The notes under the pieces are model-generated. The model saw only the letters and a program-made list of their open reading frames with translations, was not told the DNA's origin and ran no database searches. A program made the translations under genes and the position numbers. Shown in pieces: positions 1-64,000 of a stretch of 64,000 bases of DNA (position 1 is the stretch's first letter; each line of letters opens with the position of its first letter). The stretch is from contig CAWUHX010000009.1 of assembly GCA_963922205.1 (NCBI GenBank), forward strand, positions 1,984,001 to 2,048,000, given 5' to 3'. This DNA comes from Romanomermis culicivorax (taxonomy: Eukaryota; Nematoda; Enoplea; Mermithida; Mermithidae).

Positions 1-3000
1 ACTAGGAAAAACATCTCTGTATTTAGACAAATTTGCTGCAGCTTTTTCCTTTAATTCCTCATCGATATCAGCCTTGGAGATTATTTCATATAGCGCTTCC
101 CTAAATGCCAATGCATCATGCACTGACATTCTGGGAGTGGTATAAAATTATCTTCAATGCTAAATATTCCACAACTCGTACTTTGTACTTCTGATACTCC
201 TGAATTTTCTTGTAATATTGAGTCACAGTAGCCTACAACCTGATTAGGTTGCAATTGGCATCGGGAATCTGTATTATTCCAAATCATCAGGACAAAGTCT
301 TCCCGTTTACCATCAACCAGTGTGCTATCAATTCCGAATTTCTTTTCTTCTTTATTTCCTTCTGTGACCAAACAATTCAGATCTGTTTTAGATGATCATT
401 CCCATAATCTTGCCTTAAATAAGCACATCAGTTCTGTGTGGTATGTACACTTTGGTACACGACACCACTGGAACCACTATACCTAATTGACATATCCTGG
501 GGTATCGATCCTCTTCAGGAATTGAATGTACTATAGGTGCTTCCCCTATACAATCAATAGCTTGTATATGACTCATGTGATCTTTAGGTACAACACTTAT
601 AGCTTTCTCAACTCCATTAAGCTACATGATACCTTTACCAAAATTTATCATCGCTCCAACATCTGGATGTGCCTAAAAAATCGATTCCAATGATAAGATT
701 TTCCTCAGCATTTGGAATGATTATGTCCTTGACCAAGAAAACTCCAAATTCACAATGCATTTTGAATTGAATGTAACCATGTGCATGTACTACTGCACCA
801 TCAGCAACAGTGAGTTTTAGTATCTCAGGGTATCTGGTATATTCTTCATCAAAGGCTTCCTTGAGAAACCATGAAGACATTACCGATTACTGAGCACCAC
901 TATCCACTAGAGCCTTTGTGTTAGTATTACATACAGTTACATTAATGTGAAATGGGAGAGTTCAAGGAAACTTAGAAAACTTTAATTGTTCCTCCTGATT
1001 TGGAACTATCCCATGCTTGAACGCCTTTGTAACCTCTGAATAATCTTCTTTCATCATGGCAAACATCAATACTCCAGACAATTTCATCTCATTAGCACCT
1101 TGACCCATAGTGGCAATGCTATCAACACTTCCAGCAGATCCCAACTCTGTCTGACTCCATAAGGATGGTTGACTACTGGAAACTGCCTGAACACTTGGGC
1201 TAGGGTTACTGATTTGAACCTGACCCTGAGGGGGAGCTCACTTGTTGGCTAGGCACTGGCAATTGTGGTGACATATAGAGTTGCTCATTCCACAATCTAT
1301 TTTGGTAATCAATGAATTGTTGATAGGTATCATAATCCACATTATCACTATAATAATCTATGACATGAGCTCCTCTAGAGCTTCTGATAACATACGCTCC
1401 TCTGAAGCCACTAAACTGTTGCCTTAAGCCCATGTTTCCACCATATCATTTTTCCCCATTATGTCCTCGTGCTTTTTTTCCATTGAAGGGTTTTTCATTC
1501 CGATGTGCCATGAGAGTTATTTCTATGGTATCAACAATATGGTTTCATGAACTCTTTTCCACCTGGTCTTTGAGGTTTGCCCTTATTAACCTTAGCAGAA
1601 ATTTCATTCAATTTGGCATCAGTCTTTTGGCTTATTTCCTAATAACATTGAGGCAACTACCTAATCTCCTGTGATAACTTTGCTAGAACAGAATCACTAC
1701 TAGGTTCCTCGAGCTCATTTCCCTTTTTGGAGTAGCAGCCATTTGAGTCCCCTGTGAGTTATTCTCCTGTAGAGAAGTATCCAAATCCTTCTTTTCTGAT
1801 GCTAGAATCAAGGTTGGCTTCACTCTCCTTGCTTGCTGTTGCATAGCTTTATTTTGAAACTGCCTTTGCGGGGCATTGCCAAATTTATTTCTACTGGCAT
1901 AAGCCACTTCAGCTTGCCTTTCACCCATGGTCAATTCATTTATCACAGTTGGAGATTCTGCCATTCCTCTCTTTTTATAAGCAGCTGTATTCTGCTTATC
2001 TATCTTGTGCACATCCTCTGCCAGATCATGCCATGTTTCATACTTCTCTCTTTGATCCAGCAGTTCCATCTGATACTCCTCAGAGGCTTTATACAAAAAG
2101 GTATCAATTATAAAGCTGTCTCTGAACTCTTCAGTCTTATTAGGATATAATCTATCTACTAGCACACTAATTCTCTTGAGGAATTTCACTGGAGGCTCAT
2201 CAAACTCATCATCAGTTTCACTGGAGGCTCATCAAACTCATCATGGAGGCTCATCAAACGTTTGTGCTTCGACATAGTATGTTTGCTTTCCCTATGACTA
2301 CCTGTTGCTTCCTCATCAGCATCTTGGAAAAATTGAGCAACTATATCACTTGCTTGTTCTTGAACAGCTAGCGATTCAGTTATCTGTTTTTCCGTAGAAG
2401 CCTTTGATTTCACAGCAAGTTCGATTGTGAACTTTTGCTCTGACTCATCAGCTTTCACCTTGGACTCCGATCATCGAATTGGCCATTTTGTGGATTTTGA
2501 CATTTAACCATTGGATTTCATCGTGATTTTCACTCATTCCGAATCATAAGTCGTCCAATGGATTGTGACGATACTTGTCCCAAAAAGCATCAAAATTTTT
2601 GTTGATGTACTCATGATGGTACGTGTCAAATCGCTGTCGAGGTCGTCGAAAATGTTCCTCTTTAAATTGATCAATAAATGGATCAATATGATCATGGGCC
2701 AATTTCGGCCTTCTATCAATAGGCCTCAATATATGAGCATCTCTATCATTCGCAGTCGATAGTTCCTTTGCGGCGGCCATATTATTGGTATTATTATTGG
2801 CCATTATAGGCTCTGTAGAATTGGGTGCGCTTACTGGGTCCAATTCTACCTCAGCCCTCTGGCTTATGGCACTTGAGTCGAAGCCTTTCCACTTGCTCAT
2901 AGTATTAGATACCACGGGCAGTGGGAAAGATTTATCTGCCTTATCATGTGTTATACCAGGCAGAGTCCTCGGTAAAGTCCTACCAGAGGCTAAATCCTCA

Positions 3001-3107
3001 GCATTTTTGGACATTTTGAGTCCTAAGTCTTTGTAAAAACCTTTAGGTTTTGTGACACCTTGAGTGACTCTGGGCTCTTCCGTATTGCAAGTGTCAGAAG
3101 CCACCAC
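1..3107 (-). pseudogene. Decayed LTR-retrotransposon gag-protease relic
   Basis: Minus-strand ORF fragments in two alternating frames read as one broken retroelement polyprotein. The segment 3107-2544 is a charged amino-terminal region. The segment 2189-1683 (168 codons, including 'SEEYQMELLDQREKYETW') looks like a capsid region with a basic, Gln-rich tail. The segment 880-635 reads as a retropepsin: immediately upstream the frame encodes ALVDSGAQ (DSG active site), then a TAA stop, and downstream it has a second protease motif near 'LIIGIDFL'. A short tandem duplication of 'GGCTCATCAAACTCATCAT' type at about 2187-2260 disrupts the frame. No RT or integrase is seen before the left edge. It is not a close copy of the 16-kb element. 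Family assignment is inferred from motif order. Confidence 0.55.
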
Positions 3108-4189
3108 TTGTTATGTTTATTTCTCTGCTTAGGTCAAAAGACGTCAGCAATATAACTCAAGTCCTATTGGCTTGTATTCAACCGACTACTGTAGCTCACT
3201 CAAATGAGCTTCCTATGGGCAATCAACTAAACACAGTGAAACAGTCCTCAAGCTGAAATAAACACAACCTTCAGTCATTAATAAGCAAATGGAAACTCTA
3301 AAGGCCCATCTATACTTTTTTCGCTAAAAAACATACGCAAGCGATTTGCTCTCCAAGTATTGGAGCAATTTCAGTGTATAATACATCGCAAGGTAGATAT
3401 TGAAATTTCCGATTGAACGATAATCAGCACGTTCAACAAGTATCTAATGTGCGCTTTAAATCCAGCTTTGACGCAAGAAACGTAAGAAACGCAAGATGCT
3501 TACAAAATAACTGATTTCTGCAACACGATGCAAATTTTTTTTGCAAAGTATACTTCACTGGATAGAACTCATCAAGATCTTTCTTGCGCACAGAGAAAAT
3601 GGGGGATTCGCTTGATTTTGAATGTTGCAATCACTTGCGACAGATTTTCGAGAAAAAAGTATAGATGTGCCTTAACTCTTGCAATTGAAGGGCACTCAGG
3701 GTCTCCCCAGATGCCTCCTAAAGGTTCACACAAGTGCAAAGAACTCACTACAATAATATCCAAAGGAGTTGGGGCTTTACCTTGGCTTTAGATCCCTTGT
3801 AAGATGACTCCCACTTCCACTCACTGCACCAGTAATATAACAATAATAATAAAATAATGAATAATAATAATAATAATAATATGCAAATATGTGTCGGGCT
3901 GTTGAGGCTACCCTTTATTGGGCGTAAAAGAACAATTGTAAAAGATGGACGCGACTCGCTCATGACACACCAAAATTATAAGAATGAATAAACAAACTTC
4001 TTTTTGGTCGAATCATGATTTTGTCGATTCACCAATTTTGCATAGATGTGGGATTGCTACTACTGTAAGTACATCCCCAACATAGCTAAAAACTTCCCTC
4101 AAAGAGCCCCACGCGCTCAGGGCTATTTTGGGCCACATTATATGCCCCTTGTGTCAAAAAAATTGGCATGGCTTTCGCTGATGCAAAGC
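3108..4189. other. No gene recognised; AAT microsatellite
   Basis: No convincing coding region was found on either strand. An imperfect (AAT)n microsatellite lies at about 3838-3885. The stretch could include the LTR of the flanking gag relic, but I could not pair it with a second copy in the window. Confidence 0.4.
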
Positions 4190-5106
4190 GAAGAGTTGAG
4201 AAGTTTTTGCTAAAGACGTTCATATGTTTAGCATAGGCACTAAAGTCGGCCCCAATGCTAAATGTATTTGAACTGTGAAAAATGTCTATGTGCTCATTGG
4301 CATCTTCTGCATCATTATGTCCGCAGAAGTTAGCCTGAGCATTGATAACTCCACCCAGGTCTTACTGTAGCCGACAAGGTCCTTAAAAGGGCATGTTGTT
4401 CTAAACTTTTGCTCATTTTTTGGGTTTAGCTTCTCCCATCTTTTCAGTGCTCCACGCTGCTGTTTATTCTGCATATTTTTATCTCTGCCACGTACTGCCG
4501 CCAATTTTCATAGGTTTACCCCATCACCATTTACATTCCAATAAAAGTTGCCCCTCGGCTGTTTTCAACCAACGTTTCATACCTTGCATCAGATTACCCC
4601 CTCCATCATCCACTGCGGCCCTCAGGGACCCTTTGCTTCTTGGAAATCGTTTGTAGCTGGAATAGGTGAGTTTCATATGTTGAGGGTAATTGGGGACAAC
4701 CCGTTTTAAGTCAGTTATCCTCCCTAAGCTTTTCCCCAGCTAATAAGGGCTGTCTCCCTTCAGGATCAGCTCCAAAAGGGGATCCCATGGTTCACAATTG
4801 GGTCCCAGAGTTGGGTCATTTCACAGATGACCTTGTACTTCGTTGAAACTGAATAGGACCAGGGATTGCCACCCGTAACCTGACTGCGTTATTCTTATAC
4901 TACAGCAGTAACCCCAGAGCAGCACCACAGCACATATAGTTTATTCTATAGCTGGTACTGGCCGGGTTAGGTTCCCAAATAGAATTAGCCTTCGCCAGTA
5001 TTAAACCCATGGACCCGATGCTAGTGGCCCATCTCCATGACAGGGATATGGAGGCCATAGGTCATTTATGATGACATGGCAAGGCTAAGTTTTCTATTAA
5101 TGTGAC
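4190..5106 (+). repeat. Diverged LTR relic, related to LTRs of the 16-kb element, opposite orientation
   Basis: The stretch from about 4190 matches the reverse complement of the LTR at 6019-7450 in ordered blocks. These include GACGTTCATATG, AAATGTCTATGTGCTCAT, GGCATCTTCTGCAT, GCAGAAGTTAGC and TCCTTAAAAGG. The copy ends in ..AATGTGACA at 5106, like the GTGACA terminus of the intact LTRs. Similarity is patchy, so this is an older or sister-family copy. Its left boundary is unclear: no clean TGTCAC terminus was found near 3960-4190. Confidence 0.5.
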
Positions 5107-5526
5107 AAATGCAATAATAAATTCAACTGATCAGAATTATTGGAGAAAAACAAATTAAGTGATCAGCCTATATTTTTCTTGAGATTTGACTCACAACTCC
5201 TCCCTTCTTGTCTGACCATTGGCGACTCCTACTGTCTGTCTTCCTTCTTTTTCGCTGATAATGCACCATGTAATGGTTTGCCTATGGATAGTAGGAGGTA
5301 AAGGGATCGGGTCTGGTTCGAACAAAGTCCACCGAGCTACTGTAGGTTGGTGTCTGATTTATTATTAAGGACAAAAAGAAAGAAAAAGAAGCCTCACCAG
5401 TACAAAGCATTAGGGAGCGAGATCTGTCATCAATCTGATTGGTGGAAAAATTCCACACCTTCAATTTGATTGGTCGAAAAGTTGTCGTCTACTCCTTCCT
5501 AATTGTGAGTCCAAGTCTGGGCCCAG

Positions 5527-5605
5527 GCCTAAGCCTAAACCTAAACCTAAGACTGAGCCTAAGCGTAAACCTGAGCCTAAGCCTAAGCCTGAGTCTAAGC
5601 CTAAA
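5527..5605 (+). repeat. Interstitial telomere-like hexamer tract (CCTAAG/CCTAAA)n
   Basis: About 13 consecutive hexamers of the form CCTAAG, CCTAAA, CCTGAG and variants, equivalent on the other strand to (TTAGGC/TTTAGG)n. The nematode telomere repeat is TTAGGC. The tract is degenerate, so it is an old interstitial copy or a coincidental hexamer minisatellite. Confidence 0.6.
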
Positions 5606-6018
5606 GAATGTGTCATACTTCAGTGTGCGGTACCACTTGGCACTGCATGGCGCCACATGGGGCCGGTTGTTCTTTTCATACGGAAAAACGGCCCCGGCCA
5701 GCGCAGCGCGGTGCTGGGCAGTACCACCTTTGAAGTATGAATAGGTTTTTATGATTTTTGCGGCGCCATGCAGCACTGCCATCAGGTTTCAACTGAACCG
5801 AAATTTTCGAACAAGTTATGTATTCTAAAGTTGCAGCATACTGTTGTTATAACATATTGTTGCATACTGTGACATCTCTACATGTAGTGGAATCATATTT
5901 TTCACTTGAGTGGGGAATTCTGACACTTGTCAAATTATTTTACCAAATTGATTACGTAATTTTCAAAGAAGATTTACCAAGAAGTTGATTGCTCAATTCC
6001 CAATGAAAACATTAATGT
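5606..6018. repeat. GC-rich hairpin repeat of the GTCATACTTC family, then unique AT-rich DNA
   Basis: The segment 5608-5780 opens with GTGTCATACTTC, contains GCGGTACCAC and GGCGCCA-type palindromes, and has GAAGTATGA near its right side. Related GTCATACTTC ends with GCGC-rich palindromes occur at 23616-23745, 28650-28690 and 38057-38140. They look like termini of one dispersed inverted-repeat family. The remainder up to the LTR of the big element holds nothing recognisable. Confidence 0.4.
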
Positions 6019-7450
6019 TGTCACATTTGACGGCATGTCACGTGTATGACATGTGGTTTTGGGAGAGCTGGGGAGGTTTGGGTATCTCATCAGGTAATAC
6101 CGTGTTTTAGACGTCACATTGATGGTGAACCATATCAGATTGATCCTATTACAGTGAGTAATAGGCTGTGACTCCTGATGGATACTGGCATTTTCCCCAG
6201 GCTTCCCAAGTTGCCGTTAGGGCCTAACCTGGCAAATGGTGGCTATAGAGAGGTCTATAGTTGGTTCTCTTGTGTTGTCCTTGGGGTCTTGCTGTAGGGT
6301 AATGGACAACGCTGCCAGGCTAGGTGCGACAATCTCCGAGTCCTACTCAGTGAGAGTGGGGATGGGGTCACCCGTAAAATGACCTAATTGGTGGGACCCG
6401 ATTATGAACCAGACAGCCCCTTTTTGCCCGAACCTGAGAGGTGGAGGCCCTACTTATTTGTGGAAAACTTGGGAAACCGATTTAGGAAGGGTTTCCCAAC
6501 AAATACCCCACAAACAACAATAATCCCCTGAGAAGACTCACCTAGTCCTGTTTCTCAAGCGATTCGACGAACCGGGCGGCAAGTCCCTGGATACTTTTGG
6601 TCTTCTGGCACTGGGGCGGGGATGCGATCCACAAACGTCCTAGCGGCGAGCAGCGGCGAGCGGCGACGAGCGGGAGGCGATTCTCCAACGTTTTCTTCAC
6701 GAACCGGGGCTGTCGGACACCTGGCACTGATGGGCAGCGGGTACTGTAGGTGGTAAGCGGCGGAGGCAGTGAACAAGGGTAAATTTATGCAAATTTATTG
6801 GTAATAAGGCGGTGGATGCACAGGTAGATAATAAAATATGCAAATTTAGACGAAGGGGGCGGACGCGGAGTTACAACCATACGATAGCATGGTGAACCCA
6901 AGAATGAGCGAAAAACTAAAGAAACATGTCCTTTTAAGGACATGTTTGGCTACAGCTGCAGCTTGGGCGGAGTTTCTCAGCGCTCAAGCTAACTTCTGCA
7001 GCTAGACGCGATGCAGAAGATGCCTATGAGCACATAGACATTTTTTCGTTCACATGCGTTTAGCACTGAGGCCGACTGCAGTGCCTATGCTAAGCATATG
7101 AACGTCTTTAGCTAAACTTCTTAGCTAGTCGTTTTTGCTTAACAAAAACGACGCTAATTTTAATGATAAGAGGTGCATGGAGCGCACCAAAAATAGCCAT
7201 GTGCTCGTGGAGCACGACTGGCGGAAGTTTTTAGCTAAAGGGCCTACTTTAGCCTGCGTTTGTAAAGAAATAAAAATACAACAAAACGAAACATCGAAAT
7301 GCATGAAAAATATAAAAACAAACACAAAATGCATGTGCAAAAATGAAATAAACAAAGGCATGAATAAGTAATAAACGAAACATGAGAAAATAACAAAATG
7401 TCGGCATGATCGGAATCACGTGACGTTATAGAATTGAGCAGCACGTGACA
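6019..7450 (-). repeat. 3' LTR of the 16.2-kb element
   Basis: This 1432-bp repeat is colinear with the 5' LTR apart from scattered substitutions and a 10-bp expansion in the GCGGCGAGC-rich part near 6650. It has the same TG...CA ends. The left flank ATGT matches the right flank of the other LTR. Confidence 0.93.
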
Positions 7451-8047
7451 CGGCGGTCCTTCGAAAAAGGGCGTCCTCGTCCTTGCAGTGGTTAGTAGTG
7501 AGGTTTGTGCGGCGTGTCCGTGGTCGTAGGTCGTTCCAATGTGCGACAGCGAGTGGTGGAATAGGTCCGTTGGGTTGTTGGCGGATAGAGCCTTCTTTGA
7601 TCGTAATTCGTTCGGTGGTATGGTACCCGGAAATTGTTGATGCGTGAAGTTGCAGACATTGAATATCCTATGCAAAAGTCTAGAACACAGAAAAGAAAAA
7701 TTTTCAGGGCAAGATGTAGGCTATCGCAGAGGATGCGCCCAGCGAGGTACAGATTATCGGGTTATCGCAGAGGATGCACCCACTGAGGTACAGATTGTCG
7801 GGTTATCGCAGAGGATGCACCCAGTGAGGTACAGATTGTCGGGTTATCGCAGAGGATGCACCCAGTGAAATGTAGGCTATCGGGTGAGGATGCGCCTAAG
7901 ATGTGATGCTTTGGTTGCTGAACGTTCTCTTCTATCCACTAAAATCCAGCATGAGTAAGAGTGGATACTTCCTGAGGGGCACGGCGGTCCTTCGAAAAAG
8001 GACGTCCTCGTCCGTAAGCGGGGACAATGAACAGAATGCATCTTGAA
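7451..8047 (-). other. 3' untranslated region of the 16.2-kb element with 41-bp tandem repeats and a duplicated 32-bp motif
   Basis: Plus-strand positions about 7720-7868 hold about four tandem copies of a 41-bp unit containing GTTATCGCAGAGGATGCACC. A motif, CGGCGGTCCTTCGAAAAAGG..GTCCTCGTCC, occurs twice, at 7451 directly against the LTR and at 7982. No classical purine-rich polypurine tract lies against the LTR. The sense strand there reads GGACGAGGACGCCC then TTTTTCGAAGGACCGCCG, so the primer for plus-strand synthesis is uncertain. Confidence 0.6.
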
Positions 8048-11000
8048 TTAAGGGTCAGGGACCTCTGCATCAAGATGTGGGTCAATCAAATTCGGTGTAA
8101 AGTCCCGGCTTATTGAAGGATACAATAAGGGTGCTGAATCTGTTGCCTGTGAAGTGGGAGGTGTATCCTCTGCTTCACTCGGTGGTTCAGGGGACACGTA
8201 AAGTCGAAGCTGGTTGACATGTACAGTGTCTTCCTGATCCGTCTCGAGACGAAGTGTGACATTGGGATATGCCACACTCGTTACAAGGTAGGGCCCATCG
8301 TAGATGGGCAGCAATTTAGGAGTGAGTCCACGTTTGCTGGAGGTGCGCAGTTTGAGCACCTGATCCCCTACTTTGTACAAGACATCATGTGCCTTCCGGT
8401 CGTAAGACCGTGCATAGGCCTCCTGTGCTTTCTCAATCCGACTCTGGATTAAGGTTAACGCATTCGTGAAATGACATTTGACCTCCATATCATATGAGGA
8501 AACATTAATGATATGGGCCGGAGGGTTGAATGAGAGCGCGGCATCAACAGGGAGCATGGGTGTGCGACCGTACATGAGTTCAAAGGGCGAGTGCCCTGTT
8601 GACTCATTCATGCTGATATTGACGGCAAACACAATGTATGGTAGGTGTTCATCCCAATCGGTATGTCCTTGATGAACATACATACGTAGCCGTGTGGCTA
8701 GCGTCTGATTAGCTCTTTCCACCTCGCTGTTGGTCATCGGATGATAGGCGGTAGAGTGGATCTTCTTCGTTGCGCAGATCGCAGTGATCTCCGTCATCAG
8801 TTTTGATGTGTTATCAGTGCCACGATCTGACTGAAGAATCTGTGGTGCCCCGTGCCGGCAGACAATTTGCGTTACAAACAGCCGGGCTATGGTGTGCGCA
8901 GTGATGTCCGGAGTAGCAAAAGCCTCGACCCATTTCGTAAAGTAGTGGATGAAGACTATGATGAAACGGTTGCCAGCTTCCCTAGTGGTCATTGGTCCCA
9001 TACAGTCGACACCTACCCGATGAAACGGTCCCATGATGGTGATGGGTTTCAGGGTCGCAGTGGTTTTCTGTCGAGCGGGCTTATTCCGTTGGCAAAGATC
9101 ACACCATTGACAGAAGGACTTGACATCCCGACTGAGGGAAGGCCAGTGGTATCTGCGAGCAATGAGCCGCGCAGTACGTTTAGCACCAAAGTGTCCAGCT
9201 AAGATGTCATCATGATGAGCCCGGATAATGGTAGTAACCATGGATCTGGGTATGACAATCTTATTGGACTCGCCTGTCCATTTCTGAAGAACGTTATCCA
9301 ACAGATGGTAGCCTCGCACATCATTCTGGTCGCCCAGAGGCTTAAGAGAGCGAATGATGTCGGCTAACTCCGGATCCTCCAGCTGAGCAGCGAAAAGGTC
9401 CGGGTGCTGCGCACCAACCGATATCTCGGCATAAGACTCTGATCGTACCGGGCGCTCCGCGCCAACAGTGATCGGTGCTGAATTACTTGAACGCGCCAGG
9501 TACTGCACACCATCAGTCAAGGTTCTTGATCTCGCCAGGTGCTGCGCACCATCGGTGATCATCATAACATGCCCCTCAGGTCTGTAGAAAGGAGTATCAT
9601 CAATACTCTGACCGGTGAGGGAGTTAGGATCCGGTAGGCCTGATAATGCATCAGCATTACCATTAGACTGACCTTTTCGCGGCCGAATTGTCAGTTTGAA
9701 TTCGGCGAGCGCGAGTCCCCACCGAGCGATCCGAGCAGAGGGGTTAGGCTTCTCCAACACTGCTTTGACCGCGGTATGGTCAGTCTGAACGACCACCTCG
9801 TGCTGGAAGAGGTATGGTCGAAAGTGCTTGACGAAATGGACAACAGCGAGAGTTTCCAGTTCTGTAATGGAATAGTTTTTCTCGGCCGCTGTTAACCCTC
9901 GGCTGGCGTACGCGACAGGATAGTCGTATCCAAGTTGGTCTAACTGGCTTAGAACCGCTCCTATCCCCGAAATACTTGCATCAGTTTGAAGGATAAAGGA
10001 TTTCGAAAAGTCCGGATGGCGCAGGATAGGAGGGTTGGTCAGCAGGCGGCGGAGTTCATCGAACGCCTCCTGCTGAGGTTTTGACCACTGGAAAGTAGTT
10101 TCCTTCCCTAAGAGCTTGGTGAGTGGCTCGCTGAGCCGGGCACAACCAGGGATGAAACGCCTGTAATAAGACAGGAGGCCTAGGAAGGACTTGATGTCTT
10201 TGGCGTTTTGTGGAATGGGTAGGTTTTGGACCGCGGCCAGCTTGGCTTGGTCAGGTTCTAGGCCGCTCTGTGAGATGCGATAGCCTAGGTACTCTACCTC
10301 TGAGTGCGAGAATTTGCACTTGCTCAGTCTCAGCTTCATTCCACCCCGGCGAAGACGGGCGAACACATCTGCCAGGCGCTCAAGCATTTGGGTGTGAGAG
10401 TTCCCGAACACCAAAATGTCGTCGAGATAGGTCAGAACCGTGCACCATTGGATTCCAGTAAGGAGGAGGTCCATAAGGCGTTGAAATGTCCCTGGCGCGT
10501 TGCATAGACTGAAAGGCAAATAGTTGAATTCGTAAAGTCCAATAGGCGTATTAAATGCCGTCTTTTCCTTATCCGCCTCGGCAATCGGGATTGACCAATA
10601 AGCATTAGCCTGGTCAAGGGTAGTGAAATACTTCATACCCTTGAGTGTGTCAAGGATGTCATCTATCCGTGGGAGTGGGTAGACATCCTTTTTCGTGACC
10701 TCCTTAAGACCACGAAAGTCAACACACATACGGTGAGAACCGTTTTTCTTGCGCACCAGGACAGTATTAGTAGCCCACGGTGACATGCTCGGCCGAATAA
10801 TACCTTTCTCCTGGAGCGCCTTGACCTCCTGCATGATGAGATCCTTTTCCTTAGGTGAGGACCGGTAAGGGAAACAGCGGACTGGGCGGGCATCGCCCGT
10901 GCTGATTTCGTGCTGGACGAGATCAGTGGAACCTGTGTCCTTTTCATCAAGAGCATAATGGTCGGTGTATGCAACCAGCAGATGGAGTAAGGCTGCCCGG

Positions 11001-11752
11001 TCCCGAGGGGAGATGTCCGGTGAGATTACAGCATTGGCCTCGACCCACTGACGATCGAGGACGGTGTCTGAGTCAACCGGTGATTCCTGTGAGGGCTCAC
11101 TATGCATTTGCACATGACTGATGGTCATGTGTGGGTAGAGAACCACGGAATGAGTATTTGGGTTAACTACTTGAAGTGGTATGTGACCGTTGGTCACGCT
11201 ACTCACGCTTCCAGCAAAATATACGTGTCTTTGAGATCCGGTGAGGTGCTTCGGAAAGAAGGCCACCTCAGGTACGTTCGTATAGATTGGCGGAACAGGT
11301 ACAGTGAATCGTGTCAGGGAGCGAGGCTCCAGAATTACCAAGTCCTTCAGGGGCAAGGCGCCGCGGGCAGAAGGTGGGCTGTGGATGAGACCGTCACAGG
11401 GGATTCTACTTTCTTTGAACTGGAGGAAGGATTTCTCCCAGTTCAAGCTGACACAATTGAACCGGCCAAGGAAGTTTGTTCCGAGAACTAGTTCAGCTGA
11501 ACAGTTCTCCTGTATTTGGACCTGAATCCGTTCAGAGACATCAGCCACTGTAACCGTGATGTAGGCTGCTCCTAGCAGTGGGATCGGGGACCCGTTGGCT
11601 GCGATAGGACGAGCCCTGGTTGGTGAAAGTGACAAGTTGGGCAGCTGGGCCGCTAACTTGTGGTCCAGGAGTGAGAAAACAGCTCCTGTGTCGACCAGTG
11701 CCTTTGCTTCTACCCAGTTGTTGAGGAGAACTTTGATAGGGGTGTCCGAATA
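8048..11752 (-). CDS. pol: Pol: second retropepsin (PR2), reverse transcriptase, RNase H, integrase
   Basis: The frame opens after a TGA at 11755-11753, -1 relative to the env-PR1 frame, with no early ATG. PR2 has ALVDTGAVFSLLD (DTG at 11684-11692) and 'ELVLGTNFLGRF'. RT shows 'FTTLDQANAYW' and the YLDDIL catalytic box (about 10412-10437). RNase H carries 'LQTDASISGIGAVLSQ', 'ELETLAVV' and 'QTDHTAVKAVL'. Integrase has the HHCC finger, then the D,D,E triad in GVDCMGP, QSDRGTD and SEVERANQTL. The end carries a GPY/F module, 'YDGPYLVTSV', and no chromodomain. The 1235 codons are uninterrupted and all catalytic residues are present. Expression could be by -1 frameshifting or by splicing; I see no canonical XXXYYYZ heptamer in the overlap. 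Confidence 0.95.
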   Translation of the reverse strand, partial: YSDTPIKVLLNNWVEAKALVDTGAVFSLLDHKLAAQLPNLSLSPTRARPIAANGSPIPLLGAAYITVTVADVSERIQVQIQENCSAELVLGTNFLGRFNCVSLNWEKSFLQFKESRIPCDGLIHSPPSARGALPLKDLVILEPRSLTRFTVPVPPIYTNVPEVAFFPKHLTGSQRHVYFAGSVSSVTNGHIPLQVVNPNTHSVVLYPHMTISHVQMHSEPSQESPVDSDTVLDRQWVEANAVISPDISPRDRAALLHLLVAYTDHYALDEKDTGSTDLVQHEISTGDARPVRCFPYRSSPKEKDLIMQEVKALQEKGIIRPSMSPWATNTVLVRKKNGSHRMCVDFRGLKEVTKKDVYPLPRIDDILDTLKGMKYFTTLDQANAYWSIPIAEADKEKTAFNTPIGLYEFNYLPFSLCNAPGTFQRLMDLLLTGIQWCTVLTYLDDILVFGNSHTQMLERLADVFARLRRGGMKLRLSKCKFSHSEVEYLGYRISQSGLEPDQAKLAAVQNLPIPQNAKDIKSFLGLLSYYRRFIPGCARLSEPLTKLLGKETTFQWSKPQQEAFDELRRLLTNPPILRHPDFSKSFILQTDASISGIGAVLSQLDQLGYDYPVAYASRGLTAAEKNYSITELETLAVVHFVKHFRPYLFQHEVVVQTDHTAVKAVLEKPNPSARIARWGLALAEFKLTIRPRKGQSNGNADALSGLPDPNSLTGQSIDDTPFYRPEGHVMMITDGAQHLARSRTLTDGVQYLARSSNSAPITVGAERPVRSESYAEISVGAQHPDLFAAQLEDPELADIIRSLKPLGDQNDVRGYHLLDNVLQKWTGESNKIVIPRSMVTTIIRAHHDDILAGHFGAKRTARLIARRYHWPSLSRDVKSFCQWCDLCQRNKPARQKTTATLKPITIMGPFHRVGVDCMGPMTTREAGNRFIIVFIHYFTKWVEAFATPDITAHTIARLFVTQIVCRHGAPQILQSDRGTDNTSKLMTEITAICATKKIHSTAYHPMTNSEVERANQTLATRLRMYVHQGHTDWDEHLPYIVFAVNISMNESTGHSPFELMYGRTPMLPVDAALSFNPPAHIINVSSYDMEVKCHFTNALTLIQSRIEKAQEAYARSYDRKAHDVLYKVGDQVLKLRTSSKRGLTPKLLPIYDGPYLVTSVAYPNVTLRLETDQEDTVHVNQLRLYVSPEPPSEAEDTPPTSQATDSAPLLYPSISRDFTPNLIDPHLDAEVPDP

Positions 11753-14616
11753 TCATTTGGGTAAAAAGCAGAGACCACATGACTGGAATCAGGTGTGGTG
11801 GCACCACTAGTGTGTTTAGTCTTACCGGACGGCTTTGGAATCTGCAGTCCCTTACGACGTAGTAGACCTACTAGAGCGTATCCGACGGAGGGTTCCGGGT
11901 CGTTCAGAAGGGTGGACTCATCCTGTACCGTGAGTACGTGGTCTGAGTGGTCCCTTGGGCTCTGAGTAGCTCCTAGTGATTCAATCTCGGTGTCCGATAG
12001 CAGTGGCGCGTTTGGCACGGGTGATGCCGGAGCATCTGAATCACTTGGCTCACGGTATCGGCCTTTCTCTAGCGTGACTGGAGAGTTTCCAGGCGGAGGT
12101 CGAGGGCAACCTGACCTGTGCAAGGTCGACAAATGATGACTTGCCCGTCTAGAAGAGGCCCGGGATCCCCTGGTTGACCCACGTGATGAGGCAACTGAGG
12201 AGGCCCGTGAGTGTGGCCGAGAGATGGACGAAGCCCTGGACCGCGATCGTGATCCCGACCTGTGTGAGCTTCTTGAGAGAGCACGGGTGTTCTCCCACCA
12301 GGGGTCGATCTGGTCAATCTCCGGTGTGGTCAGCAGGAGGGGTAATTCTACCGCGTCCAGCCAACAAACATTACGTTGGTAGTCAAACATAATGTTCTTG
12401 AACTGTTCTAAGAAGTCCAGTCCGAGTATGAGGTCAACAGGTGCCCAGAAGGGAGACGTAGTCTTGCACACATGGAGATGTATATCGATCCGTGTGTTCG
12501 GCTGGCGGTTTCCGGGCAACATGATTTCATATGGTCCCGAAAGGATGGTATGAACGGCTTTACCATTGATGCTCATCAATGGGTTAAAGTCGTGATGTTG
12601 CTGGAACCCCATGACCGCCTTCGGACTTTCTTTAGCCAAGGCCTTATGAAGACGTTGGCTAATGATAGTGCGGGGGCAACCCGTGTCAAGGAAAGCAGGA
12701 GTTTCCTTGGTATCCAGCAGCACGACGAAACACGGTGTGATTTGGTCAAGCTGGGAGGGCACATCGTTTTGCACGTAGTGAAAACCGATCCAGCGTTGGA
12801 CTTTGCGGTAAAGACCCAACGGGGAGAAACAGCTAACAAACCTGACCTGTTTGCTCCGCAGACGGTAGCTGAGATAATAAGATACACCAAGATAGGCAAG
12901 GTATCCGACACCGATCAGCACTGTCAGGGTAATTAGGATGTTAAAGATCAACTGGACCGGCCCGCTCAGGACAGCATGCAAGCCCTGGGTGAGGGTGTGT
13001 TGTTGACCCGTAATAACATGGTTTGCTGCCAAACCGACACCTTCCAGAGAGGCCTTGATGTCGGTTCCTACCCCTGCAAAGGCCTGGTAAATGGCGTCTG
13101 GTTGCAGGGATAGACCAGCGGTAAAGTTTACCAGCCGGTTGAGTACCGCTTCAATTTGCTCAGTCTTGTAAACGTAGTGTTTAAAGAAGGCAAAGTTTGA
13201 AGGGGTCATTGCCAACTGGTCATGGAAGAGCGCCGGTGCCTCAAAGTGAGTGATGTTGAAACGCTGCTTCCAGAAAAGTTCCAGTGGGATGTGGCTCACA
13301 TAGACCGCGCCAGACTCAGTAAACCAGCCCGAGCGATTTCGGAAAATCCCTGTAAAGTGGTGATGACACGGCACAATTGGGCTAGATTTAATGAGATCTG
13401 GACCACCGGGGGTGGCGAAGTAGATGGTACCGCCGACCTGTACAGGTAAGTACTTGTAGCAAACGTTTCCCACCCGGTACGAGTGGTAAACGTAGGTGGC
13501 GTTGACCTTCTGACACGGCCATATTGTCAGTGCGTCGCCTGTGAATTCCGCCGTCAGGTCATTCCTCTGGAGGAATGCCCGGGCACCCAAGGTAGGGTCG
13601 AAGCGAAGCAACTGCCAAGTCAGATCAAGATAGCGTTGAGCGTGAGAGCAGAGCTCAAGCCACGTGAACCGGAAACCGTTAATTTCCGACTCCTTGATCT
13701 GCTGAGCCAGATAGTTCAGTTTGGCATTGACAGGATCGGGAGGGGTGTCCTTTGCCATTCTGAACAAGTTTTGGGTCAAATTGTATCTCCCATGGATGCG
13801 AAGGAGAAGACCCTGATCCGTCCGGACTGTGGTGGAACGTAGTTCTGGGCACAGTTGGAAGACGTGGGAGTTTCCCGGGATCTTGAGGGCAACCTGTAGA
13901 TCATCGATGATGACGTGGTTCCCTGACATGGACGCAGTGTAATTTCCCTTGGGGTGATAATGACACCGCGCCGTGAAGTTTTGTGCAGGCCAGACAATGA
14001 CCCCGTCTAGACTAGTGCACTGGCCTGCAGTGGGACTGCATCCACCTACATCGCCTAGGGTGCTTAGGGCCGTAGTGCCGTCCCACAAAGCGACTTGTCC
14101 CTCCTCGATGAAGAGGTTAGTCACTGTCTTGCAGACGTCGCTGCAGCACCATTCGTACATCACTTCCAATGTTTGGTTTGTGCTATAAAAGCCAGGGCGA
14201 ATGCCCACAAGTTTTTGTGAACCAAACATCTTAGTGCGATGTGCTAGCGTGCATGCCGCAGGCGCTAAGTGCTGAGTGGTAATGACGTCTGCAGTGATGC
14301 CCCTAGAGCCGAAGAAACCAGTGTTGGTGCAGACTTTGCGGGAGCGCAATGTGCATTTCCACGCTGTGGTTGTAATCGGGTCTGAACTAGGGACATACAC
14401 CGTAACATTCATGCGCCGCGGGCTCCATGAAGATTGCGGTGGTTTACACTCTACGCGCTGGGGTAACTCAAGTGGATGTCCGCTTCTTGAGAGACCGCAA
14501 AATTGATACTGAGCGGCCGGTGCTGACAAACTCACCCCTAGAAACAGTGATGTTACCAAGGTCAATTTTATTATCAAAAACAACTTTACAAATGTGATTT
14601 GTAAGTGTTCACTCAT
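11710..14616 (-). CDS. env: Env-like membrane glycoprotein fused to a first retropepsin (PR1) and an SR-rich tail
   Basis: The ATG at 14616 is followed by a hydrophobic signal segment (residues 10-31). An ectodomain of about 540 residues follows, with many paired cysteines and at least nine NX(S/T) sequons. Near its end come a Gly-rich amphipathic stretch and a transmembrane segment, '[20 protein letters not shown]' (plus-strand 12885-12965), with a basic stop-transfer. The frame continues without a stop into an aspartic protease: [10 protein letters not shown] active site at 12679-12687 and '[11 protein letters not shown]' about 80 residues later. An Arg/Ser-rich repeat tail follows at 12140-12280. 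The upstream sequence CTGACACTGCCCCTCAG is a plausible splice acceptor. The frame overlaps pol by about 43 nt. The fusion-protein class (gB-like, phlebovirus-like or other) cannot be decided from sequence by eye. Confidence 0.8.
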
Positions 14617-14644
14617 TTTCACAAATCTGGCCTGAGGGGCAGTG

Positions 14645-15358
14645 TCAGATTTCTTCTTCGTCGCTGTCAGACGAGATGGGTTCCTGGCCGGGGAAATCGA
14701 GGACCAATCCACCACACGAGTGGATTTCCCGGAGGATACCGACTTTTGGCGACCATGGGGTGACTGCCGTTGGGAACGGAGATTCCTCAACGATGCTGAC
14801 ATCTTCGTTAACCGGACGTAAGGTCTCGTCGACGGCCATGTGTTCAACGACAGGTGACTTGGTCGCAGCGGTCGGATATGTCTCTTGGGCTGGCGCCGGC
14901 GATTTGGCTTGGGCTGTTGCCGACGATGTGTTTTGGGCTGTTGCCGGCGGTGTAGGATCATTTGCGGGTTCCTTGGCCGGGGGCGAGGAAGCAGTAATGT
15001 CCATTTTTGTTGGCGATGTCGCGGCAACAGGTGGCGCTGCTGTCGGTGATGTAGCGGCGACAGCAGGCAGGGGGATCCGACTGGCCTGTTCGACTGCTCG
15101 GCGGACGGCATCGACCGAAGGCGAGGATGGCTCCCCATCCAATAAGAACTTCTCGACGGGCGAGATTGTGATAGTCCCATTGGCAATGAACTCGAGTGCC
15201 CGTCGGGCGACGTCGAGTCGTAAGAGTCGCATTGAAACAGGTGCCGCAAGCACCACGTCGGCGGCCGTGAGCGCTTCGACATGCAATGGCTCGTTGAGCA
15301 GAGTCCACGGCAAATGCGGGTATTTCTTGGCCAGGTCAACTGACCAGATGGCCAACAT
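14645..15358 (-). CDS. ORF X: unidentified 237-residue protein between gag and env
   Basis: The ATG at 15358 opens a frame shifted by -1 relative to gag and env; a TAA closes the frame just upstream at 15367-15365. Residues 1-105 look like a folded domain (beginning '[18 protein letters not shown]', with '[18 protein letters not shown]' and a helical '[15 protein letters not shown]'). Residues 106-185 are an Ala/Pro/Thr-rich linker, and the last 50 residues are acidic, ending DSDEEEI. The overlapping gag/env frame here is Ser/Arg/Pro/Gln-rich and looks like an out-of-phase read, so I take ORF X as the coding one. Its stop lies 29 nt upstream of the env ATG. I do not recognise the family. It could be a retroviral accessory or matrix-like protein. 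Confidence 0.55.
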
Positions 15359-15467
15359 CGCGTCTTAGACGGGCGATGGCGCTGTGAACAAGAAAGCGAT
15401 AGAGTCGTGGACTGAGATAGATTTCTGGTTCCTACTCTAGGATCACCTGAAGAAGAAGGTAGTATAC

Positions 15468-16107
15468 CTGACAAATTCATGGGCTCGACCTGGTCGAGGA
15501 CTTCCATAGCCGAATCCGTGGGGATCGAAGGCGGTGGTCCTGGAGGGACGATGCGGGCCGGTGGCGCCAAAGACGTCGTATTTGCGGCTGGAGCTGGCTC
15601 GGCAGTCGTGGTTTTGGGGATGCAATACGATGCGAGGATGTTAGCGTGGCCAACAAACTGCGGTGTTGTCGAGGGGTCCAGAGTGACTGGCATTGCATAC
15701 CTCGGTGGTGGTGGTGGCAGCGGTATGTCCGATACATTTATCGGTACGGGTACCTGGGCTGCTTGGACCACTGAAAATCCAATACTGATTACGCAGACAG
15801 GATAACACTGTTGTGAAGGATCTGTCAGGTGTTCAGCAAGTGCCTCATCATCCAGATCAAGAGGATCTGGATGAGGAGGGCCATCGGTAGCCCCAACTGC
15901 GTTGTTGCGACGTATGGGCTGCTGATATTGGTTCCCCATCCCGTTAGGAGGGTGATAACCATTTCTCTGATGATACACATTTGTCCCCTGGGAGGAATAA
16001 CCAGTATTTTGGTAGTCATTCTCACCCGTGTTTGCCCGATTGCGCTGTGGACAGGCAGTTGATCGGTGCACTCGCACTTGACGACAATGAGGGCATGGCC
16101 TGTCACA
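15468..16107 (-). CDS. gag: Gag carboxy-terminal extension (zinc knuckles and Pro-rich tail), in frame after the TGA
   Basis: The gag frame continues directly after TGA 16110-16108 with CDRPCPHC, completing the first knuckle. It then gives a second, atypical CX2CX5HX4C knuckle, CPHCRQVRVHRSTAC. An Asn/Gln/Gly-rich stretch and a Pro-rich tail ('PLPPPPPRYAMP' and similar) follow. There is no ATG early in this segment, so translation must come from gag by readthrough or from an unmutated copy. The frame passes a good donor-like GTATAC at 15467 and an acceptor-like TTGTTCACAG ending at 15382. Removing this 86-nt segment gives a stop codon 6 nt before the ATG of ORF X. Past about 15467 frame 0 becomes Ser/Arg/Pro-rich and looks like the shadow of ORF X. 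Confidence 0.6.
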
Positions 16108-17187
16108 TCAGTCCGTGGGGTGGGCACGTGTACGGCAAAAATAACAGCGACCACCGTTAGCGGTGTTGTTACTGGGAGCGGCACCGGTGGGACGCTGGGC
16201 CCGGCAGTCGGCGTCGCTATGTGTACACAGTCCGTGGAAGGAGCACGTTTGAAGGTGTGCTCCCGACGAGCATCGCCCGGCGGACTGATTTTGTGTCGAC
16301 GGCTGTGGAGGCGGCGTCTGTTGGATTGGCGCTGGTGCACATTGCTGGGCCGTGAGCTTCGCTACGTGGGCCGTGAGCCTGGCCATTTCCTGTTTCAAGC
16401 GGCGAACCTCATCGGCGGAGGATGACGACGTTGGAGCGTTGCTCTGACGACCGTTTGCGCTTCTGTTAGGCATATCGGGATTATATCCGGCGTGTTTAGG
16501 TTCTGAAGAGAAAACGGCGTTAGATGGAGCAGTGTACCGGATCTCGTCCCGAAAGATTTGGGATTCTGCGTAACAGGCTGCCTTGAGTGTCTCTTCAAGA
16601 GTCGTAAACTCCCTAAACTTGATACTATCTCGGAGGACCGGCTTCAATCCTCGCAAAAAGATAAGTTTGATGATAGAATCTCGGACATCCGTCGCGAGAT
16701 CTGGATACGCTACCCTGGATAGTCTCTTGAGGTGCTCAAGGTAGACTATCGCGGACTCTGTCAGCTTCTGCAGTCGATCTTGGATCAGCTGCTGATGCAG
16801 ATCAGAGTCGCGCCCTACCGGAAAATCTCTCCGTAGAAAAGCCGTAAACTCTTCGTAGCGGGTAGGTATTGGAGTGCTACTGCTAAAGTCCCGGTAGGAG
16901 GCAAGAGCAGGACCCGTGAGGCATGACTCTAGAAAGGCGATTTTATACGCATGATCCGTTTGGCTTACACCCTGGAGTGTAAAGAAACAAGTAAGATGCG
17001 ACATAAAATCAGTGATAGACTCACCAAAAGCACCAGAGAAGGTGGGAGGGGCCATAAAGCTGGACACGGAAGGGTGCCTCCGACCATTCATGGCCTCTAA
17101 CTTTTGGTTGAGGGGTCCAAGAGCATTCTCAAATGCTGCTTGGACCTTGTTCTCGATCTGTGAAGGGAGATCAGCTTCGGACTTCAT
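16108..17187 (-). CDS. gag: Gag polyprotein, amino-terminal part up to an in-frame TGA
   Basis: This 359-codon ORF starts at ATG 17187, the first in-frame ATG after the leader. Residues 40-230 read as a Retrotrans_gag-type capsid region, including 'FMAPPTFSGAF' and 'DFMSHLTCFFTLQG' followed by the alpha-helical 'YLEHLKRLSRVAYPD' stretch. Residues 255-285 are a short coiled coil, 'DEVRRLKQEMARLTAHVAKL'. A Cys/His cluster, CSFHGLCTHSDADC, follows. The frame ends in CYFCRTRAHPTD-TGA-C. The TGA lies exactly between the His and the last Cys of a CX2CX4HX4C zinc knuckle, and the same frame stays open afterwards. Gag would package element RNA. The stop is either a nonsense mutation or a readthrough codon. 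Confidence 0.88.
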   Translation of the reverse strand: MKSEADLPSQIENKVQAAFENALGPLNQKLEAMNGRRHPSVSSFMAPPTFSGAFGESITDFMSHLTCFFTLQGVSQTDHAYKIAFLESCLTGPALASYRDFSSSTPIPTRYEEFTAFLRRDFPVGRDSDLHQQLIQDRLQKLTESAIVYLEHLKRLSRVAYPDLATDVRDSIIKLIFLRGLKPVLRDSIKFREFTTLEETLKAACYAESQIFRDEIRYTAPSNAVFSSEPKHAGYNPDMPNRSANGRQSNAPTSSSSADEVRRLKQEMARLTAHVAKLTAQQCAPAPIQQTPPPQPSTQNQSAGRCSSGAHLQTCSFHGLCTHSDADCRAQRPTGAAPSNNTANGGRCYFCRTRAHPTD

Positions 17188-19809
17188 GTCCGAGGGTTCG
17201 TTTTCGCGTAAGGTGGTTAGAACAGACGTCCTTGCCCGTGAAGCAATTAAGTCAAATTGAATAGAGAGCGGCTCACTGGTCTGTACAGGCTGGGTACTGA
17301 GATGGCAGGAACGACGGGGTGTCTCTATTGTGTAAAGTGAAAGTGAGTACTACTTTTGAATTCGCGGCGAAAGAGCGCGTGAATTCGGAAAACGCGTGCG
17401 CGACGGCGTTTGTGACGTAAACTTGATTTAGCTTAAGACTAGCGACCACGAAAAGGGAGCTAGAATGGAATAGGATTATAAGATGCAAGATCAGAGTACA
17501 TCAGGGTGACACAGAAGGGAATTTATCTGGTCGCCCGTGATGGACAGAGGCATGGCCTGAGATATGGGGGAATCGATCCAGTTGGGGCCTGGACCCGGCA
17601 ATTAGAATAGCCGAAAGGACAGAAGATCAGATATAAGAAGAGAGAAAAGGCGGTTTTTCCTGCCGAGAAATAAGATGACGGATGAACCCGCTCAGGAGGG
17701 ATTTTTCCTGGAGGTTCGACCGTTGTACTAGTTTACAAACCTTGGGGCGAGGCGGACTCGTAGCCGGCAAGATCCTACTCACCAGGAGTAGCGCATAAAG
17801 TGGCATAAAGTGAAAAGGATGTGGACAACTGAAAGTGAACTTAAAAGGGAGCAATAAATAGGGACAAAACTAATTTACAAACCCAGTTACGCAAAGGGGG
17901 GCGCGCAGTTACGCAACGGGCCTCACTCGCCAGGAGCGATTGCGATCTCTGTACAGTGTGATGGACTATACAGAGGTTCCGTGTTGGACAACATTTGCAA
18001 GTAACTTAGAGCCGTGTCCGAAACGGGAGCCCGCATTCCGAACAGAACGGACACTCTCCAGGAGTATTATATACAGCTGGTGGCCGGGTTTGCCGATCAC
18101 TGAGATGAAGTGAGGTTCGCAGGTCACACAGTGAAAGAGAGAAGGAGCACGGGTACCAAGGGTGCTATTCTGACACACTCAGTCAGTTAAAATGAATTAC
18201 TCTGGATGTTTTGAGGGCGCACCCGAAAACATCTAAGGGATCACGGGTACAAGGTGTCCCTGGGTGAATATGAGTGTAAAATAACTGAGGCGGACGCAGT
18301 TATGTATCGAGGTGTACTCAATACCTTCGCTGAGGCGGACTCAACGGTGCCTTTTACTTTACATGACTAACAGGGGTGGACCGCGGAGGCGGACTCTGGG
18401 TCAGTGGCGACTCTAGCGCGGGCATCGTTAAGCCAGTTAACAAAGGCATTCAAGTGAATAAAAAATGACAGGGGGTCCTATACACTCTAGGCCCAACCGG
18501 AGGCTGTGCCGCGGTCCCTCGGGAACCACTACGGCGGGGACACTAAAGAAGATCTATGTATGACAGCTCGATGAGATGAAAGAGAATGAGTGAATTTAGA
18601 TAAGAAATTTACAAGAAGATTGCTGAACCCTTGCAGACGTCAGACACAGGCAGTACCGACTGCAAATGCCCACCGTCTACATGAGTCAAACAACCAACCC
18701 AGCTGAGGCCGAGTGTAACTCGTTCAAACCTGCAGTTAAAGCTTGAAGCAGTCACGTGCTGATCAACAGTGCCGCTACCCGGGCGGACAACCTGATCAGT
18801 ACGCAGACTAGAGAGCATCTCAAGTGGTGTATATATGTGGACTGATGTTTCCCAGGCATCAGCCCCCAGACACACACAAACCCTTGGACAAGAGAGGTAG
18901 GTGATAGGACCATGCGCCAGCGACCACCTACAACTCAAGTGGAATACTCATAGGACCGACAGTAACCTGGTGCTGACGTCATAAGGTAGGGGTATGAACC
19001 AACACGTGACCTTGGTGCTGACTGCAGGTGCCTGGGATAAGAGTATCCAAGTATCATGTCGCAGTTGCAGACGCCAGGGGTGAGTGCCTAAGGCCAGCAA
19101 AACCCCTGCAGTAGCACGTAATGTTACTGTTGCGGAGACGTCAGAAATAGGATCATGTAACCTCAATTCCTGCTGCGAGAACATGATACATTGTCATTGC
19201 TGACGTCAGCAATAGGGCCCTGAAGCCAACTATCGGTATACAGCAACACGTGATGGTGCCGTTGCTGACGTCAAAAGGTGGAACCGAGGGTCTGATACCT
19301 TAAGTCAATGACATGAGATGCAGTTGTTGCAGACGTCAGATGTGGCACCCGTAAGACCTGCACATCTTCGAATGGTGACACGGTGCGTCACCATTGCTGA
19401 CGTCACACATGGGGTGCAGAGAACCAGTCAAACCTGTTACAACAAGGTTAGCTTCAGCTGTTGCAGACGTCAGAAGTCATTACTGCCGGAGTGTTAACTT
19501 AAACAACAACACGTAATGTCTGTTGCTGACGTCAGGAGTAGAACCCGGAGGGCTACCCACCCCTTAAAGCAACAGCAAGTGAAGCGGCTGTTGCAGACGT
19601 CAGTGGTTGCATCCGTGAGGCTGAACCACACAACAACAACAACCCGTAACGTTGTCGTTGCTGACGTCAACGAACATGACCCATAAAGTCTATGGTCTAG
19701 ATGCAACAACCCGAGGATAGAAGAGAAGAGACCTTACAGTAAGTAGAAATGAAGAAGAGAGAAACTTACGTAAGGGTGTCATACTGTAGCGGTGGCATCA
19801 GAAAAACAG

Positions 19810-19845
<36 letters not shown>

Positions 19846-20788
19846 TTGACAACGCTCAGATGACCGAGAAAAGAAAGGGGAGAAAAAAAACCAACAGAAC
19901 GGGAAATACGAGATTTGGACATACGCGTGTTAAGTGTGTAAACAGTAAATGGAAAATTTTGGGGCCGGAAAAGTGAGCAATTCCGACAGTTTCCGCCGAC
20001 ATACAAAAATACTGTACACAATTAACAGATCGCAGCCACGTATGACGTCCAGAATCATATATGGAGGGTGTACGGTATCATGGGGTCATGGACCGCCGAC
20101 AGTCGGGAGAGGCCGTCAACCCCTACAGCTGTGATACTAGTACCCGCGTATGGGTATACTGTAGTTACAGTACGGGAATGGGCACAGGCGTACTGTAATG
20201 GCACCCACCCGGAGGGCTACAGTATACCACCCAGGATTAGAGAAGGGGGTGAATAAGGGAAAAGAGACAGATAAGGTAGTTTACAACACAGATTAAGTAT
20301 GCAGAATGTACAGAATTAATCAGAGGAGAAATACAGAATACTCGATATATAACTCAACTCTGGGACAAATAACTCGACTCTGAGGATAAATAACTCGACT
20401 CAGGGGGAATTTATTACTCATAGGGGGTTATACACACGCATGAGATAATTATATACACAGGTAGATCACATTTAGATCACTCCTAAGGGCAAATCCCGTC
20501 TTACAGTAATTAAACTCGATGTTAAGGGATAAATTCCTGACCTACAGTAAAAACACGCGACTTGAGGGGAGGTTTCCAACCTACAGTAGCGGTAACCCGA
20601 AATAAGGGACATTCCCGACCCATTAGGCAGTAAACCCGAATGTGGGGGGGTCTCCGACTTATTGGATGGCTAGTACCCGATTTTAAGGGGGCTTGTCCGA
20701 CTTAAAATGGGAATTGACCCGACCTGGGGGTAGTTCCGACCCAAGGGTGAAGTTTTTGCACTTAAGGGCGAGTGCCAGACTTAAGGTC
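17188..20788 (-). other. 3.6-kb untranslated leader of the 16.2-kb element, built from several tandem-repeat blocks
   Basis: There is no long coding frame between the primer-binding site and the gag ATG. Reading plus-strand coordinates, the leader holds four blocks. The first is a set of repeats around GAGGCGGACTC (17750, 18335, 18385, with variants). The second is a GACGTC palindrome array (18636-19668). The third is a 31-nt T run (19814-19844, i.e. poly-A in the sense RNA) followed by unrelated sequence. The fourth comprises two short arrays, AAATAACTCGACTCTG at about 20345-20410 and CCCGA...AAGGGG...TCCGACTTA of about 50-bp period at 20500-20790. The length far exceeds typical Gypsy leaders. 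Confidence 0.7.
18636..19668. promoter_or_regulatory. Array of GACGTC (CRE/ATF-like TGACGTCA) palindromes in the retroelement leader
   Basis: GACGTC cores start at 18636, 18975, 19137, 19202, 19267, 19332, 19399, 19466, 19528, 19596 and 19663, with a degenerate GACGCC at 19070. The last nine are spaced 62-68 bp. From 19267 they alternate between GCTGACGTCA, a perfect CRE octamer, and GCAGACGTCAG. The intervening sequence is only loosely conserved (AACACGTGA-like blocks), so the palindrome is the constrained part. By analogy, the Drosophila gypsy leader carries a clustered Su(Hw) site insulator in the same place. A bZIP-bound enhancer or boundary is an inference. Confidence 0.75.
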
Positions 20789-20806
20789 GATTTTCCAGCC
20801 TCGCCA
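20789..20806 (-). promoter_or_regulatory. Primer-binding site
   Basis: Directly after the 5' LTR on the minus strand the sequence starts TGGCGAGGCTGGAAAATC. The leading TGG pairs with a tRNA 3' CCA end, as expected for reverse-transcription priming. The complement would give a tRNA 3' end ...CCTCGCCA with a G discriminator. I could not assign the tRNA; serine is possible because eukaryotic tRNA-Ser has G73. Confidence 0.65.
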
Positions 20807-22228
20807 TGTCACATTTGATGGCATGTCACGTGTATGACATGTGGTTTTGGGAGAGCTGGGGAGGTTTGGGTATCTCATCAGGTAATACCGTGTTTTAGAC
20901 GTCACATTGATGGTGAACCATATCAGATTGATCCTATTACAGTGAGTAATAGGCTGTGACTCCTGATGGATACTGGCATTTTCCCCAGGCTTCCCAAGTT
21001 GCCGTTGGGGCCTAACCTGGCAAATGGTGGCTATAGAGAGGTCTATAGTTGGTTCCCTTGTGTTGTCCTTGGGGTCTTGCTGTAGGGTAATGGACAACGC
21101 TGCCAGGCTAGGTGCGACAATCTCCGAGTCCTACTCAGTGAGAGTGGGGATGGGGTCACCCGTAAAATGACCTAATTGGTGGGACCCGATTATGAACCAG
21201 ACAGCCCCTTTTTGCCCGAACCTGAGAGGTGGAGGCCCTACTTATTTGTGGAAAACTTGGGAAACCGATTTAGGAAGGGTTTCCCAACAAATACCCCACA
21301 AACAACAATAATCCCCTGAGAAGACTCACCTAGTCCTGTTTCTCAAGCGATTCGACGAACCGGACGGCAAGTCCCTGGATACTTTCGGTCTTCTGGCACT
21401 GGGGCGGGGATGCGATCCACAAACGTCCTAGCGGCGAGCGGCGATGAGCGGGAGGCGATTCTCCAACGTTTTCTTCACGAACCGGAGCGGTCGGACACCT
21501 GGCACTGATGGGCAGCGGGTACTGTAGGCGGTAAGCGGCGGACACAGTGAACAAGGGTAAATTTATGCAAATTTATTGGTAATAAGGCGGGGGACGCACA
21601 GGTAGATAATAAAATATGCAAATTTAGACGAAGGCGGCGGACGCGGAGTTACAACCGGACGAAAGCTTGGTGAACCCAAGAATGAGCGAAAAACTAAAGA
21701 AACATGTCCTTTTAAGGACATGTTTGGCTACAGCTGCAGCTTGGGCGGAGTTTCTTGGCGCTCAAGCTAACTTCTGCAGCTAGACGCGATGCAGAAGATG
21801 CCTATGAGCACATAGACATTTTTTCGTTCACATGCATTTAGCACTGAGGCCGACTGCAGTGCCTATGCTAAGCATATGAATGTCTTTAGCTAAACTTCTT
21901 AGCTAGTCGTTTTTGCGTAACAAAAACGATGCTAATTTTGATGATAAGAGGTGCATGGAGCGCACCAAAAATAGCCATGTGCTCGTGGAGCACGACTGGC
22001 GGAAGTTTTTAGCTAAAGGGCCTACTGTAGCCCGCGTTTGTAAAGAAATAAAAATACAACAAAACGAAACATCGAAATGCATGAAAAATATAAAAACGAA
22101 CACAAAATGCATGTGTAAAAATGAAATAAACAAAGGCATGAATAAGTAATAAAAGAAACATGAGAAAATAACAAAATGTCGGCATGATCAGAATCACGTG
22201 ACGTTGGAGAATTGAGCGGCTCGTGACA
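20807..22228 (-). repeat. 5' LTR of the 16.2-kb element
   Basis: This 1422-bp direct repeat of 6019-7450 begins TGTCAC and ends GTGACA on either strand. On the sense (minus) strand it carries a consensus splice donor, ACTAG|GTGAGT, with the exon ending at 21330. That would sit in the transcribed part of the LTR and could feed spliced env or pol messages. A 74-codon reading frame (21554-21330) precedes the donor, but in the other LTR it is shifted by the 10-bp indel, so I do not call it a gene. Confidence 0.93.
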
Positions 22229-22567
22229 ATGTGTAAAAATTATGGATATGCAAAGTAGGTGTAAACATGCACCTACAGCAAGTGTACTCGCACATTTCGA
22301 TTGTGTCTTTACTCCCCCAACGTCCCTTTTCGGCAAATATCCCGATTGAAAGTTCATATTCCCTGTATAGGTCCCGATTCCCCGAATAATGAATAAATTT
22401 CCTATTTCCCCGAAAAATGCATTAGCCCCTATTCCCTGAACGTCCGAATGTCCCGAATACTAGGGAAAGGATGGATTCACTTTGAATCTGGGTCCTAAAC
22501 AGCAGGTCCGACTGGACCCAGATCAGATCTGGATCCTGTATATAGCACATATCTGAATTAAAAATTA
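22229..22567. other. No gene recognised
   Basis: AT-rich sequence right of the big element. Nothing coding or clearly repetitive was seen apart from short TCCCCGAA-type words at 22370-22450. Confidence 0.4.
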
Positions 22568-23328
22568 GTGGGTGAACCAAAAAAAAGGCGACCAGTACTG
22601 ACTTTTATAGCTTCCGAACGGGTGAAGCTTTTTTAGTGCAGTTTCCTCTCAACGATAGATAAAACATTTGGCATATAAAGTGCAGAGTTTCGGTCAGATT
22701 TATTGAATTTTGACTGACTAAAATCAAAAATACTAAACGTCGATTTTTTTGATAATGAATATCTAAGAATTTACAGAATTAACATGTTTCACGGCAGAAA
22801 AGTACAATAGATCCAATCATAGGAACCATATAACGGCTTGAAACTACAAGAGAGTCGCTTTAGTGTGTCCTAATTTCTGTTTCACCAATAATTTTAATCG
22901 TTTTTCGATCTGGTCAATGACAAAATTGATTTTGCTTCAATTTTGCTTTTTTTCCAATTTTATAACAAAAGCTCTTGATTTTGGCGAAATTTTGATCATA
23001 TTGAAACAAGAAGTTGCTGACCTTAAATTACGTGTAACTTACAAATCTGGGTGATTTTCAAAGTATTGTTGTGTGTAAACAGCTTTACAAAACTTTTTTT
23101 CACAATAGGACAACTTTTACTTTCATTTCACAAATTTTACTTTTCGAAAAATCATCACTTTTACTAAATTTCTGTTTGTACGGTAACCATCAATGCTGGG
23201 AGCATAAACTTTGGGCCTTGTAACAAAGACAAGCAGGGCATTCTGATGCAGCAATCCGCATTATAAAACCTTCATCCGTTCAAAAGTTATGGAAGTCAGC
23301 ACCGGTCGCCTTTTTTTGGCTCACCCTG
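22568..23328. mobile_element. Mariner-like non-autonomous element (MITE) with about 60-bp terminal inverted repeats
   Basis: The right end, read inward, starts CAGGGTGAGCCAAAAAAAGG. The left end reads GTGGGTGAACCAAAAAAAAG. Both continue through GCGACC(A/G)GT(A/G)CTGACTT and GAACGG(G/A)TGAAG, giving roughly 60 bp of inverted similarity. TA dinucleotides flank both ends (22566-67, 23329-30). The terminus and TA target are typical of Tc1/mariner. No transposase frame is present in the 761 bp. Confidence 0.7.
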
Positions 23329-24742
23329 TATATTCAATTTTTCAAAATCAATTTATATAAAATTGATATTTCTCAGCAGTTCAAGAGCTATTAATCGTTG
23401 GAATGAGAAGCAAATTGAAGCAAGAGCCCAAAATCTTTAGACTAGGCTTTTCTGCAAGCTTCTATCTGCACTGTGCAGGAATGATTGATTTTTATTTTTC
23501 GCTTTTTATTTTTCGATTTTTTTCGTATTTTTCATCTTTTTTCGCATTTTTCGTATTTCGCATTTTTCGAGACAGGCAATACACATTTTTTGAGAAGAGC
23601 AAAATCCAAAAGTAAAAAAGCGGCGCCGCGCGGTACCGCGCAGCGAAGTATGGCAAGCCACCGCGCGGCGCCGCTTGTTAGTATGAATAGGACAACTGGC
23701 GCCGCACGGTACCTCGCGGCGAAGTATGACAGAGCCTTAAGCCAGAAAATTTGCCAAAAAAACTGTAAAAATCATCAATAAATTTTTTCGACCAATCAAA
23801 ATGATGACAAATCTCGCTTCGCAATGCTTTCTCTCACCAGTGGGCTAAGAAAAAAACAATAATAATTCTCTACGAACAGAAAATAATCGTTTCACAAGAC
23901 GAAGGTGAAAAATGATACAAAGAACAGTTGACCGAAAAACGTCGCGAAAAAAGTGCATTGGGTGGTCTAAAAAATGAGGAAAAACAACACAAAATGAAAC
24001 AGAAGCCATAAACAGACGTACAGATATGCAATACATGAGAAAGAAAAACAAAAATAGGCTAGAACAAATAGAGCTTGGAATAAACAAAAAATTTAATTAT
24101 ACTACAAACATGAACTATACAGTGAACTGAAGTTGGCATGGATTTATTTTCAAACCTCGTGCACATTACCCCTTCAAACAATTCAGAACAATAACCAAGA
24201 AACGGCCACTAATTGACAAAAGTCTGTTTTTCTTGAAAAGCTTCCTATAGTCTGTTTTTCTTGAAAAGCTTCTAAATAATGAAAGTGTAAACCAAGTAGC
24301 ATATTTCAGATTTTCTGATGAAAGATATATCGTATAGGACTGGAAACTTATGAGCAGCCCTTACCTTCAACAATTTTTAGAGCAAAAGATTCGACAGAAA
24401 GACCTCTATGTAAACGATTTTGACGACAGTACTGATTCTTGTCACTTTTCTATTTGGAAGCATTTTATAGAAAACACTATATATTTATAAAGCTGGACAG
24501 GCGAACAACGGGCGACAAAAAACAACGGCAACAGATCATTTAATGTCAGGAAGACGGTGAAAACTCTGAATTACATATCACGACCTTATATTTGCGGATT
24601 TTATTTAGAATTATGAAAGGCTCGTCGACGTTATTCAAAAAATTTTTGCTCCATGGTACAGGCTCCTTCGTGATCACTGTTGTTACAATGTCCAATGTAA
24701 CTTAATCATATACGGCATATCGTTTTTGGCATAATTTCATCA
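23329..24742. other. Intergenic, with GC-rich palindromes of the GTCATACTTC family
   Basis: The segment 23605-23745 contains GCGGCGCCGCG and GCGCGGTACCGCGC palindromes and ends ..GAAGTATGACAGAGCC. This matches termini at 28650 and 38140. Otherwise the stretch is AT-rich with no supported gene. The SHPK stop codon lies at its right edge. Confidence 0.4.
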
Positions 24743-27700
24743 TCATTCTCTATCAATGCTTGACGAACATACTGCATCATCCTTTTGGCTAATAAGATAG
24801 AGCGCACATCCATACGCGGCATCAAATCCTCCGAAATCTTCTTTATTTCCTGCTGTAACATTCAAATTCGGATAATTTTTCGCTGCAAACTGACGTAAAA
24901 TCGGCAGAAAACTTTTTCTGCCAGTCAATTTGAAATTCTCCACTCCGTTTTCGATCAAATATTTCTCGGGCATCATCCGATTGAGATTACACACTAAAGA
25001 CATCAACAATTTCGGGAGAAAAACGTTTAGCGCAAAATTACTTTTTGGGCCAATATTCTCGATTGACATTCTACCGATTTTATAATGACGTTCACCATAA
25101 AACGTAGGAATAATCCGCAGATCTTGGTCATTCACCGTCGATTCCAGATTGGACGATTCAATTACACGATCGAGATGCTGGCAAATACGGTTCACGTCAA
25201 TAGTAGAGTCTGTAATGCAAGCATACATTTAATTGGGGGGAAGTGCTATAGGAACCCCTCCCCCAAAAATCGTCGACCATATGGCTTGCCATTGGGCGAC
25301 CGCCCCCAACAGGATTTTCCAATCCTATGGCTAGCCATATGGTAGCCGTTGGGATCCCCATACTTTTGGTCGGAAAAATACAGAAAAATGTCAATTTTTT
25401 AACAAAAAATGATCAAAAGTGTGAATTTTCTCGGCTCTTCGCGCCATAAATACATTTTTTCGGTATTTTTGAAAAAAATTAATATTTTTTGAACTATTTT
25501 TCGGACTTTTTTCGTGACAAAGCGAATTTTTTTCCTTGAGAGACCCCCACCCCAAGATCTCAGGGCCCCGTTACATGTATGAATGTAAATTGTCTTTGTA
25601 TCATCTTTTTTCTAACCGTTCAAAACTGGAAACCTATTAAATTTCGGGTCGACAGATTTGTCTGGATTCTTACCCAATGTCCCTGTAATTTCCGAAATCC
25701 AGTCGGATAAAATTCTCGCAAATTCCATAATAACATTCCCGCCGTTTAACGAAGCCGCGACGGCCAAATAACGATCATTGAAATAAGGAAAATACGTGAT
25801 CGATGATTCGCTCAGTTGCTGACTCGACATGAAATCGCCATACGATGCCGGATGAACTTTCGGTGGCGTGAAATTCTCTTTTAGTTGAAAAGCTATTTGG
25901 CTAGAAGTTCCGATATTCAAAACTGTAAAGGAGATAGAAAAAATGGAATAAAAAGATAACCATTAAAATAGACCTGCGGTTTTCGGAGACAATTTAGAAA
26001 ACATCGAGCATTGAGTATCCCCTAGAGCGCAGAAAACGATCGAATTTTGAGGAATCTTATAAAATGGCGTAGTGAGTGCTCCAGCAACTCTACCGGGCTC
26101 CACAATATTTGGGAGCAAAGTCGATGGAAATCGAAACACTTCTAATCTACAAAATCATTCGCAAAATGATATTATTTAAAATCGAGGATTAAATAGATAT
26201 GATAATCATGGTTTACAATGTTCAACCTTAGAGTTCGGAGTGATTCAAAGGATATTTCTTTGAATTTATATTTTCATAAACTTACAGGTCGTGATTCCAT
26301 GCGCCGTTATGATCTACATAACCCCAACTGGCGGCATTTTGAACGGTTATGTCTGGTTTTCCAGCATTGCATGTTAAAACTGCCACTAAAAAATCACCTA
26401 TCGTTCCGCAATGATCAAACTTTCTGACAAAATCAGGCTCATTTCTCGACAACCAGAATAGAGTAGCGCAACCGAAACCCGAATAAATTCGTTGATAAGA
26501 GCTGAGAATCAAAATTATGATGTTCGAAAAATCTTGAAATTATGAATTCAAACATGACATTAAGGAAGAATGAAGAAGCACTGTCCATGCAAATACGCAA
26601 CCTGCAACGTAAGCAAACATTTTTCCTCAAGTTGACTGAGACATGCAGGTTTATTATCCGCCCGCATATCTGATATATAAATTACTTCAATGCAACTCGG
26701 CACTAGGTGAGGTACTTCCGTAACAGATCAGCTAGTTCCTAGCCCAGCAACAGACGACAGCTCGTGTTGGGGTTAATTTGATTGAATGAATGGCTAACAA
26801 TGCACAATAATGCGTATTACCATAACAGTTTGGCGCTGATTTTTTAAAACGTGCAAAAGTACTTAGATTCCACAATAAGCTGGAAAATCAACTTTGATTG
26901 CACTGTGTCTATCTTTTATGAGATCAACCTACTAATATTGTAAGGTTTTCGGTATGGGGTTTTTATTACATAGGTTACAGGTTACTGTAGCAGGACTAGC
27001 GCGACCGAACGTTTATTTACTACAGGGCCGTTTGAGACGAGAAACTTAAGTGTACGTGTAAGATGGCAGCAGTGTTTTTTTTTCTGCACCCGGCTTTCTG
27101 CACGGTGCAGAAAATCCAAAAAAAATTTTCTGCACTGCTTTTTTTAGGTAAGATTAGGGTGTAAGTTAGATTTACCACAGCCGCTGCATCTAAATTTTCG
27201 ATTTGCTGTACGGGTTCTGCTGCCGCCGGTCCTTGAACGTTAATTTTTTTTTGGAAAAACGAATTTATAGTTTTTTGACTGGACATTTTAAAGTCTTAAA
27301 ATAAAAAATAATTGACTTTAAGAGTTCAGAATCAATGACTGACATATAACAGAAGAATAAGTGTGGTCAAACACATGACTCAAAAAATTCTGCACCAGTG
27401 CAGAAATCGCCAAAAAAAGTTCTGCACCGAGCCTAAAAAGTCTGCACTGTGCAGAAAAAAATACAGTGGATGGCAGAATCAAAGGACCGAAAATGATGAC
27501 ACATTGTAATGGGGATTCGGACTTCAATTCTTTTACTGTGGTCGACTCGAGACGGTACTCGATAAACGACGAGAATGAACGATTTTAAGTTATTTATCGG
27601 TTATGATGGATGTTTCTATATTTCCCATGAACCCAAAAGACGATTGGACCGATTTGGGTTTATAATTTATTGAGAACGTTTATATGTAAAACATACAGAA

Positions 27701-30700
27701 TAGTTTTATAGACAAAATATAAGAAGACGATAGAATATACAATAGAATAATGACGTAAAACGAGCGGATAATATTGGAAAGGGCAGAAAGTAGAGGCAGA
27801 CAGGTGGGATAGGGAAAGGGAAGGATAGTGGTCGGTCGGAAAATGAGAAAAGGGAAGGGAGACTGAAAAGTGACTGAAAAGTGAACAAGAAGCGCAGTTT
27901 ATATATGCGAAAAGATTCATAAAGAAAAACTAGTCACATGATGCAGTGAAAGCTAGTATGTTGGGGCGACGGCTAGATAGAATAGTGAAAGGAAGAAGCT
28001 GGACGATTATGATTCAGAAAATATAATGATGAAAAAGTAGAATTAAGAAAGAAGAATGTTTTTAGGAAGTTTTAAGCATGAACATATTTGGCAAAATGGA
28101 AAGAAATGATCAGACGAAAAAGTAGAAGTTAGATGAAAACAATAGAAATAAAGAGAAAATAATGAAAATGGATGCAAAATGATCGGAGAACTGAGACTTT
28201 AAATGAGGTGAGGAGGAGAACCAATGAAAGTACAGTAACGGCCACTTACAGTAATTCCAGGATTCTCACAATATCCGGTTTCCTACACACAACCACAAAA
28301 GCGATTTGGGAACCAAAATTTTCTGTTTGATGAGTACCAGATGAACCTTTAGACTTTGTTTGTCCGTCTACGAATTTCATTGAATTCTGAGATTCATTTA
28401 AAAATAAATACACTATAATCATTAATTGATCTATAGTTAATAATCTCAACGCAGTACGGTTAGTCTATCGAGAAAAAAAATTCTAAAAATATAAAACAAG
28501 TTCTAAACATGGTTCAGTTTGAGGAAAGAGTTTTTCAGAGCTTAATAACAAAAAGATGCATTTTAGAAAGTGAAAATCTCAAAATTTGCCGGTGCTTGAT
28601 CACGGTCATGGTTATAAATAGTCATTATTTTCTACCAGACGCGGGCGTTAAGGCTCTGTCATACTTCACCAGGAGGTACTGCGCAGCACCGCTTTTTTAC
28701 TTACGGATCTTGCTTTCTGAATAAAAAGGTTTTCGAAAAATTTGCGAGAACTCTTGTTTTTATCGTTCTTGGAGCTGCTAATTGCACTTGACTTATTGCT
28801 AGGACAACATCAGGCCGTGGAAACGTGTTTACACATACTTTGCATATTAATAATTTTTCCACATTCATACATCCATAGCAAATTATATAATCACAACATA
28901 ACCTATAGTCACTTTTTCTGGAAATGCTTTTGAATAAAAAAGTGGAAAACAAGTATCATTTTACCAGTTTATTAGAAAAAGCCCCGATGGGGCAGAAAAA
29001 AGAAGAACATCCTTGCTTTTATAGTTGCCAAGCTAGAAAAAGAAGTGGACTAGATTTTTGAGAACATGGGTTAAAATTAGACAAAATTCACTTTCGTTAT
29101 ATTGAATTTTCATTCTTTCCAGAGTTTCTTCGGCACCGGTCGTTCCGCATCTTGTGGAAATTGCCCAGAAAAATTTCCGCACCACCATTAAAAACCACTA
29201 AAAACATCAAAAATTTTTTGTTCCGTGCGGAAAACTCTCCAAAAATTTTCCGCACGACCCCAAAAAAAATCCGCACTGTGCGGGAAAAACCCCGATTCTT
29301 TCTCAAAAAAATTTTCAATGTCTGTGAAAAAGTATATTCTGCAGCATCGTGCATTTTGTCCTTCTCCTGGCATCAACTACAGTAAAATTTTTCTATATGA
29401 AAATTATATGCACATAACTTCAAATAAAAAGAAATGGTGAATCAATTAGCATTCTAACTTCCGACTGATTCAAAACTCCTACCTCTCACATTAGCAGAAA
29501 AACAGTGAGGGAGGCATATTATAGCCATTTTCAGAACTATAAAGAAACCTGAGGTTGGTTGCACTAACCCAACATGAGGATAACCTCGACATAGGTATTA
29601 AATTGATGATCCTAAGTTTGAGCTAATCACAATGTTCAAATTACTTTCTTCCAGTGCACAAACAATACACACTTCAGGATTAAGTAACACTGAGGTTTAA
29701 GTTCGAGTTTGGGAATTGCGTACATTTTTATATTTATTTGCTTTAGAGATAAGAAAATTATGCGAAAATATCATTGCAACCCGACAGCTCGAGCTGGGGA
29801 TAATTTCGACATTGAGCTCGTTATAATCCTGATGACATTCGAATTATACCGAACTTGGGATCAAAATGAGTCGGTTTTTTGTTTGAGATTATCTTGAACT
29901 CGAGCTTAGACCCCTTTATTGCAACTGGGCCTTGGTTACAGTCATTGAGCACCGATCTGCAACTGGGAGAACAGGGTAAAGCATACAAAAATGCTCCTGA
30001 TTCAGCCATGCCTATATTAGGGGTGTGCGCCAAATTACGTACCTGATTCTCCCCCACTATACTCGCACTCCTACAGCAACAGTACGACTTTTTTGAAAGC
30101 AGGACGGGAGCAACAGAAATGGGTGAAATTGCTTCCCGTCTGCAATCCCGCAAAAAGCGCTCTTTCTGCAAATTTCAGTTTAAATCCAAAAACTGTGAGT
30201 GATGCTATTTTGTTGAATAGTTCTGTTGGACTTTTTTTCGAATTTTGTTGAGTAAATTTGTTTATAGCTTGTAATCAGTAGAACTTACGGAGTGAATTCT
30301 ACACCATATGTTATATAAAATAAGTAAATTAAACATATCTTGCACAATCGATTTAGTTCTAAGAAGAATTTGTGCTGTAATGTACTTTCCCACAGTTGAT
30401 TCCTGTTGTTGACACGAAATTCAGTAAAAAATTTCAACACAGTTGAAAGCAAAATGTGTGAGAGGGAACACGAGGGTACAAACTACCTCAAGGGTTTTGA
30501 AACTGGAAAATTTGTTATGAAAAAAAAATTTTTTAATTTTTTGTTTCAGAAAACCAAGGTCCACTCCTGTACCTTCCTCCAAATTTCGGAGATGGGCATG
30601 TTTGGTTGGAAAGTGTGTTGATGCCCTCAGCTGTAGAATATACTTTTTCACAGAAATGGAAAAATATTTTGTTGAGAAAGAATGAAAATCTAATATAACG

Positions 30701-33700
30701 GCAGTGAATTTTTTCCAACTTCATCCTAAGTTCTCAATTCGCTTCTTTTTCCAGCTTGGCAACTATCCAAGCAAGTATTTTCTTCTTTTTTCTGCCCCAT
30801 CGGGGCATTTTTTAATAAACTAGTCCACCTCTTTTTAGTGGGCCTCAGCCATGCATGAAAACCTTCGTAGAAGCACATTGTAGTTTTAAATTTTGGCACC
30901 TTCACATCAAAGAAACAATGAAAAACAATCTTAAAGCTACGAATTCTCACTTTCAATAAAAGTAAAAGATGTGTAAACCGCATAGAACTTAAAACACGTT
31001 GTAAACAGAGTGTAAATTCAGGGTTCATAGCGATTTCCAAAAAGAAATTCCCGGATTTTTCCCGGTTTCCCCGGTAGGCGAAATCGTTTTATCCCGGTAG
31101 GTTTTGACATATTTGTCCAGTATAACAGGTACGTAAAAATTTAAGATACAAAAAAGAATCAAAAAAGAACAACAGTTCAAAATTTATATACCTATTTAAA
31201 AACATACGAGTATGGGAAAACAGAGACTTCGAGCATAGTAAAAAACAGTCTTTTGAAAAATAGATTTGAAAAAATAGGATGTAGCCAGGAGTCGAACCTG
31301 GGTTACCAGCGGTCAGGGCTGATGTCCTCCCCACTAGACCACTACACCAAGAGGTGAATCCAGATTAAAGTGATCCCTTCGGCTACGATTCTTAGCATAC
31401 AACTACAATGCTTGGTGGTCGTGAACCTGCGACATTTGGCAACAGTCTCGTAACAGTCGTTGCTTTCAACCAATCAATGAAAGCATCTTAGAAGCGGGAA
31501 GCTTTTTGACTTTCCAGACTCCTAAAAATTTCAACAGTTAAAAATGACCATTGAAAACCAAAAACCAGGTGCTTGAAATCACAAAATAAAATTAACGAAA
31601 ACAAAACCAGGTAAGTCATATAGGGTAAAACACCCGACTTCGAACACATTTGTGTCGTGACATGTAAATCATTCAACTCAAAACATTTCCACGTTCTGTT
31701 TTTTCCAACAAGGAGGCTGATTAACGTTTTATATTATTACACAGTTTATTGTAGCCGTCAGATTTTGAAAATTTCGTCACATCCAATTATGGCGGTAATT
31801 TTTGAAAAATCGTTTTTTCAACAGTAAATAATTTCAATGATATCAATAAGTAGGATCTAATTTCATGTGGTTCAGCTAAATTTGGAGTGTAGAATCAAAA
31901 TATCATAACCATTTTGAACTATTTTAAGAAGGCAAGCGATTCTTTCGATTATTCACTTTTCCCTTTAACTTTGAACACCCTGTTCGACATACCTGTAATT
32001 GGGGGAGGGGGGGGGAACCGGGGTCCCGACATTTGGGTATAGGGTTCGACCAAGTATGGTCACCCCCAACTTGGTCGAACCCAATACCCGAATGTCGGAA
32101 CCCCCAACCCCAACTTGGTCGAACCCTATACCCAAATGTCCAACCAAAAATTTCCGGTCTTTTCCCGGTCGCTTTGAACCCTGAAACCATTTCCATTAAA
32201 TTTTCCATGATCAAGAACCCCTCAACCAAAAAAACCGCAGAAATACTTTTGTTTACACACAGAACAATTTTTGTGTGAAGTGACTGTATCCACTGAGTTC
32301 AACATGGTCAGAAACCTCTTCCCCCAAAAATCGCAGAAATACATGTGTTTACACCATACATGCACATAGGGGGTAGGGGGTAAACCCCCATACCTGAGAC
32401 CCTGGCCACACACCCCCCTGGCCAAAAAAAATCGTCAAACACCCCTACTTGAACTTTTTCCAAGACCGCTTTTTTCATGATTTCTGTGCATATTTTGTAT
32501 GAAAAACAGACTTGCAGAACCTTTTTTTGTTTTTTTGCTCACCCAACCCCCTACCCCCCAGGGAAAAAGTCAATGGACCCTCCCCCCTGATAATTTTTGC
32601 CGTGTCTATCTGGTTTACACTCAATATAATTTTGTGGGTAAAGTGATCGCAGAGCCGTATCCAGGGGGCATGCGGGGTATGCGACCGCATGCCACTTGAT
32701 GATTTCAAGTTTTTTTGAAAGCAAATTTTGGCCAACCTAAGCAAAACACTGCTCAATGTACACTTACCATTTATGCTATCTCGCATTACCAAGCCAAACA
32801 ATATTAATCAAAATATTTTTGTTGAATCGTACTTTTTGCAATTGTTCTTTTCATGGTGAAATGATGATATTTTTGTATTTCTTGTACACCAATTTTCAAT
32901 ATCTACAGTACTGACACAATTTTAATTTCTTCTTGAAGTTCAGATTAAGCATCTATTATAAATGAACTAAATAAAATAAAGCTTAAATTATTTTTTTGCG
33001 AAAATCTAAAAACAACAGCAGTCGATAATCCCACAATCAATCTCGCACAACAGACCAAGAGGAAGTACCCCCTGGCACTTCTTCTTGGTCGTATTGTGTT
33101 TTTGAGATCGGTACACTCTTTGAATAAATTTGTTTAATGACGGGAATTTGTTTTTCAAAATCGTGTTCTATAACTCAGCATCAGTTGGATATTTCTTGAA
33201 ACTTTGTGGATCCGCATGCCCCTTAGAGAACTCCTGGGTACGGCACTGAGTGATTGCTTCATTAAATTCCCCGTGGTCAAAAGCCCCTTCCACAAAAAAT
33301 CACGAAAATACGCTTGTTACACCCAAGGTAATTTTTTGTGTAAAGTGATGCATCCATTGAATTCTCCTGCAGTCGAAGACCCCTTCCACCAAGAAATTAT
33401 AAAAATACGCTTGTTTACACCCGCAAATTTTTTTTGTGTAAAGTGACCGCGTTCATTGAATTCCCCGTGGTCCAAAACCCCTTGCCCCGAATAATCACAA
33501 AAATACGCTTGTTTACCCCAGGAATAATGTTTCGTGTAAAGTGACCGCGTCCATCGAATTCCCAACGGTCGAAAACCCATTCTTCCAAAAAGTTGTGGGA
33601 GTACCTCCATTATTGAGCAACTCAAAACTTATCCATTTACAGTAATGATGATTTTTTGTGTAAAGTGATCGCATCCATTGAATTCGCTTCGGTCGAAAAC

Positions 33701-36700
33701 TCCTTCCACCAAAAAATCACGAAAATACACTTGATTACACCCAGGATAATTTTTTGTGTAAAGCGATCGCATTCATTAAATTCCCCGTGGTGGAAAACCT
33801 TATCCAGCAAAAAAATCACGAAAATACGCTTGTTTACACCCGAGATTAGTGACGTGCGTCGGATATCCGGACGGATGTTTTGAAAAACCGATATCCGGAT
33901 GTGAAAAACTACCTGGATTATATCCGGATATTTTTACTGTTCAAAAAAGAAGTAGAGGTTACTGAGAAGTTAGGTACTACATTATTACACAAAGTTTCAG
34001 CAAGAAAACAACAGAAGGTTCAAATTATATAACTGTGTATACTGTTCATTTACTATTCACTGCATCATATATTATTCACTGCAGGTTTTTTTTGGCACGA
34101 GTCCCATTAGCATTCGTGCTAATGAAAAAATATTTCATAAGCACAGTTAGCACTGTTGACAAATAATACTTCGTTGGTGTCAAACTAATGTGCGAGTTTA
34201 TCAATTCTGATAATATGCTTTTATTGTATTGACTCGTGAAATTATACTTGATATTGATATTTTTAAGAGGAATAAGACTCTCATCCAGACATGCACGGCA
34301 ATAATTTTCCGGGGGGAGGGTCCATGGACTTTTTTCCCTGGGGGTAGGGGGGGGGGGGTGGGTGAGCAAAAAAAGAAAAAAAAGTTCTGCAAGCCTGTTT
34401 TTCATTCAAAATGTGCACAAAGATCATGAAAGAAGCTGTCTTAGAAAAACTTCAGGGGGGTGTTGGACGATTTTTTTGGCCAGGGCTTCAGGTATGGGGG
34501 TTTACCCCTAGCCCCCTATGTATGTGCATGTATGCTCCCATCTGATTCTAATTAAATCAGTTATGCACTTGATTAGTTGACCGAGAAGTAAATGTTCAGT
34601 AGTTAGTTCGACGGTTATACTGTTAGAAATCGCGAAATTCGCATTCTGTTTCGATAAACGTTAACATCTTCTCATTGTATCTGGAACTATTTGTGAAAAC
34701 AGTGAGTTTTGATGTTTTACCACAATTTTGTGATATTCTTAACTTTCTTCTCGAACTTTTTTCGAAAATTTCTCCCTTTCAGTCATTAGCACCGTGCTAA
34801 AAAACCCTGCTATATACGTTTACATCAGATTTGGCATACTGAACCTATTTTGAGAATTCTACTGTGAAAGCGTCGTGTAAACGACTTTAACAGTGGTTAA
34901 TGCAGTACACCTTCCATTAAGAAGCATAAAAAAGATTATATTAAGTTCTTTTTACCTTGAAATGCAAAGGACATTGGACGATTGAAGTTCAAAATGCGGT
35001 TTAAAAGTAACTTTTCCTGAAAAGTCACCAAGTTCTTGAGCTGTCGGATCCAACGATTCCAGAGTAAAATTCAGACCGAACAAATACAAGATGCGGATTG
35101 AAAATCAACTCCAATATGTGGCTGGATCTCTGGAAATTCAAGAGAGACGTGGGAAAGGCAGGCCAATTCTTTAGAATCTATTCATCGAAAAGCTTTTTTA
35201 CTTTTCACTGAAAAAGAGAAGAAAAAATATACTTTTCCTTCAGTACTTCCCGAGATACATATTGCAGCTTAAAAAAGTAACATATTTTTATAACAATCAC
35301 GGTTGACGTAAATATAACACGAAAGGTTATTGCACCTATTGAATATTATTATGTAGCATTTTCAGGGTTTTTTCAGGCCAATAAGGAGCCATGGCTCCTA
35401 AAAATTCCGATTGGCTCCTAAAAATTTAGCGGCGCAAGCCAAATTGGCTTGTAAAAATTATAGCCTAATGGCCCTTTTGATTAGTAGCTTCCTGTGCGGA
35501 GATGCATTTTTATGCATTTTGAAATTGAAAATACCAAAAATTTTCCGACGCTTCGCACCAGATTTCAAATCATTTATGATTCGTGATATCATTCTGTTGT
35601 GCGGTTAGTAAATGTCGGCCTAGTTTATGCTTATAGCTTTTAAAAATCAGCCTATTATGGGACGATGTTTGACGGTATTGTTTTTTATTTTGACAAAAAT
35701 CAAGGGTTTTTTTTAGATTGTTTTTACAAAATCGTTTTGCAGTGCTTTAGAATTTTCGGCTATCCATGAACATAACTTTTTGCATTTGAAAAATGATTGA
35801 AACATCGTCAGTGAAACAAAATGGCAGAAGTTCCTGCTATCTGAAGAAGCTATCCAGATTCTTTGTTGCTTGCCTAATTTTTGAATTTTAGTTTACCAGA
35901 CTGAAAACACATTGAATTCACTGAAAAATTGGACACATTTCATGCAGGGAAAAGATATTTAAAATATTCATTTTTCAACTCTAGAGAATATCAAAATCTA
36001 AAATTTTCTTCTCGTGCTAAGAGCCGGAAATAATCATCAATATTCATGTCGAAGTAAAATACTTATCGCGCTTTTTTAAGCTTCAAATCATTTGAAAACT
36101 TTTTGATAAATAATCATGATTGGTACTGGCTCCAGATATATCAGATTGAAAATGAAGCAAAAATGTTCAACCTCTTTTGCCAACCCAATGGTGAAAACAT
36201 CATGATCAATCATCGGTGAACGGTAAATTCAGAAGAATGTGCTGAAAAAACGAATTTTCTGACATTTTAGAAGCCTCGAAATCACAAAAGTTCCTAACAA
36301 GTTACTCTAGTCAGCCTTTTGATTTTTTCTTCAAAACTCTAGAAATTCAGTTTTAAAAGTCTGAAACTGACGTGCACTGAATGAAATACAAGGGATGTAA
36401 CTATTAATCCTTTTCTGATCATTTTGCGAATTTATCAGTTTTAGATTGAGCAACTCAAAACTTATATGTGCAACCAATTTTTCTCCAAGTTACAGATCAG
36501 CCTGGCTTGTGCGAAAAATCCCTGATGATTGATTTGAATAATGACTGACCTAATTTGTGAGCCTTATTATTCTGTGTGTGATAAGGTATGTATTCAAAAT
36601 GATTGATCTGTTATGTGGGCCTCGACCCAGTGTATCATTACTATGTGACTTCTTTTCCACTCTGTGCAAAAAATCATTAAAAATATCCGGATATCCGAAG

Positions 36701-39700
36701 GTCCAAAAAACACGGATATCCGGATATGAAAATTTCTCCGAGGCGCATCACTACCCGAGATAATTTCTTTTGTGTAAAGTGACGCATCCATTGAATTTCC
36801 CGTGGTCCAAAACCCTTTGCCCCGAATAATCACCGAGATAATTTTACATGTAAAGTGGCCGCGTCCATCGAATTCCCGATGGTCCAAAACCCCTTCCTCC
36901 AAAAAGTCACGGGAGTACCTTCATTTTAATTAATGATGATTTTGTGTGTAAAGCAACCGCGTCCATTGAATTCCCCACCATCCGAAACCCTTACACCCCA
37001 AAAACCCCAATAACGCTAGTAGTCCAATTGAAACTGCAAAAAATTATTTTTTTGAAGCCCTTAAGTATTATATAACAAAACTGTCGAATTTCGCGGTTAC
37101 CGGGACTTTGGACCATCATATAATCGAATTGAGGCCATATTAAGAAAAAAATGAAAAATCGCATTTGAGATTGTACCCCCAAGATGCTTAGGCCGAAGTA
37201 TGGAGCCTGGATATGGCACACCCATTGCGGAGCATAGTGGAACTGGGGGCCCTCAAAAAGTGTGTTTTTGGGGCCTCACCGAGCACCATTTGCAGATAGA
37301 GACGAAATGACAAAAGGCACCCCATAGTTTTCCCCTATGCCCGAAAGTATAAAGAAACTCCGAAGTTTCTAGAGCTTACCGTTTTGGCTCTAGGGGGGCA
37401 TGAAATTTGAGGGCCAAGTTTATTATAGGTCGACACTATCACGCCACCTATGATATTTCTATAATTTGCGAATCTGCTTAACTAATCCTCAGGAATTTTT
37501 TTACGCCAAAAACATACCTGGACAAACCCCATCAGTTAATCTGGTACCAACCAGCCCAAAAATTTGTTGATTTCCGAATCGTTTCGGTGGTTGTCATGAA
37601 GTCAAACAGGAATATTGAACCAGATAATAGTACATTTATCATGTACAAAATGGACATAATGCAATAAAAAATGACTTTCAAGCTTATATCAGAGTCTACA
37701 CACTTTTTAGGACGTGTCAGTTTATCTAGCGAACCTGGAAAACCTCGAAGGTCAGGGGAAAAATTAGGACTGGGATCATAGAAAGTCAGAAAATTTGAAA
37801 AGTGCATTCTTGTGCGTTTAGAAAATCAAAATCTCAACATTTTTTGGTGCTGCGCATTCGTTGATTCCCTAATTGATTGTCTGATTTCCAGATCGGTAGG
37901 TTGATTTCCTGATTGGTGTGTTGATTCTATGTTTGGACTGGGTGCGTGGTTGATTTCACAGCTGGTTCGTTCATTGATTTCATGTTTAGCTGGTTGATTC
38001 ATTCATTCAATGATTAGTTGGTTGATTCTCTGGTTGATTGTTCTGCTAATTGCGTTGTACAGCGGGGCACCGCTTTTTAGTATGGACAGGACAGGCGGCG
38101 CCGCGCAGTACCCGCGGTGAAGCATGACAGGGCCTTTAGCACCAGAGGTCCAAAAGGTCAGATTTTTCACGAAGTGGTAAAGTTGAAAATTTGCGGAGTA
38201 GTGTGACTAAATGTTCACTAAACACTACATTTTGTCCCAAAAATCAAATTTTAGTACTTTAGGTGGGGGTAATACACCACTCATACACCTCCCCATGGAG
38301 CTGTCTGGTTAGCATGTCTATATATATTTATCAGCTACCATCCAATAGTTTTTGTCAACCAAGGTAATTAATCTAGTTTTTTAGTCGTTAATCTTCGGTA
38401 TTTTGTTCAGATTTTAATGAAAATTTAGATTTTTCATCAATTTCTTCGCAAATCTGTTTCCTCTCGGTTGAAATTTTTCAAACGTTGTGAACCTTAATTA
38501 TTGCATTCAAAAACGATGAAAACGTCACTCTGAAAAGTTGAAGGTTCTATTTGTGGAGAAGATTCATGAGCCAGCGTTTTGGATAAAAATTAAAAATAAA
38601 TTCAAATCTTCCTAATCGCAGAAGTATCAGCAGCAGCTAAATTTTTTATACTTATGCACTATTGCGACCCTGAATTTTTTCCAAGCTTTTTTACGCGTAG
38701 GATAAATACGGTGTGTGTGGCGTACACAGAAAGTAGCATAGACGCACAAGGGGACGGGCATTAAGCGCCCGCCTGCTTGGCACCCCTCAGCCCCTAATAC
38801 TAAGCATTAAGTAGGTGAATGACACATAATACCCTGTAGCTCACGTTACTTTAGGGCAGATGATATAAGTTAACACTAACCTATATATATTTCCGCTGCC
38901 TTGCCTATTCATGCACGTTGTACTTTACACGTTAAAAAACTAGCTCGACTAAGTTGCCTATTCTTATACGCTGTATATAGCTTACACGTTGAAGAACTTG
39001 CAAAAAAATTTGGGGGTCGCTAGAGACATCAGTGCCAAATTTTTTGCAGATTGTGTGCCATTACCTCGACTGCCCCTTTACTCCGACTATTTCATTACCT
39101 CGACTGTCCCGTAATCTCAACTAATGCTAAAAGAATAGCATCAGAATAATCGTTATCCACTGTTTTTATCCGGATTATGCGCTAGTCTTAACAATGAAAT
39201 TGAACTGTCCGTGGTAGTTACCTTCTAATGTGATTCATTGAATATTTAAACATTCATGAATTCATGATTACAAGTTTATCTAAGTGGCTGAATCGACTCA
39301 ACAGCTGAAATAATACAGTTAACTGAAACAGCATGGCGGCTAAATTGGTAGAATCAGTTCAGTGGCTGAATCAACACACAATTGAGCATATTGAACTGCA
39401 CATGTATGGCACCAAACTTACACAAAATTACTTCGGCAAGGGCAAAGTTTTCAGGAAACTTTCGTTAATTCTTTCATCTTGCCACGTAACTAAATTGGAA
39501 AGTAGTCCAGAATAATCACCCGCGCATATCCATTCCACGATATCTTGATCATTTCTTTCTTTCGGAGTGAAAATTTTTTTGGACCACAGCAGGCAACCGT
39601 GCATTTGGCAACATATTCCTATGCTTTTGACCAACGATAATATTTTTGCATCAATCGCAAGCAAACAATTTCTAATCGACACGAAAATTGAGCGAACGTT

Positions 39701-39899
39701 TTGTTCGTGGCAACCATTCGACAAATCTTGAACGTTCGCATGGTGTACATCCGCAGCTTTTGCAACAATTTTTCTGGCATATTAACGTTGAAGATATTTG
39801 AGTTCAATGCTACATTCCAATAACTTACTTCTCATTGCACGACCAAACAATAATTTTTACAGACGTAGTTCCAAGATCAATACTAACGACGTTGTTCAT
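24743..39899 (-). CDS. SHPK: Sedoheptulokinase (FGGY carbohydrate kinase), six coding exons
   Basis: SHPK phosphorylates sedoheptulose to sedoheptulose 7-phosphate, feeding the cytosolic pentose phosphate pathway. Exons on the minus strand: 39899-39829, 39773-39432, 26501-26286, 26146-25974, 25922-25617 and 25209-24743. They sum to 1575 nt (524 residues plus TGA), and every junction is GT-AG and in phase. Exon 1 encodes the phosphate-binding [12 protein letters not shown]. Exon 2 has ICCQMHG and LVTWQDERI; exon 3 [10 protein letters not shown] and QNAASWGY; exon 4 LLPNIVEPG and the putative catalytic ALGDTQ; exon 5 NIGTSSQ and [20 protein letters not shown]; exon 6 PTFYGERH and [11 protein letters not shown]. 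These match the SHPK order known from animals (about 480 residues in human). The frame is intact. Introns 1, 3 and 4 are short; intron 2 is 12,930 bp and intron 5 (407 bp) holds a 360-bp repeat. Confidence 0.9.
25222..25581. repeat. Interspersed inverted-repeat element inside SHPK intron 5
   Basis: It starts CATACATTTAATTGGGG and ends CCCCGTTACATGTATG. A colinear but diverged copy lies at 61894-62291. Shared blocks are CATAGGAACCCC, AAATCGTCG, GATTTTCCAAT, ACTTTTGGTC, TGTCAATTTTT and CGTAAATACATTTTT-like stretches. It occupies most of the 407-bp intron. TIR word: CATACATGTAA. Confidence 0.6.
27070..27468. mobile_element. hAT-like MITE, CTGCAC-word family
   Basis: Ends read inward are CAGTGTTTTTTTTTCTGCAC and CACTGTATTTTTTTCTGCAC. 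They are flanked by a perfect 8-bp duplication GATGGCAG (27062-27069, 27469-27476), the hAT signature. Near both ends the palindrome-like word TTCTGCACNGTGCAGAA recurs several times, separated by AAAATTTTT-type spacers. There is no coding capacity in 399 bp. Confidence 0.8.
28250..28464 (-). CDS. Candidate coding exon of unidentified gene (or relic) inside the SHPK intron
   Basis: A 215-nt open segment is bounded by TTTTTTTTCTCGATAG (acceptor, ends 28465) and TTACT|GTAAGTG (donor, 28249), both good matches to consensus. It begins phase 0 and encodes 71 residues, including '[18 protein letters not shown]' and '[11 protein letters not shown]', with ordinary protein composition. I do not recognise it, and no partner exon was found nearby. 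It could be an exon of a nested or adjacent gene, a retained fragment of a decayed gene, or chance. Confidence 0.35.
28650..28690 (+). repeat. Terminus of the GTCATACTTC repeat family
   Basis: AAGGCTCTGTCATACTTC is followed by GGTACTGCGCAGCACCGC. Similar inverted ends occur at 23739 and 38140. Confidence 0.4.
28965..30835. mobile_element. Inverted-repeat (foldback-like) element, ends with GCCCCGATGGGGC palindrome
   Basis: The left end (28965-29350) and the reverse complement of the right end (about 30610-30835) match block for block. Shared blocks are GTTTATTA(A/G)AAAA, GCCCCGATGGGGCAGAAAAA, TAGTTGCCAAGCT(A/G)GAAAAAGAAG, GTTATATT.GATTTTCATTCTTTC and TGTGAAAAAGTATATTCT. The left arm is interrupted by the 175-bp MITE at 29120-29294. 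No transposase was recognised between the arms, and superfamily is not assigned. Alternatively these are two head-to-head copies of a shorter repeat. Confidence 0.55.
29120..29294. mobile_element. hAT-like MITE, CCGCAC-word family (175 bp)
   Basis: A perfect 8-bp duplication ATTCTTTC flanks it (29112-29119, 29295-29302). Removing the insert restores the arm of the surrounding inverted repeat as judged from its partner at about 30680. Ends read inward are CAGAGTTTCTTCGGCAC and CGGGGTTTTTCCCGCAC. TTCCGCAC/GTGCGGAA words recur with AAAATTTTT spacers. Confidence 0.75.
31277..31348 (-). tRNA. tRNA-like gene or tRNA pseudogene (anticodon-position TGA)
   Basis: The minus strand folds as a 72-nt cloverleaf. 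The acceptor is GGTGTAG/CTACATC with a C discriminator. The A box is TGGTCTAGTGG and the B box GGTTCGACTCC. The anticodon stem TCAGC/GCTGG has loop CCTGACC, and the T stem is CCAGG/CCTGG. Position 33 is C rather than the near-invariant U and the loop places TGA as anticodon, without the long variable arm of tRNA-Ser. The D arm resembles tRNA-Glu/Asp. Probably a drifted tRNA copy or tRNA-derived repeat. Confidence 0.5.
31991..32180. repeat. ACCTGTA-family fragment with internal CTTGGTCGAACCC tandem units
   Basis: It begins ACCTGTAATTGGGGG like the MITEs at 52646 and 57863. It then contains three imperfect copies, in both orientations, of a unit around CAACTTGGTCGAACCC(T/A)ATACCC. The right end is unclear. 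Confidence 0.4.
32200..33846 (+). repeat. Satellite-like tandem repeat of about 95 bp (left part), interrupted by insertions
   Basis: Units contain TTTTTTGTGTAAAGTGA.CGC, TCCATTGAATTCCCCGTGGT, AAAACCCCTTCC and AATACGCTTGTTTACACC. About two copies lie at 32200-32350 and six at 33250-33846. The array resumes at 36754-36990. Insertions at 32360-32610, 32650-33248 and 33847-36753 split it; the last two restore unit sequence when removed. Confidence 0.7.
32650..33248. mobile_element. hAT-like MITE (CAGWGCCGTAYCCAGG ends) in the satellite
   Basis: Ends read inward are CAGAGCCGTATCCAGGGGGC and CAGTGCCGTACCCAGGAGTT, both followed by GGGGCATGCGG-like words. The flanking 8-mers are AGTGATCG and AGTGATTG (7 of 8), and they lie inside a satellite unit that becomes continuous on excision. 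599 bp, no transposase. Confidence 0.7.
33847..36753. mobile_element. hAT-like element, TAGTGA ends with ATATCCGGAT subterminal repeats (2.9 kb)
   Basis: A perfect 8-bp duplication CCCGAGAT (33839-33846, 36754-36761) flanks TAGTGACGTGCGTCGGA and, at the other end read inward, TAGTGATGCGCCTCGGA. Removing it rejoins the satellite unit TTTACACCCGAGATAATTT. Near each end ATATCCGGAT is repeated. No transposase was recognised. It carries inside it the element end at 35363 and an inverted copy (34280-34540) of sequence at 32345-32610. Confidence 0.85.
35363..36000 (+). repeat. CAGGGTTTTTT element end, GGAGCCATGGCTCC word; inverted partner at 42100-42721
   Basis: It begins CAGGGTTTTTTCAGG, then GGAGCCATGGCTCC and a second GGCTCCTAAAAATTT. 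It stays alignable, by eye about three-quarters identical, with the reverse complement of 42721-42100 for over 600 bp. Shared blocks include GCATTTTTATGC, TTTTCCGRCGC, CAAATCAYTTATGATTC and GCTTGCCTAATTTT. The other terminus of this copy was not found. Confidence 0.55.
36754..36990 (+). repeat. Satellite-like tandem repeat of about 95 bp (right part)
   Basis: Continuation of the array at 33250-33846 beyond the 2.9-kb hAT-like insertion, with about two and a half units (GTGTAAAGTGACGCATCCATTGAATT and similar). Confidence 0.65.
36991..39330. other. Right part of SHPK intron 2; no gene recognised
   Basis: AT-rich. The segment 38057-38140 is a terminus of the GTCATACTTC/GCGC-palindrome family. 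The segment 38260-38300 resembles the CAGAGCACCCCATGGGG ends seen at 52556 and 52874. The region 37860-38050 carries repeated TTGATT(C/T) words. No coding region is supported. Confidence 0.4.
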
Positions 39900-40059
39900 C
39901 TGCATAACGCTGAAATGGAAATAAATGATGGAATGGAAACAAATGCATACGTAATGTGCGTAACTGCGCATAAAACTTCCCAGTTGGTATCAAAGCAGAG
40001 TTCTCGTCGATCAAAAATACAACTGATGATTAAACAAATGAAAATGCACGAATAGTACA

Positions 40060-40642
40060 TGTTTCGGCACCCACAACATGAGCATAAATTTTATCAGCAT
40101 TGAAAATTTTTCGCATGGCTTAGCTCAGGCGCAGCTTTTAGCATGTCTACCTTCACTTATCACTAATTTTTGGCAGTTTTCATCGTCTTAAAGGTATTAT
40201 TTCATGTTTAATTGGCGATCTTCAATATTATATCTTCATATTTAATGAAGATCTGCGTTTGTTTAAGCGTTTGTTCCTTTCTTAATGTAAATTGAATTCA
40301 AAAGCCTCATGGAAGGATGTTTGAAAAATTTCTACGCTTCTGACTCATAGCTTTTCGGCCAAATTTATAAAAGGTTGCGATTGCGAACACATAATTGGTT
40401 TTAAAATTTTTCAAACGATAAAATTTCTAGAAATTACGATTTATGAACACGTCACAAAATTCGAATCTAATTTTTGAGATTTTTTTCCAAAAAATTTTCC
40501 ACATGTGGAAAAAAATTTGACCTCTTTATTTGTGGAAAAGAGTGATACATTTATTTATAGTACAAAGAAATTTTTTGGTGTATAAAACTTTTATGGTTAT
40601 TTTTTTGCACCGTGCAAAACAGCTCGTGCAAAAAAAACACAG
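40060..40642. repeat. MITE fragment upstream of SHPK, TTGCAC-word family
   Basis: The right end is TTGCACCGTGCAAAACAGCTCGTGCAAAAAAAACACAG, i.e. inward CTGTGTTTTTTTTGCAC. It abuts directly on the LINE relic coding LGPTLFLIF. The stretch 40115-40540 matches the reverse complement of 41380-41870 (GCATGTCTACCTTCACTTATCAC and following). The left terminus was not identified. Confidence 0.5.
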
Positions 40643-43600
40643 CTTGGACCTACACTTTTTCTGATCTTTATAAATGATAGATGTGATCAAATTATGAGCG
40701 AAAAAATTTATTTGCTGATGACCTTAAAATGTACAACATCTCTTCATCTTCCTCTACTTTACAAAAGGATCTTGAACAAATTAAAATTTGGTCTTGGCAA
40801 GTGGAAATTTCAGTATCTAAAAATTGTATTTTGTACCTGGGAAACAATAATCCTCATATTCCGTATGTTATGGGTGGAAAAAATGTGCCTGTCTGTAGTG
40901 ATCGTACGGGGACAGATTTTTTCGGGGACGGGGACGGGGACGAGTTTTCCCCGTTCTTTCGGGAACGGGGAGAGATATTTTCACATACATTAAATACTAT
41001 ACATGAGTACTCATTTATATTATCTGGAGTCAATAAAATCTGTATATAATCTATTATAAATCTGAAATCAATCAAACATGCAAGTTGAGAATTTTCCAGG
41101 ACTCAAATCTTGATTTTTCAGGACAAGTATGTACCTAATCAATTAAAAACTATGACAATATTCTTACAACATTGTCTGCCTCATTCAGTACTATATTCAA
41201 CTGACTGCATCAGCCTAGACATGACTAAAAGATCTCGATAACTACCTACACTATACAAAACCATATAGGTACACTTAATAATGCTTAAAATAGAACCGTG
41301 TCTAGCACAACTTTGTAAGTAAATATAAACGCTTATGCATATCTATTATACTCATCGACCCACACGTGGGAATAATGTGTATTATAGTAATGTTTCCGGC
41401 GCCAAGCGCCGGAAAATTTATTTGGGTATTGACATTCAGCGACACTAGGCAATCAATTTTCCGAACATTTATTTCAAGAATTACATTCGAATTTTCTGTT
41501 CAAAATTCGTACTTTTTAGAAATTTTTTATTTGAAAAATTCTGAAACCAGTAATTTATTTGTAAACTCTCATGAACTTGGCCGAAATGATATGAGGTAGA
41601 AGAGTAGAAATCTCCGAACACTACTTTCATACAGCTTTTGAATTGATTTTACGTTAAGAAAGGATCAATCGCTTCAAAAAGTTTAGACTTGACGTATATT
41701 GATCCTTCTCAAAAAATGTGTCAAGGAAAATATGTGAATCTTCATTATATATCAAGATAAAATATTGAAGATTACCAATTAAAACATGAGATAATACGTT
41801 TAGGATGATGAAAATAGATTAAGTGATAAGTGAAGGTAGACATGCCAGAAGCTGCACCTGAGCTAGGAAATAAATAATAATGCTTATTAAATCTATAACC
41901 GGCGCGAAGCGCCGGAAAATTTTGAGATTTGCACCTACTAGCATGCACTAAAATGCATCTTTTCTAAATGAAAACATCAAATTTTTTTTCACACTGGATA
42001 AATATTTTTTTTTGCAAGGTGCAAAAAATCTGAAAAAAAAAGTTTTGCACGAGCGGAAAAAGTTTTGCACAGTGCAAAAAAACACTGGTATAAACCATAA
42101 AAAAGTGTGATAGATATTTTACTTTGGACTCGGATATCGATCGGTAATTAATACGGTGCAGAGCATCGGAAAAAATTTGGATTTTGATATTCTATATCGT
42201 TAGAAAATTCAGTCAGGCAAACTAAAATTCGAAAATTAGGCAAGCAGCAATGAATTGAATGGCTTTTTCAGACAGAAGAACCTCTGCTATTGTCCCACGC
42301 TTAATTATTTTCCCAATGCAAAAAGTTATCTTCCCGAAAGTCGAAAATTCTAAAGAACCACAAAATGATTTTGTGAAAATTATCTAGAAAAATCTGTAGG
42401 TTTTAGTCAAATATGTGAAAAAACAATACAAGGTCAAACATTCATCCATAACATGTTGATGATTAAAAGCTATAAGCTAGCACAACAGAAATGATAACAA
42501 GAATCATAAGTGATTTGAAATCCGGCGCGATGCGCCGGAAAATTTTCGATATGTTTTCTTAAAAACGCATAAGAATGCATCTGCGGACAGGAAACTCACC
42601 CAATCAGAAGGGTCGTTAGGCTCTAATTTTTATAAGCCATGTTGGCTTGTGCCCCTAAATTTTTAGGAGTCACTCAGAGTTTTCAGAAGCCATGGCTCCC
42701 AATTAACCTAAAAAAACCCTGACCAGACTCGATTTTTTTTTGCTCGCAGATATGAATGCTCTATATAGCCGGAAACATTTTGTTGATTACTCTTCAATTT
42801 TCTGGCATAAATCAGGAGTTTGAATGTTTTCTCGAATATTACCCATACAATCCAATTGAAACGTTGACTTTGACATAATAATTTAAAGGCTAAATTGAAA
42901 GTTGAAGTTGAAAAACTAAAAAAAACGATCTCAAATACTCGATGATTTTAAGCAATTTCACTTTTAATGTGCATGGTAGAATAAGAAAACTCGCCGCAGC
43001 GCGGCGAAAAAATTTAACGATTATCTTCTATACTTTTTAACACAAAATATTTATTTTTCCACAAAATTCTCTGTGTTTTCCAGGTTTTCAAGACCTGAAA
43101 AAAAATTCCCTGTGTTTTCCAGGTTATGTATGAACCCTGTAATATGTATAATACTATATTTTTCTATAATTTTGTTCGTTGTTTTGTACCTAATAAATTA
43201 AAGTGTAGTTATACTAGTTAACGGAAAATGTGGTATGCTGAACAAATTGCATTACTAAAATGAAATTCCCCGAAAAACGGAATCCCCGATGACTTTTTTA
43301 GACCGGGGACGGGGACGAAAACGCCGGGGATCCCCGGTATCCTTACAGGGACGGGGAACCCGTACGATCACTACCTGTCTGTGACAACTACGTTAAGGAT
43401 TTGTGTATCTTGATTAATCCTGCTCTTAAATTCAGGGAACATTATTGTTCTATGGCAAAGTGGGCTTACTTCCGTTCTTCACGGATTTGAAAATCTTTCT
43501 CTTCTAGAAATAAAAGAAACCTTACTAGATCTTTTGTTGCATACGTCCGCCCAGTTTTGGGTTAATGTGCAACAGTATGGAACCCTCATTTTGCTACTGA

Positions 43601-43770
43601 CATCCAATATTTGGAAGATATCCAGAGAAAATTCAATTCAGAAAAAGAGTAGTGGGCTTCAGATCAGGGTTATCTTGTGATCAAAGACTTGAGAAGTTAA
43701 AATTACAAAAACTTGAGACTCGTAGATTGCGCTTACCCTTTCTATAATGGTTAACATGATACGTGGTAAA
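40643..43770 (+). pseudogene. LINE reverse-transcriptase relic, split by a hAT-like insertion
   Basis: The segment 40643-40895 encodes LGPTLFLIFINDRCD and, after a frameshift, the FADD catalytic box (40711-40722), then thumb-like 'LQKDLEQIKIW'. The segment 43374-43770 continues with CDNYVKDLCILINPALKF, 'FVAYVRPVLG', 'CATVWNPHF' and further C-terminal sequence with stops and frameshifts. The two halves join in frame when the element 40896-43373 and one copy of its 8-bp duplication are removed. The LINE is related in order to the one at 54163-58370 but more decayed. Confidence 0.75.
40896..43373. mobile_element. hAT-like element with TAGTGATCGTACGGG ends (2.48 kb)
   Basis: It has perfect 15-bp terminal inverted repeats TAGTGATCGTACGGG followed by GGGGACGGGGAC-type repeats at both ends. 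It is flanked by a perfect 8-bp duplication CCTGTCTG (40888-40895, 43374-43381). It sits inside the LINE relic. The interior has no transposase. It holds CCGGCGC..GCGCCGG hairpins (about 41398, 41902, 42522) and the ends of two other element families (42087 and 42721), so it is itself a nest. Confidence 0.9.
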
Positions 43771-45269
43771 TAACACCTAGATTTTGATAAATATTTTTCT
43801 TTAAATGTCAATGTCACTCGCCGGCAGTGATTATTCAGCACCCGGCGCTGAATAAGCAAGCGTGTTCATTTTTTTATGCAGCGCCGGGAGCTGAATAACA
43901 TTTTATTATTATGTTGGTTATTCAGCACCCGGTCCTGTAGTACAATATACTTCTTGCATAGCACCCGTAGAGTTTATGTTTCATTACAATAAGAGTTCCA
44001 TCATTCATCATGAGATGATTCGAACTGCGTACGGATCAGATTCGGATGAACCTTCTGAACTGTGATCAAGCTACGACTCGTCATCTGTAGTAGGTCTGCC
44101 TTAAAAATGGATTTCTACAACTTACAATTGCTCACCAATAAAATTGGATTTTTTCAAGTGTTTTGTGGCTAAGGAATGTGATTTTAATCTAATCCTCATT
44201 AGTTTCATTGCCATATCTACAAGGCCAGACTACTTCTAAAAGCTGAACCTTAATATAACGTTTCTAACACTGTGACTATAACTCGCAAACAGCCCTCACC
44301 CCTATCAGGTCTTTGGGCGCTCTTGCTGGAGTATCGAAAATGATTGAACATGCATTGCAATCTGCTTAGAAATAGAGAACAACTGGCTAGTCAAAAACAG
44401 TTTCTCATCAAGCATACGATTTATATTATTCGGTGTACAATGAAGCTGGAAAACGTTAAACAAGTCATGGAAAAATTTAACAGAGCACACATTTCAAGTG
44501 GCGATCTCTCTATTCATTAAGTTCTACTTGCAGCAACCTAGAAATTCAACAGTGTTATTTTGCACTGTATGAGGAGGGCAGGAGTTCAGGAGTGCTGACT
44601 TGCACAAAACACTCCTAGAGTAGTTCTTTTCCAACGGGTTCAAGATTAAAAATGTTATTTCATATTGCCGACAAAGCAGATTACTCATGGAGTTTTTCCG
44701 CTTTTTGTGTCCTATACATGTCTCGAATGCGAATATTTTGTTCACATGAGACACACCATGGCGGAAATATTAGATTCTCGACAACTTAATGTCAATAAAG
44801 CTATACATTCATTACCTAATGTAACCACTGGAGAAAATAGTTAATGGATCATATACATGGAAAATAGGTTCAACTGGCAACTGGATGCAGCTCGGTACCA
44901 GACGGGCTAGTTCTAAGCACCACACAAGGGGCCAGTTGTACCAAACGCATCTGAGCCTTTCTATTGATTCAATAGCATAAAATCGACCGGTACTAAACTA
45001 TGCACCACAGAACTAATAGTGAATAATAATGAAATGAACTAATTGAGTCACGTTTTCTCTTGCACCTCACTTCTATTTATACCACTGAACCTTTAGAAGA
45101 GTTCAGGGCAGCTCTAGAAAGGTTTCACTTGCACCAGCGGATCAGTGGTACTTTATTGTGCAGATTTCCAGTTGTCACTTTGATAATTGTTTTCGTGTAC
45201 TCAACATAATGAGCTATAGAAATTTCACAATTCAAGCACTAGAGAAGAGAAAGTCGCAAAAAATGGGAT
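43771..45269. other. No gene recognised; CCGG/TTATTCAGC palindromes at left
   Basis: The segment 43815-43935 contains GATTATTCAGCACCCGGCGCTGAATAA and two related TTATTCAGC..CCGG words. The rest is AT-rich without supported coding sequence. Confidence 0.4.
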
Positions 45270-45934
45270 CAGTGTTTTTTTTTGTATGGGACAAAGATTT
45301 TTGGTCTCGTACAAAGATTTTTTGACGATCTTTGTACAACGTACAATGATTTTTTCAAGGTTTTTTTACCGATGATAAGGTAAAAATATTGTTTTAATGG
45401 AATAAATTTTATACCTCGTCTTCATTTTTGCTTCTAAGTTCCAATTTCTAGCTGTATTTTGCTTCCTATCTATTCAAAAATCATATGTATTCGTTGTATG
45501 ATTGATTGCAAGTTCATAACACTGCTCGTTTGAGATAATCTTCTCTATGAGTGAACGTGGTTGCTATAATATAGGGTTGCCGGCAAAAAAAATCCGTCGT
45601 AAAGAAACGTCCTAGAATTTGCAAAATGATTCTGAAGAATCTGATTTGGATGACGAGCGAGCTTCTGAATTTTTGAATTGTCTGACTTGAAATGCCATAA
45701 ATTTTCGCTATTTAAACATGTTGATGGAAGTAAATTTTTAAAACTTATAAACTTCAGTCTTATATACTTTTTACATGCACTTATGCTCAAATTCTTTGAT
45801 AATTTTCGTGTAAATTTTTAAGCTCTTTATGCATGCTGCATATATTACACTGTACAAACAAAAAATCTTGCGTACAAAAATTTTTTTTCGATCTTTGTAC
45901 ACGTACAAAGAGGCTCGTACAAAAAAAAACACTG
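45270..45934. mobile_element. hAT-like MITE, GTACAAAGATTTTT-word family
   Basis: It has perfect inverted ends CAGTGTTTTTTTTTGTA (665-bp element). Subterminal GTACAAAGATTTTT and GATCTTTGTAC words recur at both sides. Flanking 8-mers (AATGGGAT and ATGATGCT) do not match, so the target duplication has eroded or the ends derive from different copies. Confidence 0.7.
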
Positions 45935-46792
45935 ATGATGCTGTAGTTCAACAATTTTTCTAAACAAAGCATACTTGAAGTCCAAAAAAGTATCATTAAA
46001 ACTTTAAACAGAGCAGTCTAGGCAAATAATTTCACATACCTGACTAATATACATAAAATGAATAATATGCTGCTTGGATGTTAAAAGACCTTTCTTCATA
46101 ATTTTCTAAACCACTTAATCTGTAAGGGAAGATTTAATGATCTTCGCAATTCATATTATGAAAAAAATTTTAGTTTTCTATTCATGAGATTAAAAAGTAC
46201 TTCAACATTAAGTATAATTTAGTTCTTATATTCTAAAACCCTGGAGAATAAATCTCTCCAATGGATATTCGTGAATAGAAGTTCTAAAATCACAGTCTAG
46301 AATGATGTCTTCAATTTCCATTCTCAATAAACCCAAAAAATCATGTTAAAAATATTGGAAAAATTCCAAGCATCGAGAGAAAAAATTGAGAGAATTCATG
46401 AAAAATTGTTTTTTCAGCGAAATACTGACTGTTAACGATTAGAAAATCAGATCAGGGTTTTTTTGCACAGGCCAGGATGCAATGTGCAACTTGTGGGAAA
46501 ATTTTGGTTGCACAGATAAATTTTTTGGCTGCTCACTCTAAAATCGATAAATTTGCTTAAATTTATCGGAAAAACCATTGCAAACTAATTTTCTTATATT
46601 TCATCTAATGCGCGCCGGTTTTAAGCTCTTAAAATCCAATTTTCTGAGTTCTGAAGAGAAAATGAAAAGACAAATTTGACTAGAATGTGTTCGGCGATAG
46701 ATTTCAAACGATTTTATATTTGATTCAATTTCTAAATTTTGATATTCTAGAATGTTGGAAAATTAGCATTTTCAACCTTTATCTCTATAATA
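45935..46792. other. No gene; CAGGGTTTTTTTGCAC element end at 46453
   Basis: The left terminus CAGGGTTTTTTTGCACAGG begins at 46453. A matching-type right terminus GTGCGGAAAAAAACCCTG ends at 49716. The flanking 8-mers AATCAGAT and ATGAAGAT agree at 5 positions, so pairing is uncertain. Otherwise AT-rich. Confidence 0.4.
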
Positions 46793-49001
46793 CAGTCGAA
46801 CTTGGTTAATGGATACCCTGGATAATGAATTTTCCCGGATATTGAATACATAGTATGGTGGTCCCTGCCAAATGTAACAGTATAAGATATAGTTGGTACT
46901 CGCTTAATGAACACTCGGTTAGTGGTTAATGAATACCCCTAGGTTGGTACCCTAGTACTTATTTATATGTATTATTACTCTGATAATGAATACTCAGTTA
47001 ATGAATACGGCTGTTTGGATAATGAATACGGCTGTATGCAAATTTCTTTTCAAGACTGTGTGTGTTTAGCATATTATTGAATCTCATTGAATGTTTAATG
47101 TGTTGTTGTTGTTACTGCTGATGTTTGTTGAGTCGAGTCCATTGTTATTTTATTATTTCGTGCGTCAATTTAAAAAAATACATTATGCCGCCAGTTAAAA
47201 AAAATCATATTTCGATCGAAACTAAAGTTAAAATAATTAATGAAGCTGATCAATTATCGTACTCTGCATTGGCGGAAAAATATAGTTTATCTAAAGCGAC
47301 TATTGGATCAATTATTCGACGAAAATCTGATGTTATAAAAAATGTTGAAACCGGACATTTTGGATTATTGACCAAAAGGATGCGAGCTGCGAAAGAAACT
47401 GATGTTGAAGACTGTTTGCTAAAATGGATCAAACAAGTGTGATTGGCTATTTTTTTATTTCCGCTTCAGTTTAAGTTATCAGAAATCTGGCAATCTTTTA
47501 AACAGGTTTGCTCGCAAAACGTTCCACTATCTGGTCCAATAATTCAGCAAAAAGCTAATAAGTTCACCGAACAATTAGGAAAATCGGACTTTAAATGTAG
47601 CACAGGATGGTTGGACCGTTTTAAAATTCGGCACGGCTTAATTTTTAAAAAAATATGTGGCAAATCGAATTCTGTTGAAAATTGTAATACAGATGATTGG
47701 TATAAAAACGTTTTACCCGACATATTAAAAAATTACGCCAAAAATGAGGTTTATAACGCTGATGAAACCGGTTTGTTTTGGCGATTGCTGCCTGATAAGA
47801 CTTTAGCATTTAAGGGTGATAATTGTGCTGGTGGTAAAAAAAGCAAAGAAAGAGTTACGGTATTGGTTGGATCAAACATGGACGGCACAGATAAGTTACC
47901 TTTATTGGTCATCGGAAAATTTAAAAATCCAAGATGCTTCAAAAATATTAAGACTTTACCAGTCGATTACGATTCTAATAAGAAAGCATGGATGACGTCT
48001 ACAATGTTTGAAACTTGGCTTACAAAATTGAATAAAAGTTTTAAAAATTAAATCAAAAAATTGCAATGATTGTCGATAATTGTCTGGCTCATCCGAATTT
48101 AGAATTTTCGAATATTAAGCTTATTTTTTTGCCACCTAATACTACATCAAAAACTCAGCTGATGGATCAGGGTGTAATAAATTGTTTAAAAATTAATTAT
48201 CGACAAATATTGGTTGAACGTTTAATTAATTCTATCAATAATAATCAGGAGTTTTCCGTTTCTTTATTGGATGCTATAATTAACCTCTCTCGATCGTGGG
48301 AAAAAGTTAAACCAGAATCTATTTCTGGGTGTTTTGAAAAAGCTGGTTTTGTCTTTGATGATATTATTATGAATAATAATAATGAATTCACTGCATTTTC
48401 TGAAGTTTTTAATGGTCTTCGAGATTTGATGCAAATTAACAGCGATTTTAGTATTTAAGATTACTTAGAATTTGATAATGAAATTATAACAAGCGATATT
48501 CCTGATGATTCGCCTATAATTCATGATGTTATTAAACCGATCGAAGTCGAAATTTTTGATTCTGATAGTGATGTGGATGATCTAGGCGAAGATAATAAAA
48601 TTGATTCATCATGGATGATCTAGGCGAAGATAATAAAATTGATAAATCATTTTCTGAAATAAAATCGAATATTTCAAATTTATGTAAATTCATTTTGGCA
48701 CAGGATAATTGCTGTGATACGATATTAACTTGTATCAATAAGTTAGATGATTTTTGTGATGTAGTTCATTGTGAAGAAATGAAACAAATGCAAATAACTG
48801 ATTTTTTTCATAAGTGATTTTTTTTTGTTTTTTGGTAGTTATGAAGTTTATCTTCTTGTTTAATTGAATAATATAATTAAAATTTGATGTTTTAAATACT
48901 TATAAGTGGCTTTTTAACCAAATTTGGTTATTGAATACACTCGGTTAATGAATACGCTTTCTATTGGTCCCTTAGGGGTATCCATTATCTGAGTTCGACT
49001 G
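46793..49001 (+). mobile_element. pogo/Tigger-type DNA transposon (2.2 kb)
   Basis: Inverted ends CAGTCGAACT(T/C).G.TAATGGATACCC are flanked by TA on both sides (46791-92, 49002-03), as for pogo elements. Subterminal direct words (AATGAATAC) recur inside both ends. It encodes one transposase (47185-48817) that is broken. Confidence 0.9.
47185..48817 (+). pseudogene. pogo/Tigger transposase with DDD catalytic core, inactivated
   Basis: From ATG 47185: a psq-type helix-turn-helix (about residues 8-50), an in-frame 69-nt intron-like segment 47437-47505 (GTGTGATT...TTTTAAACAG) whose removal drops the only early stop and joins KQ|VCSQNVP, then a CENP-B-like HTH (GWLDRFKIRHGL). The catalytic core follows: NADETGL, IVDNCLAHP and LMDQGVI supply three Asp residues. 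Breaks: a frameshift at about 48050 (AAAAATTAAATC), a TAA at 48457-48459 where neighbours suggest Glu, and a 38-bp tandem duplication at 48574-48649. The frame resumes to a stop at 48817. It cleaved and joined DNA at TA sites when intact. Confidence 0.85.
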
Positions 49002-49609
49002 TAAAAGGTTTGCATTTTCAGTTGAAAATCGTGTAGTTTCCCGATCACAAAATTTGTGTTCACAAAGTTCAGAAAACTTCAAGTGAGAGAAAGAATTCAT
49101 GAAGATCAATATTAAATCTCAATTTTCAACAAAATCCGAACCTAATACTGAAGATTACTAATTGATGAATGGGATGAGGAACTTCAAATCCTGAAAACCA
49201 TGCACACTTAACCTCCGATGCGTCACACCAGAGAATTTTTGAACAAAAGAGCTACTGAAATGTTGGAAAATGTATTCTAGAGATAATTTGTAATACTTTT
49301 GGTTTAGATTTTTCCTAGAAAAATGATGGTATTAAATAAATGTGTGGAGAAATGTGGGAAAAATCAGCAAATTTGTATGAAAATTCCAATTTACACTACA
49401 AAGTGGCGAGTTTTACTCACTCCAGCAGAGACATATAAGATTGATGGAAACTATCAGGGACAACCGAGAAATCAAAGTAAACTTCTTTTTGGCTGCGCTT
49501 CAGCTAAATTGTAGTTAAAATTATAAATTATTTTCTTTGCCGGTGCAGAGCGCCAGAAAAATTTGAGATTTTGACCATGTAATTGCACTAAAATGCACCT
49601 TTTCATCAG

Positions 49610-49716
49610 TGCCAGCAGTAGAAACGCCCAAAAAAATTTCCGTTCTGTGCGGAAAATGCCCGAAAATTTTTCCGCACAGCCCAAAAAATGTTCTCACCGT
49701 GCGGAAAAAAACCCTG
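49610..49716. repeat. MITE terminus, CCGCAC-word family
   Basis: The right end, read inward, is CAGGGTTTTTTTCCGCACGG, followed by repeated TGTGCGGAAAATTTTT words. Sequence right of it (49717-50010) matches the interior of the element family at 41380-41870. Confidence 0.5.
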
Positions 49717-50464
49717 ATGAAGATTCATTTTTTCCTTTTGAGAAAGAACGTCAAGTCAGTCCCTAAGCTTTTTGATGTGATTATTTCTTTTCTAACATAA
49801 AATCAATTCAAAAGCTTCATGGAAATATTTTTCAAAAATGTATACTCTTCTTACTCTATATTTTCGACCAAGTTGATGAGAGTTTACAAATAAATTATAC
49901 TGGTTTTAAAGTTTTTGAAATAAAATTCTAGAAATCAAGACTTTTGAACAATAAATTCAAATCTAATTCTTGAAATAAATGTTCTGAAAATTGATTTTTC
50001 AGCGTCTCAGAATGACAATACCCAAAAAAAAATTTACGGCGCGGGTTATCACCTGTCATCATAGAAGACTCAACCACAGAGGTCAGCAAGGTGGAGAATT
50101 TAGGTAGGGGTGAAATCGTAAATTTTAAGGGTAGTACTTGACATATGCCCAGCACCGTGCCCTGACCTTTTTTTGCTCCCTACTTCATTGCAGTGGGGTG
50201 GTCTGAGTACTTTCACCACAAAAAAATTCACACTTACAAAAACGAATAATGCCCCTGCTTTACACTTTTACAGTCAAAAAACCTTTACTATTTCGACCCC
50301 ATTTTCCATCTCCCAATCGTGCAACATGGATGTACTAATTATACGCAGAGAATGGTCAGACTTTCAAGACTGATTCCTGCACATTTCAAGAATCCCGCAC
50401 AACATACTTTTGGAAACATTATTTTGACCAGCATCATCAGGAGTATGAGCACATTCCATCACTA

Positions 50465-50731
50465 ATAAAGGTTGTAACACTGCTTCCAATTGGAACTGCT
50501 GATGCGGAATGTGGCTTTAGTATTACTAATCACATTTGATTATGAATCATGAGTTTGAAACCAGCTACCACTCCTGCACTCATGTCCATCCGCGTCAACG
50601 GACCTCGGATATCTCAACTCATACCAGAAGTACGTCACAGCTTGGGTGGAGAAGTAGAACCATATGCACACAGAAGACCCAACGCAGAAGCGGGAAAAAG
50701 GAAAGGAAAGGATGAAGGGGAAGAATTTTAA
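50465..50731 (+). pseudogene. hAT transposase C-terminal (dimerisation) fragment, copy 1
   Basis: In one frame from about 50465 the sequence reads TLLPIGTADAECGFSITN, with two stops, then SLKPATTPALMSIRVNGP. This matches the conserved end of animal hAT transposases (A-E-R-x-FS...LM.I.I.GP pattern). The upstream DNA is degenerate. A parallel copy lies about 1.5 kb to the right. Confidence 0.6.
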
Positions 50732-51957
50732 GAACATGCTTTTCTTCCCTAGGGGCGATTTTTTGATAAATCACATATTTACATAACTCATTACTTGATC
50801 TCCTAATTATATATAAAATGATTTTTTACAAGTAGTATATATATAAATGTGCTGATATCCTTTCGTAAAAATGGCACAGAAGTTGCACACTTTCCCATTA
50901 TCATCCACTCAGTAAATGTGTCAAAAAAAGACCAGTGAGTAATTCCTCTCAAGCACACATTGTGCAATTTTTCTCGAATTACTATACCCTACTGAGGAAA
51001 GGATGAGGTCTACCAATTTTTTTTGTTATAGTGAGCTGTTTTTACAGGGGTAGTAAATGAATTTCCAAATCTAAGACCGGGGTAATAGCTCTAATACCCC
51101 CCATGGGGTATGTTGAAAGGAGACTTGGGTGTAGATAAAGAAATATATAAATAGATTAGAATTGAAAGTAGACCTAATCAGTCACTGGCTAATTTACCTA
51201 ATCAGGCCGAAACCTTAGGTAGAGTAAGTCTGCAACAGCTTGGTCAGTCTCAAGTTCAACAAAAGATCAACTGCCTTCGTTCCGAAAAACTGCAGATGAC
51301 CAAACAACACTCTGAGCTCAAATAACGTCAAATCAGGGACAAAACGAAGAGGCAGGCCTAATTGAATCGCAAATGTAGACTAACACGCTGGGCGGTACTC
51401 CTGAGACCGGGTATCTAACCTGCGTTCCCTCTGCTGCAAGATCGTAAATAAGTGTCCAGGCGGGGGACGTTGTATTTGGGCGTTAACTCCACAAATATAT
51501 AAAATCAATAATATATAATAAACGGCCCGTCTGGCCACCAATTTCTTTTACTAATAAAAAACAAACAAAACTAGAATGACCAAAAACATGAACAGCACGG
51601 TGTCAATGCAAATCGGCATGACACAAAATGTGTCGACTTTGACTTTTCTTTGTAACCATGAGGTGGACTAGACAGAGGAGGGGGGAGTTGGTGCAGTACT
51701 CTAAACCACATACAACTGACAAAAATGAACTTCATGTTTTTACAGTCAAAAATCATTTACTATTTCAGCTCCCTTTTCCAGCTCCCAATCATGCAACTTC
51801 AATGCACTAATTATATGTAGGAAATAGTCACACTTTGAAGATTGTCAAGCCAACTGATTCCTGCACATTTCAATAATCAGACACAACATACTTTTGGAAA
51901 CATTATTTGAACTAGCATCTGCAGCAGTATGGGCTTATTCCATCCCTGCTAAGGCTT

Positions 51958-52120
51958 GCAACAGTGCTTCCAATTGAAAGTCCTGATGCTGAATGCGGCT
52001 TTAGTATTATTAATCCCATTACATTATGACCTAGGAGTTTGAAACCAAGTACCACTCCTGATCCACGTCAACAGACCTCACATGTCTCAACTCATAGCAG
52101 GAAAGTATGCCACAGCTTGG
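51958..52120 (+). pseudogene. hAT transposase C-terminal fragment, copy 2
   Basis: ATVLPIESPDAECGFSII is followed by a stop and SLKPSTTPD, colinear with copy 1. The flanks 50260-50960 and 51740-52480 are direct repeats, ending at a right terminus ..CCCATGGGGTGCTCTG (about 52575). Its inverted form CAGAGCACCCCATGGGG occurs at 52874, so this may be one element duplicated in tandem. Confidence 0.6.
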
Positions 52121-52645
52121 GTAATCATATGCTCACAGAAGACCCAATGCAGAAGCAGGGAAAAGGAAAGGAGAGCATGAAGAGGAAGACATCCCAAGAG
52201 GCGATTTTTGGATAAATCACATATACATAAGTCATTATTTCATCTCCCAATTATATTTATAATGATTTCCTACAAGTAGTATATATATTAATGTGCTCAT
52301 ATCCTTTCCTAGAAATCGCTATATGGCACAGAAGTTGCATACTTTCCCATTATGATTTGCTCAGTAAATGTGTCAAAAACAGCAGTGAGTAATTCCTCAG
52401 AATCACACATTCTGCAGTTTTTCTTGAATTAGTATAACCTACTGGGGAGAGGATGAAGTCTACCAAAATTTGTTGCTATAGTGAGCTGTTTTTATGGGGG
52501 TAGTAAATGAATTTTCAAATCTAAGAGGGGGGTAATACCCCCCATACCCCTCCCCATGGGGTGCTCTGCTTAACCATCGATTTCTTATGTAATTAAAAGT
52601 CATTATGCTCTTGGATAGTTTGCTTGAAACTTGGTTCAACACATA

Positions 52646-53860
52646 CCTGTAAGATCTCCGACCAGTTGGGGGGAGCAGTGTTTTTTTGTGCCAAAACATG
52701 GTTTTTGGCTCAAAAAAATTTGGAATGGCACAAAAAATTTTGAGCGTTTGTGCCAATTGGCAAAAAATTTCGAGCGTTTGTGCCAATTGGCACAAAATTT
52801 TTGGCTGATCAAGCATTAAATTTCCTTGATTTTTAGATGTTTTAAGGGCTAAAAATGCAAAAAATATTCAGGGCTGCGCGCCAGAGCACCCCATGGGGAG
52901 GGGTATGAGCCCTACCTAAAGTTTTTAAAATCAATCACTGGCTGCCTAATTTTGAGACAAAATGACGTGTTTAGTGGACATTTAGCTACACTACCCCCGA
53001 AAATTTTCAATTTTACCCCTACCTGAAAAATCTGACCTTGGGGACCTCTGCTGCGCGCCGAATCAATGAGTATAATAATATTTCCTACTCGTATTTGACC
53101 TGAACGCGAACGATTTCTCCTCGAACAGTGTATCAGTATTGTTGCAGCAAACTTCATACCCTGTCAATGACTGATGAATGAAAATGAATTCTGAATATTC
53201 CCTGTTCATTCAGTGAGATTCGGATTTGAAACTGAAATTCTTACTTTCTGTGTTTGATTAATTCAATCAGAAAAATCGATATCATTGGTGCAACTTTTAA
53301 TTCACCCAATTTTTCACGTTATTTCCTCTAGTCTTTACATTGCAGTTAAATATTATATAGATATTGGTAGTCGAAAATTGAATCAATTTGATCATCAATT
53401 CTAGAGGCGTAATTTTCTCGGCATTTCATTTCTTCTTGAGTCGCCATGAACTATTTTCTTGCACAGTTTTTTCTTATCTCATTGCCATGATTAGCTGAAA
53501 TATAGGTTAGGCTGGGCAAGATTTTTACAAAAATAAAATGTGGTTAAACTTAGCTTTAATTTATATTTTTATCAAACATTTGGCCTAAAATCTTTCCACA
53601 GTTTTCAGTATAATGTTTCTAGTAGAAAAATTTTTTTGTGCCATTAGCACAAATTTTTTTGGCCTCCTGTGCCAATTGGCACAAATGTCCATGCACAAAA
53701 AACGCTGGGGGGGGGTAAATCCGAAATTCGGGGGGAGGGGGTGAAAAAAGTCGAAATTTTTCCCAAAAAAGGCCAAAAAACATACACTTTTTTGCAAATT
53801 TTTTTCAAACTGGGGGGGAGGGAGTTGTGGGGGTTGGGTGATGTTGTTGAATTTTGAAAA
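52646..53860 (-). mobile_element. ACCTGTA-family MITE copy, interrupted and with its right terminus degraded
   Basis: It reads ACCTGTAAGATCTCCGACCAG then TTGGGGGG. After the insertion 52676-53707 it continues with GTCGAAATTTTTCCC, AAAAAAGGCCAAAAAACATACAC and TTTTTTGCAAATTTTTTTC. It is colinear with the reverse complement of the intact 202-bp copy at 57863-58064. Confidence 0.65.
52676..53707. mobile_element. hAT-like MITE, GTGCCAATTGGCAC-word family (1.03 kb)
   Basis: Ends read inward are CAGTGTTTTTTTGTGCC and CAGCGTTTTTTGTGC. The element is inserted in a G run of the ACCTGTA MITE with flanking 8-mers GGGGGGAG and GGGGGGGG. GTGCCAATTGGCAC plus AAAATTTTT repeats lie near both ends. A CAGAGCACCCCATGGGG terminus of yet another family lies inside (52874). 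Confidence 0.75.
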
Positions 53861-54162
53861 ATTGATTAGGACTTTGAGCTCGAAAATTTCAATTTTTTCC
53901 TCAATTTTAATGAATTAATGGCTCCAAAAACACCAGAAGACTTGGAAAAGCTCAAAAACACTAAAATAAAGTGTCTGTGAGCATTTTCAAGCGAAAAAAA
54001 CTACTTCCTGAAAATAGGGAAAAAAATTTTGACCCCTTTCTCCATAAAGTTAATACCCAATTTACTAAGAATAAGGTACCGCTGCTTTTATCTTATCAAA
54101 TATTCGAAGATTGGACGTGATTACCCGATTTCATTAGGTTACTGCATTAACTTATTGCCGAA

Positions 54163-55144
54163 ATGTCTCAATTGTCAGTTACTTTGAAACGAAATTCAAA
54201 AGCTCAAATAAACAATGTCAAAATCAAAGTAAATGACAACAACAATTCACCATCATCAAATGTAATTACTCCGTCTCTCTCGAAAAATTCGCCATCTCTG
54301 AATAATTCACCTTCGGACGACTGCACCTGCGTTATTTGCGATCAATTAGTTACTGACGATCATGTTACTGCTTTATAATGCAATATGTGCAACTTATGGG
54401 CTCATTTCGAATGTTTAAACCTACCAAAAACACTAATTTATTTTTTTAACAGTCAACCTAAATCTCAATCTGGTGCAATTTTCCCATTTATTTGTCCTAA
54501 ATGTGCTCCTAGTTTTAGAAACATGACTCAACAAATTGTCGATATAGAGCACCGGGTTTCAATTATTGAATCAAAAATTGGGCCAAATCAACCCTCAAAA
54601 ATACATCATCCTACGATTACTCAAAATTTGGACAACCTAAATATAGAAATGCTAGTTCGGGATGCTATCGAGCGTGAATCAAAAAAGTCAAATGCCGTAT
54701 TATTCGGATTAGCTGAGGACAATCAAGATGACCTTGAAAAAGTCCAACAAATAGTAACCGATTTCGGACCCCAGTTGATTGAGAATGATAATGAAAATCA
54801 ATTTACTGAAAATGACATAGTTAAAGTGTTTCGAGATGGGCCTAAAATCCCTAACCGTCCTTGTTTTCTCAAAATATGCTGTTCTTCATCTAAAATGCAA
54901 CGTTCTTTTATAAATTAATCAATAAAGTTGTTAAACCGCAAGCACGTAATGATCCTACTTTAAAACCTTTTATTTTTCTACGTTCGCATCCTGACTTATC
55001 CTTTTTACAGCGCCAACATCAACCTGAATTAGTTGCCGAATTAAACAATCGTAAACAAGCAGGCGAAAGGGGTTTATATATTGATTTTCATCATAATTGT
55101 GTAAGTAAGCAAGGTTCACATAATAACAGGGCTAATTTATTTTA
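54163..55144 (+). pseudogene. LINE ORF1 protein with PHD-like zinc finger
   Basis: From ATG 54163: an Asn/Ser-rich amino end, then a Cys/His cluster CTCVICDQLV...CNMCNLWAHFECLNL...CPKCAP of PHD type (about residues 45-115). It is interrupted by TAA at 54376-54378. A coiled coil and the region DAIERESKKSNAVLFGLAE follow. A frameshift at about 54915 leads to 'DPTLKPFIFLRSHPDLSFLQ' and a stop at 55144. ORF1p binds LINE RNA; PHD-bearing ORF1s are known in CR1-group elements. Confidence 0.75.
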
Positions 55145-55172
55145 GGTAAAAGACCCCCTTGATAGTAGTTTT

Positions 55173-58110
55173 TTGCAATGTATTTTATTTAATGCTAGAA
55201 GCTTAGTGTCTAAATTGGAAGAACTCAACATGATGCTTGAAACACAGCAATATGACCTAATCTTTTGTACTGAAACATGGTTAAATGATGGTATTTCTGA
55301 TGGTGTTTTATGTAATTTAAGGTTGTATAATGTCTTCCACAAGGATAGACCCAACAAAAGGGGTGGAGGGGTTGCAATTTTTATCAAAAAATCAATACCT
55401 GCTGTCATCTCTAAAGTCCCACCTTCTATTGATACTCCTGAAACACTAACAGTTGATCTTGCCCTCCCTGGTCTCCTTTATCGCCTGTTTCTTGTTTACA
55501 GGCCACCTGAGTATAACTTAGATTACTGCAACAAGCTCTGTTCTTTTATAGAATGGTCGTCAAATGTTAATTATCCTATCCTCATAACTGGAGATTTCAA
55601 TTTACCCAAACTTGACTGGATCAATTCTACCTATCCCTATGAAGCCACCTACACATCTTTATTTGAGTGTCTTTCTGGTACAAGTCTTCAGCAACTGGTT
55701 TTGCAACCCACCCATGATAACAATATCCTTGATCTAATTTTGGTGATAGATCTGTCTCTGACGTTCATGTTGTCCCTCCTTTTTCTACTAGTGACCACTC
55801 AAGTGTAAAGTTCAAAATAATTCTCAAGACAACACCCCTGAATCCAAAATCCCTCCCCTTGAACTTTCACAAGGCAAACTATGATACTATTTCTGAGCTC
55901 TTATTCCAGATCTCTTGGCCTGACGTTTTCTCCACATGTAGAAATGCAGATGACATGTACTGTAGTTTTATTGACATTTTGAAGCCCATTATAACACAAC
56001 ACGTGCCCACATCTAAACTAAGTAAGGCAAAAAAATATCCCAAATACCTCCAGAAGCTACTGGCTAAAAAATTAAAACTTTGGAGAAACTATAGGAAAAC
56101 TAAATCAGCCCGTGACAAGTTTCTTTTCAACAGTCATTGTAAATTTTTGAAAAATCAAATCAAATCACATCAAATCGACATTGAAAAGAAACTTATTGAC
56201 AAATCAGATCTCAGAAGTTTCTATAATTTTGTAAATTCCAAAATCAAATCAAATACAGCTATTCCCCCAATTTGTATAGGTAATGAAATTATTTCTGATG
56301 AAGATCTAAAGGCCAAACTTTTCAATAATTGTTTCACATCAGTCTTTACCAATGATAATGGTTCTGTGCCTCTTTTCCCCAAAAGAACTAAGTCTGAAAT
56401 CTCCAATTCATCATTTTCTGTTGAGCTAGTTCGTGCTGCTCTTCGTAAACTGAATCCGTCCCTTGCCTTGGGTCCTGATGGGTTATGTGCCTATTTTATG
56501 AAAAAACTATCCAATTGTTTGGCGGACCCACTTTCTCATATCTTTGAGGTTTCTTTTAGATCTGGCGCATTACCATCTATATGGAAAACTGCAAATGTAA
56601 TCCCAGTATACAAAAAAGGTGATTCCTCATCAATTTCCAATTACCGACCAATTTCTCTTTGTTGTATTGCCTGTAAAGTCATGGAAAGCATTATTAACTC
56701 TTCTATTTTAGATTACCTCAAGAGAAGCTCTCTATTATCTCCCTTTCAGTTTGGGTTTTTGCCAAAAAAAAGTCATGTGAAACACAGTTGCTCAAATGCG
56801 AAAATTCATGGACCAAACTTATTGATTCAGGATCTTCCATTGATTTTAAGAAAGCTTTTGACTCTGTCTCCCATAGTAAGCTTACTCTAAAATTGAAAAA
56901 CTATGGCATCTGTGGTTTTCTTGGGAATTGGATCATCGCCTTCCTTTCAAATCACACTCAAAAAGTCTGCATTAACAACAAATTTTCCCTAACATCAGAT
57001 GTAAGCAGTGGTGTCCCCCAGGGGAGTGTTCTTGGTCCAACTCTTTTCCTCTTGTTTATAAACGACCTCCCTGATACTTTAAAATCCCATGTCTATCTTT
57101 TTGCAGATGATGTGAAAATTTTTAACACCTCCACACAATGTAAAACTCTTCAAGATGATCTTGATCAGATTTTCAATTGGTTTAAAACATGGCAACTCGA
57201 AGTTTCGGCTGAAAAAAGTTCTATTCTCTATATGGGCCATGCAAATCCAAAGGTCCCCTACAATTTAGGATTGTCTGAAATTCCAGGTGAAAACCCATAC
57301 GTCAGAGACTTGGGCGTACTTATATCTCAAAACTTGAGTTTTAGAGATCACATAGCATCAATTACCAAGAAAGCCTTTAGCTTAAGTTCTTTGATAATTA
57401 GAACCTTTACTTCCCATGATACTTCTAACCTTGTACGCGCGTTTATTGTTTATGTTAGACCCCTGCTAGAATATTGTTCAACTGTTTGGAACCCTTACTA
57501 TGCCTCTGACATAAATCTCATTGAAAAAGTTCAGAGAAGATTCACAAAGAGAATATGTGGTTTTGGGTCTATCCTTTCATATGATGAGCGTTTAACTAAG
57601 CTATGCCTTGATAGCTTAGAAATACGCCAACTACGTGCCGCCTTATGCATGATGTTTCAAATTATTAAAGGCCAATCCTGTGTGCAAAAATCCGACTTCT
57701 TTATTAGCAGTAATTTCGAGTCCACCCCTCGTAAAAATGATTACAAACTCAAAACAGGTAAAGCTAAAACAAATATTAGATTATATGATTTTTCCAACAG
57801 GTACATTAATATTTGGAATGAACTTTCAGCTGAAGTTCTTAGTTCTTCCAATTTACACACATACCTGTACTTGGGGGGGGGGTTGGGAGGGACCCCCCCA
57901 ACTTGGCCAACCCAGTACCCAAAATCATTTCCCCCCCCCAACCCCGCCCCCAGTTGGGAAAAAATTAAAAAAATTTGCCAAAAAGTGTATGTTTCTTGGC
58001 CTTTTTTGGGAAAAATTTCGACTTTCTCCTTCCCCTCCCCCAACTGGTCGGAGGTCTTACAGGTTTACACACATTCAAAACGAAAATCTCTAAGATTGAT
58101 TTTTCTGATT
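55173..58110 (+). pseudogene. LINE ORF2: endonuclease and reverse transcriptase
   Basis: The endonuclease (55173-55800) shows FNARSL, FCTETWL and ITGDFNLPKLDW. After a frameshift near 55739 the SDHSSVKF motif follows. RT: ALGPDGLCAYF, PVYKKGDSSSISNYRPISL, then a frameshift in an A run at about 56770, DFKKAFDSVSH, SSGVPQGSVLGPTLF and the FADDVKIF catalytic box. The C-terminal part continues to 57862, where a MITE is inserted; the frame past it reads MITE sequence. It lacks only integrity: catalytic residues are visible. Confidence 0.85.
57863..58064. mobile_element. 202-bp MITE with ACCTGTA ends, inserted in LINE ORF2
   Basis: Ends ACCTGTACTTGGGGGG and, read inward from the right, ACCTGTAAGACCTCCGACC. 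A perfect 10-bp duplication TTACACACAT (57853-57862, 58065-58074) gives an exact insertion boundary. The interior is G/C-run rich. A 10-bp duplication fits Mutator-like transposition better than hAT. Confidence 0.85.
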
Positions 58111-58370
58111 ATCTCGGGGGAGCGCGTTAGCCTGTTACAAATATGTAACCTGCGCTTCCTATTACCGTCATTAACTTGTTTACTGTAGCACATATTTTCG
58201 CTGCGATATTGTATTTGTCGTTTTGAAGTAGCCGTGGATTGAGTTTTCGAAACTTTTCTTCGTTTCCTTATTTCATTTTAATTGTTTGTTCTCGCGTTTT
58301 AACCTTTTTTTTCTTTTCTTGTGTTATATTTCGCCTGACAGGTAATAAATCTTCTTCATTCATTCATCAT

Positions 58371-59719
58371 TTGGGGAAAAGGCTCCCCGGGAAAAAAAAC
58401 AGTGTTTCAAAGTCCACAAAAACGCATATTCCCGGTTTTGGATTTCCCCAAATTTTTTCCACAATGAGAACCATACCCAGAATTTTTTTCCTCATTTCCA
58501 AATTTGTTTCCTCAAAAAATCCTATTTGAGTTCTGACTTTTGAGGAAAAAAACGAAAAGCAGAAGACAAATTATTTTCCCAATTTCTACAGTAAACTCGA
58601 GCTCAAAACTAAAATGCAAAGACGGTAAAAACTTCATTTTTGAATGATGCTTGAATCATGCCAAAAAATCAGAACATTATGCCAGAATCAGTTCCAGATT
58701 TGAATAATGCCAGATTGATGCCATATTATCTCGAACAGAGCCAGATCTGGCATCGAAAATGCCAGTGTGGCAACGCAAGCTTTTAACGTTTCTTTTATTT
58801 TGTTTACACGATGAAAATATTCACTGTAGAGATTTCGGAATAAGAATTTGCCTGAATGATCAAAGCTTGTTTGTCCCAGTGGTTCCACGGCATCGAGACT
58901 TCTAATTAATGTTCTCTTCCTTTACCGTTGGGTCTGCATATCAGAATGCATTCGATAGGAATGTGGTCAAGAGACCGGAGAATCAAATCCTATTCCCTTT
59001 TCCTCACTAGATTAGCGTTGCGTTTTTACTTGAAAACTTGACTTTATCAATGATGTATATAGTCTTCCTTCTGCTTACTAACTAATTTCCATTTCCTTCC
59101 CCACGTTACTATCCGAGCAGAAAAGCCTGGTGAGTTTCGAAAAATAAGGACCTGTGAGAAGAGGATATTATCGATTTTTTCCTTTTGTAATAGTGTGTTG
59201 TACTTGTGTTACCCAGCTTGGAGACAGCTACGTAGAGAATTATTCAGCTGGTTACCACACTTTCTGGACGGTATGTGTTTTTGCTAGTCGATTCGATCAA
59301 AGATATCTTTAGTCCTTCGATTTCAAGTGACATGGTTCTCATTCCTCAATTTGAAAAAGATGAACATTTTATGCTGTTCTATTTTAATGTTTTCTTAATT
59401 ATCTTTCAGTTATGTCTTTCCTTATCAGACCCTTTCATCATGATTTTTGTGCGTTTTACCTTTGCTAAAATGGGTGAATAGTAAACATTACTATATAATT
59501 AATTGGTCTTTAGACTCCCTGCCAGTTCAATCATTCGGGCGACCGGTTTTTGTCAGTAGAGACATGTGCACCGGCAATTATTGATTATCAATCTGACGTA
59601 AAAATTTGGTTAGGTCGGTCGGATTCATGTATATATCTACAAAAAAGTGGTGTTCATATTCATATGTATCTCTGCAAGGCTGCCATTAATGTTCTAATTC
59701 ATGCAAAAATTATTTTCAG
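58371..59719. other. Upstream region of the CAP-Gly gene; possible non-coding 5' exons
   Basis: No ORF is supported. Two exon-like pieces with good splice borders are visible: 59217-59270 (TTGTGTTACCCAG before, GTATGT after) and, less likely, 59121-59129 (CCGAGCAG before, GTGAGT after). They could be 5' untranslated exons of the downstream gene. The segment 58660-58760 contains repeated AATGCCAGA/TGCCAGATC words. Confidence 0.35.
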
Positions 59720-59830
59720 GTAAAGTCTCGTCGTTGTTCAAGAAAACGGAAACTAGGAAACAGTAGCTGGTTGGCATTGATAGGAGTCCTTTTGTCCTGC
59801 TCCATCAGTTCATAGAAATTAGTTACTACA

Positions 59831-62800
59831 ATGGTGAGTACAGTTTGCTTTTGGCCGAATCATACACGTAGTTGGGGGCGTACTTCCCGCACATGAACTA
59901 GCCTCAGTCATCAATAAAATACAATCCGCGAGTTCCTTTAGGATGGGAAAATTCCGATCAAATTGTAGAAAAAAATTCAGGTTGTTAATTTGGATCCAAA
60001 AAATATGAAAAAAAATCCAATTTTTATGGCGCTTCGCTCCATAAAAGGCTTTTTAGGACTCGAACGCAAATTTTCGTGACAATTTTTAACATCTTTTGAG
60101 GCGAAAACTCGTCTTTTTCGGAAACTTCCGTCCCCTTTCCTAAAAAACGCCGCTGGCCCCCTCAGGGTCAGGGAGATGCTACACTGAGTCGTCAAATAAA
60201 ACACTCTTGAAAACAAAATCCCTGCAAAAATATCGATTCATACTTCCGACTTCATCGTTTTTCCGTTTGAAACAATGCGTCTACTAAATAATAGGTTGAA
60301 TACCATATTTAGATAATACAAAACATAAACACACACTACTTTTTGGTTTCAGACAATCTCAGTGAATATATAACTCATCAGATATGTGAAAGAATCTCGG
60401 GTTACTGTAAATTTTGGAAGGTCTTATTGTTCTAGAAAGCAACCAATTAGAAGTATTACTCTGCCTGCCAGCCCTTATTAACTGTGTGCCATGTCGCACG
60501 CTTTATAAATTTCGCTTTTGGTCCATTTTTAATTGGAACTGCTGCTGTATAGTTTCACTTGTTGTTAGCATAGAGAATACGCAAACAGCACACGTAATCT
60601 TCTGAGTCTTGCTGAAATGAAGTTCAAACTGAGATTATTCTCTTATTCGTGCGCTTCCCGCAAGAAATATTTCCTGTTTCCTATAGGTATAGGCCTATTC
60701 TTCACTCCACTTCTATAATTGTTTTGCTCGTTGGAGAAAAACCTTGGGAAGAGAATAATATACACTTTTTAATTTTTTGCCTCCAGAATATGAACATAGT
60801 GCCAGCCGAAGAGTTGTGTTTACATATTTTTACTGGCATAAATTTTAGACTATTATTTGTCGTAAAAAGCGATCAAAAAATTTATGGCCAATATACATAA
60901 AATTATTGCGTGACTTCATGTGTTTTAGTCAGTTTGTTGTCATTGGCTGCGTTGGTACAACAATTACTTTGGCTATTACGGTTGAACTTGTTTATTGAAA
61001 ATTTTTGAAGTGTTCACTGGTAGTAGATAATACTTCTCGCATTTCTCCTGGAGTAAAATGTGCTCAAGTTTTGCCGAAGCATGTGGCAGTTTAAAACGCT
61101 GCTGTATCGAGCACTTGGCCCGTAATTGATCGTAAAAAAATTTTTAACCGGACTCCTGATAGCCAAATTGTCGCATGTTTTGATTTATGAAGAGTATAGG
61201 GGAAGAAGGCTTCCCTACTTTTCAAAGACGCAACAGTGAGTTTTATGGCAAGAAAACAAATACTTGCCTATTCAACGTCAATTACTTGCAAACTTCCTTC
61301 CGAATTGATAGTTTGGGTCCGCATTAATTCTGGAATCCCATCCTAAGATTTTTCTTGAATGTATGCATCCAATTACCAAAAAATTTGAAACTGTAAGTGT
61401 GTTACCCCGTGAATAAAATTAAATTTATTTCCAGTCGTCGTCCAGTAAATTACGTCAATTTTCTCGTCAGTATACCGATCAAGAGGACACCCATCCCTTT
61501 CTGGATCGTTCGAAATATTCGTCCGACAAATTTGGTTTCGGCAATTTTCCGAAACCTCGACTTGCTCGAAGTTGTAAGTTATCTGATTTTCACGTGTGTT
61601 CTATAATTTTTGTATTTTTCTTTGTTTCGTTTTCTCACGTCAACTTCGGCGACCCATGCACCAAAAATTCTTGGCTTAACTTGTCGCTGGGCCTTGGCTC
61701 CTATTTTATACTTCTCTTGAATGCCTTTTTTGGCGGCCGCATTACTGTTGCGCCCGTCTTAACTTATCACCTTGAGCCGTATCTAAATATGTCCTAGTAG
61801 CATCTCCGAGGAACTATTATGTTTTAACATATGGCCCCTATACTACGGCGCCCTCACACAGGAGCCAGCTGGTTGGTATACCTTAGTTCATATCATACAT
61901 GTAATTGGCATGTAGCGCCATAGGAACCCCCCAGAAATCGTCGGCCATGTCCGTATTTCCCCATATGATTTTCCAATCATATGGTGGCTACACGGACCCC
62001 ACACTTTTGGTCATAAATAAACTGAAAATGTCAATTTTTGATTAAAAAAATGTTTACTTTTGATCAAAAGCGGTCAAAAATGTGAAGTTTCTTGGCTTTC
62101 ACGTCGTAAATACATTTTTCCATAATTTTTTCGACAAAATATATATTTTTTGAACCATTTTCTGGCTTTTTAGAAGAAATCTAAATAGTTTTCCTCCATG
62201 GACCGCCCCTCAAAATTTTGAGCAATCAATGACCCTCCGCCCCAAAAGTCGTTCGACTCCATCCAGATCTCGGGGATCCGTTACATGTATGTTGCATATG
62301 TTCATAGATATTGAAAGTATATAGCGTTGTAATTTAAGACTTAGGAATCGTATGTTAAAATAGCTTGTACTTCAATGGAACCTATCTTGCAGCTACCGTC
62401 TTTTAACTTACGACCTTACCTCTGAACAAATCCTATTCTCGGTCCGTATGTTAAAAGATAGTGGTAGTCTACTAGATAGGTGCTAATATCACTTCTAGAT
62501 CTTAAAATGTACAGAGTAGCGTCATTCAGACTGTGAGCAATATATCAACTAGCTGTTACTTGGACAGAAATAAGCATTTTCTAGAGTACATTAAGCACAA
62601 GCTCGGACTCAGCATAAGCCCTATCTTGGTTACCAGATAGCCCGGGAAGTTGCTTGTTCCCCGATTCGATTTGATGGTGGCTGAGCCAAATGGAGGCATG
62701 AAACAAGATGCCTAGTACTATATTTGTCTCATCCAAAATAGACAGTACTATCGAAGTTTATTTAAAAGTCTATGTCGCTGTTCATACTTTTCATAGAACT

Positions 62801-63977
62801 TCCATAAAAAGAATTCAGCGTCAAACGGTGAAAGTTCTGCAATTAAGATATTTATTTTGGTGTACTGTTAGTCAGTTATTTGATGAAGCTCTAACATAGA
62901 GCCCGGATCTGGTGCGAGGAACCAGCTCATCTTGGTGCCGAATTTACCTCATCCAATATTGTTACATCCAGTTGAACCTGTTGTCCCTCAGCGCAATTCA
63001 AATAGGTAGAAGTGATTGATAGAATGAAATAAATTTTTATAATTAGAACGAGTGAATGCAAATGAATAGTACGCAAGAAAAATGGATTTACTGGAATAAA
63101 CTTTATTGATAACGTGAACTAAAAGTACAAGCGTAGAAAATTTCAAATATAAATTAAAAAATAAAAAAATTTAGAAAATAGATCCATTGAGCAGGCAAAT
63201 AAATTACGAAATAATTTGAAAATTACAAGAGCTAAGATAATCGAAAAAAGTTGATATCTAACAAATGCATACTAATGTTTTTTTCTATTTGTAATGTAAA
63301 TTTTCAGTGTCTTTTCTAGTTTCATTCAGTTGATTTTTACCTTTAGTTAATAATATTCGCTTGGATTTCGCCTTCATCTAATTATTCTTTTCTTACTATG
63401 ATTATTCCCGACCATAGTAATTTAATTATAATCATTGACTGCAATATCTGTTCTCCTTGGTCTCACATTTCTACCTTGAGGTGCAGCTAAATTGATCAGT
63501 TCCAAACGCATTTGTTTAGTTTTTCACATCGATGTGAACCAGTGTGCTACGCAAGAGACTTTATCAAGATTTAACTTTTTCATTTATACCTTTTGGATTT
63601 TTTCAATCTCAAGTGAATCCCACTGCAAACAGATCTCCGTAGATAATAGTTCTTTTGCATCTTCACACCAATATATATATATATATATATATGCTTTACT
63701 TTTCTTTCTTGACAGCCGAACCACCACCAGACCCACCGCCAGCCGCCGTTGCACAACAATTCAAAGCGCTGTCTTCGAATGCTAATGCCACTTTGTCTTT
63801 GGATCGTATAGCGCTCGAAAGTCGTTTCAGTCGTTCAATTGGACGTCGTGTATGCGTTAGCGGCGAAAAATCAGGTATTCTGCGTTATTTCGGGCCATTG
63901 CATGTCGCCGACGGTTTATTTTGTGGCGTTGAATTGGACGAAGAATTGGGTCAACACGACGGTCTCGTCGATGGCAG
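59831..63977 (+). CDS. CAP-Gly domain protein, 5' part of gene (runs off window)
   Basis: Exon 59720-59833 ends ..ACTACA-ATG|GTGAGT, so the start codon is the last codon of the exon. Exon 61435-61573 (TTTATTTCCAG before, TT|GTAAGT after) encodes a Ser/basic-rich 46 residues, 'SSSSKLRQFSRQYTDQEDTH' and on. Exon 63716-63977 (TTCTTGACAG before, GGCAG|GTTGGT after) joins in phase and encodes a Pro-rich link, then SIGRRVCVSGEKSGILRYFG...FCGVELDEELGQHDG. This is the CAP-Gly fold, with GQHDG in place of the usual GKNDG. CAP-Gly domains bind EEY/F tails of tubulin or partner proteins, as in CLIP, CEP350 and dynactin. The family member cannot be fixed from this part. The ATG exon is less sure than the other two. 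Confidence 0.7.
61894..62291. repeat. Interspersed inverted-repeat element in CAP-Gly gene intron
   Basis: CATACATGTAATTGG..CCGTTACATGTATG ends; colinear with the copy in SHPK intron 5 (25222-25581). Confidence 0.6.
63671..63692. repeat. (AT)11 microsatellite
   Basis: Perfect AT dinucleotide run about 24 bp upstream of the CAP-Gly exon acceptor. Confidence 0.9.
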
Positions 63978-64000
63978 GTTGGTATGACTGAAGGAAGAGT

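What the first reader, a model, noticed from the sequence alone, without database searches (positions are those of the whole stretch)
6019..22228. A 16.2-kb retrovirus-like element whose env lies between gag and pol
Seen directly: paired LTRs, a 4-bp target duplication and, on one strand, gag, an extra ORF, a signal-peptide/transmembrane glycoprotein, a protease, a second protease, RT, RNase H and integrase. Known errantiviruses and nematode or vertebrate retroviruses place env after integrase. Here nothing env-like follows integrase. The glycoprotein frame is continuous with a retropepsin and then overlaps pol in the -1 frame. If pol is made by frameshifting from this frame, protease and RT would hang from the cytoplasmic side of a membrane protein. 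If pol is made from a spliced RNA, this is a novel expression plan. The long intact frames argue against a recent chimera by chance insertion.
Basis: partly seen in the sequence, partly recalled or inferred. Interest (0 to 1): 0.9.

Follow-up and report, generated by a model that had tools for sequence, protein, structure and literature searches.

The report
Retrovirus with envelope inside its polyprotein
An animal genome carries many copies of a retrovirus-like element whose envelope gene sits between the capsid gene and the enzyme genes, in many copies within one giant open reading frame, and distant relatives keep this unusual layout.

Summary
In detail: 6019-22228 is an LTR element (TGTCAC..GTGACA ends, 4-bp duplication ACAT) with an envelope-like glycoprotein between gag and pol. 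Two refinements: (1) The closed gag frame and the -1 step into pol are damage private to this copy. Of 80 scored env copies, 47 lie in one open frame of at least 3090 codons: Gag - spacer - Env - protease 1 - protease 2 - RT - RNase H - integrase. (2) The order is not a chimera: it recurs in four other element families sampled in this genome (env about 38% identical) and in four full-length ORFs from public collections (P0006, P0008, P0010, P0011; env 30-38% identical). Env passes a viral fusion-glycoprotein profile in 12 of 12 sequences and is under purifying selection (pN/pS 0.16). RT is nearest to Ty3. The extra ORF is a real second gene in another frame, 88 nt below the best-scoring splice-acceptor-like site. 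Most likely this is an old Ty3-type retrovirus lineage that makes Env inside a Gag-Env-Pol polyprotein, threaded into the ER by an internal signal peptide. No RNA or protein data test that; splicing remains a real rival. The gene order is secure; the expression plan is inferred.

The parts
20807..22228 (-). 5' LTR, TGTCAC...GTGACA, 1422 bp
6019..7450 (-). 3' LTR
22229..22232 (.). target-site duplication ACAT (one side)
6015..6018 (.). target-site duplication ACAT (other side)
20788..20806 (-). putative primer binding site directly after the 5' LTR, starts TGG; primer tRNA not identified
   Evidence: sequence read directly
17350..20806 (-). 3.4-kb leader; longest open frame wholly inside it 112 codons (stop to stop)
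16108..17349 (-). gag: Ty3-type capsid domain and start of the zinc-knuckle region; closed in this copy by a private nonsense codon inside a CCHC knuckle (first ATG 17187)
14617..16107 (-). gag tail (second knuckle-like motif) and open spacer in the gag/env frame; protein not conserved where it overlaps ORF X
14645..15358 (-). ORF X, 237 aa, -1 frame, acidic C terminus, no Pfam match, purifying selection (pN/pS 0.30)
15447..15464 (-). splice-acceptor-like sequence (exon would start at 15446), rank 1 of 651 AGs between 20806 and 8048; core motif in 27 of 30 copies
   Evidence: scoring matrix set from memory
15382..15399 (-). second splice-acceptor-like sequence (exon would start at 15381), rank 7 of 651; core motif in 26 of 30 copies
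   Evidence: scoring matrix set from memory
12868..14616 (-). Env glycoprotein (3' limit approximate): ATG 14616, signal-peptide-like segment 14527-14583, fusion-protein match 13312-13731, transmembrane segment 12895-12951; pN/pS 0.16
12379..12740 (-). retropepsin-like domain 1 (LDTGC ... LILGLDFL), limits approximate, in frame behind Env; weak profile match only
8048..11752 (-). pol frame: retropepsin 2 (11462-11734), RT 10274-10756 (YLDD), RNase H 9698-10087, H2C2 9077-9253, integrase core 8738-8971, GPY motif near 8296; offset by -1 from env in this copy
7719..7885 (-). 41-bp tandem repeats between pol and the 3' LTR

Best explanation
This is a damaged copy of a recently active, high-copy Ty3/gypsy-type endogenous retrovirus from an old lineage with gene order gag-env-pol. 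Shown: an Env of the mononegavirus/gB-like profile type sits between nucleocapsid and protease, in one frame with both, in many copies and in several distant relatives. Inferred: genomic RNA is translated into a Gag-Env-Pol polyprotein. Env's internal signal peptide engages the ER and its transmembrane helix stops transfer, so Gag (N-terminal) and proteases, RT and integrase (C-terminal) stay in the cytosol while the Env ectodomain enters the lumen. Retropepsin and host proteases then cut the parts free, and Gag, Env and Pol start assembly on the same membrane patch. A spliced RNA probably makes the overlapping ORF X, and may supply additional Env-Pol from Env's own ATG.
For: Open frame of at least 3090 codons in 47 of 80 scored env copies; 22 of 29 other copies fully open over the 4617-nt piece spanning gag end, X, env, protease and pol start. 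Independent single ORFs with Gag or CCHC, Env, PR, RT, RH, IN: P0006 2535 aa, P0008 2490 aa, P0010 2707 aa (dUTPase between NC and Env), P0011 2847 aa (RRM between NC and Env). Own-genome families at C538, C34 and C180 have an unbroken env piece in phase with an RT frame of 2703, 2665 and 2594 aa (the 1.1 kb between was not read). Phase is kept although the knuckle-to-signal spacer is 489 aa in the window element and 277, 152, 260, 431 and 445 aa in P0006, P0007, P0008, P0010 and P0011. P0007 has no Met between knuckle and Env signal segment, so an AUG of its own could only come from a spliced leader. Purifying selection on gag tail, X, env and protease region (pN/pS 0.37, 0.30, 0.16, 0.23). 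Frame 0 across X is open in 27 of 30 copies although its protein is not conserved there; frame-0 stop changes 3 observed, 7.8 expected (Poisson 0.048). RT nearest Ty3 (E 1.3e-87 to Ty3 RT). Env and RT trees of the 6 taxa with both share 2 of 3 splits, as expected for long joint inheritance.
Against: No RNA, ribosome or protein data: polyprotein synthesis and membrane topology are inferred. P0007 is a Gag-Env ORF that closes after the transmembrane segment; its pol was not seen and cannot be in that frame. ORF X has its own coding pattern and strong acceptor-like sites, so splicing is probably part of the plan and could also serve Env. A single frame gives equal Gag, Env and Pol unless something tunes it. 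33 of 80 scored copies have shorter frames. Open-spacer statistics are marginal (Poisson 0.048; synonymous shuffles give an open frame in 4%), and stops in X itself were also below expectation (1 against 3.1). Env and RT percent identities do not correlate (r -0.19). Three of the four own-genome families were chosen for their long frames and form one Env clade. The class III fold could not be tested (structure tool off).
Confidence: 0.58

Rival explanations
1. Gag comes from unspliced RNA, while X and Env-PR-Pol come from one or more spliced RNAs: X from the acceptor at 15446 or 15381, Env from its own ATG 14616 by reinitiation shortly after X or by a further acceptor. The open gag-env phase would be incidental.
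For: The best of 651 acceptor-like AGs lies 88 nt above X's ATG with no ATG between; rank 7 lies 23 nt above it. Env starts with an ATG and a signal-like segment just below X's stop. Insect errantiviruses make Env from spliced RNA (PMC12992720, passages).
Against: Phase through gag-env is kept in several relatives with different spacers; P0007 has no local Met before the Env signal segment; the acceptor just above Env's ATG scores poorly (rank 69). Even here Env would be fused to Pol in copies with one frame.
Confidence: 0.3
2. The env block is removed as an intron from the messages that make Gag-Pol, so the polyprotein is canonical Gag-PR-Pol and Env comes from unspliced RNA.
For: Acceptor-like site at 12868 right after the transmembrane segment (rank 16 of 651).
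Against: Donor sites were not scanned; the one donor-like site I noticed, at 15446, would not keep phase with 12868 (hand arithmetic). An intron need not be open in phase in several relatives.
Confidence: 0.07
3. Chimera, misassembly or chance insertion of env into one element.
For: None beyond the novelty of the order.
Against: 29 of 29 other copies align across gag end, env and pol start; 47 of 80 scored copies in one long frame on many contigs; 4 of 4 other families sampled and several database relatives.
Confidence: 0.01
4. Independent captures of env at the same site in several Ty3 lineages rather than one old capture.
For: Env and RT identities do not correlate (r -0.19) and one of three splits differs (support 0.34 in Env).
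Against: The Envs are homologous and two of three splits agree.
Confidence: 0.15

Closest known systems
Errantiviruses / envelope-carrying Ty3/gypsy elements of metazoans (Chary and Hayashi 2025, cited in PMC13172572; that paper is not held, so not read)
   Same: Ty3/gypsy pol with a viral-type fusion glycoprotein in invertebrates; type III fusion glycoproteins are mentioned for mosquito gypsy (PMC13172572, passages)
   Different: In insect members env is spliced (PMC12992720, passages) and lies after pol (recalled). Here env lies between gag and pol in one frame
Atlas virus and nematode belpaoviruses (PMC9094657, passages)
   Same: One long ORF that includes an RNA-virus-type Env (2828 aa Gag-Pol-Env)
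   Different: Env is last, class II, BEL/Pao RT; here Env is internal, class III-type by profile, Ty3-like RT
Anakin, Pao elements with chuvirus glycoprotein (PMC7642597, passages)
   Same: Glycoprotein taken from a negative-strand RNA virus group
   Different: BEL/Pao, not Ty3; a Gag-Env-Pol single frame was not mentioned in the passages seen
Lokiretroviruses / lokiorterviruses (PMC9040795, passages)
   Same: Env similar to Mononegavirales fusion glycoproteins
   Different: Vertebrate hosts, dual RNase H; nearest solved RT here is Ty3
Flavivirus-type polyproteins (recalled)
   Same: Capsid, internal signal, glycoprotein, then cytosolic protease and polymerase in one chain: works like, not kin
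   Different: Not reverse-transcribing, no integrase or LTRs

Membership tests
Metaviridae (Ty3/gypsy) | RT-RNase H closest to Ty3 group | tested here: met
   Best solved matches Ty3 Gag-Pol 3.5e-122 and Ty3 RT 1.3e-87; retroviral RTs far lower. No RT tree with reference clades was made
Metaviridae (Ty3/gypsy) | Pol order PR-RT-RH-IN | tested here: met
   (rve core 27.8 bits against a cut-off of 32.6, H2C2 well above its cut-off)
Metaviridae (Ty3/gypsy) | Ty3-type capsid and CCHC nucleocapsid | tested here: met
   Ty3_capsid 36.6 bits, cut-off 29.1; the first CCHC in this copy is interrupted by its private stop, a second knuckle-like motif follows
Metaviridae (Ty3/gypsy) | LTRs with TG..CA and short target duplication | tested here: met
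   4-bp ACAT
Metaviridae (Ty3/gypsy) | GPY/F motif in integrase C-terminus | tested here: met
   DGPYLVTS in pol; motif named as a hallmark in PMC12440569 section 12
Errantivirus (genus, insect type) | env as third ORF downstream of integrase | tested here: not met
   env between gag and pol; only one ORF of 100 aa or more starts after pol and it runs into the LTR
Errantivirus (genus, insect type) | F-type (class I) Env | tested here: not met
   Pfam lists Monjiviricetes_fusion, BDV_G and Glycoprotein_B, no F protein, for the 12 Env sequences scanned
Errantivirus (genus, insect type) | Env from a spliced subgenomic RNA | not testable with these tools
   no RNA data; acceptor-like sites only
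Retroviridae / lokiorterviruses | tether plus second RNase H | tested here: inconclusive
   One RNase H stretch found by Pfam; no dedicated test for a tether
Belpaoviridae | BEL/Pao RT | tested here: not met
   Ty3-like RT with YLDD
Class III viral fusion glycoprotein | sequence profile of the family | tested here: met
   PF24664 above cut-off in 12 of 12 Env sequences; gB and BDV_G profiles match below cut-off in several. That these families are class III is recalled
Class III viral fusion glycoprotein | class III fold | not testable with these tools
   structure prediction was off; solved-structure sequence searches gave no viral fusion protein (60 of 143 rows shown, RT and integrase only)

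The most novel reading that the evidence does not exclude
A lineage of reverse-transcribing viruses that uses the polyprotein plan of positive-strand RNA viruses: capsid, internal signal, fusion glycoprotein, transmembrane anchor, then cytosolic protease and polymerase in one chain, so that every Gag is born tethered to an Env and a Pol at the membrane. In this family a second protease sits directly behind the Env anchor and an accessory gene X is overprinted on the spacer.
Probability: 0.45. Interest if true: 0.92.

Novelty: new variant of a known kind. Interest (0 to 1): 0.82.

Why it matters
Retroviruses and env-bearing retrotransposons are usually described as gag-pol-env, with Env made separately. 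A conserved gag-env-pol order in one frame would show that env capture can take another route and that a retrovirus-like particle may be built from a single membrane-threaded precursor. It also gives a concrete test: the reading frame predicts Gag-Env and Env-protease junction peptides that can be looked for.

Tried and rejected
Rejected: a -1 frameshift as the normal route to pol (absent in 29 of 29 copies compared); chance, chimera or misjoin; the extra ORF as noise.

Led nowhere: viral-contig scans with the Env alignment and with RT (no relatives); solved-structure search with Env alone (one match, not a viral fusion protein, E 0.33) and with the mixed Env alignment; naming X (no family); host species (the COX1 match reads well with ATA = Met, AAA = Lys, AGR = Ser, so an animal with the invertebrate mitochondrial code; the code reading is my judgement, species unknown); the Chary and Hayashi paper (not held). 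Not in print, weakly: none of the listings showed a gag-env-pol element by title or abstract start, and 'gag-env-pol' occurred 0 times in the 12 papers listed (of 50 that met its threshold); the most relevant paper could not be read. Hosts of the database relatives are unknown.

Papers: passages of PMC10309623, PMC13172572, PMC9040795, PMC12859917, PMC12992720, PMC7642597, PMC9094657, PMC5408684; abstract and section 12 of PMC12440569; all others search listings only.

Rows dropped: one search left out L019 (broken) and used L009 as reference (28 copies counted); one search compared RT for 6 of 12 taxa; 4 own-genome families were sampled out of 131 RT matches scored, three of them picked for long frames; families without env were not looked for.
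Full report
What is there. The window lies in a 359-Mb genome of 595 contigs. The finding is a minus-strand LTR element with clean structural signs: LTRs 20807-22228 and 6019-7450, TGTCAC..GTGACA ends, ACAT duplication. The LTRs differ at 33 of 1410 aligned positions, so this copy is not brand new. An LTR search scored 40 places of 1774 first-look candidates, this element's own two LTRs included; the others are about 98% identical, and four pairs besides its own lie 14.7-15.0 kb apart. Two copies on different contigs are 99.85% identical over a 4.6-kb piece, so the family has probably moved recently.

Genes. Gag has a Ty3-type capsid. Its frame stops in this copy inside a CCHC knuckle. Beyond the stop the same frame stays open for 1465 codons, through a second knuckle-like motif, a spacer, a glycoprotein with signal-like segment and transmembrane helix, and a retropepsin-like domain. 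Pol follows in the -1 frame with a second retropepsin, RT, RNase H and integrase.

Damage versus design. In the own genome 80 env copies were scored out of 4119 first-look candidates; 78 of 80 have no stop inside the match to the 539-residue query, and 47 of 80 sit in an open frame of 3090 codons or more, 22 in one of 2000-3089 and 11 in a shorter one. In a 4617-nt piece from 29 other copies, the frame step into pol is absent in 29 of 29, the nonsense codon is absent in all 26 that cover it, and 22 are open from end to end.

Selection. Among 28 copies against the window copy, pN/pS is 0.37 in the gag tail, 0.16 in env and 0.23 in the protease-1 region in the main frame. In 15358-14648 it is 1.6 in the main frame but 0.30 in the -1 frame of ORF X (codon positions). 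X is intact in 28 of 30 copies and the main frame is open across X in 27 of 30. The spacer is thus kept open without keeping its protein: main-frame stop changes number 3 where 7.8 were expected (Poisson 0.048). This is suggestive only.

Relatives. A protein search of 5.8 billion sequences with the glycoprotein gave one hit, P0004, then P0005-P0008, and with P0006 as query P0010 and P0011. P0006, P0008, P0010 and P0011 are single ORFs with a gag capsid match and/or CCHC at the start, the same glycoprotein in the middle, a transmembrane helix, an aspartic protease, RT, RNase H and integrase (protease matches are below the Pfam cut-off in these four). P0010 carries a dUTPase and P0011 an RRM between nucleocapsid and Env. 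P0005 is Env-PR-RT-RH without Gag or integrase. P0007 is a Gag-Env ORF (gag-like by eye, CCHC-like motif) closing after the transmembrane helix; its pol was not seen. In the own genome, an RT search with P0006 scored 131 places of 7678 candidates. Env was then predicted 1.1-3.3 kb upstream of RT and pieces were fetched for four families, three chosen for long frames and one with shorter frames. All 4 hold the glycoprotein there, 37-39% identical to the window's: three unbroken and in phase with an RT frame of 2594-2703 codons, and one, C293, in phase but with a stop inside Env. The three form one clade in the Env tree. Families without env, or with env elsewhere, were not looked for.

Kinship. 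RT-RNase H is nearest to yeast Ty3 among solved structures. The Env profile PF24664 (viral fusion glycoprotein of Monjiviricetes) passes its cut-off in 12 of 12 Env sequences; herpesvirus gB and bornavirus G profiles match below cut-off in several. Both point to class III fusion proteins by recalled knowledge; the fold was not tested. Trees of Env and RT for the six taxa with both share two of three splits (window with P0005, P0006 with P0010); by my arithmetic two given cherries occur in 3 of 105 six-taxon trees. Percent identities do not correlate (r -0.19).

How it works. The most economical reading is a polyprotein in which Env's internal signal and anchor thread it through the ER membrane, with Gag before it and the enzymes after it on the cytosolic side. 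Retropepsin domain 1, directly behind the anchor and in a region under purifying selection, is well placed to free them, but its profile match is weak. ORF X needs its own message: the best of 651 acceptor-like AGs lies 88 nt above its ATG, with no ATG between. The same spliced RNA could also feed Env, whose ATG lies just below X's stop. Which route makes most Env is open.

Known or new. A single-frame element with Env last exists (Atlas virus, Gag-Pol-Env, PMC9094657 passages), and env-bearing Ty3 elements are widespread in animals (PMC13172572 and PMC12859917 passages). I found no description of Env between Gag and Pol in the searches named in Tried and rejected, but the key paper (Chary and Hayashi 2025) is not held. 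I therefore call it a new variant of a known kind: a Ty3/gypsy retrovirus-like lineage with a gene order I could not find described.

Noticed in passing
window 47443-48458 (+): Tc5/pogo-type transposase (HTH_Tnp_Tc5 and DDE_1) split over two overlapping frames
   Followed up: partly
window 55146-58188 (+): Degraded non-LTR retrotransposon: endonuclease and RT pieces in several frames
   Followed up: partly
window 31277-31348 (-): tRNA-Ser(TGA) gene
   Followed up: no
window 4205-4273: 69-nt stretch, 87% complementary to part of both LTRs, outside the element: probable LTR fragment in the other orientation
   Followed up: no
G000:C17:1929729-1954570: Three RT matches of the family spaced about 12.18 kb apart, all with 1883-codon frames: perhaps a tandem array
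   Followed up: no
G000:C293:389745-405545: Three RT matches of another family spaced about 7.45 kb apart; upstream of one of them lies the Env glycoprotein
   Followed up: partly
P0010 residues 622-742; P0011 residues 419-475: Relatives carry different extra domains (dUTPase, RRM) at the same gag-env spacer where the window family carries ORF X
   Followed up: partly
L069 (G000:C117:992573-993922): COX1-like reading frame inside a contig longer than 990 kb, read best with the invertebrate mitochondrial code: nuclear copy or assembly join
   Followed up: no
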